64,000 nt of DNA, from the NCBI GenBank assembly GCA_019044685.2, contig JAGTXX020000014.1, positions 1 through 64,000 on the forward strand. Direction: 5' to 3'. Position numbers and translations under genes: made by a program. The stretch is from Nannochloris sp. 'desiccata'. Its lineage: Eukaryota > Chlorophyta > Trebouxiophyceae > Chlorellales > Chlorellaceae. Below the pieces are notes generated by a model that was not told the origin of the DNA, ran no database searches, and saw only the letters and a list, made by a program, of their open reading frames with translations. The stretch's first letter is position 1. Each line of letters opens with the position of its first letter. This document shows positions 1 to 64,000 of this stretch, one piece after another.

Positions 1-219
1 CCCTAAACCCTAAACCCTAAACCCTAAACCCTAAACCCTAAACCCTAAACCCTAAACCCTAAACCCTAAACCCTAAACCCTAAACCCTAAACCCTAAACC
101 CTAAACCCTAAACCCTAAACCCTAAACCCTAAAACCTAAACCCTAAACCCTAAACCCTAAACCCGTAAAAAACCCTAACCCTAAACCCTAAATAAAAAAA
201 CCCTAAATAAAAAAACCCT
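1..219. repeat. Telomeric repeat array, (CCCTAAA)n
   Basis: The window opens with about 24 near-perfect head-to-tail copies of CCCTAAA, the C-rich strand of the plant-type telomere repeat TTTAGGG. The copies run cleanly to about position 163 apart from one variant copy near 131. From about 164 to 222 they become degenerate, with CCGTAAAA, CCCTAA and three CCCTAAATAAAAAAA-like units. The array marks the left chromosome end and is followed directly by retrotransposon coding sequence. The repeat type is seen directly, and it fits land plants and many green algae. Confidence 0.98.
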
Positions 220-225
220 AAATAA

Positions 226-1905
226 GAACTTCATGCTATTGTCTGTGCTCTCAAACGCTGGCGACACTATGTCGAAGGCGTGCCGATCACTGTTCTTACT
301 GATCATAATTCCTTGAAGTACTTCATGGAACAAAAAGAACTGTCTAAGAGACAAGTACGATGGCTTGAAACTCTATTAGAGTACGGTAATGACTTGCTCA
401 TCAAGTATCTCCCTGGTAAAGCTAATGTTGTAGCTGATGCTTTGAGCCGACGCGCTGATTTTGAACTGCCCCCTGTGTCTGACACTGTGCTGCCACAGCT
501 GCTTCGTGTGCAAGGTATTCGTGTTAATAGTGTTCGTGTGAATTCTATTGTACATTTTGAACCTAACCAAGGTTGGTTAGCTGAATTGAAGGATGCTTTG
601 GTTAAAGATCCTTTGTACAAGAAAGTTGTCGCTCCCGCTCCCGTTAGTAACCGTCGTCGTCGCCGCTCTCTTGCTCCTCCTCCATCTGTCTTGGATTTTG
701 AATACTCAGTTCAAAATGATTTAATTTATGCTCACTCGAAGGGAAGAAAGAAATTGTTCGTTCCATTCAAGAAGTTGCAAGCTAAAGTTTTAGCTGCAAA
801 TCACGATCATGTGACTGCTGGTCACGTGGGCATGGATAAAACTACTGAACTGGTCTCTCGACATTACTACTGGCGTGGAATTGCACAAACTGTACAACGT
901 TATGTGAAATCTTGCCTTCTTTGTCAGCGAATGAAATCGAACAACCAAAAGCCTGCTGGCTTGTTGCAACCGCTGCCGGTTCCTGATCATAATTGGGAAC
1001 ATGTCTCATTGGATTTGATTGGTCCTTTGCCTACCACTCTCAATGGTTTTGACTGCATTGTTACTGTAGTTGATAAGCTTTCTAAAATGGGTCATTTCAT
1101 TGCTACCACTACCACTGTTGATGCTCCTAGTCTTGCTAAACTCATGATGAGTAATATCTTTAGGCTCCATGGTTTCCCAAAAGCCTTGATAAGTGATCGC
1201 GATGCTCGCTTCACCAGTGAGTATTGGAAACAATTTATTGATGCTTTAGGTATTGCTTCTCACATGTCTACTGCTTTCCACCCCGAAACTGATGGCCAGA
1301 CTGAGCGAATGAATAGAACCATTGAAGAGATGCTCCGCTCTTACGTCAACGATAAGCATGATAACTGGGATGAATTGTTACCTTATCTGGAATTGGCTTA
1401 TAATAATTCTCGTCAAGCTTCGCATAAGTTTACTCCGTACTTCTTGAATCATGGTACTCATCCTTTTGTCCCTGGTGCTGCTCTCAATCCTACTTCTGCT
1501 GCTGCTGTCAATCCTGATACCTTGGCTCACACTGTCGCTACTGCTTTAACTGAAGCTAAACAACATTTGGAGCGTGCTCGTGAACGTCAGCGTGAATATG
1601 CAAATAAATCTAGAAGGCATGTTGAGTTTAAAGTTGGAGATCGTGTTTACCTGTCTACAGAAAATTTGAAGCTGCCCGGTCCTTCTCGCAAGCTGCAAGA
1701 AAGACGTATTGGTCCCTTCACGATTTCTAAAGTGCTGTCTCCCGTTACGTATAAACTTACACTCCCTAATGAGATGCAAATTCATGCTACCTTCCATGTC
1801 AAACTCTTACATCCCTTTGTAGAGTCTCCTGAAGAATTTGGTGAACGCGTTACTGTGGAACTGCCACCAATTGGTTATGCACGTGGTGATGGAATCTACC
1901 TTGTT
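226..1905 (+). pseudogene. Ty3-C pol fragment: RNase H end, integrase, start of chromodomain
   Basis: The reading frame is open from the telomere joint at 226, with no start codon of its own, so it is a truncated internal part of pol. It begins in RNase H ([12 protein letters not shown], then [11 protein letters not shown] and the NVVADALSR end). The integrase zinc-binding HHCC region follows (H-VGMDKT, CLLC). The catalytic core has its D-D-E residues in [16 protein letters not shown] and [13 protein letters not shown]. The C-terminal [12 protein letters not shown] module comes next. The frame is interrupted after GIYLV at 1905, where a LINE begins; the TGA at 1906-1908 belongs to the insert. 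The chromodomain continues at 3466. Confidence 0.93.
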
Positions 1906-3465
1906 TGATGCAGGCGGCAACGTCGATTGACGGTCTCCGCAAGCAAATGGCACTGCTGGAGGACTTTTCTGCTCGCTGGGGCCTCACTATTAACGCTTCT
2001 AAAACTAAAGTGATGGTTTTTAGCAGACTCAATTCTCCACATGTAGCAAAAACAGCTGTGCTGAAAATTGGCGGCGAGGTGGTGGAGGTAGTGGAAAGAT
2101 TTAAATATCTTGGTACTATTTTTCATTGCTCTCAGATGCTATCTAGACATGCTGTACCTGCTAGAGCATATAATGGCCGTAGAGCATACCATATTTCCAG
2201 AAGAAGGCTGGCTGAGCTGCAACTCGGTGGTGGACTTGAGATTAATTTCAGACTTTTTGATGTGATGGTTGACTCTGTACTTGGCTATGGCGCTGAGGTC
2301 TGGGCTCCTGAGCTTCTATGCAATGATCCCTTAAGCAATGATTGTGAACGTGTTCATTTATTTGCTCTTAAATGGTTATTAGGAGTAAGAAAGAGCACTG
2401 CTAGCTGCATTGTTCTTGCAGAAGCCGGCCGCTGGCCCTTGGCTTTCCGTTGGGTCAAAAGGATAGCTAGATTCTATAATGGACTAGTCAAAGCACCAGC
2501 TGATAGCATTTTAAAACGTGCTTTCATTGCTAATTGCCAATTGACATCAAACCCAGCTGAAGGCAGTGCCAAATGTATGGCTGAGCAGTCTTGGGCAGCA
2601 CAGCTGCAGCGTGCTTTTAAGAAATTTGAAGTGCAACTACCTCTGGAGGAGCCTATCGAACTAAATGTGAATGATGTTTGCATCAAGTGGAAGGAATTCT
2701 ACTTGAATAGAGTGCGGACAGAGACTGGAACTAAAATTAAAAAATATGTTCATGAAGTCAGAAATGGGCTGCCGGAGTACGAAGCCGCTCCTTACTTGGG
2801 AGTGTCTGCGGTCCAGGAACGACGGGCAGTAATACAAGCGATGACTGGATCTCATTTTCTGATGGAAGAAGTAGGTAGATGGAGTCAGTTGGCGAAAGAA
2901 GACAGAGTATGCAAACAATGTGCTGAAAAAGAAATAAAAAATGTCGAGACGGCCGAACATATGTTTTTCCACTGTCCTAATTATGACGATATTAGGGCAG
3001 ATTTTCCTTGTTTAGACTTTACAATAACGAATTTACATGAGTTCTCAAATGAGCAGCCAACCCAGCTTGCTAGCTTTATCAAGAAATGTTTTGTGCGGCA
3101 TCGAGAACTCAACCCGCTGTCGAGGCGGTAATATCGTTTTCATAAAAACCTTTTTCTATTTGATCCCATAATTCAGGGGTGTTTACTAGACCAACATGGT
3201 CTACTTGTTTTGTTTTGTCTGATTTTATGTATGATTTAGTGATGTGGAAGCTGTGTGGTGGGTAGCTTCTAGGGGTTCTCTTTTATCGGAGCGGTTTCTT
3301 CCTCTTTTTAGCTTCATTTTCTCTGCCCTTTTCCCCCCTCTTGAAGCCAAAGAAACTCGCATACCTCCTTAGCAGAATTTGAGAGGTTTTACTGCTGGAG
3401 CCCTGAGTGATAAAACGATATTTCATCGTGAGAGATCACTTATGTAACAAGTTCAAGTTCAAGTT
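1906..3465 (+). mobile_element. LINE-1: 5'-truncated non-LTR retrotransposon inside Ty3-C
   Basis: This copy starts immediately after the YADD position of the reverse transcriptase and runs to a 3' tail of AAGTTC repeats (3448-3465). It matches the long copy at 24711-28933 through its coding region and 3' UTR, including the closing GAGAGATCACTT-ATGTAACA block. It sits exactly between the Ty3-C codons for LV (1900-1905) and VDYVFG (3466 onward), so the reading frame of the host element is restored when it is removed. A clear long target duplication is not visible. Confidence 0.92.
1909..3131 (+). pseudogene. LINE-1 ORF2 fragment (end of reverse transcriptase and C-terminal zinc motif)
   Basis: About 400 codons correspond to the second half of ORF2. 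The start is the conserved block LRKQMALLEDFSARWGLTIN just downstream of the missing YADD motif. The thumb and connector follow, and the fragment ends in the C-terminal CKQCAEKEIKNVETAEHMFFHC cysteine/histidine motif. The endonuclease and the catalytic aspartates are absent, so the fragment cannot act by itself. The frame is open to the TAA at 3129-3131, which suggests a recent insertion that was dead on arrival through 5' truncation. Confidence 0.88.
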
Positions 3466-3603
3466 GTCGATTATGTATTTGGTCGTAAATGGGATACTAT
3501 TGTTGGTAAATCTCGCCCTGAATGGTTTTATCATGTAGCTTGGCTTGGTTATTCTCTTGAAGAAGCTACTTGGGAACCCCGCCGCCAACTACGTAATTGG
3601 GTT
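3466..3603 (+). pseudogene. Ty3-C chromodomain fragment between LINE-1 and the CACTA transposon
   Basis: These 46 codons encode the core of a chromodomain (VDYVFGRKWD, then WFYHVAWLGYSLEEATWEPR, then LRNWV). This is the chromatin-targeting module found at the C-terminus of chromovirus integrases. The left edge continues the frame of 226-1905 across LINE-1. The apparent stop codon at 3607-3609 is not the end of the gene: CACTAG at 3604 is the terminus of the CACTA element, and the domain resumes at 21924. Confidence 0.88.
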
Positions 3604-3619
3604 CACTAGTATGTACTAA

Positions 3620-4055
3620 TGGTCCTAAAAGTGTCCTAAATCTATCCTGACAAAAGATGAATTCAGGATACTTTCAGGACACTTTCAGGTTTGCAATTAT
3701 GATACTTACAGGAAAAGTGATAGGACAACTTCAGGATAAAAAAAGACGAGTAGGAACTTTTAGGAGAAAAGTCCAGGACAGTTTTAGGATAAAGAAAAGA
3801 TGGCTAGGGAAGTTTCAGGAGAAAAGTCCAGGAACGTTTTAGGATAAAGAAAAGATGGCTAGGGAAGTTTGCATGAAAAGTCAAGGATGGATATAGGATA
3901 GACAAAGGATACTTTCAGGAGGAAGAAATGACATTATTAGAAAGAAATAAAGACAAGTTGGGGAGAGTTCCAAGAGAGGATATACACACATCATTATTAA
4001 GGCGCTATGGGTAACTGTAATGCAGGACAACAACATAGCAACAACCTCAAGACTT
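3620..4055. repeat. CACTA left subterminal region with 54-bp tandem repeats
   Basis: This region has no gene. It contains many short TCCT(A/G)A and AGGATA/AGGACA motifs and about three tandem units of roughly 54 bp (3728-3780, 3781-3835, 3836-3890). The two later units share the block TTTTAGGATAAAGAAAAGAT and a following GGCTAGGGAAGTTT. Subterminal repeat clusters are where CACTA DNA-binding proteins are known to bind, so this is probably the transposase-binding end. The stretch 3891-4055 is AT-rich spacer before the stop codon of the minus-strand gene. Confidence 0.75.
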
Positions 4056-4938
4056 CTATCTTTGACTTCCAGTACGTCTATTACGTTGGCTACCACTAGC
4101 AGCACCCACTGCTGTTGCGACGGCAGCTGCAGCACGCTGGCTACCACCAGCTGCACCTCGCTCCTTCCTGGCATCCTTTTTGCTTTGCTGCTGTTGCAAA
4201 GCAATTTCTTTTGCATTTAATTGTCCACTTTCCCAATCATATTGTTCCGCCTGCTGTTCAGCATCTTCCTGCCCTGCAGCCATTGCTTCCGCCAATTGTT
4301 CCTCGTCCATCTCTTCCTCTTCTTGCTCCTCTTCCTCTTGCATCTCTTCCTCTTCTTGCTCCTCTCCCTCTAAGTTTTCAAGATGGGATACGATTTCCTT
4401 GGCTTCAGCAAGTGTCATTGCCTTCCACTTTCTCTGCAAATAATTAATTGTGGAATAATTAGTCTAGGGCGGTAACAAAACAATAAGTACCACCTGCAAT
4501 AATATTCACTCACCCTCATCCCCTGTAGTTTGCCACTGATTAACTTCTCCCATTCTTTTGGGTACCCTTCTGCTTTGTAGTACACCAAGTAATCGTGAGT
4601 CCAGTTCTCCACTCTCCTTCTAACGCTCTCATCCCACGCTGCACTCTTAGACCCAATATATCCAGGCTCGGCCGCGAACTTTACCATTTCGCTATTGAGA
4701 TTCGACATTCGTGTTCTGACAGCGCTCTTTACGCGTTTTTCTGTGACACGGGGTTGACCTCCACGAGGTGTAGAGAAGTTAACGACGCTACAAATGGCAA
4801 AAAAGTAGCCAGGGGTCCAAAAAAGCTTTTCGACCTTGTTTTTCAATCTCTCGTTCTGTGGTTTGTCAAAACCAAAGCAACCATATGGGATGCTCCCATC
4901 CCTACCGTTGTATTGAGCGCAATATTTTTCAACCACCT
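4056..4938 (-). pseudogene. CACTA accessory gene, 3' part (exon 2 remainder and exon 3)
   Basis: This is the downstream portion of a 425-residue gene whose 5' part lies at 14502-15057; Ty3-A splits the two. Exon 2 resumes at 4933-4938 and ends at 4514 (donor GTGAGTG), and exon 3 runs 4433-4056 (acceptor TTTGCAG). Coding joins in phase. The protein here has a basic, aromatic region (KYCAQYNGRDGSIPYGCFGF, then WTHDYLVYYKAEGYPKEWEKL). It then has a long Glu-rich stretch and a basic Gln/Arg/Ala tail. No known domain is recognised. Its position, divergent from the transposase in the same transposon, suggests a TnpA-like DNA-binding or regulatory partner, but that is inference. Confidence 0.72.
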
Positions 4939-5163
4939 TGTGACGATACTGCAGCCAGGGTAGTTAAAAAGAAGCTATCCTTTGCAGCATGCATTTTGTA
5001 CCGCTTTCAATACTACTTGAACACCCAATGGGTGACTTGCACAGGGACTTGATTGCTTGATTTTCGCTTGTTACTACTAGAATACGTGTAAATAGTTACT
5101 AGAACACCTACTTGAAGTTGACTTGCACTTGGTGAAGTTCAGCTCACAAGGCTGCTCTTTACA
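4939..5163 (+). repeat. Ty3-A 5' LTR (225 bp)
   Basis: The repeat begins TGTGACGATACTGCAGCC and ends GCTGCTCTTTACA, with TG...CA termini. It is identical by eye to the copy at 14277-14501. A TATA-like ACTATAAAAGG (about 5200-5210) lies just downstream of the LTR rather than inside it, in the leader before gag. Confidence 0.97.
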
Positions 5164-5318
5164 TTTTGGCACCTAAGGAGGGGCATTAACCTCCACACTA
5201 TAAAAGGTCTACAGGTTCTGTGCAAGCAAACGAACTGTTATTTTGCTGTCCTAGGCGAAATTTCTGACTTCTATTTTGCATGCACTAAACTTTGACTTTT
5301 GTTGACTAGTACGAGAAA

Positions 5319-6275
5319 ATGGATCCGATGGAACCTCAACTGTTGCAACTGTTGCAACAGCAGCAAGAACAAATAGCTCAGATGGCGGCTCAAATACAGC
5401 TGTTACAACAGCAGCCAATGGCAGCCGAGCCTGTAGCTGTACCTGTGAATGTACCGGAGAATGGAGACGATATCGATGCAAAGAGGCTTAGGCAGTTTTT
5501 GAAATTAAATCCAAAGAAATTTAGCGCTGAAGATAAGACAGATCCAGAGGATTGGGTTTATCAAATTGAAGTTCTCCTTCAAGCTGCTCAAATAACTGAA
5601 GAAGCAAGCAAGCTTAAGGTTATTCCTCATGTGCTGGAGAAAGCGGCTTTGGTTTGGTGGCGCTTTAGAGCAGAAGATGCTGGAGCAAAAGCAGTGACTA
5701 ATTTTAGAGAGTTTAAAGAGGAATTAATTAGTCAGTATAGACAACAAGATCCTGCACGTATTGCGCGTGGAAAATTGAAACAATTAAGACAAACTGGAGC
5801 TGCCAGCACTTACGCTGATCAATTTTCTAAATTGAATTTACGCGCAAAAGTACCAGATGGAGAGAAACAGTATTGGTTTATGGAAGGTTTGAAGCAGGAT
5901 TTAAGAACAAAAGTTGAAGTTAAGCACACCATGAAAGAATTTGAAAATTACGAGCATTTGGTGCGCTATACTATTGCTGAAGATAATGCTATGTTTCTCG
6001 CCGGCCGCAGCAACGGAAAGCGGAAGAATGGAAACAAGTGGTATGGTGGTCAGGCTAGTAGCAGTGGCAATGGCAATGGTCATGCTTCTCATTCTAATGA
6101 TTCTGCACCAATGGAGGTCGATACCTACGAACATATACCTAAGATGACCCCTGCTATAAAGAAATGGTGTGATGACGAAGGGCGGTGTTATTTTTGCCGA
6201 AGAAAGGAGGGTCACATTGCAAAGAACTGCCCTAGAAAACCAGATAATTACAACCCAAACGAGAAGCGGCAGTGA
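5319..6275 (+). CDS. gag: Ty3-A gag (capsid and nucleocapsid)
   Basis: This 318-residue protein starts at the ATG at 5319, in the context GAGAAAATGGAT. A Gln-rich N-terminus is followed by a retrotransposon gag core (DPEDWVYQIEVLLQAAQ, then VWWRFRAED, then LKQLRQTGAASTYADQFSKL). It ends in one nucleocapsid zinc knuckle, CYFCRRKEGHIAKNC. This knuckle has five residues between the second Cys and the His, one more than the usual CX2CX4HX4C. It assembles the particle that packages element RNA. The stop at 6273-6275 overlaps the protease frame by -1, and a CCCAAAC heptamer at 6254-6260 sits in the overlap. Confidence 0.95.
   Translation: MDPMEPQLLQLLQQQQEQIAQMAAQIQLLQQQPMAAEPVAVPVNVPENGDDIDAKRLRQFLKLNPKKFSAEDKTDPEDWVYQIEVLLQAAQITEEASKLKVIPHVLEKAALVWWRFRAEDAGAKAVTNFREFKEELISQYRQQDPARIARGKLKQLRQTGAASTYADQFSKLNLRAKVPDGEKQYWFMEGLKQDLRTKVEVKHTMKEFENYEHLVRYTIAEDNAMFLAGRSNGKRKNGNKWYGGQASSSGNGNGHASHSNDSAPMEVDTYEHIPKMTPAIKKWCDDEGRCYFCRRKEGHIAKNCPRKPDNYNPNEKRQ
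6254..6260 (+). promoter_or_regulatory. Probable -1 ribosomal frameshift site, C CCA AAC (Ty3-A gag/pro)
   Basis: The heptamer fits the canonical X XXY YYZ pattern in the gag frame (CCA AAC). The -1 frame is open from 6248 onward, and the gag stop is at 6273, so a slip here fuses Gag to protease-pol. Ty3-B has the same heptamer, in the same phase, immediately before its own gag stop. No downstream pseudoknot was worked out. Confidence 0.7.
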
Positions 6276-6754
6276 GTGAAGAGGATGAAGTAGAAATTGA
6301 GGAAACCTCACTGCCAGTAGAAAGAGAAGAACTAGATAGAGATCTTAAGCCAGTAGATTTAGATTTAGGTCCTTTGGTAGCTACGTGGAAGGACACCAAG
6401 TCAGCAAATTTATTAGTTACTAAAGGTAGAGTAGGATGTGCTGTAGCAAATACCTTGTTTGATACTGGAGCATCAGTAACTATAGCTTCAGGTAGATTTG
6501 TAGAGAAACACAAGTTTAAAACGAGAACGATTGAGCATGGACCCATTTTTCGCACTGCCGATGGTTGCAAACATCGTTGCGAGAAGATTATGGATACTGC
6601 TCGATTTACAGCTGGTCCCTATAAAGATACTCTTACCAATGTCTACGTTATCCCTGGAGATTGTCCATTTGATCTAATTCTTGGAAAACCTTGGTTTGAT
6701 GAAAAGAATCCTGAGATTGACTTTCCCAACAACATTATAAAAATGCAGCACAAC
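6260..6754 (+). CDS. Ty3-A protease, N-terminal end of the pol polyprotein (cut by Ty3-B)
   Basis: This frame is reached from gag by a -1 shift rather than an ATG. An acidic linker leads to an aspartic protease domain with the active-site DTGA (NTLFDTGASVTIASG) and the closing ILGKPWF motif. Retroviral-type proteases of this kind act as dimers to cleave Gag-Pol. The frame reaches IIKMQHN at 6754. Ty3-B is inserted there, and the same frame resumes at 11061 (GETIVFRADY) after the repeated ACAAC. The stop codon at about 6758 belongs to the inserted LTR. Confidence 0.9.
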
Positions 6755-6886
6755 TGTTGAGTGTTATACGTATTATAATATATAATTACATATATTCAAC
6801 TATCTAACAGGGGATTGGAGCTTAGCTATATAGTGTGAGAGGGCAGGGGCCACTCCAGGGTCTAATGCTACTAAATACACGTAACA
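6755..6886 (-). repeat. Ty3-B 3' LTR (132 bp)
   Basis: On the plus strand it reads TGTTGAGTGTTATACG to ACACGTAACA, and it matches 10924-11055 base for base by eye. The 132-bp length is very short for a Ty3/gypsy LTR. Its internal side is bordered by the minus-strand purine tract. Confidence 0.96.
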
Positions 6887-7052
6887 TTCTCCCCTTCTTT
6901 ATACCAAAAACACACTTTTTGCAAAAGGATCAAAACTGTACTACAAGTCGGGAACACTCTGATAGCCCCATCGTTAATCACTTGTAGAGTACACAAAGCA
7001 AGACAAAGAATTACGTAAGGTGTAACAACCCATAATCAATCTAAGAAAGTTA

Positions 7053-8561
7053 CTATCGCTGTGCCCTAGTCCTAACTCGAGTAGGCTCTTGCTGCTGCTG
7101 TTGCCGCTGAGTACGAGGCGCTGCCTGCTGCTGCTGGCTATTATTATTCATTTTCCTTTTAGGCTTAAGCGCAGGTCTAGGCTTTCTTGTCTGTAATGTT
7201 TTCAATAATTCGGTAAAACTATCCTTTTCCATCTCTGATTCAAGCTGCTGTACTGGAAGCCAAGATACGTCTTCTGGCGGGTAATTTTCCCAATGCACCA
7301 AAAACTGTTCTTTATAACCACGACCACTTCTCACCCACCTATTCTTGATGAATCTGTCTATTGTAAAATATTCTTCATCACCAATAACTTCTACAGGACC
7401 AGGTTGAGAGTAATCACGGCCAGGGAAGGTGTCTGGATCTTCCTTCCAAGGCTTAAGATTAGAAACATTAAAAGACCTTGTTCTTCCGGCACTCAGCTCC
7501 ACCACAACTGCATTCTCACCACACAGCTGCGTGACAGGGTAAGGACCAAAATACCGATGCTGCAGCTTCCTTGCTGTCACATCAGGCATCTTTAAAACTT
7601 TATAAGATACTAAAACTTTATCACCAACTTTAAACGGACTCGGTCGGCGGTGGCGGTCGGCTCGCTTCTTCATGGTTTCTTGGGCTGCTAAGACACATTG
7701 ATGAGCACACTTCCAGGCTGTCTTTAATTTCTTGAGATAATCATCAGCATGAGGAGATAAAGAAGCGGGCAAAACTGAATCAGCCAATAAGGAAGCAGGA
7801 GTATGAGGGTGCAGACCATGATTAAGAAAGAAAGGAGTTTGACCAGTAGCACCTTGCTTGGAGTTGTTGATCGCAAATTCGACTGAAGAAATATGTTGAG
7901 ACCAGTTGCTGGGATTAGCAGCAGTCCAGTTAGTCAGGGTTTCTTTAATAGTACGGTGACTACGCTCTGCTAGACCATCAGTTTGAGGGTGCATAGCAGT
8001 GGACATCAGCAAATCAGTACCTAAAATTTTCATTAATTCTTGCCAAAACGCTGATGTAAACCTTGAATCACGGTCAGAAACAATAGATTTAGGCATACCA
8101 TGATACTTAAATACACCATCGTAAAAGAGACGAGCAGTACCTTCTCCAGTGATAGATTTCATACAGGGCAAGATATGAACCATTTTAGACATACGATCAG
8201 TAACGCTTAACGCGTAATCCATCCCGGCCTCGTCCGGCGGCATATCAAAGAAGTCAATATTCACAGCCAGCCAAGGTAGTTTGGGTACCTGTACTGGTAC
8301 CATCTTACCATACATGGCTTGATTATCTGGTTTATTACGTTGGCAGTGCGGACAATGAGTGATGTATTTCACTACATCAGCATGCAACGTAGGCCACCAG
8401 TAGTGACGACGCACCGACACGTCAGTGCGCTCAACACCCATGTGACCAGCAGTAGGTGAGTCGTGAAATTCATGAAGTAAGGCGTGAACTTTACTATGAG
8501 GTACAACCAAACACCACTGTGAACCATAAAGACGATACAATTTAGGGATCAGTTTTCCATT
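7053..8561 (-). pseudogene. Ty3-B integrase with chromodomain (pol remnant)
   Basis: The open frame runs from about GKLIPKLYRLYGSQWCLVVP to a basic, Gln-rich tail. It has the integrase zinc-binding region (H-MGVERT, CPHC). The DDE core is visible as NIDFFDMP, VSDRDSRF and HPQTDGLAERSHR. A C-terminal chromodomain (FTIDRFIKNRWV, then FLVHWENYPPEDVSWLP) follows. Integrases of this type insert the cDNA, and the chromodomain steers them to modified nucleosomes. All visible catalytic residues are present. The upstream joint to the protease (about 8540-8560) is out of frame and marks the reverse transcriptase/RNase H deletion. Confidence 0.9.
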
Positions 8562-9288
8562 GCACCGCTACGACAAAAACATCTTGAACTTGATTCAGTC
8601 TAAGGTCGCGTTCATAAGTAGCCATGCTGCACAGAGGGAACGACGGTGCAGGAGCCTTATCTGAATACAAGAGTAATTCCATTCCATCAGCAGTAGACAG
8701 TTGGACTTGTTGTTGCTTAGGCATGAACGTAACGTCGGTAAACTGATCCACCCAGTCCATACCAAGAATGACATCAAAACCAGAAAGCGGAGCAACCACA
8801 AAGCTATGAGTACCACGATATTCACTAATACTAAGAGAAATGTTCCCCAGCACTTGTTTACACTCGTGCCTGGAGCCATCAAAAGCTCTAACTACTAAAC
8901 TTCTACCACGCTGTAACGGAAGCTGTTTTGCACGAACCAGTGCTTCAGACACGAAACTGCCTTCAGCACCAGTATCAATAAAGAATCTAACGGTAGAACT
9001 ACCTAATTTGCCAGTAAAATACATCAATGTACTAGATCTTTCTTGTAGATCTCTTCTAGATTGAATTCTAGCTAAAATAACACCAAGCGGAAATTCCTTC
9101 TGCTGCTGAAGACGCTCTAACATAGCTTCTTCAATAAGATCCCAATCATGGGTTAAACGTTCTAATGCATTAGTTTGGTCATCACTCATTGACTGACCAA
9201 TTCCAGGATTACCACTGGAACAATCATTCTTTACAGAATGGTCCCCAGCACCTTCAATTACAGAAACTACTGGGACACTCAGTTTGGG
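8542..9288 (-). CDS. Ty3-B protease (start of truncated pol)
   Basis: About 250 codons open in the -1 frame relative to gag, entered at the CCCAAAC heptamer (9288-9282). The aspartic protease core shows FFIDTGAEGSFVS and the second motif VILGMDWV. The product ends at WKTDP, where the frame hits a stop within the deletion joint to the integrase. In a complete element reverse transcriptase would follow. The expressed product would therefore be Gag-protease only. Confidence 0.88.
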   Translation of the reverse strand, partial: PKLSVPVVSVIEGAGDHSVKNDCSSGNPGIGQSMSDDQTNALERLTHDWDLIEEAMLERLQQQKEFPLGVILARIQSRRDLQERSSTLMYFTGKLGSSTVRFFIDTGAEGSFVSEALVRAKQLPLQRGRSLVVRAFDGSRHECKQVLGNISLSISEYRGTHSFVVAPLSGFDVILGMDWVDQFTDVTFMPKQQQVQLSTADGMELLLYSDKAPAPSFPLCSMATYERDLRLNQVQDVFVVAVQWKTDP

Positions 9289-10247
9289 GACTTCCCGCAC
9301 TGAGGTAACTTGTGGTCAGTACTACCACATTTGAAGCACTCTCTCTTGGCATACCGAGCTTGGATGAGAGAGAGATCTATGTTCAATTTTTCAGATTTAG
9401 TTTTAAGCCAAGCCTGAACCCGTGCTGGATCAGCTACGGTAGCTGCGTTGACACGACTGGTGGGTTTATGACCACCAGCTGCAGCCCTGCGCTGCTTGTC
9501 TTGGAGGTAGCGTTGATTCTTAGTGTCCAGATATTTGACTATAGAATTGCCTTGGAGTGGCTCTAACGCTTCATCTCGCAGTCCATCATCGCTGCGTTCT
9601 TGCAGGCGATCCAAATACGCAGTTTGCAAGGAAGGGGGAAGACCCTTAAGGAAGGCAAGGTGCTGGTCTTCAATGCTCTTGGGAGAGGAAGAAAGACGGA
9701 AGAGCTCACAAAGACGAAGAACGTACTGTTGAACCGATTCGTCGCTCTGTAATTTAGCATTTGCCAGTGCTTCCATAACCCAGTGTTGAAGATTGGTTCT
9801 AGGAAGGTATTGGCTGGACAGACGGGACAAAAATTCGTCAAAAGTGGGCACGATAGCGGCACCGTGAACTTCGGCAAGGAAGAGATCCAACGGAGGGCCT
9901 GCCAACGCTTCACCAAAGCCAACGCACTGTTGCCAGGTGGTAGTGAGGCCTCGACTACGCATCACGTACCTCAACTGGTTGACCCAGCGATTCCATGCCA
10001 AAGGCGGCTGCAGCTCAAGCTGGCCGCTGAATTTTAAAGGCATGTTGATGCTTTTCAATTTCTTGCCCAATTCTGGGTCAGCCCAGGGGTCCGCATAAGC
10101 GGGGGAGTCATGCTCAGACACGGGAACCGAAGATGCTCCAGGGAATGGTGGACCTAAAGGCTGGGTGCTACCCTCCGACAAAGGATTTTCAGCAGCGAGC
10201 GGGTTGGTGTGGAAAAATCGAACTTGAATTTCACTGTCGGTAGCCAT
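9279..10247 (-). CDS. gag: Ty3-B gag
   Basis: This 322-residue Gag starts at the ATG at 10247. A variable N-terminus leads to a gag core (WNRWVNQLRYVMRSR, then LQHWVMEALANAKLQSDESV, then LKGLPPSLQTAYLDRLQ). One canonical zinc knuckle, CFKCGSTDHKLPQC (CX2CX4HX4C), lies at the very end. The slippery heptamer CCCAAAC is followed directly by the TGA stop (9281-9279), so the -1 protease frame is entered at the last codon. The intact Gag fits an element that can still be packaged. Confidence 0.93.
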   Translation of the reverse strand: MATDSEIQVRFFHTNPLAAENPLSEGSTQPLGPPFPGASSVPVSEHDSPAYADPWADPELGKKLKSINMPLKFSGQLELQPPLAWNRWVNQLRYVMRSRGLTTTWQQCVGFGEALAGPPLDLFLAEVHGAAIVPTFDEFLSRLSSQYLPRTNLQHWVMEALANAKLQSDESVQQYVLRLCELFRLSSSPKSIEDQHLAFLKGLPPSLQTAYLDRLQERSDDGLRDEALEPLQGNSIVKYLDTKNQRYLQDKQRRAAAGGHKPTSRVNAATVADPARVQAWLKTKSEKLNIDLSLIQARYAKRECFKCGSTDHKLPQCGKSPN

Positions 10248-10923
10248 AGAGAGTGGACTAAAGGGGACGGCGCGACTGCGGAAGTATTTTGCTGCTACAG
10301 GCAGTTATAACACAACCTAACAGTGTGGTCTAAGAGCTGGAAGCTCCTAGGTGAGTTGTGACTTGAGTTTGCTAGATTGATGTGCGAGGCCAAGGCAGCA
10401 GGGGATCAGACTGCTGTTGGCAGGGCGAGGAGGTAAATCAAGGTCTGAAACAGAAAGGAAATCGAGTTGTTCCTCTTGCTTCACGTCTTATACCTCGGTA
10501 TCCAACTCTGCAAGGGAATAACAGAAGAAGAACCGCCAGTTAGACTCTGACTTAAAAAACTTGATTGACAATGCGTGGAGTGCCCTCACACCAAAACACG
10601 AGAAAATCCTCCCAGTGCTTGCCACCGTGTAGAGAATAATTTTGCAACTATTATTCTGGTGTAAGCGAGCTGCTTGCGCTAAGCAGAGATCATTCCGACA
10701 TGTTTCATGCCCATAACATGCATCTGCGATAAACGATCTGATTTTCCGTCAAGTTACTATGCTCCCACTTCCAGAGGGTCAGGTACACTCTAAGTAAGCT
10801 AGAGTATCGCCCTCCGAAAGCACCGTGCACCCTGTGTGGCTTTCGCCACAATTAGATGAAAGTTGCTTACTCTTGGGGTCCTCTAGAGGAGGTCTATGTT
10901 TTTTTAATTAAGCTGAAACCAAT
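10248..10923 (-). other. Ty3-B leader between 5' LTR and gag
   Basis: This is 676 bp with no open frame worth calling. Next to the LTR (minus strand, 10923 downward) is ATTGGTTTCAGC, a candidate primer-binding site because it begins TGG as the complement of a tRNA CCA end. The long leader presumably holds packaging signals. Confidence 0.6.
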
Positions 10924-11055
10924 TGTTGAGTGTTATACGTATTATAATATATAATTACATATATTCAACTATCTAACAGGGGATTGGAGCTTAGCTATAT
11001 AGTGTGAGAGGGCAGGGGCCACTCCAGGGTCTAATGCTACTAAATACACGTAACA
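10924..11055 (-). repeat. Ty3-B 5' LTR (132 bp)
   Basis: This is the partner of 6755-6886, identical by eye. Immediately to its right is the second copy of the ACAAC target duplication (11056-11060), after which the Ty3-A pol frame resumes. Confidence 0.96.
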
Positions 11056-14000
11056 ACAACGGTGAGACGATAGTGTTCAGAGCTGATTACCATGAACAAA
11101 AAGTATTACGAGATGCTGGCATAATTTCTTCAGTGGAAATGTATGCTGAACTTGCCTCAGGAGGTTATATAAACATCTGCATGATGAAACCTGTCCCTGA
11201 CGATTACGAGAATTACGAGTTCGACGAGAATGGCCATAAACTTGATAAAACCGGTTATGAAAAATACGCAGACGAGATACTTCGGGAATTTGTAGATGTT
11301 ACAGATCCAGATATCCCATATCCAGTTGACAGAGAAGTAGAACATGAAATTGAGCTTGAGCCTGATGCTAAAGCTGTAGCGCAGCAAATGTACCGCCTGA
11401 CGTTTGAAGAATTAGCTGAATTGAAGAAAACAATTATAGATTACTTGAATAAAGGCTTTATTAGACCTAGTAAATCACCTTTTGGCGCTCCAATATTGTT
11501 TGTACGCAAGAAAGGTGGAGCATTACGTATGTGTGTAGATTATAGAGGCTTAAATAGGATTACTAAGAAGAATCGCTGCCCGCTCCCGAGAATTGAAGAT
11601 TTATTAGATCAGCTGGCGGGAGCTAAGTTCTTTACTAGCTTAGATCTTACCAGTGGATACCATCAAATCAAGATTAAAGAAGAAGACATAGAGAAGACTG
11701 CATTTAGAACACAGTTTGGGCATTTTGAATTTTTAGTGATGCCTTTTGGCTTGTGCAACGCACCCGCCACTTTCCAAACTTTAATGAATACTGTTTTTAG
11801 AGAAGAGATTAATCATTTTGTTTTAGTTTATTTAGATGATATTATGATTTTCTCCAAGACTTTTGAAGACCATCTAAGGCATGTACGCCATGTGTTTCTA
11901 AAATTAAGAAAGCAACATTTTTACGTTAATAAAGAAAAGTGTTCATTTTTCAAAACTAAAATTGCTTGGCTTGGCTACATTATCTCTGATCAAGGTATTG
12001 AAGTTGACCAAAGCAAGATTACAACAATTCTAGAATGGCCCGAGCCAAAGAATACTACAGATATTTTATCTTTTTTAGGTTTTACTGGATGGTATCGAAA
12101 ATTTATTGAAAAATATTCCCACGTGGCAGCACCCATGACTGAATTATTAAAGAAAGAAGTTCCTTTTATTTGGGGTGCCCCACAGCAAGAAGCTTTTGAA
12201 TTATTAAAGAAGAAATTGACTAATGCACCTGTTTTGATTTTACCTAGCCCTGATTTTCCTTTTCATATGTATACTGATGCTTCTGACTTTGCTTTTGGTG
12301 GTGTATTAATGCAAGACCAGGGCCAAGGTTTGAGACCGGTGGCCTACTCATCCAAGAAGCTGAGTGAAGCTGAGCGAAAATATACTATTTACGAGAAAGA
12401 AGCACTTTCCCAGATCCATCACTTGCAGCTTTGGCGTTGTTACTTGCAGGGCGCACCTAGAAGTACTGCTTATACCGATAATGCTGTCTTAAAAAATCTG
12501 CAGACTCAACCTCGACTGTCGCCCCGACAAGCCCGCTGGATGCTGGTACTACAAGAATATAATCTTTACGTAGAGTATATAGCTGGTAAAGCAAATGTGG
12601 TAGCAGATGCTTTATCTAGAAGACCTGATCTTGCTATGACTGTGGTTATTGCTCGTCAGGATAGTGAATGGTTGTTAGAATTAAAAGAATCTTACGAGAA
12701 AAATGACGATGCCAAGAAAATTATTAAATTAATTCAAAATGGTACTAGTAGAAATTATGCATTTGACCATGGTTATATTGTACGTAGAACTCCTACACGT
12801 ACTCAATTATATATCCCTGATGTAGGAACACTGCGACACGATCTGTTGATAGAGCACCATGACTCTCTTTTAGCTGGGCATTTTGGCGCAGCAAAAACTG
12901 GCGCTCTGCTGTCCCGTCATTATTATTGGCCACAGCAGCTACGCGATGTGCGTGAATTTGTTCAAGCTTGTCAAGAATGTGGTAATTCTAAGAGTTCTAA
13001 TCAGAAGAAGCCTGGTCTCTTAAAATCTTTGCCTATTCCTAAAAGAAGATTTGAAGTTATAACGATGGATTTTGTTACGAAGCTGCCGGAAGCTGACGGC
13101 TTTACTGCAATTATGATTATGGTGGACAAATTGACTAAAAGAGTCTTTTTAGCTCCCACAACTGATGCAATAACTGCTGAAGAAGCTGCTACTATGTTCT
13201 TTGAGCACGTAATTAGAAACCAAGGAGTACCTTCAATTATTATTTCTGATCGCGGCACTCAATTTACGAGCGTCTTTTGGAAGTCGATGGTGGCACAACT
13301 TGGAATCAAGCACAAACTTAGTACTGCATACCATCCTCAAACAGATGGTCAATCGGAAATTACGGTTAGAATAGTTATAGATCTTTTGCGTACCTTGCAT
13401 TATCAATACAAGAACTGGGTTAAAATTTTACCCGCTGTCGAATTTGCTATTAATAACAGCGTCAATGCTTCTACTGGAAAGACTCCCTTTTTCCTTTGCT
13501 ATGGTGAAGAAGTTCCTACTCCCGCAAGTATTAACCTTCAATTTTTAGCAAGGAATAATCCCAATCAACCTTCAGTGGATTTTGCTGAGCGAACTCAAGT
13601 TGCTGTTCAGCAGGCGCAGCGAGCGCTGGTGAAAGCACAGCAGCGACAGAAAACTTATGCTGATAAAAATAGAAGATACCTTACTTTTGAAGTAGGTGAC
13701 CAAGTGTATATTTCTACTACTGATTTACCTTTGAAAGGTCCTCGAAGATTAGCTCCTAAATGGTTTGGTCCTGTTCCAATAATTGAGAAACTTAGCGATT
13801 TAAATTACCGTGTAGCGTTGCCAGAAATGTGGAAGCGCAGACACCCTGTCTTTCACATTGAAAAATTAAAACCTTTTGTAGTGAGTACTAAATTTCCTAG
13901 TCGTTCTGATCGTAGACCTCCTCCTGATCTGGAGCAAGGTTCAGATGTCTATAATGTTGAGAAGATTTTGAATCGCCGCTCGACCCGTCGAGGTCGTGGT

Positions 14001-14138
14001 TGGAGAATAGAGTATTATATTAAATGGGAAGGATATCCAATGTGTGATTCCACTTGGGAACCAAAAACTAATTTACAAGATGCAGGCACTAAGGTGCAGA
14101 GAATGATGCAAGAAGTAGATCTACAGCATAACACTTAA
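11056..14138 (+). CDS. pol: Ty3-A pol: reverse transcriptase, RNase H, integrase, chromodomain
   Basis: This is the main part of the pol polyprotein, in the same frame as the protease at 6260-6754. The reverse transcriptase has FIRPSKSPFGAPILFVRKKG, LDLTSGYHQI and the catalytic LVYLDDIMIF. RNase H follows (MYTDASDFAFGG, then YTIYEKEALS, then AYTDNAVLKNL). The integrase has its HHCC zinc region and the DDE core (TMDFVTKLP, ISDRGTQF, HPQTDGQSEITVR). It closes with a chromodomain (YNVEKILNRRSTRRGRGW, then YYIKWEGYPMCDSTWEP). All key residues seen are intact, so Ty3-A was recently competent and is broken here only by Ty3-B. A run of 20-odd A bases follows the stop. Confidence 0.96.
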
Positions 14139-14276
14139 AAAAAAAAAAAAAAAAAAAAATAATTATCCCGTTGTTTGATCTTACTTTCCAGTTACTTTGT
14201 TTGTTTGTTTATTTTTCTCATTCTATCTACCCCAATTCTAGCGTGAGGACACGCTTACAGCGAGAGGGGGGAAGAA

Positions 14277-14501
14277 TGTGACGATACTGCAGCCAGGGTA
14301 GTTAAAAAGAAGCTATCCTTTGCAGCATGCATTTTGTACCGCTTTCAATACTACTTGAACACCCAATGGGTGACTTGCACAGGGACTTGATTGCTTGATT
14401 TTCGCTTGTTACTACTAGAATACGTGTAAATAGTTACTAGAACACCTACTTGAAGTTGACTTGCACTTGGTGAAGTTCAGCTCACAAGGCTGCTCTTTAC
14501 A
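14277..14501 (+). repeat. Ty3-A 3' LTR (225 bp)
   Basis: It is identical by eye to 4939-5163 and is preceded by the purine tract at 14262-14276. The CACCT target duplication follows at 14502-14506, after which the split accessory gene continues on the minus strand. Confidence 0.97.
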
Positions 14502-15057
14502 CACCTCATTTAATTTCTCTGTCTCCTCCTTTGTCAATTTGTTCCTGTTGACTCCTCCCACACTCTGCAAGCAAGTAAATAGCGCCTGAGTATTAGTTAC
14601 CTTGCATTGACAGCACAATCAGTTGCCATGTTATACTTACCGTTGCACCAGTACCAGTGCCATTGCTTCCGCCATTCTCATCCATAGTGTCCAGACATTG
14701 GAAGCTGTGACTTGCTCCGTCCACGAATGACACCTCCAGAGTAATTGTATCACTGGTGCAACCAGAAAAGAAAGCTTCGTGGGCGTCATTACCAGCTGCT
14801 AAGGACTTAATTCCGTCTAAAATTGCAGCAGGTGACATTAATGTGGCCACTCCGCTTGCATCTTTGCCGTGAATGCGGACGCATTTCCGCTTCCCCTCCA
14901 AGTCATTTGAGGTCTTGATGTCATCAAATGCCGCCTTTAGGCGACGCTTTGGCGTCGCCAGCTGCCAGTTGGGGTCATTCTTCAACTCAATGGGGACGTT
15001 CACGCTGCCTTGTGCGCCGTCTTCCGTTGTTCTGAGTTGGAGTATTGTCTTAACCAT
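14502..15057 (-). pseudogene. CACTA accessory gene, 5' part (exon 1 and start of exon 2)
   Basis: The chosen start is the ATG at 15057 (MVKTILQLRTTED). Exon 1 runs to 14641 (donor GTAAGTATAA), and exon 2 starts at 14564 (acceptor CTTGCAG). After 21 codons exon 2 meets Ty3-A at 14502 and would continue at 4933. With the element and one CACCT copy removed, the frame reads KLNEV-VEKYC without a break, and the whole gene would encode 425 residues. Exon 1 has a compact region rich in beta-type residues (RRLKAAFDDIKTS, then KCVRIHGKDASG, then ITLEVSFVDG). No family is recognised. It is divergent from the transposase, whose ATG is only 191 bp away. Confidence 0.75.
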
Positions 15058-15248
15058 AATTTTCTGATCCAAGAATAACAGTTAATTCTGTGAAAACCTC
15101 CATCCTTTGCATTCTTTTACGCGATTTCCTCTCTTGTTATTTTTTTTTTTTGAATCTTTCCTTAAAAAGCCTTCAGGAAATAAAGCCTCTTTCAATGAAA
15201 GCGGGTTGCTTTTCAACTCTTCCATACTTGTTAACCACAGTAAACAAC
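15058..15248. promoter_or_regulatory. Shared divergent promoter region of accessory gene and transposase
   Basis: The 191 bp between the two opposite ATGs hold no coding sequence. They include a T-rich tract (15140-15152) and must carry both promoters. No convincing TATA box is seen. The assignment is inferred from the divergent layout. Confidence 0.5.
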
Positions 15249-18200
15249 ATGGCCCCTAGGAAAAATACCATCTCCATCCTTGATCCAACTATCAACGCTG
15301 AAGTGTGCATATATTGCAAGGATCCCAGTAAGCCTAGGCCTGCCTGCGATGTCGGAACAGCCGAATATTACACTTGGCGCCATCACCACACTAAATGCAA
15401 AGACGCACTCCTTCCAAATTCCCATCTTGGGCAGGTAAGCTTCAAATTCATCGAATTTTTCGAACATGCCACGTCAAAACCCCGCCGACATACCTAGTTT
15501 CTCTGTCTTCTGCTCTAATATTACTTCCTATTCTTCTTCCTTACTTGTTACATTAGGCGTTGCAGGGTAACCAGCAACAGGGTCCCTCAACATCGGCCAT
15601 GCCGACCTCTGCTCAAGTCCAAACGGAACCTGGCCTTCAACGGCCAACTCCCATGGAAGACGACATGTATGACAACCATCATGGTGACCATGGCAGCATG
15701 GAAGACGATATGGCCGCAGATTCACCTTCTGCTTCAAATGATCACGAGATGCAAGATGCCGCCAATGCTGGTGGGTCCGAGGGTTCATTTGAAGACGATC
15801 AAACTTCATTTGAAGACGACTAAACATTGGATATGCTACCACTTACTCTTGATGATTTTAATGATCATCGCCAGCCACGCATAAACGAAGCAAGGTATTT
15901 TGAGATGAATCACAATGAGCCATTATGGCATGTTGATGAAAGTGCAACATGCCAGCTCACCGTCTTGGAAGCATCTTACCTCATATTGGTTGTAGCGCAC
16001 GAGGAACGTTTCACGGAGAAAGCTACTTCAATCATGTTGAAACTCATTGGAGCATTGTTGCCCAGCGGTCATAAGCTACCCAAAACGTACGATGTCTTAA
16101 GAAAGTCACTAGGCTTTAAAGGGTTAGAGCCTTATGAACGGCACGTATGTTCTTGTGGACAGCATATGTACGATTCTACTGAGCGTAAGCAGTGGAATAG
16201 CCACCGTGAAGATACTTGCCCTAAATGTAAGAGCCCCCGCTTTCTTGCTTTAAGTGGCGGTGGCTTCAAGCCGTCTAAGAGATGCTATTATTTTGGTGTT
16301 GAAAACACCATCAAACGTTTGTTCTCAATGGCAGATTGGGTAGAAGCAAGACCTAGCGATTACGAGGAGATGAAAGAGGATCCAGGGAGCTTTTGGTCTT
16401 CTCCAGCGGCTGAGGAGATCAATAGGAAAACGAATTATGCTTTATTTCACCCCCAAAATGGAGCTTACTCTATAGGATACGATTTTGTGAACTTGTTTGG
16501 GCACCAAGAGTATTCTGTTGGCTTGGTGCACCTCCGGAGTGAGTCCCTACCAGATGAAGTACGTAGCAAACGCCGTTACGATTTGCCCCTGATGATTATC
16601 CCTGGTCCTAACATTCCAGAGAGTTTGGATGCATATATGGGGTTAATAGCCATAAACTTTAAGAAGATTGGCCCGCTTAGTGGCGGTCCCGGTATCCTCG
16701 TCACCCCAATGCAATATGAACAGCCTCTAGGTACTGCCTGTACTGCTCAAGGCTCTCCAGCGGCGGCGACAGTGGCAGATAATGTTGAAGTAAATGATGA
16801 TATCGATGCTTTGCGACCTCAAAAAGCCGGAACTCCGTTCTATCACATACCTATTCTAGTGTTTATATACGCTGATGCTCCTGCAAGAGCAAAACTATTA
16901 AAATCTACTGGCACCGCAGCGGCATATTTAGCTTGCTTTTGGTGTTGGCTCACAGGAGAACGGGTTAATATTGAAGGTGTATTAGATATTTCAAACGGTA
17001 CGATGGTAATGCGTGGATATGCTAAACATGTGGAACCTAGTTGCGGTTTTGTCTTTGGAAAAATAACACAGCGGGACGGTTCTGTGAAAGTAGCGGAACC
17101 CCTGTCAATGGATGATAGGAGAAGAATGGTTACGGAGGAGCATCAATCCCAACGCGAAGCGGCTGCTGAAGAGCTTATATCTGAACGCAATAAGGAGGCT
17201 GCGGCCAATTTAGGTTGCATGGGAAAGTGCATCATCTTAACACACCTCCCGTACTTGAACGCTCGCAACCTTTTCGTACTCCCACTTTACCATATGCTAT
17301 ATTTAGGTGTTGTAAAGGATTTTTTAAAACTTGCTATGGGCCATAAAGAAACCAAGTTAAGGAAGGAAAGCATGGAAATTAGTAATGAAGCGAAAAGAAA
17401 GATTGCTGAAATTGAAGGCCGGATCCAATTAACTGGTGATTTCGGGCGGCCAATTCAACCACTTTCTGTGCATAGAGGATGGCTGATTGAACATGTTAGT
17501 ACCTTTGTTGATTGTACTTCTAAAGTTCTATTCAACGACGTCGTAGTAGGGGTAGAAGTCTTGCCACCCGAAATGAAAAAAGGATGGAAGTTATTACGGA
17601 AAGCCTTGCTGCATTATTTTAGGCCGCATTTGAATCCGGATACTTGCCATTCCGCTATAGCACGCGAAGCCGCTGCCAAAGCATTGTTTGATTATGGTGC
17701 TTGGGCCGAGAATATTGGACTTTCCCGCCAAATTTGCAAATTTAATTTGCATACAGCGTGTTGCCGCCTCCCCCGTCAAGAAGAAGAAATGGGCCAACCA
17801 ATACGATATAACGAAATGCACGTCGAAAATAACATGACGAGTGGGAAGAGCAAAACTAGAGGCCATACTACTTCTGAATATCCTGAGCTAACTATTGCTG
17901 AAGGGTACGCTATTAATCACGTATTGCAAAAAAAGTTGGTTTCGAATCCGACCTTAGCCAGCGTACAAAAAGAAGCTTTTAAAAAAATACGACGTAATAA
18001 GAACGTTGATGAAGGCGCAACAAGAGACGAAAATGATGTAGCTATGTTGTTTACTGGAGTAGAGCCTTCTATGGACGATTGGGGTAAAGAGATTCTAGTA
18101 GCAATAAAAAGACTTGCTGCAGTGGATGGATGGTTGCCTGAAAATTGGAAGAAAGAATGGTTGAATGGAGCTGATAACGATAGGTTTGAGGCCTTAAAAC

Positions 18201-18664
18201 CAATGGTATACACGAGTGCTGTCATTCATAGCGTTAGTATCATCAGTTCAGTAGAAAATAAACGGGAACGTACCCGTTCTTCCTGTTTCGTACAAGTGAG
18301 GTTTGTGAAGGCGACTGGAGAAGAGCATTGTCGGCCAGCTTGCATTAGAAAATTGGTTTTGATCCGTCCACCGGTAGAGGAGGAAGGAGGAGGGGGTGCA
18401 CAACCTTTTCGTATTGCGTTTTGCGACGTCTTTAAAGAGCAACGGCCTTTGGGAGATGCTGATAACGGAGAAGTACTCCGTGCTCACTTGACAGGTTCTG
18501 ATAGCGATTACCAGCATAGAATGTATCCAGTGGACTTGAGTTCTATTGATTCCAAGTTGGTAATGGTGGCGACGGATAAGTTCAGGTCCTCTAGAATCAA
18601 TCTCGGCACTGGGTGGCTATATTTCGTTACTTACGGTATTACCACGGGGCAAGGCCCGATATAA
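15249..18664 (+). pseudogene. CACTA transposase (Tnp2/Transposase_21-like) with one in-frame stop
   Basis: Exon 1 (15249-15434) encodes MAPRKN and a Cys/His motif (CIYCK to HHHTKC) resembling a BED/CCHC finger. An intron (GTAAGC to TTAG) joins in phase to exon 2 at 15557. The frame then meets TAA at 15821-15823 and stays open for another 946 codons. Downstream is a second zinc motif (CSCGQHMYD to CPKCKS). The Tnp2-type core follows (YDLPLMIIPGPNIPESLDAY, then PILVFIYADAPARAKLL, then YLACFWCWL, then LPLYHMLYLGVVKDFL). Family knowledge points to Tnp2-class DDE transposases of CACTA/Plavaka elements. The TAA either kills the gene or must be read through or spliced around. Confidence 0.8.
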
Positions 18665-19526
18665 TTTCTATTTTATTTCATTTCTTAAAACCCCGTCGTA
18701 GCTTTACCTTCTTTCGCTACTATCTATTAATGTAAAGAGTGCATGCACTGCTAGTGCTGCTTTAAATAAGCTTACAAATATTCTTTAGTTATTCAAACAA
18801 CAAAACAGCAACAACATTTATTTTACTTCTTTGGATACTTCAGCAATTCTAGGTGGAGATCTTGGTCCATTTGACATATAGGTGACAAACCCAGCGTTTT
18901 TAGACGCTTGACACTGAGCTTTGCTGCATAATCCAGCAATTGTGGGCGAAGTTTGGTGAGTTAGTAAAACAGCACCGAAACAGCACCAGACTTGGCTTCA
19001 AAGCATGGCGCCTTGCGAGGCCTTGGAGGAGGAGAAGGGCGGCGGTCGTTTTAAAAGCAATTGAAGCGCCTAGCGGTGAATATAATTAAGGGATCAACAT
19101 TACCTACTGGTTTTTTACAGTTCCACAAGCGGCAGGGAGCGCTATACCTGTGTTCTCGCATCTTTAGAGCCAACACAATTCACATTTTAGAATAGAACGT
19201 CAACTTGAAACTTCGTTCGAACTTGGCTGGCACCCCATCGGCTTCATCAATACTCTACAAAGAATTCCCAGAAATTAGATTTCCTTGTAAAAGGCGCTTT
19301 CTCCAAAAACAAGTAAATTGTAATCTTGAAGGTAGGATTCTCTTTGTGATGAACAAAAACTGACTGTTTTTAAGTTTCTATTTTCTGAGAAATGACGTAC
19401 ATAGGTGTATTCACTAGTTTCGCTCAGCGTATTGGGTTTTGTAGGTCTTGCGGAACTTCTCTATTGCTTTTTTGATCACATGCCGCCAAACGCTCTAATG
19501 CTAGCCGTGTGGCTACCACTAATGCC
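18665..19526. other. CACTA internal spacer between transposase and TET/JBP-like gene
   Basis: About 860 bp without a recognisable gene. It should contain the transposase 3' UTR and the promoter or 5' UTR of the next gene. The frame of the next gene is open only back to about 19476, so an upstream small exon cannot be ruled out. Confidence 0.5.
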
Positions 19527-20939
19527 ATGCGTAAGAAGAGGTTAAAGACCTTGCATGACTATGGAAGCACCAGGTCGTCTATAGATGCAGAATCAAGGAT
19601 GAAAGGGGCATCTGAGAAAGTGGTGGTGACGGAAGGCACTCCCGCTGTCGTTTATAAAGCCGGCGGGGCCCATTACTGGGAGTTGTTGACGGAAGCACAA
19701 AAGTATTTGTCTAAACCGGTGGAACTACCCAATATCTACGTCGTAACCAAGGCAAACGTTTTGCCTTTTGGCAAGGACCTGCCCTTAAGCAAGGTATCTG
19801 AAACAATACCTACTGCTGCCACCAAAGCACGAATTAAAGGTACTATTACCGATACTAATAGTAAAATACAAGACTACCTTGTAGATAATGTGGTTGGGTA
19901 CCACCAACTGGATTTACCTTGTGTTGTTCTAGCGACGCATGAAGTGAATGAAGCTTTGCTAGCAGCCGCAAAGGAGGCAGGCTCTCAAGATCTCAAGATG
20001 CCGTCAGAGGAAAAATATTATTTATTATTTGCTAGCGTTGACCTTTGCCAATTGCGCTTGTTGACGTTAGAGGGAGCGAGCGTGTTGGGTCACGCCAACG
20101 AAGCGATAGCTGATTCAACATTAAGCGTACCGATAACATCACCAGCTACAAAGCGGGCTCATTGGAAGTTGTTGGGAACTGAAATCTTAAATCTACCAAA
20201 ACAATTGAAGAGCAAGGTAGGAAGTAATTATAAGAAGATAAAACGTAGAATTCCCCCCGCTAACATGTTTTCTACGTTCCTTCGCTACTCTAGGAACCCT
20301 AAAGACTATAAAAACGGGACCCAAGTTGGTGGTCGTACTGTAAATGGGGAACCCGTAAAGCAACAAACTGCCTGCTCCTCTGCTATCGCTAGCCGTGAAG
20401 TACATAACGTTATTATGCAAGCGATGAAGCCGATAACTCTGTTACAAAGAGACTTTTTAGCTGCTAACAATCCTACTACCACGTCAGTAGTAGTTAATTG
20501 GATGAATATGAATGCCAAGGCTATCACGACGGGTGGTTGGGGCGTTCTACCTCACTTAGATGGTATGGATTCTGGGGGCGTAGCTTACATAATTCAGTAC
20601 GGACTAGGAGATTTGAGAGAATTACACGGAGGACATATGTGCTTGCCGCAATTACACCTAATTTGCCCAGTAGGAGCCTGCACTGTGCATTTTTTAAGAA
20701 CTGGCTCTTTATTACACAATTCATTGCCTCACGTTGCAAGTGAGAAAGCACGGGTAGTTGGCACATCATTACACGTCAATAAAAGTTTTTTGATAATGTC
20801 TAACGCTCAAAGTAGGATGCAGGGTCTTGATGGCGAGGGCTATGTGCAGTACGCTCAGGAAAGTTGCATTGACAGTGAAACTTTAAAGGACTGCACAGAG
20901 ATGAAAAAGTTATTAAAATTTGGAAATTGGAGGGTTTAA
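19527..20939 (+). CDS. TET/JBP-like 2-oxoglutarate/Fe(II) dioxygenase carried by the CACTA element
   Basis: The open frame encodes 470 residues from the ATG at 19527; the frame stays open about 50 bases upstream without another ATG. The C-terminal third has the order expected of a double-stranded beta-helix dioxygenase of the TET/JBP group. It has an iron-binding HxD (GVLPHLDGMDSGG, H near residue 342). A glycine/leucine strand follows (YGLGDLRELHGGHMCLPQL), then a loop (CPVGACTVHFLRTGSLLHN), then the distal iron His and an Arg that could bind 2-oxoglutarate (SLPHVASEKARVVG). TET/JBP enzymes oxidise methyl groups on DNA pyrimidines. The N-terminal region is basic and unassigned. The fold call is by eye; another 2OG oxygenase subfamily is possible. 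Confidence 0.66.
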   Translation: MRKKRLKTLHDYGSTRSSIDAESRMKGASEKVVVTEGTPAVVYKAGGAHYWELLTEAQKYLSKPVELPNIYVVTKANVLPFGKDLPLSKVSETIPTAATKARIKGTITDTNSKIQDYLVDNVVGYHQLDLPCVVLATHEVNEALLAAAKEAGSQDLKMPSEEKYYLLFASVDLCQLRLLTLEGASVLGHANEAIADSTLSVPITSPATKRAHWKLLGTEILNLPKQLKSKVGSNYKKIKRRIPPANMFSTFLRYSRNPKDYKNGTQVGGRTVNGEPVKQQTACSSAIASREVHNVIMQAMKPITLLQRDFLAANNPTTTSVVVNWMNMNAKAITTGGWGVLPHLDGMDSGGVAYIIQYGLGDLRELHGGHMCLPQLHLICPVGACTVHFLRTGSLLHNSLPHVASEKARVVGTSLHVNKSFLIMSNAQSRMQGLDGEGYVQYAQESCIDSETLKDCTEMKKLLKFGNWRV

Positions 20940-21110
20940 AGGTGTATTTCTTAAATATGTTACATATTGCAGTATTTCAGATAATGGTAAATCTTCAAAG
21001 AAGGCAGAAGAAATAAACATTTAGCAGCTTGCTGTCAACAATTAGCAGCTTGCTGTCGGGAGAGAAAGAAAGAAAGCAAAATAAAATGATTCCGCGCCAC
21101 TTTTATTGCG

Positions 21111-21630
21111 ATGGCTACCAATAAGACCCTAAATAATCCATTTAAATCACTCAACCCCATTCATTCGCACGGGAGCAAGGCAGTAGATAAGGAGCTGGAC
21201 GCGATCAAAGGAGTAATTAATTTAAAAAGTAATCTAATGAATTCATATTCTTCAAAGAAGTTCCCACACTTGGAATATCATCCAGAGAGTGATAAAATTC
21301 ACGAAAAGCTTTGGGACTTCCAAGTGAACACCCTGAAAAGAGCGACTTTTACAGGAGTAATTGCGACCGAGATGCTCTCTCATTGAAGGGGCTTAAAGAG
21401 GATGTTGCCAAGTACGCAAAGAAGCTGAAAACCACGTCTTGCCAAGGCGGATACATTGATATACATGCAATATCTCAGTTACTGAACAAAAAATCATTTT
21501 GCAAAAGCATTCGGATGGGGACAAGTACGTTGAGTATGATCCCACCCATGGCGTTGCTGAGGATGGTTTGCCGCCATTGCATCTTGCTTTCAGGAAAAAC
21601 CATTACGTAGCTCTTGTGAAGGCGGAATAG
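21111..21630 (+). pseudogene. OTU-like cysteine protease remnant (two frameshifts) in the CACTA element
   Basis: The first frame, from the ATG at 21111, gives about 90 residues (FPHLEYHPESDKIHEKLWDF). It is followed in a second frame by SNCDRDALSLKGLKEDVAKY and QGGYIDIHAISQLLN. A third frame gives ISVTEQKIILQ and LHLAFRKNHYVALVKAE. Read together these resemble an OTU domain: an N-C-x3-A-L/S nucleophile block, a GG-x-I-x-I-x-A-I-S strand and a closing HY-x-A/S-V histidine. OTU enzymes cleave ubiquitin-like conjugates. Either the gene is decayed by two indels, or small introns were missed. It lies in the same orientation as the TET/JBP-like gene. Confidence 0.52.
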
Positions 21631-21639
21631 GAGTATTAC

Positions 21640-21923
21640 ATGGTAGGAAGACTATCTCAAGGCACTAGCTTAAAGTAGTAGATGGGAAAGGAGAAAGGAA
21701 GGGCACTTTAGGTGAACCAGTGGCGGTGCCCAGCGCTGGCATGGCGGAGGTCATTAAAGTAGGTCAATTGCGACTTTTTCTTAAATTTTTTTGTACAGGT
21801 ACTTTTATGTAAGGTATAGAAGGTATGTAGAACAGTAAATAAGGGCATTAGAGTCGTTTTAGAGAAATGCAATTTTACAAGATAGTTTTAGGATAGTTGC
21901 AAGAAGACTTGTTCCCCCTAGTG
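21640..21923. other. CACTA right subterminal region
   Basis: About 280 bp with no gene. It contains TTTTAGGATAG near 21889, which matches the left-end repeat motif in the same sense, and it ends CCCCCTAGTG at 21923. Subterminal motifs are sparser here than at the left end. Confidence 0.6.
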
Positions 21924-22081
21924 GTTCATCTTTAATGCCGAGTATACTCGGCATTAAAGATTTAATTGATGAATATGATGCTGCACACCCACTCAAACGT
22001 GGAGAAGCGACGCTACCACCTTGGCCTACTGTTAATTCTAAAAAGAAGAAGAATATCAAGGAACCTACTAAAAAGAAGTAA
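21924..22081 (+). pseudogene. Ty3-C chromodomain end and C-terminal tail
   Basis: After the GTT target duplication the Ty3-C frame gives V-H-L. It is then interrupted by a palindrome and continues as KDLIDEYDAAHPLKRGE with a lysine-rich tail (KKKKN, KEPTKKK), stopping at 22079-22081. LIDEY is the expected last helix of the chromodomain begun at 3466. The palindrome adds about 23 bases, which introduces a stop and shifts the frame. Confidence 0.75.
21928..21961. repeat. Perfect 34-bp palindrome within the Ty3-C chromodomain
   Basis: The two 17-base arms (ATCTTTAATGCCGAGTA and its exact reverse complement) meet with no spacer. The outer six bases on each side are explained by the host sequence, leaving about 23 extra bases in the centre. 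It could be a footprint left by an excised DNA transposon or a tiny fold-back insertion. Confidence 0.85.
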
Positions 22082-22255
22082 TTTTATTGTCTATGTGATT
22101 TTTTTTTTTTCCCCTGGTTAAGAAATTTTCAGATTTGTCTATTTGTATTTTCATTTTGCTGATTGTCTTTTGTTTTGCTTTCCCCTTGATTCCTTTGTCT
22201 GCTTACATTGTTCTGAGCCAGCGAGGACGTGGCTCTTTTCTTAAGGAGGGGATAA

Positions 22256-22614
22256 TGTAGCACTTTGCGCCTTATTTTGCCTTTTTCTATTTTGGTCTCT
22301 TTTCTTTCTTCCGTCGCTCTGGACAGCTATTCTCTGCCAGACTCAGTCTGACACAGTCACTCTCGTTATGGCTGCGTGCCCTATAACGTTATAGCTTGAG
22401 AAGCTACATACTCAATTCCTAAATAGCTCTCCATCGCTCTTTTCCACATTCTTAATTATGATTAACTCTTGATTCGTGTAACCAGGTACACCTGATACTC
22501 CTAGATACCCTATAGACCTCTAAGACAGTGTAGTTGTGACTCCACTGTGCGCATTCGATCGAACATCTTGTTCCTAAGAACTTAGCCTTCCACCCAGTTA
22601 GGCAAAGTTCTACA
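22256..22614 (+). repeat. Ty3-C 3' LTR (about 359 bp)
   Basis: It starts TGTAGCACTTTGCGCC directly after the purine tract AAGGAGGGGATAA and is taken to end at GTTCTACA, because TGTAG and CTACA form the usual short inverted termini. There is no second copy in the window to confirm the right edge. Confidence 0.6.
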
Positions 22615-22630
22615 ATTATACTATTATTGT

Positions 22631-23805
22631 TCACAACCAGGATATAAAATATGCAGTGAGAGGAACGACAGGTGGTTTTGTGTTCCACTCTGGTGGTGCT
22701 GAAGGTCCTGCTTCATAAAGTCCAGCACGATAATTGAGTTTAATGGTATCTACAATAGGTAAAGCACGCAGCGAACCTAACCAAGGGGCTGTAGTACGAG
22801 TGGGAGCTATAAATATAGCATCACAACGTTCTTCAGTCAGCTTCCGGATAGCTGGCAGCTGGTCAGTTACTGGTCCTAGAAAAATCCAATACAACTGAAG
22901 AATATTGTTTCTAAATACGGGCCAAGGTTGAGCATAAGCATCTATACCGGCTGTATTTTGATCATAGCCTTTAGTAAAAAAGATTGGAGCTCTGTTATTG
23001 TTAACAGAAGCAAAAACATCAGTAGTAGGCAGACCCCAGTGCTGCCGACCTAAAATGGTTGCAACACGCTCCATGACAGGATTATTCAAATTAAATCTAC
23101 GAGTAACGATACTGTCAAAAGAATTGTTTGTTAATCTGATATCAGTTGGATCCAATCTCTTAGAAGCAGCATCTACCGCTTGAATGGGTTGAGAGGTACG
23201 GGGCAGCCACTCAAAAGTAGGCTGCACATCTCGTTCCATGCATAGCTCATAAAATTCGTGTACAGGATGCAATAGTTCCAGGGATCCAGCTTTCATCTGC
23301 TGGAAATTGCCAACAGCACTTTGGTTGTCATTGCGTACGTGTATTCGAAGATAGCAATGCTTCAACATGCAAGCTTCTGTATAAAGATCAAAGGCTTTAG
23401 AAGCTAAAAGACTAATCCCTGTAGCTTCCCGCAAGGTGCTGGAGGTACCTTGTAGATGTACTGGATATTGAGCTGTGAGTTCAGAAAGAAACTCACCAGT
23501 TGCTAAATCAAAAACCTTAGCAGCATGGCTAAATTCTGAGGAGTCTACATCAATTAGCAAACCATGCTGTCGAAGTTTCTTTTTCAAAATCCTGCCGTTG
23601 TACCTGTGCAGGCAATCAATAATCCACTTCAAATCTGAGATGGCCTCCGGGGACAAAGATAAAGACTGATCCCAATCTTGACCAGCCTTTATATTATCGT
23701 ACAGGGATCTAACAAACAAAGGTGAGAAAGGAGCTCCAGTTTTGCAAGACATTAGTAAGCCAGCAACAGCAGCCAGCTTCCTTTTGGTGGGGGCAGCGGT
23801 GGAGA
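22631..23805 (-). pseudogene. DIRS-like element fragment: thumb, RNase H and C-terminal region
   Basis: The minus-strand frame covers the reverse transcriptase thumb (APTKRKLAAVAGLLMSCKTG), then RNase H (LREATGISLLASKAFDLYTE, IHVRNDNQSAVGNFQ). A DIRS-typical C-terminal segment follows (GLPTTDVFASVNNNRAPIFF, then GIDAYAQPWPVFRNN, then IFIAPTRTTAPWLGSL). DIRS elements transpose with a tyrosine recombinase and keep these domains in one protein with the reverse transcriptase. Here the missing upstream half lies on the opposite strand next door, so the coding unit is broken. The minus frame beyond about 23805 is antisense to that neighbour. Confidence 0.8.
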
Positions 23806-24710
23806 GTAGTTTTGCTGCTGCTGTGCTCGACACCCTGGAATTTGGGTATAAATTGGATCTGGTGAATCCTCTCAGCAACGAGCAAGTGCAGTCGCCTGGC
23901 TACCAGCATCGTACCTCTGTGCTACGTCGTATTTTGTTAGCAGCATTTGGAAAAGACAAAATTTCGGACGTAGACAGCATACTTTCAGATAGCTCCAATG
24001 TTCCTCCTTCTGTTCATCTTCCAAATTTCAAGTCTGCAGCAGAGCATCCCGACGTAGTGTCTGAGAAGCTGCAGAAGCTGATCAAGTGTGGTACGATTGC
24101 TGAATGGACCCCAGATATGGGTAGACCTCATTTAGTTAATTCACTTGGGGTAGTTTTAAAAGATAGTGAGGCAAGGTTGGTTATGGGGCCAATGGTATTG
24201 AACAGGTGGCAAAGGCGGTGGCCTTTGGAGTATGAAAATCTTTCTTTAGCTGAGGACTTCTTGCAACCGGGTGACTACGTATTCAAAGATGATGCTAAAG
24301 CTGGATATCATCATATTCCTATCCATCCTGATTATTGGAAGTACCTAGTAGTAGAGTGGCAAGGAAAGTACTACTATTTTAAGTTCTTGCCTTTTGGCCT
24401 TTCTTCCGCTTGCTACGTTTACACCCAATTTCAGCTAGTGGCTAATAGAGTACTCAGATTATATGGTGCTGAGATGTTGCAATACATTGACGATAGTTTG
24501 ACTGCGTCTCGTACAGCCCATCTAGCTCGTTATCGGGCTTACGAAAGGCTGTTGATGGGAGCAGCACTAGGCATTTTCTTCAGCGACAAAAGCAACTTCC
24601 TTCCTTCTCAAATTACAACTATTCTGGGCATGGACATTACTACAATAGCCACTGACCCTGAGTTTCCAGGACAGTATTTTGTCTGTTTTTCTGTTCCACA
24701 GAAACGCTAA
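23805..24710 (+). pseudogene. DIRS-like element fragment: reverse transcriptase fingers and palm
   Basis: The plus-strand frame carries LGVVLKDSEARLVMGPMVLN, then FKDDAKAGYHHIPIHPDYW, then the LPFGLSSACYVYTQF motif and the catalytic LQYIDDSL. This layout is typical of DIRS/tyrosine-recombinase retrotransposons. It ends at FSVPQKR, which is where the thumb encoded on the minus strand at 23760-23800 would normally continue. The frame opens from about 23742, but its first codons are antisense to the neighbouring fragment. The right side is cut by the LINE beginning near 24711. Confidence 0.8.
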
Positions 24711-25005
24711 GACGGCTCCAGTACTTTTGAAAAAATGGAAGCGAAAGAAACAAAGCTTGAATAAAGATGATTCTTTTTTGAAGTGGCAAGCTGCTCAAGC
24801 TGAAATTGTCCTTAAGAATCTAGATAAGCAAGATGAGAAGACATCGCAGTACAATATAAAGCAACTGCATGCAACTATCAATGCCTATCAAAAAGCTCTT
24901 TCAATCAAAAATACTGCTGGTAATGGTGGCAACACTCCCGGCAGTGTGGCACCTCGGAGATGTAGTTCCCGCTTGGCGGCAGCGACAGCAAGTAAAAAGC
25001 AATAG
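24711..25005 (+). pseudogene. LINE-2 ORF1 C-terminal fragment
   Basis: About 97 codons from KTAPVLLKKWKRKKQ to a Ser/Ala/Lys-rich end (SSRLAAATASKKQ). The composition is basic with a helical middle (QLHATINAYQKALS). ORF1 proteins of LINEs are RNA-binding, but no zinc knuckle is visible in this portion. The reading frame merges upstream into the DIRS fragment, so the true N-terminus is missing. ORF2 begins 15 bases after the stop. Confidence 0.55.
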
Positions 25006-25020
25006 GAAAGGTGGGATCAG

Positions 25021-28000
25021 GTGGAAATTGGTAAAGTAAAGTTAGTGCTTCAGAACATTCGTGGACAACTGATGCGAGAAGCGCTGAACCTTGAGATTGA
25101 AGACGATATAGATATTATTATGTTGAATGAAATTTGGCTGCACGACGTGGAAGAGTTGCCGTATATTCCTGGTTTTAAGCTTTCTTATGGAGCAGCAAGA
25201 CCTATTACAGCAAGGGCAACGGGATACGGTGGTGCAGCTATATATATTAAACAAGAAAACTTTGGAAAAATCGACGTTTGGAGAGTGAGAGAGAGTGATG
25301 GAGTAATATGGATCAAGTGCCAAAAATCAGAGCGGGCGCCAGTGCAGTTTTTCTGCTGTTGCTATGCAGCTCCTGATAATACTCCAGGATGCCCCCAAAA
25401 TATAGATGACTGGTTTGAAGAACTAGAAAACGAGATATCTATAGCGAGAGGATTGGGAGAAGTGCTTGTTGCTGGGGATTTTAATGCCCACATAGGCACA
25501 GAACCTGATTTTGACCGCCTTTGTGCTGCCGGCACTGATAGGGGATCTGGAGTTGACAGGCTGATAATGGAGGAGGATATGGTACATGCATGCTGCCCAA
25601 GGACCAGTGTAGATGCATCACTTAATTCTAGAGGGAAGAAGCTACTGCAGCTGTGTGATTTTACTGGACTGTATGTCGTCAACGGCAGAGTAGCAGGGGA
25701 CATTCCCGCTGCTGCTACTTGCTTGACTAATTCAAAAAGTAAGGAACCCACATCAGTGATTGACCTATTTTTAGCATGTCCAAAGGTTTTTATTAAAACT
25801 GAGTCTCTAAAAGTTGGTGGAAAACTTGCTCAAGGAGCAGATCACTTGGCAGTGACGGTGACGATAAATGAATTCATGTCAATGTCTGAACTGATGGAAG
25901 GAGAATACGAAGCTGATGATGTTGAGCTTACAATTTCTAATTCTACACCCTCTTTCAATATTGGAGATGAGTTTATTATCGACCCAAAGCTGCTGCCTGC
26001 CTTTAAAACAGAATTACAAGCAGCAGCACCTCTGCTAGAACAAATTTGCGTTGCAGCGAACGATACTGCTGAATCTAAAAATGCAAATATGCTGAACACG
26101 GCAGAGGCAGATCTTAGGAAAGTGTTATCTAATGCATGTGTAGCTGCCGGAATGAAAATAAAAGGAGCTGCACCCGATAAAGATCGTTGGGCAAGAAAAA
26201 TGAATAAATTACCGCCAGCGCTAAAACTTCAGCAAAAGCAAGCAAGATCAACCCATAGGAGAGCTGTGAGAGAATGTGATGTAGAAGCAATCGTGACAAA
26301 TCGTAATAACGTCAAGAGATCGCATCGTAATATACGAAAAGCGAGAAGATCACTTGGAGCGAAACGCCTCGAGCGTCTACTCAAATTTGATCCTAAAGAG
26401 TTTTATCAAAAGTATAGAAGACCCCCTTCTCCAACTTTGGTATCACAAAGTGATTTGAGCAATCATTTTGAACAGCTACTAGGTGCTGAACCACCTGATC
26501 TGCCTGTACCTCCAATTGTGCCTGGCACCGTCCCGCCTCCGGAGAGTATAGAAGGGCTGCTACAAACTCCTTTTTCAATGGAAGAGATGTTAGCAGCACT
26601 CAAGAAGGTCAGGAATGGTGCTGCCATGCTTGGTATCCTCAAACCTCAGCTTTTAAAATCTGCAGTTGCTGAAATAGGTCCAACACTGTTGGAGCTGTTA
26701 AATGCATCGGTGGCCGTAGGGAAGCTTCCCACTGCATGGGCTTTGAGCGCCATCACAGCAATACCCAAAGCTGGCAGTGATACTAGAACTTGTGATGGGT
26801 ATCGTGGAATAGCAGTAGGCACTTTGGCTGCCAAGCTGCATGGTTCTATGCTTGACATCAGAACGAGCTGCTGGGCGGAAGCGTCGGAGCTGCGAGCAGA
26901 GGGTCAATTTGGTTTTAGAAGAGGCAAAGGAACTGCCTCAGCCTCATTTATACTACGTGCTCTAACGGACAGAGTAAAGGCCCAGAAAGGTGGTAGGCTG
27001 TACACATGTTTTGTTGATTTTAAGAAAGCATACGATTCAGTTCCCCGCCACTTGCTTTGGGCTAAACTTGAGCGTAGAGGAGTGACTGGCTGGGTCTTAA
27101 ATGCCATAAAAGCCATGTATGCTGATTTTCCTATGTGTGTGAAGTCATCTACGGGTCTAGGAAGGACATTTCAATCTAAATTGGGAGTGAAGCAGGGTTG
27201 CCCGCTGAGCCCACTTTTATTTGGTCTTTACTTGGATGACTGGGATGATGAGCTGAGAGCTGCTGCTGGAGCAAATAATAGTGAATCGACTGAGTTTGAT
27301 TTTCCTACCTTGAATAATATGCCTCTTCGCAGCCTTATGTATGCTGATGATTTGGTTCAGGCGGCAACGTCGATGCCAGGTCTCCGCAAGCAAATGGCAC
27401 TGCTGGAAGATTTTTCTGTTCGGTGGGGACTTACTGTTAATGCTTCTAAGACTAAATTAATGCTATTTAGCGGAATACGGTCTATAAAAGAAGAAAAGGC
27501 AGCTGTGCTGTATGTCGATGGCGAGACGGTGGAAGTAGTTGAACAATTCAAATATTTAGGGACTATTTTCCACTGCTCTAATGCTTTATCTAGGTATGCT
27601 GTACCCGCCAGAGCTCTATCCGGCCGTAAAGCATACCATGCTACCAGGAGAAGACTGGAAGAATTAGAACTTAAAGGTGTAGATACCAATTTCAGACTTT
27701 TTGATGTGATGGTTGAACCTGTGCTTGGCTATGGAGCTGAAGTTTGGGCTCCTGAACTACTATGTCAGGATCCATTAAAAAATAGCTGCGAGCGCGTTCA
27801 TCTACAAGCTCTTAAATGGCTGTTTGGAGTTCGAAAAAGTGCTGCTAGTTGTATCGTCCTTGCGGAAGCTGGCCGGTGGCCATTGGCTTTGCGTTGGGTT
27901 AAAAGACTAACTCGATTTTACAATGGACTCGTAAAAGCACCATCTAATAGCATTTTAAAGAATGCTTTTATAGATAATTGCCAGCTTAAAGCAAATCCAT

Positions 28001-28611
28001 TACCTGGCAGCATCCCATCAGTAGCACAGCGGTGCTGGGCGGCACAGCTGCAACGAGCTTTCAGTCTTTTTGGAGTAGTGATTTCTTTAGAAGAACCCTG
28101 TGAACTACATGTGAATCAAGTGTGTAGAAGATGGAAACAATGGTATCTCAGCGAGATCCAAAATGTTGACGAATCTAGGACTAAAATTTACAAGTATGTT
28201 CATGAAATCAGAAATGGGTTGCCTGAAAAAGAATATTGTGCTGCTGCTTGCCTTACAATTCCTGGCTTCAGGAGTAGACAGCGACTATTACAGCTGAGAA
28301 TGGGCTCACACTGGCTGAAGGAGGAAACAGGTCGATGGACTCACATTAAAAGGGAAGAGAGGGAATGCAAACAGTGTGCTGGTAAAGAAATGAATACTGT
28401 CGAGACGGTCGAACATATGGTTTTTAAGTGCCCTAATTATGATGACATTAGGGCAGATTTTTCTTGTTTAGATTTTAGTAATAATAACTTAAATGAGTTC
28501 TTAGAGCAGCAACAAACACAGCTTGGCAGTTTTGTCAAGAAGTGTGAGGAGCAGCACCGAGTACTTAACCCACCGCCACCACGACGGCACCGGAGGCGGC
28601 GGGCTTCATGA
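25021..28611 (+). CDS. LINE-2 ORF2: APE-type endonuclease and reverse transcriptase
   Basis: This is an uninterrupted frame of about 1196 residues; the first in-frame codon is GTG at 25021, so initiation may be by reinitiation or at a non-ATG codon. The N-terminal endonuclease/phosphatase fold has LQNIRG, MLNEIWL and VLVAGDFNAHIG. The reverse transcriptase has GYRGIAVGTLAAKL, QFGFRRGKGTASA, CFVDFKKAYDSVPR, GVKQGCPLSPLLFGLYLDD and the catalytic LMYADDLV. The C-terminus has CKQCAGKEMNTVETVEHMVFKC, a Cys/His motif likely to bind nucleic acid. The LINE clade was not determined. The intact ORF2 makes this the most recently active copy in the window. Confidence 0.93.
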   Translation: MEIGKVKLVLQNIRGQLMREALNLEIEDDIDIIMLNEIWLHDVEELPYIPGFKLSYGAARPITARATGYGGAAIYIKQENFGKIDVWRVRESDGVIWIKCQKSERAPVQFFCCCYAAPDNTPGCPQNIDDWFEELENEISIARGLGEVLVAGDFNAHIGTEPDFDRLCAAGTDRGSGVDRLIMEEDMVHACCPRTSVDASLNSRGKKLLQLCDFTGLYVVNGRVAGDIPAAATCLTNSKSKEPTSVIDLFLACPKVFIKTESLKVGGKLAQGADHLAVTVTINEFMSMSELMEGEYEADDVELTISNSTPSFNIGDEFIIDPKLLPAFKTELQAAAPLLEQICVAANDTAESKNANMLNTAEADLRKVLSNACVAAGMKIKGAAPDKDRWARKMNKLPPALKLQQKQARSTHRRAVRECDVEAIVTNRNNVKRSHRNIRKARRSLGAKRLERLLKFDPKEFYQKYRRPPSPTLVSQSDLSNHFEQLLGAEPPDLPVPPIVPGTVPPPESIEGLLQTPFSMEEMLAALKKVRNGAAMLGILKPQLLKSAVAEIGPTLLELLNASVAVGKLPTAWALSAITAIPKAGSDTRTCDGYRGIAVGTLAAKLHGSMLDIRTSCWAEASELRAEGQFGFRRGKGTASASFILRALTDRVKAQKGGRLYTCFVDFKKAYDSVPRHLLWAKLERRGVTGWVLNAIKAMYADFPMCVKSSTGLGRTFQSKLGVKQGCPLSPLLFGLYLDDWDDELRAAAGANNSESTEFDFPTLNNMPLRSLMYADDLVQAATSMPGLRKQMALLEDFSVRWGLTVNASKTKLMLFSGIRSIKEEKAAVLYVDGETVEVVEQFKYLGTIFHCSNALSRYAVPARALSGRKAYHATRRRLEELELKGVDTNFRLFDVMVEPVLGYGAEVWAPELLCQDPLKNSCERVHLQALKWLFGVRKSAASCIVLAEAGRWPLALRWVKRLTRFYNGLVKAPSNSILKNAFIDNCQLKANPLPGSIPSVAQRCWAAQLQRAFSLFGVVISLEEPCELHVNQVCRRWKQWYLSEIQNVDESRTKIYKYVHEIRNGLPEKEYCAAACLTIPGFRSRQRLLQLRMGSHWLKEETGRWTHIKREERECKQCAGKEMNTVETVEHMVFKCPNYDDIRADFSCLDFSNNNLNEFLEQQQTQLGSFVKKCEEQHRVLNPPPPRRHRRRRAS

Positions 28612-28933
28612 ATTTACCTTTTTCTATCTGATCCCATTACCCCATGGTGGATGATCTGCAATGTACAAAGATTATTTTATGTTTATTAAAGTTGATGGTG
28701 ATTTTTGTGAAGGGAGCTGGATGGAAGCTCCTAGGGGTTCATCTTACCGGAACGAGTCCCGCCTCCTTTTAGCTTCAGTTTTTCTTTTTGTTTTTATGAA
28801 GCCATGGGGCTCGTATACCTCCTAGTAGACTTTGAGAGGATGCTCTACTGAACCCTGAGTGATGACGCGATATTTTGTTGCTAGAGATCACTTTAATGTA
28901 ACAGTTTCAGTTTCAGTTTCAGTTTCAGTTTCG

Positions 28934-30065
28934 AAAAATTGACGGGAAACAATGCAAGTTTTCCATCACAAAAAATGCCATCAGATTGTACCCAGCAAGC
29001 ATTTTCAAGCACGTTCGTTTGCATACCTTTACTCATTACCTTCTTTTCCACTGCATTAATAGCTTCCCAGCCATATAACAAGCTTGATTTCCTAAAATGG
29101 CCAGCAAATCCTCAATCTGATCACTACCGCTCCGCAAACTGCATTAGGGGCTATTTCTCGTACAGAGACAACAGTTTCAAGTACTCCAGCGTCAATAGTG
29201 TATACGCTCACAACCTGACAAGCAATAGCAGCTCTTCTATTCCACTGAACCAGCCAAAATAGCCACCAGCGAGAAAACACTCGGCCACAGCGGCACACAC
29301 AAGTCAAGTAAATGGCATTTTTTGAGTACTGCAGCTTCCGTCTCCGCTATTTTCTCGCCCACAAATATCACTCGTATACGTGCTATCCCAAACGATCATC
29401 TGAACCTCGGTGAGTTCAATGCTGGAGCCTGCGAACAATTAATTAGATGAAGTAATATTTATTTAATACATATATCACTCTGAAACTCCGTCGATTCTAA
29501 TATGTATATATAATATATACCTATCAGTGCATAGATTCCATCTGCATAAGCTATAACGCTGTGCTGAAGAAGGTATTAGACTGCTGTGATTGCATAAATT
29601 AAACATATTGAAGGCTTCAAAACGCAAATAAAACTATTGCGGACCGAGAAAATATCATCTCACGATACTGTTTAATATTCTAATTTAAATAAATACGCTC
29701 CTACTTTGACAAATTTAGCTTTTGTAGCAGCTAAATTCCAAACTGTGCGATGCTGCCTTTTCAAAAAAGCATCGCACAAATGACTAAGAGGAAGCCCTCC
29801 CAGCATCTCTACGGTACTATAAGAAACCACAAAGGTAATTAAAGGTGCCCACATGATCTGAATTTCCAAAATTCTGCTTCACAACGCAGTGAAATTGAGG
29901 CTCATTCAGCAACTTGCAACTCAGTGCGTAGCTATTTCATTGCTGGTGCGAGCATGCGTCATACATCAGAAACGACTGCATCTGTTAGCTGATCCAGCAT
30001 TTTTGAATGCCGATATTCCAGGATTGTGGTTGCGCTGTGCAATGTAAAAGCATTTGTTGTAGCAT
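28934..30065. other. Intergenic/relic sequence between LINE-2 and LINE-3
   Basis: About 1.1 kb without a convincing gene. Two minus-strand stretches look coding-like but match nothing I recognise: about 28960-29070 (NVLENACWVQSDGIFCDGKL) and 29672-29869 (VEMLGGLPLSHLCDAFLKRQ). The second carries a 14-base inverted repeat (GCGATGCTGCCTTTTC to AAAAAAGCATCGC) near 29746-29775. These may be exon relics of a host gene or of an older element. Confidence 0.4.
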
Positions 30066-30242
30066 AGCTGCTCTCTAGACATGCTGTACCTGATAGAGCA
30101 CACTTTGGCCGTAAAGCATACAATAGTGGTTTTCACACCGGGGGTGATTTGCGATAAATCAGGGTGTTGCAAATCAGGCTGCAAATCACGTCTTGAATCA
30201 CCTCTCTTATTTGTTGTTATGCGAGGTTCAAGTAGTTTTCGT

Positions 30243-30959
30243 CAGTGTTTCCCCATCCGCAAACCATTTGCGTATGAGGTAAAAAGCGACGCAAAAAAAA
30301 TAGGTAAAACGCAGAAAATATCAGGGGTCTGCGTGCGGAGCACGCAAAAAAAATTTGGGGCCTTTGCGTGCTGCAGAGTGGCGAAACGCAAAAAAAATTT
30401 AGATCTTGCGTTAGAATAAAACCTTGATTTTACCTTAACGAATCCAGATCTCCAGGTTGAAAGTATCAAAAATAAATGGTCTGATCTTGTTGAGGAGGGG
30501 TTGAAGGATGCATTTTCAGAGGTGTTTAAACTTGCCAACGTGAGTTTGGTTTTGCCGCTGAACACCGCCATTGTAGAGCGCGGTTTTTCAAAAATGAATA
30601 TCGTAAAAGATAAGTTAAGGAATAGAATGCTGGCGACAACAACAGAAAAGTGCATGCACATTTCTGTAAACGGGCCAGAGCTGACTATAATGGGGGAGAA
30701 GGGGGCCATATTAACCAAGGAGGCAGCGGCGTTGTTGAAACGTGCCAAGGAGTTGCTTGCTCCGGAGCCGCCAAAGTAGGAGCAATCCATTTGCGCTGCT
30801 TATAATAATTGCATGTAACAACAAATAATGTGTAGATCTAAGCCGCGCGCAGCGCAAAAATGTTTTTTGGCAACGCAAGCAAAATGAGAGCTGTGCGTGC
30901 TGTAACGCAAATCAAATCAGCCCATAACGCAAAAAAAAAATAAAGCCCCGGAAACACTG
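30243..30959 (+). mobile_element. hAT transposon relic with perfect 8-bp target duplication
   Basis: The 717-bp element has termini CAGTGTTTCC and GGAAACACTG and the 8-bp direct repeat GTTTTCGT on both sides (30235-30242, 30960-30967). All three are hAT hallmarks. GCGTGC and CGCAAAAA-type motifs are repeated near both ends, as expected for transposase binding sites. It retains only the C-terminal dimerisation region of the transposase, so it is an internally deleted copy. Confidence 0.95.
30420..30779 (+). pseudogene. hAT transposase C-terminal dimerisation domain
   Basis: The open frame of about 119 codons contains LPLNTAIVERGFSKMNIVKD, then KLRNRMLATTTEKCMHISVN and NGPEL. This is the classic hAT C-terminal signature, N-T/S-A-x-x-E-R-x-F-S followed by K-x-K-x-R-N-R-M and I-x-x-x-G-P. 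The DDE core and BED finger are absent. Frame integrity in such a short relic suggests a recent deletion derivative. Confidence 0.85.
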
Positions 30960-31074
30960 GTTTTCGTTAATTTTCACGGCTTTTTGCTATTGTAATTCAT
31001 GATTCATATGTTCAACTGCTAAAATGATGGGGAGGGGGGGAGGTAGGGAGTGTAGAGAAGAGGGGTGAACATGA

Positions 31075-31386
31075 TCACTCATCGGGAGGCATCTCACATG
31101 GAAAAGAGAATTGGCCCAGACCAGGTTGCGCGTTCGGTGCTACAGAATTGGTAAGTTTCTCAATTTCTTCTAGCTGGGCTGCGGATAGCATAGAGTGGAG
31201 ATTGTGCTGGGAATTGACTGGGAGATCACCAGCTGGGGGCAAGGTCGGGAGGAGATGAGGGATTTGACCCGCGATTGATGGCAAACTTTGTTGTGGAGGG
31301 TGAACTCCGGGATTGGATGCAATTTGACCGGTTTCGCCGGCCCCTTGCAGGAAAAGAGAGAGTTCATCGGCATTAGGTTCAGCCAT
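31075..31386 (-). CDS. Small ORF within the TIR element, unknown
   Basis: This frame of 103 residues begins MAEPNADELSLFLQGAGETG and is Pro/Gln/Leu-rich. It has a short amphipathic helix (MLSAAQLEEIEKLTN) and no recognised domain. It is the only open frame in the TIR element outside the nested hAT copy. It might be the first exon of a lost transposase or partner protein. The call is weak. Confidence 0.35.
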   Translation of the reverse strand: MAEPNADELSLFLQGAGETGQIASNPGVHPPQQSLPSIAGQIPHLLPTLPPAGDLPVNSQHNLHSMLSAAQLEEIEKLTNSVAPNAQPGLGQFSFPCEMPPDE

Positions 31387-32227
31387 GATGCTGAAATGAA
31401 CAGGGAGTGCGTGCAGCTGGATCTAGCCTCGGAACTAGGTGATTCATAATGTAAATAATATATTTAAGCGGAAAAATATGGGAAACGGAGGCATATAAAG
31501 GGTGAATCACCCACCTGCAAATATTCGTTACTTGAATTCTCCTCGAGAGGAGAATTTGCGCAAATCACCTCCCAAATCACGCGGCAAATCAGAGGCAAAT
31601 CACCCGGTGTGAAAACCACTAATATCTCCGGAAGAAGACTGGCTGAATTGCAGCTTAATGGTCTTAGAACAAAGAGTATGCAAACAATGTGCTAAAAATG
31701 AGATAGAAACCGTGGAGACGGTGGAGCACATGTTTTTCTATTGCCCTAGTTATGATGATATTAGGGTAGAATTTCCTTATTTACACGTTACAACAACTAA
31801 TTTACATGAGTTCTTACAACAGCCACCAAATTAACTTGGCAGTTTCGCTAATAGATGTTGGCACCGGCACTGAGAACTCAATCCGCTGCAAGGGCGGTAA
31901 TGTTGTTTCATGGAAAACCCTTTTCCATTTATTCCACAATCTGATGGTGATCACTAGACCTTTATGGTCTCTTTGTTTTGTGTTGCTTTATTTGATTTTG
32001 GATCTAATGATGTGTTGGAAGCTGTGTGGTGGGTAGCTTCTAGGGGTTCACTTTACCGGAGCGGGTTCTTCCTCTTTTTAGCTTCATCTCTCCTTCCTTC
32101 CTTTTTCCCCCAAATGAAGCCCAAGAACCAGCATTCCTTCTGAGCAGAATTTGAGAGGTTTTCATGCTCAAGCCCTGAGTGATAAAATACTATTTGGGTA
32201 TGAGAGATCACTTATGTAACAAGTTCA

Positions 32228-33644
32228 AGAGCCAATTTCCAAAGCCAACATCCAGATTCCAAAATCAAAATTTGGATGTGTTATAACGAATAACCTCGTG
32301 AGCTAAACGCTACTACTTGCTAATAGTTCTGGTTCCAGTAACAGATTCTAAGTAGATCAAATTTAATCCAATTCAGGCAAACATGAAAATATAAACAGCA
32401 GCCGCCAGCGGCAACGGTGCCTGCTCTGCGTGCTGTGCTGTGCAAGTCAGCAATTTCTCAGCTGAATGCAACATCATCACATTCTTCCCCCTTTTCTTGA
32501 AAACGTGTCCTCACGTTTGTACTTGCTTTATCTCATCTTTATCAAAGTAGATAATAGAGCTTAGATTGTTGTCGAAAAGTAGAGAGGAGGTACAGCTTAT
32601 TCAGCTGCATAGCACTTTCTTTTTTGGGCCTTCCATCTACCTCTAGATGCTCTCAGCAACCTGCATATGTGGACAGCTTCCCAACAGCCACCACCATTTA
32701 AGGACCTACTTCAACCAAAATATCCATACTTACACTAAACTAAGCAGCTCATCACTGATCCAAACTGGCAGCTACAACCAACAATCCCGATGGTCGCGGC
32801 AGGCCTGCCAATGACGTGATAAATGCATGAGAGCATTATAAACCTCCATTGAGCATGAATGTATATTATCACATTTAATTCAATACCTCAGAAAGCTTTA
32901 TTCCAGTCTTTTCAACTGAAATTTCAACAAGGTACCTGCATCTGTTCTTAAGATCTTTGGCGGAAGCGAATGGAATTTTGCTGCCGCTGAAACAACTTTT
33001 TAAACATGCTCCTATACTCAGCTATTACACCGCTTGATAATAACCTTACACCTCATAAGACCTGCGTACAGAACAAAAAGAGAGAACTTCCACCAGACCA
33101 GCATTAGAAAAGAACCAAAACCAAAAAGATAGAACTATATTAAGACGACTCGAGTCTTGAGCCCACAAATAAAGAATACCGCCAATGCACAAACAAGAAG
33201 CTTTATTCTTTGTGCATCAGATGGCGTAGAAAATATATGCATTTTTGACAGACTAGCATCAATAAAGACATAATCAGAAGAGGCACAAATGCAGCAGTTG
33301 TGCGGAGACCAGACTAAGCAAGGGAAGAAGAAGAAGGGAAAGACGTTCAAGAGAAGAAAAAGCCACAGACAGAGGAGCTTTACAATAGAAAATAAAGTAG
33401 TTGAAGGCAGCTAGATAGTGAGTTCAATAACATAGCATCCCTCCTAGAATGTATCATTCCCTTTGCTAGAAAAGAAAAGAAATAGAAAAAACAAATGCAA
33501 CTGGCAAAAAAAAAAACTGCTTGGCAACACAGATTTTCTCTACTCGTTATATATCATATATTTTCAAGAAAGCAAATAAAGAGTTCATTAAGAGAGAAGA
33601 TAATAGCGGCCAGTAGCAATACATCATCTAGTACTGCAATATAA
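32228..33644 (-). other. LTR relic (minus strand) and gene-free border to host genes
   Basis: On the minus strand, 32482-32500 reads as a purine tract (AAAGGGGGAAGAA) preceded by GTGAGGACACG. It is followed by an LTR-like TGTGATGATG to GTTATAACA segment (32481 down to 32279, about 203 bp). This matches the 3' end layout of Ty3-A and Ty3-C, so it is the 3' tail of another Ty3/gypsy copy. From about 32540 to 33644 I see no gene; short open frames there are not convincing. The last part is probably 3' UTR of the next gene. Confidence 0.6.
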
Positions 33645-35063
33645 TTAAACTTTTGCAACTTTCAATAAAGACTTTAAATGTTCAAGGATAGGCAGCGGCA
33701 GAAGTGCAGGTGGCACGGAGAATAAGCGGAAACTGGCTGAGACCACCTCAGACTCCAGAGATCTTTCTTCAGTAATACTACAAGCGGCAAGGTTATATGC
33801 TCTGACATTCAAAGTATCAGATTTTTTGAATGGAGGCACATCGTATAAGTTCCAGCTGCCATCTACAGCTATGCCGCCATTCATCAAGGGAGAGGCAGCT
33901 GCAGGGGCAATGGCGGTGGCGGCAGTGGCAATAGGCAGCTGCAATTGAGATAATTGACCAGGGGTACGCTGAATAAAGGGAGAGCAAGTATTTGAAGGAG
34001 CAGAATTGAAAACTACTGCTGGAGGTAACGGTTCAATCGTAACAATAGGAGCCAATACCTCAGTTGACATTGCTTCAGGAGAGCAGCGTTGGCGTCCTCG
34101 TCGTTGCTGCTGCTGCTGACGCTCTTCTTCCTCCTCCAGTATAGAAAGAGAAAGCTCACGTGCAAAGGGAGAATTAAACTCTTCCATGAGAGTATCAACC
34201 TCCTTCAAAGTTAATGGGGCCATTTCATAGCCATCCCCTGCAGCTACGGCAGGCAAAGGAGTAGCTGCTGTAGCAGTAGTTTCAGCAACAGGCGCCGCAG
34301 GCTCGAGGACGGCTTTGGCAGCGGTAGCAAGAAGCACCTCGTTCAGTACTGGAGAGGCTTCATGCTTGACAGGAGTATTAACTCCATTAACAGCGAGTCC
34401 AATTTCAAGAGAGACGTTTACCTTGCTTTTTGTAGGGGTTTCGGGTTCATGTGAAAGTGAAGAAGTGGGAGATGGAGTGAATTTTCGAGACAACCGCGGT
34501 GTAGGGCGGCGCTTGATAGCAGCTTGATTTTTCTCACGTGCCCGCTTGCGCTGGGCATTGTGCATTTGGAGCTTGTTGACACACGATTTCTTCATTCCTT
34601 CAAAGTCGGCTATGGGCTGAAATCTCCCGCATTGCTGACAGAAACGGACGATCTTGCCAGCAAGTATCATCTCAGGAAGCCCAGCGTGGTAAGGGCATAT
34701 GCGGTATCGTCTGCAAGAGGAACAAATAGGTGGTGTAATAATTTCTGTGCCCTTTCGTAAGAACACACGGAAAACCAATGATTAAACTGCTTACGTGTGA
34801 TACACTCGACCAGTTGGAAGTTGAGCCTGGCATCCTATTACCTGCAGAGGAAAATAGTGGTAAAATTTTAGAACCCTGCGCAACTACATCAATCAATCGT
34901 TATAATATACTGATGAAGTAAGGGCAGGAACAATGGCTCCTGAGAGCAAAACAGCCCATGGCTGTTGGGTGCCATTGGCCAACAATGTTAGTTGACTATA
35001 TAAAAATATCCTAAGCATGGAGCGCCTTAAACCTACCTGGCATGACTTCTTGTCCTTCAACAT
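33645..35063 (-). CDS. SBP-box (squamosa promoter-binding-like) transcription factor
   Basis: Three exons: 35063-35037, 34841-34795 and 34710-33645, all GT-AG and in phase, giving 379 residues. The protein opens MLKDKKSCQVIGCQAQLPTG and goes straight into the SBP domain. Zinc ligands run C-x4-C, then RVYHTRYRICPYH, then RFCQQCGRF, then DFEGMKKSC. A basic NAQRKRAREKNQ stretch overlaps the nuclear localisation signal. SBP proteins bind GTAC-core DNA and regulate development or nutrient responses; copper response is known for the algal CRR1. The remainder is low-complexity Ala/Pro/Gln with a Gln tract. Two introns split the zinc domain. At 379 residues it is much shorter than CRR1. Confidence 0.93.
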
Positions 35064-36075
35064 TACTATGGCAAACGAAACGTGAGCGGATCTGCTACTT
35101 GGAATGTCTTGCCTGAAGGATGAGGGATGTTTGTGAAGGTACTGCCTTCGAGATTCACAGCTCTAAGCCCCCAGTTTGTTAGATAATCCTAAGCAGAAGT
35201 GATATATGCAGGAGCAAGCTATTCTAATATGCCGAGCATCGTCGCACAAGTAAGTATTAATGAAAAGCCAATACTAGGCGGTATTGTAAATTCGTCTAGT
35301 CCAAGATCCAATTAAAAGCGAAAGTACAGCTTCCTCACACCTCCGTGCAGAATTTAGCTCCGCGCACGTACGTCTACTGTGCACAAAAAACCTGGGACAT
35401 AGCCGATGCGTTGAAAGAATGTCTACCTCTCACTTTATTCAGGTATAGCAGCACCGCTAATGCAGCGGTGACCGTTGAAAATTTTCGTCCCCTCCGCCTG
35501 GCTATAGCAGCAAAGGCTTAAGGTGGGATTCCAAAGGTCCTGAAGCGACGACACCGTAGGCAGGATGTGTGAAAACGTCCACCAAAAGTACCTCGATTTA
35601 TTAAAAGAGCATGCATGCACCGCAGATCGGCTAAATAATAACTACAAAGAGCCTTCAAGTTGAGCGTTTCGGCCGGAGAAGGTCATGGAAAGCAACAGAT
35701 GTTTATTTCGCAGTCATGGCCTCACTAGTCACCTTGCTGCTGATCTGTGCATCAATCCATGCGGACTGCTACCTCTGCCAGGTGTTTTGTTTGCGAAATC
35801 CGCGTTGACAGCAACTTTCTGATCTAGAATAAAATGATCATGATAATTATTTACAAAAAAATCTCGGAGTAAGGTGCATGCTACGAAAGTACCCACAGTG
35901 TGGATATGTCAATCCCAAACAATGCAATAGCGCTTCTAATGAATAAAATTAATTGACATTTGTTGAGCAAAGCTGGCTTAAACGTTTTAAACTGAATTTC
36001 TTAAACATAAAAATATTGAAAAACTTGCGCAGCGCCAATTGATCATCATTTCTAATTATTCATCACTTAAATCGA
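35064..36075. other. Divergent intergenic region, SBP-box gene and Nup43-like gene
   Basis: About 1 kb between two genes transcribed away from each other, so both promoters should lie here. Several short open frames are present but none is convincing, and no clear TATA box or known site was identified. GTAC occurs at 35323 and 35590; these are candidate SBP core sites but are expected by chance at this frequency. Confidence 0.45.
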
Positions 36076-37333
36076 ATGGGTAAACCACACCTTAGTCGGC
36101 ATTTCCTGGCTTCTCGTGCCAGCTGCCTAATTTCAATCCCTTTCGCTGCTGCTGGCCAACCTGACGAGGCTGGAATTGCCACCACACACAATTTGCTTGC
36201 TTTTACTGGATGGAATGAAGATGCTCAGGTAGGTTATCCACAGATTTCATCCCATTCTATTGCAAAATAAATTCTGCCTTTGATCGCTTCTCTGATCACT
36301 CGCTCACTCACTCCAACGCTCCTGGTTTATTTTGCCTTTTAATCTTTTACAGGAACATCAGCTTACGCTGGCAGATTTGGCTGTAGGATACACAGCGAAT
36401 GATGTATCTGATGTTCAAGCTCTTAATGTACTTGCATCATTCCGTCTCCCTGCTGCCTCTACAGCGCTCTCCACCGCCCAGTTCGACACCAACTCTGTCG
36501 CAGTAGTGGTAGCTGCAGCTGATGGTAGTTTGTTGAGACTCCGCTTACAAATTCCAACCATTCCTGGATCTCACCCAGAATCCATTCAACTGAGAGAAGA
36601 AGATTTCGACAATGATTATTTAGTTTGTTGGTGCCCGTCAGTTCATTTTGGTCCAGCCACTGCCATTGACATGGATAGCAAAGGAAATGTCCTCAGCACT
36701 GGTGCTGATGGTAGAATATGCCTAACACAAATGAAAAACGACGCTCGACCAACTACTACTACTACTACAGAGCTTCACAACTCTCATGGTGGAATAACTT
36801 TCACTCAAGTACAATGGACGACACCTCACACATTTGCTACGACAAGTCTTCAAGGGGTAGTCCATTCATGGGATACAAGAACGCCTACAGCACCAGTGCA
36901 ATCTCTATCTGATTCAGCATCAAGGTCTCTAGCGTCTCTTCTTTCCTTGCAATCACACCCAGCGCAACCACACGTCCTGGCAACTGGTGATGACCACGGT
37001 GTTGTTGCCTTTTGGGATTTGAGAAGACAAGGGCAATGCGTAACAAAAGTGCACGCAGAAGGGGCTATTACGAGTCTTACATATGATACGACCAATGGCG
37101 GCGCTGGAGGTAGAGATAGATTATTTATTGGGACAAGTAAAGGGATAGTGGGTGGTGCCAGTGCGATTCCCGGCAGCATGCCGTCTGCTATTTATAGAGA
37201 GCCTGCTGAAGCTGCAATAGAGGGGCTGTGTCTATCTACAGCAGGGGCAGCAAATCAAATATTTGCATCTACTGATCAGGAAGTGCTGTTGTTTATGGCT
37301 AATACTGTAGGTGATGCAGGGAGCTTTCATTAG
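36076..37333 (+). CDS. WD40-repeat protein, Nup43-like nucleoporin
   Basis: Exon 1 is 36076-36228 (donor CAG|GTAGGT) and exon 2 is 36353-37333 (acceptor TTTACAG), joined in phase for 377 residues. The protein is a single beta-propeller. Visible blades include AVVVAAADGSLLRLRL, VLSTGADGRICL, TFATTSLQGVVHSWDTR and HVLATGDDHGVVAFWDLRRQ. The block HPxxxHVLATGDDxGxVxFWDxR, near the C-terminus of a roughly 380-residue propeller, resembles Nup43 of the Y-shaped (Nup107-160) nuclear pore scaffold. WD proteins are hard to tell apart by eye, so the specific name is tentative. It is divergent from the SBP gene. Confidence 0.72.
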
Positions 37334-37620
37334 AAGATATCGGCGTAGCTTTTGTATTTCTGAAACTCAATAAAGATTAGAATTTCTTACACCAATTAAA
37401 AGGAAAAGATAAAAGCAAACATCGACATTTTCATCAAAAAAATCAATCGTAACGATAAATTTTCATCTCTTCTGGGTTTCAAATTTTGAAACAGGGAAAA
37501 ACACAAAGAAAAGAAAAAAACGAAGGGAGGCATATTCATTCAACAAATCATTAAAAAATGGAAAATTCTTTCTTTTTTTCTTTACTACTCAATAGATCTA
37601 GCACTACAACATTAATTAAT

Positions 37621-40600
37621 CTACTTCATCGCAGCATAATACAGCTCAATATAATCAATAGCAGGTTTATTCCAGCTCCAATCTTGTCTCATCACTCGCT
37701 CCTGCAACGACCTAAACCATTCTCTATCATTATAATACGCATCCAATGCTCTATTCATTGCATAATCGAGAGCACCTTCATCAGTACCTTCAAAAGAAAA
37801 CCCATTTGTCTGATCAACCCCATCAGATTCCCAATTAGTAGACCCTTCAAGCTCCCATGCAGCACGTGCTTTGTCGGTGTCTACGTCAAATACTGTATCA
37901 CGTAATCCACCAGTAGATCGTACGACAGGAACAGCTCCGTACCTCATAGCAATCATTTGAGTCAAGCCACAAGGTTCAAACATGGAAGGAACCAAAATCA
38001 TATCGCATGCAGCATAAATTAAATGACTTAAAGGTTCATCAAATGCAAAACAGAAGGCGGCGTTATCACCGCCATACTGTTGAGCCAGCGAATCGAATTC
38101 AGCCTGTACTTTAGGATCAGGGGCAGAACCAAGTAGAACAAACTGTGCACCACGATCCATAGCTCTGAATGCAGAATGAGCAATTAAGTGGGTTCCCTTT
38201 TGTTTAGTTAAACGAGTAATAACACCTACTAGGGGCTTGTCGCCCCATTCAGTCAACCCAACACGCTGGCGGAGTGCCTTACGTGCAGCTGCTTTGCCAT
38301 CTTCTACAGTTTCTGCTGTATACCCTTTAGGTAAGAATTGATCAGTCTCTGGGTTCCAGATATCAATATCAATTCCATTACGAATACCAAATAACTTTCC
38401 AGAATTAGAGGCAATAGCAGGGTGACCTCCAATCTCACCAGCGTAACTGGGAGAAACAGTGGTGAATCTCTGACTATAATAAGCAGCTTCACCGATAGCA
38501 GCAGCCCCATAATTCAAGTTGTGAATAGTAAAAATGACTTTAGGTTTCCATAATCCATACATGTGATAATTTGTCCAGTAATTCTTTGCAACTTCTGCTG
38601 TAGACCAGTCGTGGCAGTGAATGATATCAGGTTGACGTTGAGTCCTTAATAAGAACTCAAGAGCAGCACGAGAGAACCAACTGAATTTCGCAGCATCACT
38701 TGCACCTTGGTATACAGTGGAGGTCGCAAACATTCCATTAGAAGGTTCAATAAACCAGCAACGAAGACCTTCAACAATGCAAGAAGATACAAACACCCGC
38801 TGGCCTTCCCATTCAAATTCAGTTTCATATTGAGTACCACCAAGAAGAGGACTTTGCAAGAAGAAATCATACCTAGGTAAGATGACTTCAACGTGATTAC
38901 CAGCTTCTTGCACAGCACGGCCCAGTGCAGTCACCACATCACCGAGACCACCGACTTTAGCAATTGGCGCCATCTCTGCTGCAACATGCACAACATATAA
39001 TGGAGGTTCACCAACTACAGAGCCTTCAACAGGCATGTGATAATCCAATCCACCACGATTATCGTACCTGCCATCACCGTCAACAACGTCTGAAAACACA
39101 AAATCTAAAGAGTAGGCATCTTTTGGAACAGAGACGGCAGCCGTAAAATGACTGGCACCAGATGCAGGTGGGGTCATTTCAATAGGACCATAGCCCTTTG
39201 GGTGAGTCCAACGGTTGTATCCACCTTTAATAAATACTTTTTCAGCACCGTTTAAGTTCGTGTTGCTGGGATTATATGCGATAGTAAGTTCTTCCCCTGC
39301 AGCAGGGGCAGAAGGTTCAGTATAAAGAACGTGACGTATTTGTTTACGGCGCACTTCTTCAGTTTTAGCACGCACTGCTTCACGCGCCACTGCACGGGCT
39401 TTTTCGAGATCAGCTGCTGCCTTCTCTTCAGCATGACGAGTAGCAGTAATTTCCTTTAAAACATCCTTGAGCATATCGTCTGCCCAAGCTTCGACAGATT
39501 TTGCGTTAGAAGGTAACTCCACAGCAATTTTGTAATCAGCGGCATTATTGTTATCGAAATGTTCATAATAGTTGACGACAAAGTTGAGAGCAGCAGCAGA
39601 TTGAGGGACTTGTACTACCGCCTGCCACCACTCGGCAGTACTGTCGCTTGTTGACTTTGTAGAAGCAGCAGAGGCAGAAGCAGGAGCACGCTGCATTTCA
39701 ATATCTTGGGGTGATTTCCATCCATTATGACCAATTTTCAAGGTTAAATTCTGGTCTGCAGGTATAGGAATACTAGATAAAGCACCACCAGGAGAGGTAC
39801 GATTGTACATCAAAGTAATTTTAGATCCAGCAGTGGCAATACCAGTAGCAGAGGAACTAATACGAACTTTCTGCTGCTGAGACGTGAGATCAAGAGCACC
39901 TTCACGTAAGTTGGTATAGCTCGATTTAAGTTCATTAATGGTATTCTCAGCACGTTGAGCGTCGGCTGCCAGGGCAGCAGTTTCCCTCTCAGCTGCCGCC
40001 TTTTCTGCAGCAACACGCTCAGCTTCTTTGCGTGCTAAGTACGCAGCTTCTGCTCTTTCAGGTGCAGTATCAATCCAAGACTCCCTTGTCACAGGTCCTT
40101 CAACAGGTAAGGTGTAATTCTGAGTGTTGTTGTTATCAAAGACGCCTTCGCCATCACTGAAAATAAAATTGAATTCATATGCTTCAGTGGGAATAGTGAA
40201 AGAGACACTATAGAAATCACTACCATCTCCACGAGGGGCACCTTTAGCAGCAGCAACCATGTCAAGACGATCAGGGGCATCACCTGCAGGCTCCAATTCC
40301 CAGTTATTAAAACGAGCTTGAAGCTGGATTCGAGGGCTTTGGCGCAAGACCTCTGATTGAGCTTTATTGTAATAGAATGTGCAGAGAGCTCCAGCAACAG
40401 GTGTAGCAGGAATAGTAGCGTACAGCCAGTACTCTTTACCCTTCAATGCAATGGCAGGAGAATGGGACTGGGCTTCAGCTGTGGCAGCAGCACGAGCAGC
40501 AGCAAAGGGGTCGCCCTTTTTGGTACTGGTGCTTTTCTTAGCAGCAGATTTGGTGGTAGTATTAGTGGAAGAAGAAGTAGATTTACGACGACGGGTAGTT

Positions 40601-41699
40601 GATTTGGTAGATTTACCATCTCCGTCAGATACAGAGCCAGATGAACTAGAACTGGCCTCAGCGGTAGTGCTCGTAGTTGCGGCAAAGACTACAGAGGAAG
40701 CATCAGTTGCGGCAGGAGCAGAGGAGGTTGCAGGTACTGGCGCTGCAGTTTTGGCATCGAATTTGAATACCTTGGGTTCTTTCTCAGAATCACCTCCAGT
40801 AGATCCAGCAGCTTTACTCGTGCGTCCACGTCTCACTGCACTGTTTGCAGACAGACCATCCGCGGCCATGCTTGAAGCTTTACTAGCATTGGCAACAGAC
40901 AGAGAAGGAATTTCTGAAGAGCCAAATTTGAATACTAGAGTATTGTCACGATCAACCTCAACCACTGCAGCAACACCAGCATCCTTCATTACTACTGGAG
41001 CCTCAGCAACTGGTGCTGGGGATGCTTCTGCAGCAATAGGAGGGGCAGCAGCTTTTTTGGGTGCAGGAGGAGCAGGAGCTCCATCAAGCAGAGGGATGCT
41101 TACCCCTGATGCAGTAGCAAGCTGCGCTAATTCAGCATGCTCAGCATAAAAAGCTTTGCGCTGAGCCTCATCCAGCTTATCAAGGCGGGCTTGGAGGGTG
41201 GCACGGAGAGCGGCATTTTCATCGCTGAGGAGAGAGGCCTCATCTCCACCGTTGCTCTGTAATATGAGGAAAGTGATGTACATGTTAGCAGGTGAAATGT
41301 TGAAACACGAGTGCAATTGATTCAAATCTTGTTCAACTGAGCTTGGCAGAATGAATGACTGATCTTCAGGGCCATGCTGCAAAATACTTACCGAATTGGC
41401 ACCCAATGCAGCGGCACGCACGCTCAAACGAGAGAAGCTAGCTGTGATGTGTTCGGGGTGGTATCTGGGCGCCGCATTTCCACAAGCGCGTACGTTCCCT
41501 GCACATAAAAGTTGACACCTCTAGATCAGTGATTGCAAAACATAGAGAAAGACCGCATAGCAGACTTCTTCAGCACCGATCGCTAGGACATTGTCTTAAG
41601 AACTACCAGATGAACTTGCTTGGGTGTGAATTGAAGTTTGATCCAGCACGAGTTGTGGGCCCCATGGCCCTCGCTGCAGACTGACTTGCAGCCACCATT
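37621..41699 (-). CDS. Soluble starch synthase III (GT5 with three CBM53 modules), plastid-targeted
   Basis: This enzyme transfers glucose from ADP-glucose to growing glucan chains in the plastid. The C-terminal GT5 domain (about 39010 to 37630) has the ADP-glucose loop KVGGLGDVV, then HCHDWSTAEV, GIRNGIDIDIWNP and EPCGLTQMIAMRYG. Upstream are three starch-binding modules with the DN(N/R) ending: FNNWELEP (about 40330), HNGWKSP (about 39730) and YNRWTHPKGYG (about 39220). Before them lie a Ser/Ala/Thr/Lys-rich linker and a short coiled coil. Exon 41498-41392 encodes a transit-like stretch (RACGNAAPRYHPEHITASFS). Intron 41391-41257 (135 nt) has no in-frame stop. A first exon from the ATG at 41699 (MVAASQSAARAMGPTTRAGS) is likely, but its donor is unresolved. 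Confidence 0.92.
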
Positions 41700-42264
41700 T
41701 GAACTTTGCAAAGACCACCTGTTGCCTCTGTTGCTATGATTATAAAAACAATGAGTTACAGAATCATTGGATACGTGCAATCTAAGTTAAAAATGTGCCT
41801 CTGTGACCGCCACCATAGGACTGGATAACCCTGCACTTTGCTTCGACCAAACTGTTGCGCCATTTTTTTCAAAAAATCACAACTTTTTGCAACAACAGGC
41901 AGAACGAGAGATCTCTAGCTTTTGATTTCTACTCTTTGTATTTACAACGTTGTTTAAGAGTACTGTCGATATAAAATGAAATCAGAGCAACCTAGCTTAA
42001 ATGCTTAAATAATGCATTGCCGTTGCTTTACCGAAAATCAAACGAGAGAAAATGTTCTCAAATAGTACATATAAAAGACCAAATCGAATAGAGAGTATCA
42101 TCCATTTATCTTCCTGTTAGTTCTTGTTCTACTATAAGTAAAATAGAACCAATCGCTACTATAGGAATCACCAAACGTAGGGGCAGTTCAATAAACCAAT
42201 CAAATTGAAATTACGCATGCTCAACTACCTAGAGGGAATTACTTTACTACCTATGTAAAATTAT
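41700..42264. other. Intergenic region upstream of starch synthase and downstream of WD40 gene
   Basis: About 565 bp without coding sequence. It should hold the starch synthase promoter and the WD40 3' UTR. AT-rich, with no clear regulatory motif recognised. Confidence 0.45.
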
Positions 42265-43597
42265 CTATTGGGCATTATTTTGCACTTTCCAGACTGCTAT
42301 CTCACCACCATTATCCCCAGATACCAACAAATCTTTCCTTCCAGCACCGAGGGCACACACACTATGATTATGAGCATGCAAAGGAACTGCCGCTTCAGTT
42401 AACAATCCAGGCATCCACCTCCTAACTAAACAATCACCACCACCAGAGTATAACAATCTCCCTGGACCTAATGCCAAGCAATTCACACGTTCTCCACCGT
42501 GTGCTGCACCGCTTGCAGCTACAATTTCCAAGGAATCTGCATCCCATGATTTAATACTACCATCATAAGATGCAGAAAATAATATACCGCCATCTAAGAC
42601 CAGTGCACAAACACGGTCATTATGCGCTTTAGGGCGGCATGCAGCTGGAGTTAATCCGCCAGATTTACCAATTGTGAACGAACGAATAGATCCATCAGAT
42701 CCAGCGGTAAAAACTGTCGTTTTAGAGGCAGTCATCGCTAGTATATCACCTTTTTCAACTACAGTGGTACCTGCAGCGGAAGGGACAGCACGTGCCATAT
42801 CCCATTGTCTAATTTCTTTACAGGCTGCGCTAAACAACCATCTATTTCCAGCACTTGCTGCTAGTGCACGGACCCATCCGCAGTGGCCATCTAACACGAC
42901 CCCAGCTTCAAGCTGAGCGCGGGGAGGTACCCATGCAGTTACATGTTTGCCGTGTGCTCCAAGGTAAAGTTGATCGGGTAATCCATCGTCAGAGCGGCGA
43001 TCTAAGAGTGTACTAAATACAGGGCCACCTGGAGGTGTGAATCTATGGGTCTCAGAATAGCCAGAATTGCATAAAGCATCACAGCCACCTTCACTCGTCC
43101 ACAAGGCGACTGTTTTATCAAGACTAGTGGTAACTATTTTCTTAGATTCATCTGTAGAGAAATTTGGTAAAAACCCACGGCGACGTTAGACAACGTTATA
43201 ATGAAATGAGTGGTACATAAAAGCAGAACCTAGTGTTATCCATAAATTTCTCCTTCCCCGACGAGAGGAAAACAGCGGTCAATAACTAGCAAATGCAAAT
43301 TTACTCACCAGAATCTTCCAATACCGTGACGGACGCCAGAGATGCAGAATGTGCTGCGATTTTAGCACACATGATAACTTCTGCAGGTGCTGCGCGGGTG
43401 AACTCTGCTACGTTGGCTATCACAAGCTTGGCTCTGCGGTCTGGCCGCGACAGCTTGAGGCTCAGCTTGGGGGGACTAGCTACCAAGGGCCTATTGCCGC
43501 AAGGTAAGCACCGTGGGCGCTGCATAGTCGAACTATTTAAATTATTGATGAGCGCATTGCGCTGCAGAGGCGTCGCAGCTATGTTTCCTGCGCGCAT
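42265..43597 (-). CDS. WD40-repeat protein with an N-terminal transit-like leader
   Basis: Exon 1 runs 43597-43309 (donor CTG|GTGAGT) and exon 2 runs 43151-42265 (acceptor CTACAG), for 391 residues. The junction gives EDSDESKKIVTTSLDKTVALWTS, which restores the first WD repeat. About seven repeats follow, for example WVRALAASAGNRWLFSAACK, EIRQWD, TVFTAGSDGSIRSF, ILFSASYDGSIKSWD, LLYSGGGDCLVRRW and LLVSGDNGGEIAVWK. The first 70 residues are rich in Arg, Ala, Ser and Pro (CLPCGNRPLVASPPKLSLKL) and look like a plastid or mitochondrial leader. The molecular role is not recognisable, and propellers of this kind are generic scaffolds. Confidence 0.82.
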
Positions 43598-44638
43598 TGC
43601 TCCCTAGATATGGAAATTGCCGAATTAAACAAAAAACAACGCGACCGCCTCAAGGCGCTGCGTGGGCGCTTCCCATATTATATTTTTAGGCTTTTATAAA
43701 TGCAGAACTATATTTTAAATGCCAGGTGGCGGTCAATTACTTGCTGCTGATATTGGTGTTTTTAAAATTTAGTGGTGCAGAGCAGAACTTCTTCGGAAGA
43801 GCCTCAAAGAATCAAGAGCCTGTCTCAACAGTCACTGAGACCAACGAGCTCTGCTCAAGGAATTCATTCCTTTGTAGGTGCTTTATACGCGCACTATAAC
43901 GGCTCTTTTTAACTGAACGGATTTCTCCTGGCGCTTACGACGCATGTTTAAACTCTCTGATAGAAAGCGTCGGTGGGTGAGCTCCGTTCTTTTACAAAAC
44001 ATAAAAACAGAGCCTAAAAACTATCATTATCACCGAAACAACTAATAATTATAATCGATATAATTTGAGCTAGCATAGTACTGAAAGCTAACTCAAAGAA
44101 TGTACAACTCGGCTCTTTGCTTTACCAATTTATTTTTCTGCCGTCAGCACAAAAGTCAGACAGCAGCAAAACAGATGGATAGGTGTGAAAGAAAGAGAGA
44201 ATAAAATCGAAAAACTAAGATAAAAGAAGAAAGAAATGAAATGGGTCGGCATGCCAGAGGGCCAAACGCAAAAATTATAAAAAAACAAAAAAGGAGATGA
44301 AAAGATGAAAACAGATGGGAGTATATTTCTTTTGAATCGGTAACATATGAAGAGCCAAGAGCTTTATAACCGCAAGATTGGCAACACTTTCTAGATAAAA
44401 TACGAGCCTTCTTTAATATTTAAAAAGAAAAGTTATCAAGGATACAAAAAAAAAATCTTTTTATTAGTAAATATAAAAATTCCCGCTGAGCAGGGTTAGG
44501 GAGGGTACATGAGGTACCGAGTAGATCTCAGTTTCTAAATCGAGAAGGTGAAGTGTGATTGGATAGAGTATAAAAGAACAGAGGCAGCGGCAAATTTGAG
44601 ATTCTTAGTAGAGGAGAAGAGTACATCTTACTCCCGTT
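43598..44638. other. Intergenic region between WD40 and F-box genes
   Basis: About 1 kb. The left part contains the WD40 promoter and the right part the F-box 3' UTR, since both genes are on the minus strand. No open frame of note, and A-rich tracts occur at 44270-44460. Confidence 0.45.
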
Positions 44639-46258
44639 TTAAAGCAACTGCTGTCCATCTAGACAGGACAAGGTTCCACTCGAAGCTGATCTAGGCAGTT
44701 CACTACTCGCACTTCGCAGCGCCGCTGTCAAAGCAGAAGAAGGTACATCCACAGGGGGGCTACTACTAGTACCAAAGATACTACTTGGAGGTGATGTACT
44801 CCCACCTGGTGCGGCTATATCTCCAGCCAGCTCAGGCAATGAACTCGCAGCAGGCTCAGCGCCTAAATCTGAACCCAAGCTTTCTGACGATGCAGATCTC
44901 TTCATTCCTTGGGTAACAGGGACAGGCTGTGTTGCTTCAGAATCAAACACATTACCTGCAGCTGCTTCCATGGTTGATGTGGTAGTAGTAGATGTTGGTT
45001 GTTGTGGTGCTGTTGTTGCCACAGCAGCAGTAACGTGTTCTTCCATTGCTGCTTCATTTTCACGCTGCTGTTCTTGCTGTTGCTGCTCTTCTTGGTCGTC
45101 TTGAGCACCAACGCTACTAGCAATACCCGCAGCAGAAGAGGTATTAGAAATAATACTACTAGTTTCCGACCACTCTGCAGCATTATGTCCAGTGTGAAGC
45201 ACTTCAAAAGTAGCCTTTGCCCAAGACGTTACTGCAAGTTGAACATCATATGTGTTGGGGAAATCTTGTTCAAACCTAAGCTGAGATGGACCACGGTATG
45301 GTCTTTGCACAGGGTGTCCATTATGCCACGAGATCTCTTTTGCGTCTTTAGGATAATTCAAAATAATTTCTAATCGACCACGGCGAGCAGTGATATCTAA
45401 AATAGTGCCACGCATGACCGGAGCTTTCAGAGGGAGTAGAGAGCCTGCTGTAATTTGAGAGCAGAATCCTACACAGCGCTCTTCAGGAGCGTCTGGGACA
45501 CCCTGGCATTTGTGAAGAGCGGTGTGGGTGCGTGGGAGATTAACAGGGATGATGCCAAATTCAACTGCAGTGTTCCCTCGGACACGAAGACGCCAACGAA
45601 GGACTGGCTGGTCTGCTGTAGTCTTATCAGAAAGCATTAATTTGGGACCCATGCCTGTGAGACGCACGGTGAGACCCGAAGAGGAGATGGTGTTGCTAGG
45701 CGGAGGAGTTCGGGTGTCGGTTTTAGATGATGGAGCAGTTGCGTCTTCAACGGCAAAGCCAGCAGCCTCGCACCAAGCCTTGTCAAAACCGCATCCGGCG
45801 TTGTCCTCGAGATATAAACGCTCCTTCCAAGTAATGTGTCTGCGAAAGTATCGAGCAAATGAGCAAAGGCATGGTAAAAACAAAGCATTAACAAAAACAA
45901 AGGTCACAGATCGAAGCCGAGAAAATTGCAACCTCTTACGAGGGGTTCGGGGCCATTCATGCTGGAGATGGGCAAAAACAATACACTTAAACATTCATGC
46001 CTACCTAAATCGTTTAGCTACTTCTTCGTCTCCGTTGCAGCGGGCAATGACTTGTTCGCGTGCAATGTGTTCCGTCAGCGCAAGCTTGCTAAAGAAGTCC
46101 TTGCGGGTGAAGAACTTTGAGGTCTTTTCAAGTGAGACCAAGCTAGAGGCATCCAAGTTCCGAAGGATGTTTTCAAGTGTGGCGTCGGGCAGCTGGAGCA
46201 AAGATTGCCCCTGGCTCTCGATAGTAAATGGCTGCATTCTGGTTCGCTTATCGTCCAT
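44639..46258 (-). CDS. F-box protein with a central conserved domain and low-complexity tail
   Basis: Exon 1 (46258-46005, donor TTTAG|GTAGGC) and exon 2 (45839-44639, acceptor CGCAG) join in phase for 484 residues. Near the N-terminus is an F-box, LLQLPDATLENILRNLDASS then LVSLEKTSKFFTRKDFF, which would dock Skp1 in an SCF ubiquitin ligase. The central region (TVRLTGMGPKLMLSDKTTAD, VLRWRLRVRGNTAVEFGIIP, GSLLPLKAPVMRGTILDITA, ARRGRLEIILNYP) has the strand pattern and wording of a SPRY-like substrate domain, but this is uncertain. The last 170 residues are Ser/Thr/Gln/Pro-rich and probably disordered. The substrate is unknown. Confidence 0.82.
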
Positions 46259-47125
46259 ATCAGGTGCACAGGGCCTGCATTGCTTATATATAAATGTATT
46301 TAATGTGCAGAATTCGCAGAAGAATATTTATGCCAGGAGTGGTTGCAATTTTTGTCTCAAGAGGCAGGGCACTTTAAAGGTATCGGTGCGTGAATAGCAG
46401 CCGTTCATTGAAGCAAGATTTGAGAGCTGCTACCACAAAGTGCAGCGGATGGCTGTGGATGGCTGTGGCCGTATCAACAGTTTAATAAGCAAATCTAACA
46501 GATTTTGGGACGGTAATCCTGTTATAGCACTAAAAGGAAGACCATAAGCCCTCGCCTGAGCTTAAATTCTTTAGAGGGTGTGGTTTTATAGAAATGCAGG
46601 CAGTCGTCAAGGCGGGACGGGCGGAAATTATTTTCGGGGCGGACACCCATGAAAGAAATTTTTCTTTTACCATAAATGAAATTGAAACCTATGAATCACA
46701 TGTTTTAGCGAGAAATCCAGCCGATTGAAGCTATATATCCAAAAACAAGCCGTTTGCGGCACTGCTCCACAACGAAAAGTACTTGGCCTTCTTGCTGCGC
46801 ATATAAACTAGAGCTAGATGTGAGATATTGGCTTAAACACTTCCATACATCATAAAAGCGATTCTATTACTCTCACAGCTTCTGGCATGAACTCAAACAA
46901 AGTTGGGAAGCTGACAAGCCAGATGCTTTCCACCATGATTCCAGTTTCTTGTTTTTAACGCCCATGAACGACCCTTTCGCTTTTGTAGTTCAAAAATACA
47001 ATCCGTCAAAGTATTTTTCCAAGGTCGAAAAATCGCCCGGCTCAGACTTTCTGTCGATCAATTTAGAATTTTTGTTAATTAAATTGTATGCATGAAATAA
47101 CGTTGCGTGGCAAGGTCTAAACAAA
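46259..47125. other. Divergent intergenic region, F-box and cysteine-rich genes
   Basis: About 870 bp between oppositely oriented starts. A TATATATAAA-like sequence at 46283-46295 (TATATATAAATG on the plus strand) lies close to the F-box start. No other feature is recognised. Confidence 0.4.
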
Positions 47126-47860
47126 ATGAATCAAAATCCCAAAACCGCAGCATGTGAAGTCAGGCAGGAACATTACCGGAAGCTCTGGGAGACTGATTTA
47201 TTGCATGCTACAGGCGCTGCACCAGGTTACTGCTGTTTCAGCATGTGGTGCACTTGCTGCGCTTCTTATCAGCTCAGAAAGCGTGCTCTGCACGGTGATA
47301 TGACTCGCTATCTTTGCTGCGGTGGATATTTACCCTGCAGTGGACGATGCGGAGAAGCCAAGTGCCCAGAGTTTTGTTTAGGTGTTGAAACCGTCTGCTG
47401 CTTTGCTCAGAGTGTCGCTTCCACCCGCTGGATGATTCAGGATGAAATGCAATTGCAAAACACGAAGTGTGATAACTGTCTTATTGCTACTACCATCATT
47501 CTTCAGTATATTTCCTGCATTTTCTCTTGCGTTGCCATGTTTGTGGGCAATGATGGTATCCGTGAAGCGGCTCGTATTATCGATTGCATTGCTGATTCAG
47601 TGTGGTGCTCTGTATGTGCATGCATGCAAACCCAGCATAAAGTACAGCTTGATGCTCGTGATGCCAACCCTGCTTTAATTATGCCTTTGAACCCTTACAT
47701 GGCGCCCCTTGCCCAGACCATGAACCTTCCTCAGCAGCAGCCTGGTGGTGGCTACGCATATCCTCCCCCTGGTGCAGCGTATCCACCCCAAGGTGGAGCG
47801 TACCCACCTCCTCCTGCTGGATACCCTCCTCCTCCTGCTGCTGGATACCCTCAAAAGTAA
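47126..47860 (+). CDS. Conserved cysteine-rich protein with a proline-rich GYPPP tail
   Basis: Single-exon gene of 244 residues from the ATG at 47126. The body is dense in Cys: YCCFSMWCTCCASYQLRKRA, then DMTRYLCCGGYLPCSGRCGE, KCPEFCLGVETVCCFAQSVA and CACMQTQHKVQLDARD. I recognise this body as a family of uncharacterised proteins conserved in land plants, algae and some other protists, always with LRKRAL, DMTRY-CC, PCSGRCGE-KCPEFCL and CACMQTQHK. Two hydrophobic stretches (IATTIILQYISCIFSCVAMF is the clearest) suggest membrane association. The tail has repeated GAYPPP/GYPPPP units. The function is unknown. Confidence 0.85.
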   Translation: MNQNPKTAACEVRQEHYRKLWETDLLHATGAAPGYCCFSMWCTCCASYQLRKRALHGDMTRYLCCGGYLPCSGRCGEAKCPEFCLGVETVCCFAQSVASTRWMIQDEMQLQNTKCDNCLIATTIILQYISCIFSCVAMFVGNDGIREAARIIDCIADSVWCSVCACMQTQHKVQLDARDANPALIMPLNPYMAPLAQTMNLPQQQPGGGYAYPPPGAAYPPQGGAYPPPPAGYPPPPAAGYPQK

Positions 47861-48005
47861 TTTAACTGATAATTATCCGGTGCTTTTCTTTCTTAATGAA
47901 ATTGTTACTTTTATAACTGAACAGGAAAAAGATAATCAATAAGAAAATTGACATTTAATTACGCAATATTTCTATTGCAAATAATGTAAATCGTATCAAA
48001 TTATA

Positions 48006-50433
48006 TTAAATCCGAGAAGAAGATGATCTTGCACTGGTGCCGCCACGGCCATTACCAAACTGGCTTTGCTGCTGCTGCTGTTCTTCTGCACCACTACCAG
48101 TAGCTGCCATAAATAACTTTACACCACGTGCAGCGACTCTTTGTACTAATCCCCACTGCACATCCAATAACAATTCTTGAGCACCAGGGCGTTCAAACAA
48201 CGATCTCAATCTTGGTCCGGTGGCTGATAACCCATCCCTCAGCTGCCCTACAAACTCATTCAATTCAACAGGACCTGGAAGACCAAATGGACCACCACCA
48301 GTCCTTAATTCAGGCATAGGAATAGGTTCGGTACTAGTAGCATTAGTCGTAAGCATCGACCATAAAGTAAAGGCTCTGTCTCTTGATTTATGTTCTTCGC
48401 TGTTTGTGGGCACTAATCTGTTAACTTGATCTGCATTTCCAACAAACCGAGTGGCTAATTGTTCCCGTGTTGCATGGACAGCAACGGCATCAATTAGTCT
48501 AACCAACTCCATGGCTAATGGTTTGCGAACAGGGCGGCCGCCTTCTGAACAGACCCACTCCGCAAGCAACCACAATTGCTGAGGATCAAAATCCTGGCTT
48601 TTACTACCTTCACTCCACAAATTTTCTAAACGTTCCCATCGTAAGCGGCCATCTTGAAGAACCAGATCTTCAAAAGAAGCTCTCAATTGAGGCGCAGGAT
48701 CAGTCAACAACCGGCGGGCCATGTAAGGATAAGCGGCACCAAGCAAGTTATACTGAGGATCTGCACTTAATGCAAGACCTTCTAATACTGTCAGGGACCT
48801 AAGAATCAAAGCGTAATAGGCAGGTACTCTAAAAGGATACTGGAACAAAACACCACCAAGCCCATCGACTAAAGTTTTGAAATTTAATCGAGACACTGAA
48901 GTATTATCCAAGACATCATCGAAGAATTCAGCTAATGCCGGTGCAATTGGTGTTGTATCTACACTTGGATCCATAAAATCAAGTGTGTAATAATCCATAC
49001 ACATTGCTAAATAATCTCTGTTGATCAAGTGAACGACATGAGAGATGATTGCATACCGAGCTGAAGATGGACATTCAGCCATCATTCCGTAATCTAAATA
49101 CACCAAATTGCCCGATTTTGTAGCTAACAAATTTCCCGGGTGGGGATCTGCATGAAAAAATCCCCGTTCCAACAGTTGCCGTAAAGTACACTCGACACCA
49201 ATTGTCACAAAATCAACTACATTCAACCCCGCAGCTGCCATGGCCGGTTCATCAGTTAATTTCACACCATCAATCCATTCCATAGTCAACACCAGACGTG
49301 ATGTTGCTTCCCATTTAATTCTAGGTACGCCGACATTAGGGACGTGAGCATATAGTTTTTGAAATTTTTCTGCATTACGTCCTTCTTGTTCGTAATCTAG
49401 CTCACCAAATAATCTACCAGCAAATTCATCTACCAGAGGAACTAGTGGTTGACTGAGTATAGTAACATAGCGATCAACTGCGCCCATAAGTCTACGTAAT
49501 AAAACCATATCGACTGCAATAGCCTCACCGATTCCAGGTCTCTGGACTTTGACAGCCACCGCTTCCCCCGTAGAGCGAAGAATGCCTTTATAGACTTGAC
49601 CTAATGAAGCTGCTGCTACAGGTTCCGGGGTTAAAGATGAATAAATGGTATCGATAGGTGCGCCAAGCTCTTCTTCAATCAGAGCCATTGCAACTGGAGT
49701 GGGGAAGGATGGTAATTGATCTTGTAAAGTTGATAAAGCTTCCAAATATGGTTTAGGAAGGAGATCTGGTCGAGATGAGAGTGCTTGTCCAACTTTTATG
49801 AATGAAGGGCCTAAGTCAGAGAGCACGTCGCGAAATTGTTTAGAACGCGACTCAGCATTATTGTAAAGCTGGCCAGAAGCATAATCTGCGATAATGGCAG
49901 TAAGGAAACGGCCTAGAGAGATGGCGACTCTGAAGGCTCGCTTGTTTAACTCTCCAGGACGTTGTCCTAAAGAAGCTGCAAGACGCTCTGGCTCGTATTT
50001 GATGCCCATTTCACGCAGCAACAGAGGAAGTTCGGGGGTCAACGTCGTCAACTGCATGGCTTCCACCTACAAGTAAGTAAGTTTTAATTTAAGCAGAAAA
50101 GAGGTTAATTTGGCAAAAGAAATTCGTCAGATGTAACATGAAAGCCACAAAATGGGCACAAATTCTCAAAAAAACTCAACCTACCCAGCTTTTCTGGCCA
50201 GTCTCAGTGAAAAACCAAGAATCGGCATTCGCTTCCGAGCTTTGTTGGGCAGCAGAAGCAGTACTGGTCGTTGCAGAAACGCTGGTCGGTGTTGCAACGT
50301 GTATTCTACCTAATATGAGAGCTCTCTGTCTACGGTAAGGACGAGGGGAATTTTTGATTGTGGATCTATTTGAACTCGCCATGCTGCAACTTGCGGCAGC
50401 ATGGCTGTCTAGCCTGGCTCTCAGCGCCGACAT
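48006..50433 (-). CDS. ABC1-family atypical kinase (ABC1K/UbiB), probably plastidial
   Basis: Exon 1 (50433-50185, donor AGCTGG|GTAGGT) encodes an 83-residue Ser/Ala/Arg-rich leader, fitting a transit peptide. Exon 2 (50066-48006, acceptor TTGTAG) encodes the rest, 769 residues in total. The kinase-like core shows the ABC1 signature KVGQALSSRPDLLP, the Ala-rich loop AAASLGQVYKG, the lysine strand AVKVQRPGI, the catalytic HADPHPGN and metal-binding YLDYGMM. ABC1K proteins in plastoglobules regulate tocopherol, plastoquinone and carotenoid metabolism. A long C-terminal extension ends in Gln- and Ser-rich low complexity. The exact subfamily (ABC1K1/3-like by length) is uncertain. Confidence 0.93.
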
Positions 50434-50758
50434 TCTTACGAGTTTTACAAAGTTCTTCTGTATGGTTACTTCTTTCTGCTGTTTAGATCAGTTGTTGGAA
50501 GTTTATTATTCTCAGGCTCACAGCGCTCTGGCTGGAGATATTTGTTGCAGTCCGTGATTTTGGGGAAAAGCTGAAACCGTGAAAAAGATGTTAAATACAC
50601 ATACAGTTTGGTTTTACATAATCTGATCATTAATCATCGGGCGGAATCTCATCCAACTGCGGCACTTTGAACATCTCTAATTTTGTTATTAAAACGGAAC
50701 TTTACGTTAGCTCTTTAAGTATTGAATTTTAAACGCGCGCATTGGCAACAACTCGGCC
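50434..50758. other. Divergent intergenic region, ABC1K and gamma-glutamyl hydrolase
   Basis: 325 bp separate the two divergent start codons, so this small region must serve as a two-way promoter. No gene and no clear motif are seen. Confidence 0.45.
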
Positions 50759-52128
50759 ATGATTTATACGAGTGCTTTACACACCTTACTGCTGTTTGTG
50801 ACTCTTATTTTCGTAACTGGCTTTACCCTAGTTGCTGGCCGGCAATTAATTGAAGAGGCTCCCAAGAGCACAGATTGGCGTAAACTAGGGTACAAAACTA
50901 CCAAACCTACCATTGGCATCTTAGCACAGCGCTGCCATGACTGCCCTGGCAGGTATGTTGGTAGTGGCATTTTTCTTTTTGACCCCCCCGCCCCGCCTCC
51001 ACTTGCGGCAAGATATTAAACTTGTTTCCTTGCCCGGTCAACCTCTTTCCTGACAGTATCTTACAAAATAATCCTATCTTTTACAGATCCTACGTTGCTG
51101 CCGGCTTTGCTAAATGGATTGAATCAGCAGGTGGTCGTGCTGTCCCTATCCGCTACTACTCTTCAGAGGCAGAATTACACCGTCTCTTTAAATCTGTTAA
51201 TGGTTTAATATTTCCCGGTGGACTAACTGACCTTTGGATGGATTCTCCCTACGTCATTGCTGCACGTAAACTATGGACCTGGGCTAAAGAAGCAAATGAT
51301 GCTGGAGACATCTTCCCGATTCACGGCACATGCCTCGGTTTCCAGTTACTTCATATTTTAGAATCGAATGTATCTTTTACTGAGTTATTAGTTGATACGG
51401 ATTCTGTAGCACATGCTTCTACCCTTCAATTTACCGAAGCTGCGAAAGAATCTTCAATGTTTGGTACTATGAATGATGATTTGATTGCCAAACTTGAAAA
51501 CCCCGAACACAATATCTCTCTAGAGAATCATATGTTTGGATTGCCACCTAAGAATTACGATAAATGGCCTATCTTGAAGGAGAATTTCAATATATTAAAC
51601 ACTGCAATAGATAGAAATGGTCTTGAATATGTAGCTAGTGCTGAACACAAGCGGTATCCATTTTTTGCTACTCAATGGCATCCCGAAAAACCTCCATTTG
51701 AATTTGGAATGCAAGAAGTACCACATACAATGGATGCTATTCTTGTATCTCAACACTTGGCTAATGTATTTGTAGAGGCTTCACGTCGCTCTTCCCATGC
51801 ATTTGATAGTTTCGAACAAGAACTTGATGATTTGATCTACAATTACAAAATCTACTTTTCTCTCAAAGATGAGAGCATGGAGCAATCGTACGATGGGCCT
51901 GATTCTACGTATTTCTTTGATACTCCGGGGGACGACCCGCATGAGGGTCCAGATGATGGCCCTAACAGTGACAGCACTGGTTCTTCAAGAAAGAAAGAAT
52001 TTGACGGTACTTTTCATTATAACAATGTAATTAGCGAAGTGGAAGGTCGGAAATGGGTGGCTGCAAAGTATGCTATAAATGGCGCTCGTCCTGAAGCTGT
52101 GCTCTCCCTTGGTGCGATGCAAGCTTGA
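50759..52128 (+). CDS. Gamma-glutamyl hydrolase (folate polyglutamate hydrolase)
   Basis: Exon 1 (50759-50952, donor GCAG|GTATGT) and exon 2 (51087-52128, acceptor TTTACAG) give 411 residues. A hydrophobic N-terminus (LHTLLLFVTLIFVTGFTLVA) is a secretory signal, fitting the vacuolar or secreted location of plant enzymes. The class I glutamine amidotransferase fold has PTIGILAQ and the nucleophile Cys in PIHGTCLGFQLL (codon 51331-51333). It also has the catalytic His in FFATQWHPEKPPFEFG. The enzyme trims gamma-linked glutamate tails from folates. The C-terminal 100 residues include an acidic insert (DDPHEGPDDGPNSD) not typical of the family. Confidence 0.93.
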
Positions 52129-52417
52129 AGATGCTTCATTTTTATTTTACTTTTCCGCCCTGCCGGCTCTGTTGGAAAATAATTATTATCAAAAACCATT
52201 ATTGATTGTATACCAAGTCATCCCCCACTTCGTGTTCCCACTGACTACACGTAATCCTAACGGCTTATGTCGGTCTGTAAGTTCTCTGAAGATAATACCT
52301 TTTTCGACATCATGAAACCCCAGCTCAACTAACTAGTAACATGCATATAAGATCAGAAAAACAAAAAAAGATAAAATTTCGTTAGTCACTGCAACGCCAT
52401 ATACATGTATCACAATT
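52129..52417. other. Convergent 3' region
   Basis: 289 bp between the stop codons of two convergent genes. It contains their 3' UTRs and no gene. Confidence 0.4.
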
Positions 52418-53305
52418 TCACAACTTGGATTTTGTAGCACTTGGTCCTTGCTTCCCAGCTACCATTTTATTCACCCACGCTTGTGCTATTTTCCCTGTCT
52501 CTGGATCATTTACTAACAACATCTGATGGGAATTTTCAGCTACGATAGCAGCGCGGAGAGAACCACCCTCAGTAACTGAATTCAACTGTTCTTTAGATAG
52601 TTGTAAACCTAGAGGAGAGCATGCGAGCATTTCTCGAGCGAGAGCGCGTGCTTTGATTTCCAACTCTCCCTTGTTTTCAGCTAGTTCGTTTACAAGACCT
52701 ATCTGAAATGCCCTATCGGCAGAAATAGGGCGACCAGTCAGAATAGCTTCAGAGGCAATTCCCAAGCCAGCCAATCGAGGTAAAAAAAAACTGCTGCCCA
52801 TATCTGTCCCTGTGAGACCTAGACGGACAAATGCAGCTGAAAATGAGGCGGCAGGAGTAGCGATACGAAGGTCAGCAGCGAGAGCCATTGCCAATCCAGC
52901 ACCAGCAGCGGGTCCTTGAATACAAGCCACAATAGGTTGAGGTATAGATCTAAATTTCTCAATCATTCGGGCTAGCAATTGTTGAGAACGCATATTTTTA
53001 TAATCCCAAGATCTTCCGCCAATGCCCCGATCAGCCGCTTTAATGTCCACGCCCCCGCTAAAGGCTCGTCCAGCGGATTTTAAGATGACAACTCGAGGTT
53101 GGCCGGCTGGTACAAGTTCGAGGAGAGTGTTGGGGTGCTGTAGCATGTCGAGAACAGTATGAATCTCGTGCAGCATTTCCATGGAGACAGCATTGAAGGC
53201 TGTAGGACGGTTCAATGTGATGTGAAGGATCGATCCATTGCCTGTCTCTTCTACTTCTAGCTTTAAAGCTGCGAGAGCAAGACTCTCAAACTTTGCTTTC
53301 GCCAT
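52418..53305 (-). CDS. Peroxisomal enoyl-CoA hydratase/isomerase-family protein (C-terminal SKL)
   Basis: Intronless, 295 residues from the ATG at 53305. The crotonase fold is clear, with the first oxyanion-hole strand RVVILKSAGRAFSGGVDIKA, the second block PIVACIQGPAAGAGLAMALA and ADLRIATP. The segment FVRLGLTGTDMGSSFFLPRL follows; here an Asp stands where the classical hydratase has a catalytic Glu, as in many isomerase-like paralogues. The last three residues are SKL, the type 1 peroxisomal targeting signal, so a role in peroxisomal fatty-acid or branched-chain acyl-CoA oxidation is likely. The exact substrate is not deducible. Confidence 0.9.
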   Translation of the reverse strand: MAKAKFESLALAALKLEVEETGNGSILHITLNRPTAFNAVSMEMLHEIHTVLDMLQHPNTLLELVPAGQPRVVILKSAGRAFSGGVDIKAADRGIGGRSWDYKNMRSQQLLARMIEKFRSIPQPIVACIQGPAAGAGLAMALAADLRIATPAASFSAAFVRLGLTGTDMGSSFFLPRLAGLGIASEAILTGRPISADRAFQIGLVNELAENKGELEIKARALAREMLACSPLGLQLSKEQLNSVTEGGSLRAAIVAENSHQMLLVNDPETGKIAQAWVNKMVAGKQGPSATKSKL

Positions 53306-53600
53306 TTTATTTCAGAATTTATTCACTGTTTTATAACAGATGTGATCAATCCAATCCGTGCCTTTCCAGCCTCGGTTTGTATATATCCACTACACTAATA
53401 ATTCGAATTTGTTTTACAGCGTTAACATTTAGCTACTAAGACAAGGCAGAAAAGCCACTGCTAATTTATTCTTCCTAGCTTCTCCCCGGAAGGCGCCCTC
53501 TAGAGGAAGATCTTTAACTTATACATGACCCAAAAATGATTTCGTCATTATATCAACTATTGTATGGTTTACAAAGACACGAATGCAGATCATAAAGATG
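53306..53600. other. Spacer between crotonase start and Nup214-like stop
   Basis: 295 bp holding the crotonase promoter and the 3' UTR of the next minus-strand gene. No gene is seen. Confidence 0.4.
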
Positions 53601-56600
53601 CTATTTCCTCGGTGCCCACATATTTCCACCACCAGCCGGTTTTGGCGGCGTGGCTGCTGCACCACCACCAAACACACCAAAGCCGCCACCAGGCGCACCT
53701 CCACCAGCCATTGCACCAAACCCAGTTGGAGCAGCAGGAGCACCAGCTCCACTTTGCTGAGCGAATGAACTAAATCCTGAAGGCTGCGTAGCAAATGATC
53801 CAAAACCACCGCCACTTGCTCCGGGACTGGCAGCTGCCTGTTTAAAAGCAGTAGGAGCAGGAGAGGTAGCCTGCCCGAATGCAGATGGCTGCCCAAAGGC
53901 TGAAGCTGTAGCAGGTGTAGCAGCTGCGCCGAATACAGATGGCTGACCGAATCCAGAAGGTTTCCCAAAAGCTGATGGCTGGCCAAAAGCACCACCGGCA
54001 CTAGTGACACCAGGGGAAGAACTAGCAGCACCGAACAAACCACCTGCACCACCTGTACTTGGAGCAGCAGCTCCAAAAGCACCAGAAGGAGATGCTGGAG
54101 CTCCAAATGCTGCTGCACCAAAGCCACTTGATGCTCCAAATGGAGAAGCGACAGCAGGAGTGCTTGCAGGTGCTGGCGTTGCTGCTGCCGCCGCAGCACC
54201 AAAGGCGCTAGACTGACCAAAACCTGAAGTTGATGCTGCTCCAAATGGAGAAGATGCAGCTGCTGAGCTGGATGCTGCTCCAAAGAGAGGGGGCACCGAA
54301 GTACTTGTAGAAGCAGCAGCGCCAAATATTGATGCCGCAGCAGAAGCAGGGGTAGGTGCAGAAAGAGCTCCAAATGGTCTTGATGTAGCAGCAGGTGCAG
54401 TACTACTAGCGGATGCACCGCCAAATAGAGGCGATGTTGCTGTTGATGCAGCAGGTGCTCTAAATGAAATGGGTTTACTTTCAAAAATTGAGCTTGATGA
54501 AGCACTCGCGGTAGCACCACTAGTGGTAGAAGCAGTACCAGGGAGTGCGCTTTTAAATCCAAATGATCCAAAATTAAGTCCATCTGTAGCTGGAGCTGCT
54601 TTAATTTCTACCTTTTCCTCAGGTTCTTCCTCCTTTTTAAGGTCAGCAACAGGAGCAGCGGGTGCATTGAATGCTGCCATTCGGGCGTGTGCAGCTTGAG
54701 CAGCTGCTGCTTTGGCTTTAAGATCTTGTGCAGCTGCTAACTGTCCAAATGAAGGGAGGGGAGGTTGACCTGATGATGAAGACGAAGTCGATCCCCCTGC
54801 TGGCTTTGGTTTAGCAGGCTTTGATGAATCAGAAGCAGATGGCGGTCGATCATCTTTAGTGCTTCCCCGGAGGTTTGCCTTCAATGCTGCTGCCGCTTCG
54901 ACTTGTGCGAAGCTAGGTAATGGAGGTTGCTGTGAACCAGATGAAGACGAAGTCGACATAGAAGGCTTCGGTTTCGGAATTAATGAAGGAGCTGCAGGGG
55001 CAGCATGGACATTAAGTTTGACTACAGAAGGCTTCGCTGCTGCTACTGAGGTCGTCTTACCAGCACTCGTACTATTTAATAAACCACTAGTAGTACGTGT
55101 TGCTGCTATTTTAGGTTCTGGCATGTACGGTTCAGGCAATTCTGGCAGCACTAATGGTCTCAATGGCGGCAACACATTCTTACCCACTCCCTTTCTACCA
55201 CCACCACCACCACCACCCCTCTCAATGTTGCTTTTTAATTTCAATGGAGGGGTAGATGGCATTCCAGAGACTTCAGTAACACGAATACCACCTTGAAGAT
55301 TTTTACATCTGCTCAAGATATCTCTTGCTAACGCATTACCCTTCCAAGCCACACCTCTACTAGTAGCATACTCTGCCCCACAAATACCACCACCATGCAG
55401 AGGCGATGATAAAGACAATGGTGAGGCCAATGCTGGTGAAGAAGTCGAAGATAATCTCCGGACTATACCAGGTGACGTTCGTACAGATTGCCATGGTACT
55501 CTAGATTTCTTGGATGGATCAATATGCACTAATGGTGATGAAGCGGGGGACTGGTAGTGTGTACCACTACTCGCACCAGTACTACTTCTCCGTGCTACTA
55601 ACCCACGCTGACGTTGTTGTTGTTGTTCATCCATTCTATCATCAAATGTCAACACATTACAGAAATCATCAGTGCTGCCAGTACCACCACCGAGCAACAA
55701 TGCATCTAAATCTAACGAGGCTATTCTCAACATAATCCCAGACCCTTTAATAGATGCAGCAAGGTCATCTACTTTCGCTGTTTGAGCTTGAATAACTGCA
55801 CTTTGTGCGTTGATCGCTTCATATAAAGCGAATGCCTGTGCTTGGGGGGTTGATGCAACCTGTGATTGTCGACTTACTTCACCAGTGCGTGCTTGACGAT
55901 GGGTGTCCTCTAATGCAACGACGCACTCCTTTAATTCATCAAGTTTTTGAGAGAGAGCACGGAGATGGGATCGTGCTGAATCACGTAGAGAGCCTAATGC
56001 AGGGGCTAGAGGTTGTTTATGACGCAGCTCAGAAGTTGTACTAAAACCATCCCTTGTGCTATTTCTATTCTTTTCATTGTATTTGAAAGCAGGCATAGCT
56101 TCCATTCGCATATAACCTTCTTTAACTCCTAATGCCAGAGCTTCAAACTCTCCACGCAGTCCAGCAAGTGTCTCAGAAGCAGTCGTCACATCGCTTTGCA
56201 AAGTGTATACTTGTTGTCGTAATGTTTCAAAGTCTGCATGCGAACCAACGCCTGTATCAGCACCACGTAGAGCATCTGCTATAGCGTCGTGAATAGATGC
56301 TTCGAGAATACGTGTTTCTTCAAGAGATTTCAAGAAATCTCGTTCTAGAGTAGCTGCTTCATCACCAGCGTCTTGAAGACGAGCAGCTGGTGAGATGATG
56401 GCTGTGTGAGACCGAGCAGGGCGGTGCTTTTGTTCTTCTTCCTCGGATTTTTCTTCTGTTTCAACAGATGGAGCTTTGGCAGCAGCAGCAGCAGCAGCAG
56501 CAGGGGCTGGGGTTGCTGTAACGGCATCAGCTTTGGCTTTCAGTGCCTGAGCTTGTTGCATTTGTCCAAAAGAAGGGAGAGGTGGCTGTGAGCCGACTGA

Positions 56601-58598
56601 TGAAGGAGGTGCAGCAGATGCATTTGAGAATATAGACAAAGACGCAGCACTAGTACTCAAACTAGTAATGTTATTACTAGCAGGAACAGCACCAACGCTA
56701 AAGGATGATGGCTGGCTAGGAGGCGGAGGCCCAGCAAAACTAAATCCAGGAGCTGGAGGAGAAGCTGCTGCTGCTCCTGTAGGAACCGCAGCAGCAAATC
56801 CAAATAATGGCTTTGGCTCAGGCTCTTTAGTAGCTGCTTTGACAATCTCTATCTCTCCTTCCTCCTCCTCCTCCTCTTCTTCAAAGTCGCTGTCAGATTC
56901 CGGTAGAGCAGCTGCTGCAGCTGCAGCAATACTTCCATCTCTAGACGTATTATCTTTCGCTCCAACAGCAGCATTATATACAACTGTAGGAGCTTTAGGT
57001 AACGGTTGAACTCTACCTTCTACTACATTCGGTCTTTCTTTTGTACTCCCAAAGCTATATGCTCTTAATACACCATCAGACGTCGCTACCCACAACACCG
57101 GCTGTGGCTGTAAGTCAGGCGCTGTTTCATCAGTAGGATGCTGTACCACGATACTACCTGCACCTTGAGAAGAAAGATCAAATCCAAGACCCACTACATA
57201 GTTATTTGCATCGCCAGGAGCATTTGGAATACGAATAGCAAGCTTGTCGTCAGTCACGTCTATGCCTTGAAGTAGATCTACTTGTTGCTGTACGATTTTA
57301 ATGTGGTCGTCAAAGGCATGCATATGTGTGAATACAGTAGCACCCCATCCTGAAACTGTCGCTGAAACTAAACATGGAGGAGCTTGATGTTGCTGCGAAG
57401 CATTGCCATCAGTTGCTGCAGAGAAACGAAAATTGCTTTCTTCAAATTCCTCCGGTGCAGCCAAGTTGATAGCGAAAAACTCAGCCATTGTTATTTGACT
57501 AGCATCTGTAGGACACGGCGAACCTGTAGAACGTGGCCATGAAATAATGCCGCAAGGCGCCAAGTTGGTGAATTCTTCATCTTCCATCAGTCGAGATAAA
57601 ACTAAAAGACTAGTAGTACCCCTAGTGCCGTTGCTTGGGAGCCACCGTAAGCCTTCTACAAGCAAAGACTGAGATTCATCTAGCACATCTTGCGAAATAG
57701 CTTGAATAGTGCACATGGGGACAGCAGCTCCATTGCTTTGAACATCACAGAGAGAGACAGTATCATCAGCACCAACAGCAAATATGCTGCCATCTGGGCT
57801 CCATGAAATGCATGCTGCGTTATTAGGAATATTTTCTAGCTGACGTACAGTACCGTTACTCACGTTAACAAGGTGCACTTTACCAGAAACCAACGCTGCA
57901 TATTCATATTGGAAAGAGTCTTGCTGCTGAGGGCGCCATGAAATGTCAACGATAGTGCCGATACCTAGTTTATCCCTTCTTAAAGGTGTATCGACGCCTT
58001 TATTTTCCAATACATCTGCAGTGCTGTAAATATGAATATCGTGAGCTGTTCCAACAGCAAAGATGCTGGCATCTGAAGCTAGAGAAATTATATTTGCTCC
58101 ATCGACAGGCACTGCCACACCGCCAATGCTCGTTATATTTTTGCTCGGCAAGACCCTGTAGATTGAGAACAGTATATATTCAGCAATGTGAGTATTATAG
58201 AAGATCGATAGTGTCCATTTAAGACTATACAAAGTGCGCTATTTAAACTTACTCGTCACTATTGTTCCATTTTTGGAGGTTGGCCAACAGATCATTTGAT
58301 CGCACAATATACACAGCTGTAAAGTATTAAACGTCAACGACCAGTTAAGTCACGAGGTTAATGTAGCTAAGCAAACTAACGATTTTTAACGCTGCGAAAA
58401 GTGCTTACCAGTGGAGTCGCAGTAAATGATCACACCACTATGGCTAGCAACAGCAATGCGAGACGCACAAAGAGCTGCGCATTTATTTTCTAGTGATGAT
58501 TGAGTTGACAGTGCAATCTCTCCTAGGCGACGGAAGAAAAAGCCAGCTTCATCATCATATTCAATTTCGGTTGCCTCTAGTGGCCTTAGAGTCGCCAT
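53601..58598 (-). CDS. Nup214-like FG nucleoporin
   Basis: Exons 58598-58409, 58316-58253 and 58155-53601 join in phase, for 1602 residues. The N-terminal part is a WD-like beta-propeller (AALCASRIAVASHSGVIIYC, AVYIVRSNDLLANLQKWNNS, ISLASDASIFAVGTAHDIHI, CISWSPDGSIFAVGADDTVS). An acidic stretch and a coiled-coil middle follow (about 56350-55750, FLKSLEETRILEASIHDAIA, LRQQVYTLQSDVTTASETLA). The C-terminal third is packed with FG repeats (FGAA, SGFGQ, AFGQPSAFGK). This architecture is that of Nup214/LNO1 on the cytoplasmic face of the nuclear pore, which docks the mRNA export helicase Dbp5. Composition is biased to Ala/Ser/Pro, and poly-Gly occurs near 55200. Confidence 0.88.
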
Positions 58599-59625
58599 TT
58601 TCTCCTTTCCCTTGCTCTCAGAACAACATCTGAAAATTAATAAGAAAAACCGGTGTTTTTAAATGTCATAATTCTCTGATCACAAATTAAATCCACATTT
58701 CCTGGCATTTAATGCCAGCTGGATGCCAGCCGAGGAAAATTTTGGCTCTATGTGGGCCCAGGAGATGTAAAATCGAGGCTGGTAGCCCTGGGAGATGGAG
58801 ATATGGGCCTTCTTGAGCATCTCCTAAGACGCTCGTTGTAGTTTTGTCTGAGTCGCTTCTGGCTTGAGAGAAAAATCCCGCTTGTTCTTATGCACTTCGA
58901 CCTCACTTGCCACAATTGTTCTTAAGAGCAAGCTTGTCGCTGTCACCGCCCTGCAATGCTTTCTTTCTCTACCCATGACAAGTCTCGCTGGTCTACGCTT
59001 TATTATGACATAATAGTACTTGGAAATTACAAGCATAGAGAGATGATGGTGACAATTTGGCAAACTAGTACAAATAGTAATACCATGCCATCGAGGACGC
59101 CGCATCGCCTTCTCAACAGAATCCTGGCGCTTGAAAGAGGCGCTTGAATACCTTTCTGCACGCGTTCTTTTTTGGCAAAATGGCACCTTTGCATTGACGA
59201 CATTGATGAACACTTCAAGTGAAATTGGGCAGCAAAATTGCCTTACAAAAATGGAAATGCATCCAATGTAAACGGATTCAAGAAATTTTATTATGATGAT
59301 CATCATGATAATAATTTATTTATTTTTTAACCAAAGAATAAAAAAGTAGTACGTAAAGAGTACGAACAGAAAAACGTTGACTGGAAAACATACTAAACAG
59401 CAGAAAAAGACACTTAATATGATTAAATTGTAGTTCTAATTGTACTTCAAGGATCTGAAAATTTTAGAAGAAGGGGTCAATTCGTTGGTTTGAAAAAAAA
59501 AATGTTCTTTAGAGGGGAAAAAAGGGAGAAGGGCATTTGTCTATGTGCTAAAAACCCCAGATGCAATTAATAACAGGGGAGTGTGCATATTTAAACCGCC
59601 GTGGCGCAAATATGCAGTGTGTGCA
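58599..59625. other. Intergenic region downstream of the coiled-coil gene
   Basis: About 1 kb with the Nup214-like promoter at its left. A 160-codon minus-strand frame at 58824-59306 has no recognisable features and a hydrophobic random look, so it is not called. An AT-rich inverted repeat (ATGATCATCATGAT) lies at 59296-59309. Confidence 0.4.
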
Positions 59626-60421
59626 CTAGGGGTTCGTTGCAGCATCGTCTTCTCCCTCTGGAGACCTTTCTTCTTCTCCTGAGGGCTGCGTTGAGGAGGA
59701 CTTGGTTCCTTGAACCGAAACGCCAGAACCTCGATTGACCACATCGAAGTCTCCCCTCATCCATGCAATATTCGTATCTTGCTCCACGAACTTCGTCTTA
59801 AGCTCAATTCTTAGAGAGTTGAGAGCTTGGGCAATCAAACCTAACTCCTTCCTTGTCTCTGCCTGCAACTTCTTTGTCTCTGCCTGCAATGCATCTATTT
59901 TATCAAATACAAGTTTAACGGAGAAACCCAGTAAACCCGATGCAGCGGTAATAGCGTTGCCGGTTGCTGTCCCAGACAAAAATTGAAAAATCTGCACACA
60001 TAAACATATTGCATATCATTATAAAATGAAAGCAGGCGCATAATAAAACAGAAATAATGCAAATGCTCGTTATACAACTTACATTATTATAGTGGGTAAT
60101 CCCAAGGTGGCACACGAACACAACGAATCCAATCGCAACAAAGAAGTCCAAAAGTTTCCAAGCCTTGAATATCCAAGGGGTCCCATCTTCGCCCTTGGCG
60201 GGCTCCTTGTACTCCGAGAGAATCATATCTGCGGGAGCGCTCACTCGAAGGGGACCTACTCGTGTTTTATTAACGTGGCCAGGCAGTGCTGGAATCAAAC
60301 CGCCTCCCAAGTGCACCCTGTGAGGCAAGGGTGGACGCATATCTACTGCCGCGCATCTTCTCATGGACTGCGATGGCATGGCTGGGCTCCGGAAGCCAGG
60401 TGCGTTGCCAACGCGGTGCAT
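59626..60421 (-). CDS. Small membrane/coiled-coil protein with organelle-type leader, unknown
   Basis: Exon 1 (60421-60083, donor AATAAT|GTAAGT) and exon 2 (59991-59626, acceptor GTGCAG) give 234 residues. The first 60 residues are Arg/Pro/Ala-rich without acids (MRRCAAVDMRPPLPHRVHLG), like a transit peptide. A single transmembrane helix is visible (LLDFFVAIGFVVFVCHLGIT). A second hydrophobic, glycine-rich segment follows (GTATGNAITAASGLLGFSVK). A coiled coil comes next, with the near-repeat LQAETKKLQAETRKELGLIA, and then a charged Ser/Glu tail. No family is recognised. It may be a plastid or mitochondrial membrane tether. Confidence 0.7.
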
Positions 60422-60792
60422 GTTGTAGATTCTAAATGCTGACTGTAGAAGTAGGCTACATGATAATGAGCAACAGCTTCCTTCAAGATAAAGCTATTTA
60501 ATTCAAAGGGCTTTTGATTTTTTGAGAATGATAGAATAAAAATCAAGCAACTTGCAGAGAAGACACCTTTTTTCTTGGAAAATTTGAAATTTTGAAGCCA
60601 AGTTTGGGGAAATGCCTTTCGTTCGCAGTTGCTGCAATTTGGTTCATATTTTAGCGACAGATATATAATAATAACATCAATATTTTCATCAACATTCAGC
60701 TCAGAATTGTTGCAATATTATCAGATTAAAGCTGCGTTTCAATTTATTTGCGTGGTAATATTTATTCTTGGGCCATCCCTAAGTTACTGAAT
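60422..60792. other. Divergent intergenic region, unknown membrane gene and NAD+ synthetase
   Basis: 371 bp between divergent starts, AT-rich, with TATATAATAATAAC at about 60661. No gene is seen. Confidence 0.4.
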
Positions 60793-63088
60793 ATGACAAA
60801 TCAACGGTTAGCAACACTTGCAACCTGCAATTTAGGTCAATGGGCAATGGATTTTGAAGGCAATTTGCGTCGCATCAGCGACTCCCTTGTACAAGCTCGT
60901 AAAAAGGGAGCCAGCTACAGGGTAAGGACTTGGTAATTTCCAAATGTATTCTATTTTCTGAATCTCTATATTTTTCATGATTTTTCCATCGTGTTTTCCT
61001 CATCTAATTTCTTAAATTCTGCAGGTAGGACCTGAACTTGAGATTCCCGGCTACGGCTGTGAAGATCACTTTCAAGAACAAGACACTATCGACCACTCCT
61101 GGGAGTGTATTGCTGAACTTCTTCGTGGAGAACTTACTTGGAATATTGTCTGTGATGTGGGTATGCCTGTTATTCACCGTGGTGTTAGATACAACTGCCG
61201 GGTGTTCTTACTTAATTCAAAGATTATTCTCATCCGCCCAAAGCTCCACCTTGCAAACGATGGCAATTATCGTGAACCCCGGTACTTCTCCACGTGGAAA
61301 CACCGCCGTGTAGTTGAAGAGCACGCACTCTTACCTGAAATTCGATTAATAACAGGTCAAGATACGTGTCCATTTGGAGATGCAGCGCTCAGGTTTGAAG
61401 ATGCAGTGCTAGCAGCAGAAACATGCGAAGAATTGTTCACTCCACAAGCACCACATATCAGTCTCGCTCTTGCCGGAGTAGAAATTATTACAAATGGATC
61501 AGGGAGTCACCATCAATTACGGAAGCTAAACACCCGCCTTGATCTCATGATGGGCGCCACCGCCAAAGCAGGAGGAGTGTATTTGTATGCAAATCAACAA
61601 GGATGTGATGGTGGTAGATTGTATTACGATGGATGCGCAAGCGTGGTTGTTAATGGTGAGCTTGTAGCACAGGGCCAGCAATTTTCAGTACGAGAGGTTG
61701 AAGTTATTACCGCTGTTGTTGATCTTGATCAGGTGGTGTCTTATAGAGGAGCTGTGAGTAGCTTACAAGAACAAGCAAGTGAATCACAGCCTATTCCGCT
61801 AATACACGTGCCATTCCGCCTCTGTTCCACAACATCTTACGTGACTAATATTGACTTCAACCGTCGTTTTAAACCTTCTACCAAGAAGCCAAAACCTGCT
61901 CCTTTGTTGCTCCCTTCCCAGCCCCGTGCTCCCACCTATTTGCGCCCTGAAGAAGAGATTGCCCGTGGACCTGCATGCTGGCTATGGGATTATTTACGAC
62001 GTTCAGGTGCAGGTGGTTTCCTTCTCCCTCTTTCTGGAGGCGCCGACTCCTCTTCTGTCGCTGCCATTGTTGGGTGCATGTGCCAAATGGTCTATACAGC
62101 TGCAGTGGTAGAGAAAGATGAAGCAGTTCTCGCTGATGTACGTCGTGTTGGTGGATATGGAGGTGAAGGAGGTCCAAAAAGTCCGACCTCCCCGCAAGAG
62201 TTTGCTAATCGCATTTTAACTACTGTGTATATGGGAACTGAAAACTCTAGTTCGGAAACCAGGTCACGATCGTCTTCATTAGCTGCACAAGTTGGTTCGT
62301 ATCATTTTGATGTGAAAATTGATTTGGTTGTGTCAGCTATGGCGCAATTATTCGCTGTTATTACTGGCAAAACACCACGATTTCGAGTTCATGGTGGGTC
62401 GCCTGCTGAGAATTTAGCTTTACAAAATATTCAAGCACGATTACGAATGGTTTTAGCATTCATGTTGGCGCAGCTAACACCGTGGGTGCGTGGTCGCGGT
62501 GGTGGATTTTTACTAGTGCTAGGTAGTGGCAATGTAGATGAAGCTTTGCGAGGTTATTTAACGAAATATGATTGTTCCGCAGCTGATATCAACCCAATTG
62601 GCGGTATTTCTAAAGCAGACCTGCGTCGATTTTTACGCTGGGCAGCAGTTGAACTGGGGTATCCTGCTTTGGGCGAGGTCGAAGCAGCACCACCCACGGC
62701 TGAGCTCGAGCCACTAGGTGCCGGTGGTGCTGTCGAACAGACTGATGAAGCAGACATGGGAATGTCTTATGATGAATTAACTGTATTCGGTAGACTGAGA
62801 AAAGTGTCTCGATGTGGTCCCGTAACTATGTTTCGGTCCTTACTAGGTACATGGACAGACATACATTCTCCTACAGTTATTGCTGATAAAGTCAAACATT
62901 TCTTTAGATCATATGCGATTAATAGACATAAAACTACAGTGTTGACTCCATCGTACCATGCTGAGAGTTATTCACCTGATGATAATAGATATGATCACAG
63001 GCCATTCTTGTATAACGTATCATGGCCCTGGCAGTTTAAGAAAATTGATGAGCTGGTTGCTCTACATGAAGAGGGGAAGAAAGACTAG
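60793..63088 (+). CDS. Glutamine-dependent NAD+ synthetase
   Basis: Exon 1 (60793-60921, donor AGG|GTAAGG) starts [20 protein letters not shown]. Exon 2 (61025-63088, acceptor CTGCAG) continues [22 protein letters not shown], giving 730 residues, the usual eukaryotic length. The N-terminal nitrilase-type glutaminase has the Lys motif [18 protein letters not shown] and the nucleophile Cys in [14 protein letters not shown]. The C-terminal synthetase has the ATP loop [17 protein letters not shown] and the [20 protein letters not shown] motif. It makes NAD+ from nicotinic acid adenine dinucleotide, ATP and glutamine, in the cytosol. An upstream ATG in the same frame (60748) exists, but the family N-terminus supports 60793. 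Confidence 0.95.
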
Positions 63089-63200
63089 TATGACGTTATG
63101 TATACAATATAACTTGTATATAAATGTGTACAGTGACATGTAAAATCTCGTAGATTTTATATAACGAACACATAGTTTATGTATTATTGTATTAATCATA

Positions 63201-64000
63201 TTAAGCGCTTTTTAAGAGTTCATTTGCTGCTTCTAAAATTCGTTCCAGCACCTCTTCCAACCTCTGCAACGCCAAGAACACTTCAAGTTGTCCATTAATT
63301 TCGTTAGAATTATTATCTCGAGTGAAAGAAGAGCTCTTAACACGCCTAATCAAATTCCCAACACAGGTCTGCAAAGGTCTCAAATGCTCAGTTAATAATA
63401 TTTGAAATCTCTCTAGCTGCAACTCCAATGGAACTCTCCCTGCTGAATCGTCCAGATCTCGCCCTTGTTGTTTTTGTCCATCCTCTCCTCCAACTATTTT
63501 CCTGACCATTGCCACTCTTTGAAGCAATATAAATCGTAATACACTCAATGCTGCAGTTAATACATCAGCATTCCGTAAAACATCCTCTTCTGTTTCCCAA
63601 CCAGGCGGTTGAGCACTTTGTTTTATCCATGGCAAAGCAAGTTGCAAAGCCGTTGTATGAGTAAACGGAGCTTGTAGTACAGCAGGTGATATTTCTAAAC
63701 GCAATCTCTGCAAACCAAGTGCTGCTATTACTGTACTATTAGTACTACTAACGCTGGTCATGTTCTGTAGTACAAGGAATCTTGCCTGCGGCGCCATTCC
63801 ATCTAAAAAACTATGTAGAGCCTCATAGGCACACGTTCGTACTATTTCAACAGGATTTAATGACATCACTGCTACTAGTGTTGATATAATAGGCAATGTT
63901 AATGATACATAACTTTCCTCTAAGGGAGTTTCGTTGACCCCCAGTTGATGGGCAAATTGGGAGATGGTCAACAGAGGAAGAAGAGCAAGAGGAATGCTGT
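63201..64000 (-). CDS. 3' part of a helical-repeat protein, possibly glomulin/ALF4-like (partial)
   Basis: The frame runs off the right edge and stops at 63201, so only the C-terminal part, about 260 residues, is seen. It is all-helical with HEAT-like spacing (LPIISTLVAVMSLNPVEIVR, TCAYEALHSFLDGMAPQARF). A region follows that resembles the glomulin/ALF4 family C-terminus (VLTAALSVLRFILLQRVAMV, HLRPLQTCVGNLIRRVKSSS). Glomulin-type proteins inhibit the Rbx1 subunit of cullin-RING ligases. The assignment is tentative because the N-terminal half lies outside the window and helical repeats are easily confused. Confidence 0.5.
   Translation of the reverse strand, partial: SIPLALLPLLTISQFAHQLGVNETPLEESYVSLTLPIISTLVAVMSLNPVEIVRTCAYEALHSFLDGMAPQARFLVLQNMTSVSSTNSTVIAALGLQRLRLEISPAVLQAPFTHTTALQLALPWIKQSAQPPGWETEEDVLRNADVLTAALSVLRFILLQRVAMVRKIVGGEDGQKQQGRDLDDSAGRVPLELQLERFQILLTEHLRPLQTCVGNLIRRVKSSSFTRDNNSNEINGQLEVFLALQRLEEVLERILEAANELLKSA

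Follow-up and report, generated by a model that had tools for sequence, protein, structure and literature searches.

A low-copy CACTA transposon of the green alga Nannochloris sp. 'desiccata' with a putative Fe(II)/2-oxoglutarate-type dioxygenase as cargo

Does an 18.3-kb interval of green algal DNA form a single mobile element, and what might be the role of the additional gene that it carries? We analysed these questions in the window, by which we mean the whole stretch of 64,000 nucleotides from contig C14 of Nannochloris sp. 'desiccata', and in the 21.5-Mb genome of this alga. The interval 3604-21923 is a CACTA-type transposon (CACTAG...CTAGTG) with the 3-bp target duplication GTT. We see roughly even chances that the cargo gene of this CACTA (EnSpm) element encodes a divergent, probably 2-oxoglutarate (2OG)-type enzyme that may counter DNA methylation.

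A mobile unit present in several copies

The ends of the element, and the sequences inserted into or deleted from it, are as follows (window coordinates).

3601..3603: left copy of the target site duplication GTT
3604..3609, plus strand: left terminus CACTAG, with the same terminus at C16:17211, C8:190044 and C8:130968
3604..3953, plus strand: subterminal region in which the motif AGGATA occurs 6 times and CAGGA 8 times, with direct repeats of 55 bp at 3753-3916
4939..14501, plus strand: Ty3-type LTR retrotransposon with a chromodomain, identical LTRs (4939-5163 and 14277-14501) and the duplication CACCT
6755..11055, minus strand: second retroelement, nested in the Ty3 element, with a repeat match (6751-6886 and 10920-11055) and an integrase-type open reading frame (ORF) on the minus strand
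15218..19106: stretch missing from both short copies (C16 and C8), with loss of the transposase and retention of the cargo ORF
21918..21923, plus strand: right terminus CTAGTG
21924..21926: right copy of the target site duplication GTT

An earlier note on this DNA had defined one element by its ends, CACTAG from 3604 and CTAGTG up to 21923, together with a GTT flanking each of them, and these boundaries hold, the unit being repeated on contig C16 (17211-22074) with both ends as in the window and its own 3-bp duplication, TAT. The genome-wide copy search foreseen in that note recovered, besides the same ends on C16, further copies or fragments on C8, C2 and C18. On C14 and C16 the copies have both of their 5'-CACTA...TAGTG-3' ends in full, and the cargo ORF lies within both of these units, whose 3-bp duplications mark two sites (GTT and TAT). 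The C2 and C8:130968 copies each retain one end, and the C8:190044 copy lacks a 3-bp duplication and has a right end that is 2 bp short. Sequences resembling the right end also occur on C6, C9 and C10; they are short (74-77% identical) and end in CTAGTG in C6 alone. The inverted end of the window element is itself very short (6 bp).

Apart from 2 substitutions and 2 bases missing at the end, the C16 and C8 copies are the same over 4,864 bp, and they have one internal deletion in common. Thus, the shortened form that keeps the cargo is itself present at two places.

The window element is a low-copy CACTA (EnSpm) DNA transposon, a mobile unit with which the cargo gene travels. This identification is supported by the copies with target duplications and by a second CACTA element of this genome, whose transposase is related. 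A subtelomeric segmental duplication, as a rival to the transposon reading of the 18.3-kb interval, is very improbable. Telomere repeats at the start of the window and several copies near contig ends would favor it, but we reject it given units ending in CACTAG/CTAGTG, 3-bp duplications that are not the same on C14 and C16, and two C8 sites that lie at 131 kb and 190 kb on a contig of 554 kb.

The Ty3 element (4939-14501) is a later insertion and lies outside the CACTA element proper, which measures about 8.75 kb once it is subtracted. The retroelement nested within it is flanked by the duplication ACAAC, as read from the sequence. We note that the Ty3 element makes up half of the 18.3-kb interval and was absent from the title of the earlier note.

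The rejoining of a host reading frame across the insertion site, as had been proposed, is rejected on two grounds: the flanks, once joined, run into a stop after ...RNWVHL, and the host sequence in the window has 32 extra bases, within a perfect 34-bp palindrome, relative to a related uninserted sequence on C16 (from 16211 on).

Transposase and divergent second gene

The coding features of the element other than the cargo are listed here.

15249..18664, plus strand: transposase gene, with a first exon from 15249 (comparison with P0006) and a long ORF at 15824-18664
14641..15057, minus strand: exon 1 of a 425-aa gene, start codon at 15057
14502..14564, minus strand: proximal part of exon 2
4514..4938, minus strand: distal part of exon 2, an exon split by the Ty3 insertion
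4056..4433, minus strand: exon 3, acidic, then with a glutamine- and alanine-rich end
21111..21630, plus strand: broken coding remnant, called OTU-like in the earlier note, with no family match

The long transposase ORF is real, and the transposase has a relative in the second CACTA element. The predicted protein contains D217FVNLFG, IIPGP at 255, D348APA, CFWC (C368xxC371) and PELTIAEGY at 684, motifs that we take to be like those of Tnp2, and on this basis it is putatively assigned to the Tnp2 type. D217, D348, C368 and C371 are among the 53 D/E/C/H positions common to the window and C1 transposases, and we read D348 as the probable second D, with no residues assigned to H(3-4)H and the last E. 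No Pfam family matched the transposase above cut-off, and Transposase_21 gave no match at E up to 10, although the genome search with this profile ran without a working control.

The divergent gene of 425 residues also proved real: it comprises three minus-strand exons, and the C16 copy, when spliced, encodes exactly 425 aa. It most likely represents the usual second protein of CACTA elements (the ORF2/TNPA role). The Tnp2-type transposase would cut and paste the element between its CACTAG and CTAGTG ends, generating the 3-bp duplications, and the 425-aa protein would most likely assist transposition at those ends.

We reject the reading of the broken remnant as an OTU-like protease, since none of the three scanned pieces matched any Pfam family at E up to 10, a negative result that is soft because the stretch, itself broken, went into the scan as short pieces.

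The earlier note envisaged a self-contained module, yet the window copy is not intact: relative to C2 there is an in-frame stop just ahead of the long transposase ORF, the Ty3 element interrupts the 425-aa gene, and the cargo ORF has one base fewer at its start. In one copy, a deletion fuses the transposase and cargo ORFs into a single open frame of 1,245 codons.

The cargo protein

Two features define the cargo.

19527..20939, plus strand: cargo ORF of 470 aa for a putative dioxygenase of the Fe(II)/2OG type; in the C16/C8 frame a longer N-terminus brings it to 486 aa
20553..20753, plus strand: candidate active-site pattern H343-x-D345 ... H397 ... R409, invariant in three of three sequences

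Comparison with the C16, C8, C2 and C18 copies places 19527-20939 inside the repeated unit, as the earlier note had supposed. Of the 487-aa stop-to-stop frame, residues 4-487 are matched at 100% by both C8 and C16; the match on C2 covers residues 173-487, and that on C18 consists of two separate pieces. The ORF is open on C16 and C8, in copies without transposase; the NCBI model of the C8 gene (412 aa) omits an internal part of this open frame. Beyond Nannochloris sp. 'desiccata', two ENA proteins with 42-44% identity are related to the cargo.

The H-x-D...H...R pattern characterizes the 2OG superfamily as a whole and extends beyond TET/JBP. In the cargo family, H343, D345, H397 and R409 are invariant among sequences that are ~44% identical; these residues follow the superfamily in order and spacing and fall within the block of the protein that is conserved best. 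Shuffling produced such a pattern in 94 of 20,000 trials among invariant positions (82 of 20,000 in full shuffles), with a pattern window picked after the sequence had been seen. The motif thus fits a putative Fe(II)/2OG dioxygenase, and the same iron triad of 2OG enzymes is given in PMC12730594.

Profile searches yielded no match of the cargo to Tet_JBP, 2OG-FeII_Oxy_6 or any other oxygenase family. PF12851 (Tet_JBP) matched none of the three family members (hmmscan, E up to 10) and, with E up to 1, nothing genome-wide, and PF20515 did not match the cargo. These TET/JBP negatives are soft because a 79-aa segment of the solved TET enzyme NgTET1 scores only E 0.015 against PF12851, HMMER filters discard matches that are weak, and in the genome search with PF20515 none of the controls gave a signal. 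Comparison with PDB sequences gave no oxygenase match. The AlphaFold models of the cargo (pLDDT 29 and 33) are unusable, and the fold searches with the pLDDT 33 model, which had no oxygenase among the matches listed, are not meaningful. A profile comparison was at chance level, with 21 of 100 shuffles reaching the NgTET1 score and 61 of 100 doing so with a fungal string. For the TET/JBP label of the earlier note there is accordingly no profile support (PF12851, PF20515); what speaks for it is the H-x-D...H...R pattern and weak pairwise similarity.

These results allow, with less than even probability, that the cargo is an unrelated element-specific protein, such as a transposition or DNA-binding factor, in which the pattern is coincidental. 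Such a protein would account for the lack of oxygenase evidence from profile, sequence and fold searches, for the weak scores against TET segments, solved ones included, and for a family in which the searches, each scoring about 8,000 candidates, recovered three distinct proteins and otherwise only near-identical copies. Against it stand the four invariant residues, with the shuffle frequency given above, and their position in the most conserved block.

We consider it unlikely that the cargo is a 2OG dioxygenase of a kind other than TET/JBP, with protein, RNA or small molecules as substrates, for instance, and without an anti-methylation role. The failure of the Tet_JBP and 2OG-FeII_Oxy_6 profiles and the superfamily-wide occurrence of the pattern are in its favor, but the 2OG enzymes borne by fungal transposons are of TET/JBP type (PMC12730594), and sequence methods also barely detect the published PE-type fungal members (HHpred E 1.4 to CMD1).

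In the reading that we prefer, the cargo protein would most likely be a divergent Fe(II)/2-oxoglutarate dioxygenase that binds iron at H343, D345 and H397 and 2-oxoglutarate at R409. It would probably act on modified bases of the element's own DNA or nearby, and this action may ease silencing by host cytosine methylation. The anti-silencing role is suggested by analogy with the TET-bearing transposons of fungi and by methyltransferase genes of the host, whose genome contains four loci with matches to the C5 DNA methylase family (10 of 14 control genomes gave a signal). CpG is mildly depleted, with observed/expected ratios of 0.68 for the window and 0.82 for the cargo ORF. Picochlorum soloecismus belongs to the same clade as this alga. 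About 12.1% of its CG sites are reported to be methylated (PMC9861306).

A bolder proposal, possible although we hold it to be doubtful, is that a CACTA element of the green lineage captured, independently of fungi, a new TET/JBP-like dioxygenase family that lifts the element's own methylation and matters enough to be kept by the shortened copies, which have lost the transposase. If the cargo is a DNA dioxygenase, it would represent a base-modifying enzyme family undetected by the profiles tried here. In this 21.5-Mb genome the copies are so few that each can be counted and tested individually.

Comparison with known systems

TET-bearing transposons have been described in three fungal lineages; besides the KDZ elements mentioned in the earlier note, they include EnSpm/CACTA elements in Puccinia and Agaricus (PMC12730594). 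The literature searched contained no report of a TET-bearing EnSpm element in a green alga. As in the window element, the Puccinia striiformis families have CAC..GTG ends and 3-bp duplications, and the fungal and algal elements alike combine a transposase and a dioxygenase-like cargo within one unit (PMC12730594). The algal element, likened to them by description and not by sequence, differs in its green-alga host and in a cargo without a Tet_JBP match; also, the fungal PE-type members carry H-x-E whereas the algal cargo has H-x-D (PMC12730594).

CMD1 of Chlamydomonas is an algal TET homologue that makes 5-glyceryl-methylcytosine (PMC12730594). It resembles the cargo, again by description, in its green-alga host and in the iron-site pattern of the superfamily, but the available portion of that source does not describe CMD1 as transposon cargo.

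Plant CACTA (En/Spm) elements have CACTA/TAGTG ends, a 3-bp duplication, and a transposase with a second protein, as here (PMC4158355). In contrast to them, the algal element adds a cargo gene, has a 6-bp inverted end and encodes a transposase missed by the Transposase_21 profile. The second CACTA element of the same genome (C1:2322-14976, 12.7 kb) has a perfect 14-bp CACTA inverted end and the duplication TTT. Its transposase is related to that of the window element (26-27% identity), but it has no match to the cargo ORF and instead contains an ORF with a histone fold.

If the cargo is a DNA dioxygenase, the anti-silencing strategy of the TET-bearing transposons known from fungi would also have arisen in a green alga with cytosine methyltransferase genes.

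The CACTA element and its copies

The genome assembly comprises 18 contigs (21.55 Mb), of which contig C14 contributes its first 64 kb as the window, beginning with CCCTAAA telomere repeats. Nearly identical proteins at NCBI are filed under Nannochloris sp. 'desiccata', a green alga. We identified the following features in the window.

Features of the CACTA element (window positions)
3604: left end, CACTAG, flanked by GTT
4056-15057, minus strand: divergent 425-residue gene, three exons
4939-5163 and 14277-14501: identical 225-bp LTRs of a Ty3-type element, duplication CACCT, inside exon 2 of the divergent gene
Within the Ty3-type element, opposite strand: second retroelement
15824-18664, plus strand: long ORF, regarded as the transposase
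19527-20939, plus strand: cargo ORF, putative Fe(II)/2OG-type dioxygenase
Ending at 21923: right end, CTAGTG, flanked by GTT

The CACTAG/CTAGTG ends and the GTT target duplication claimed in the earlier note were both read at the element borders. About half of the element's length is foreign, consisting of nested retroelements. Minus the Ty3 insertion it measures ~8.75 kb, and the insertion site is uninterrupted in the copies on contigs C16, C8 and C2. A perfect 34-bp palindrome (21928-21961) lies four bases past the right end. Beside this end the host DNA is 32 bases longer than a related C16 sequence that has no insertion. Over half of these additional bases repeat adjacent host DNA in inverted orientation, and they might be a leftover of hairpin-type repair.

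Genome searches, whose counts are lower bounds, returned at least six matches at a minimum of five places for the left 797 bases, and at least seven for the right 984 bases, four of them near-identical and spanning at least 982 bases.

Related sequences elsewhere in the genome
C16:17211-22074, 4,864 bp: copy complete at either end, flanked by a duplication of its own, TAT
C8:190044-194905, 4,862 bp: copy with the left end, a right end 2 bp short and no duplication
C2:30768-43020: pair of partial copies in head-to-head orientation
C8:130968, 930 bp: left fragment
C18, a 13.8-kb contig: copy disrupted by further insertions
C6:2289231-2289995: decayed remnant of the N-terminal half of the cargo gene, 29-59% identity by piece
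C6:1547186 to about 1547371: diverged right end at 74% identity that finishes in CTAGTG

The C16 copy and the longer C8 copy differ by two substitutions and two missing bases. Neither has the segment corresponding to window 15218-19106, and with it the long transposase ORF is gone; the cargo ORF is open in both. One of the C2 copies retains the right end, and a deletion fuses its transposase and cargo into a single open frame of 1,245 codons (predicted in NCBI as KSW81_003806, 1,304 aa). The C18 copy holds an insertion of the Ty3 family seen in the window, at a different place, and another insertion splits its cargo gene. The decayed remnant on C6 shows that the cargo family is no newcomer in this genome, and the diverged right end on that contig is probably what remains of an older relative. 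The check set in the earlier note, whether copies lack the cargo gene or leave it outside the unit, favours a place within the unit: every copy with both termini keeps the gene, and the 930-bp fragment does not reach far enough to count either way. We consider the CACTA element and its copies to be solidly established.

Probable transposase and divergent gene

The long ORF gave no Pfam match over the cut-off (best, a zinc finger, E 0.09), and a Transposase_21 profile search of the genome found no match, though it was run without a working control. A relative with 26-27% identity occurs on contig C1, near a telomere, in a second CACTA element of 12,655 bp (C1:2322-14976) with CACTATAGG ends, a perfect 14-bp inverted end and a TTT duplication. 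The two proteins have 53 D/E/C/H positions in common, including D217, D348, C368 and C371, and the motifs IIPGP, DAPA and PELTIAEGY of the long ORF resemble Tnp2. Because of these motifs, the shared residues of the C1 relative and the element ends, we regard the long ORF as the CACTA transposase. The C1 element also contains an ORF whose core-histone fold (PF00125, E 5.6e-19) follows a stretch reading NCGAYCLYY; this stretch is reminiscent of Ulp1-type proteases and has no profile match.

Splicing of the C16 copy of the divergent gene yields exactly 425 residues, in agreement with the length previously noted, with a strongly acidic stretch close to the protein end. Its open frames, scanned individually and unspliced, gave no match above the curated cut-off (best E 0.02). 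The donor of the second intron is GC in the C16 and C8:190044 copies, and GT in the window, both C2 copies and C8:130968. CACTA elements usually carry a second protein, which aids excision and transposition in specific families (PMC4158355); this is the likeliest role for the divergent protein.

Identity of the cargo protein

The cargo protein has 470 residues in the window, where one base is missing near the start relative to the 486-residue frame of C16 and C8. Two distinct relatives (42-44% identity) were found beyond Nannochloris sp. 'desiccata', on short ENA contigs. The NCBI model of the C8 gene (412 aa) omits an internal part, which we take as coding because both relatives carry sequence aligning to it. 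The most conserved block of the three members is GGWG..PH.D..D.GG.A.IIQYGLGDL....GG.MC.PQ....C..GACTVH..RT....HN.LPH......R.VGTSL, in which H343, D345, H397 and R409 fit as candidate iron and 2-oxoglutarate ligands of an Fe(II)/2OG dioxygenase. This pattern, in a window picked after the fact, was recreated in 94 of 20,000 shuffles of invariant residues among invariant positions.

Counting against this fit, independent lines gave it no backing: no family profile and no PDB sequence matched, and no structure model was usable. The weight of the negative profile result can be gauged from a segment of the genuine TET enzyme NgTET1, which itself reaches just E 0.015 against Tet_JBP. When the three members were compared pairwise with a putative fungal TET/JBP-like string, two beat most shuffles (25 and 7 of 1,000 reached their scores) and the third did not (249 of 1,000). 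No member stood out against NgTET1 (101, 182 and 152 of 1,000), and profile comparison was at chance level, with 61 of 100 shuffles reaching the score for the fungal string and 21 of 100 for NgTET1. We think it fairly probable that the cargo is a 2OG enzyme of some kind. The proposed identity of the cargo is plausible and unproved.

Host methylation and possible function

Four loci of the host genome match the C5 DNA methylase family. One match lies in a 1,244-codon open frame at C14:70488-72119, ~6.5 kb past the window end. In Picochlorum soloecismus, ~12.1% of CG sites are reported as methylated (PMC9861306). The CpG ratio is 0.68 in the window (mild depletion), 0.82 in the cargo ORF and 0.90 in the transposase ORF, which is weak evidence on methylation either way.

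Kyakuja and Zisupton elements are described from Chlamydomonas and relatives (PMC8226300). Of the open-access papers listed, judged by their titles and abstract openings, none could be recognised as describing a green-algal transposon that carries a TET gene or another dioxygenase gene. Our best guess, which we regard as evenly poised between right and wrong, is a CACTA element whose 2OG-type cargo may counter silencing. The comparison is with fungi, where TET/JBP genes are reported in 11 lineages of DNA transposons, EnSpm included, and escape from silencing is proposed for their bearers (Kojima 2025; PMC12730594); the algal cargo enzyme would help its element in the same way.
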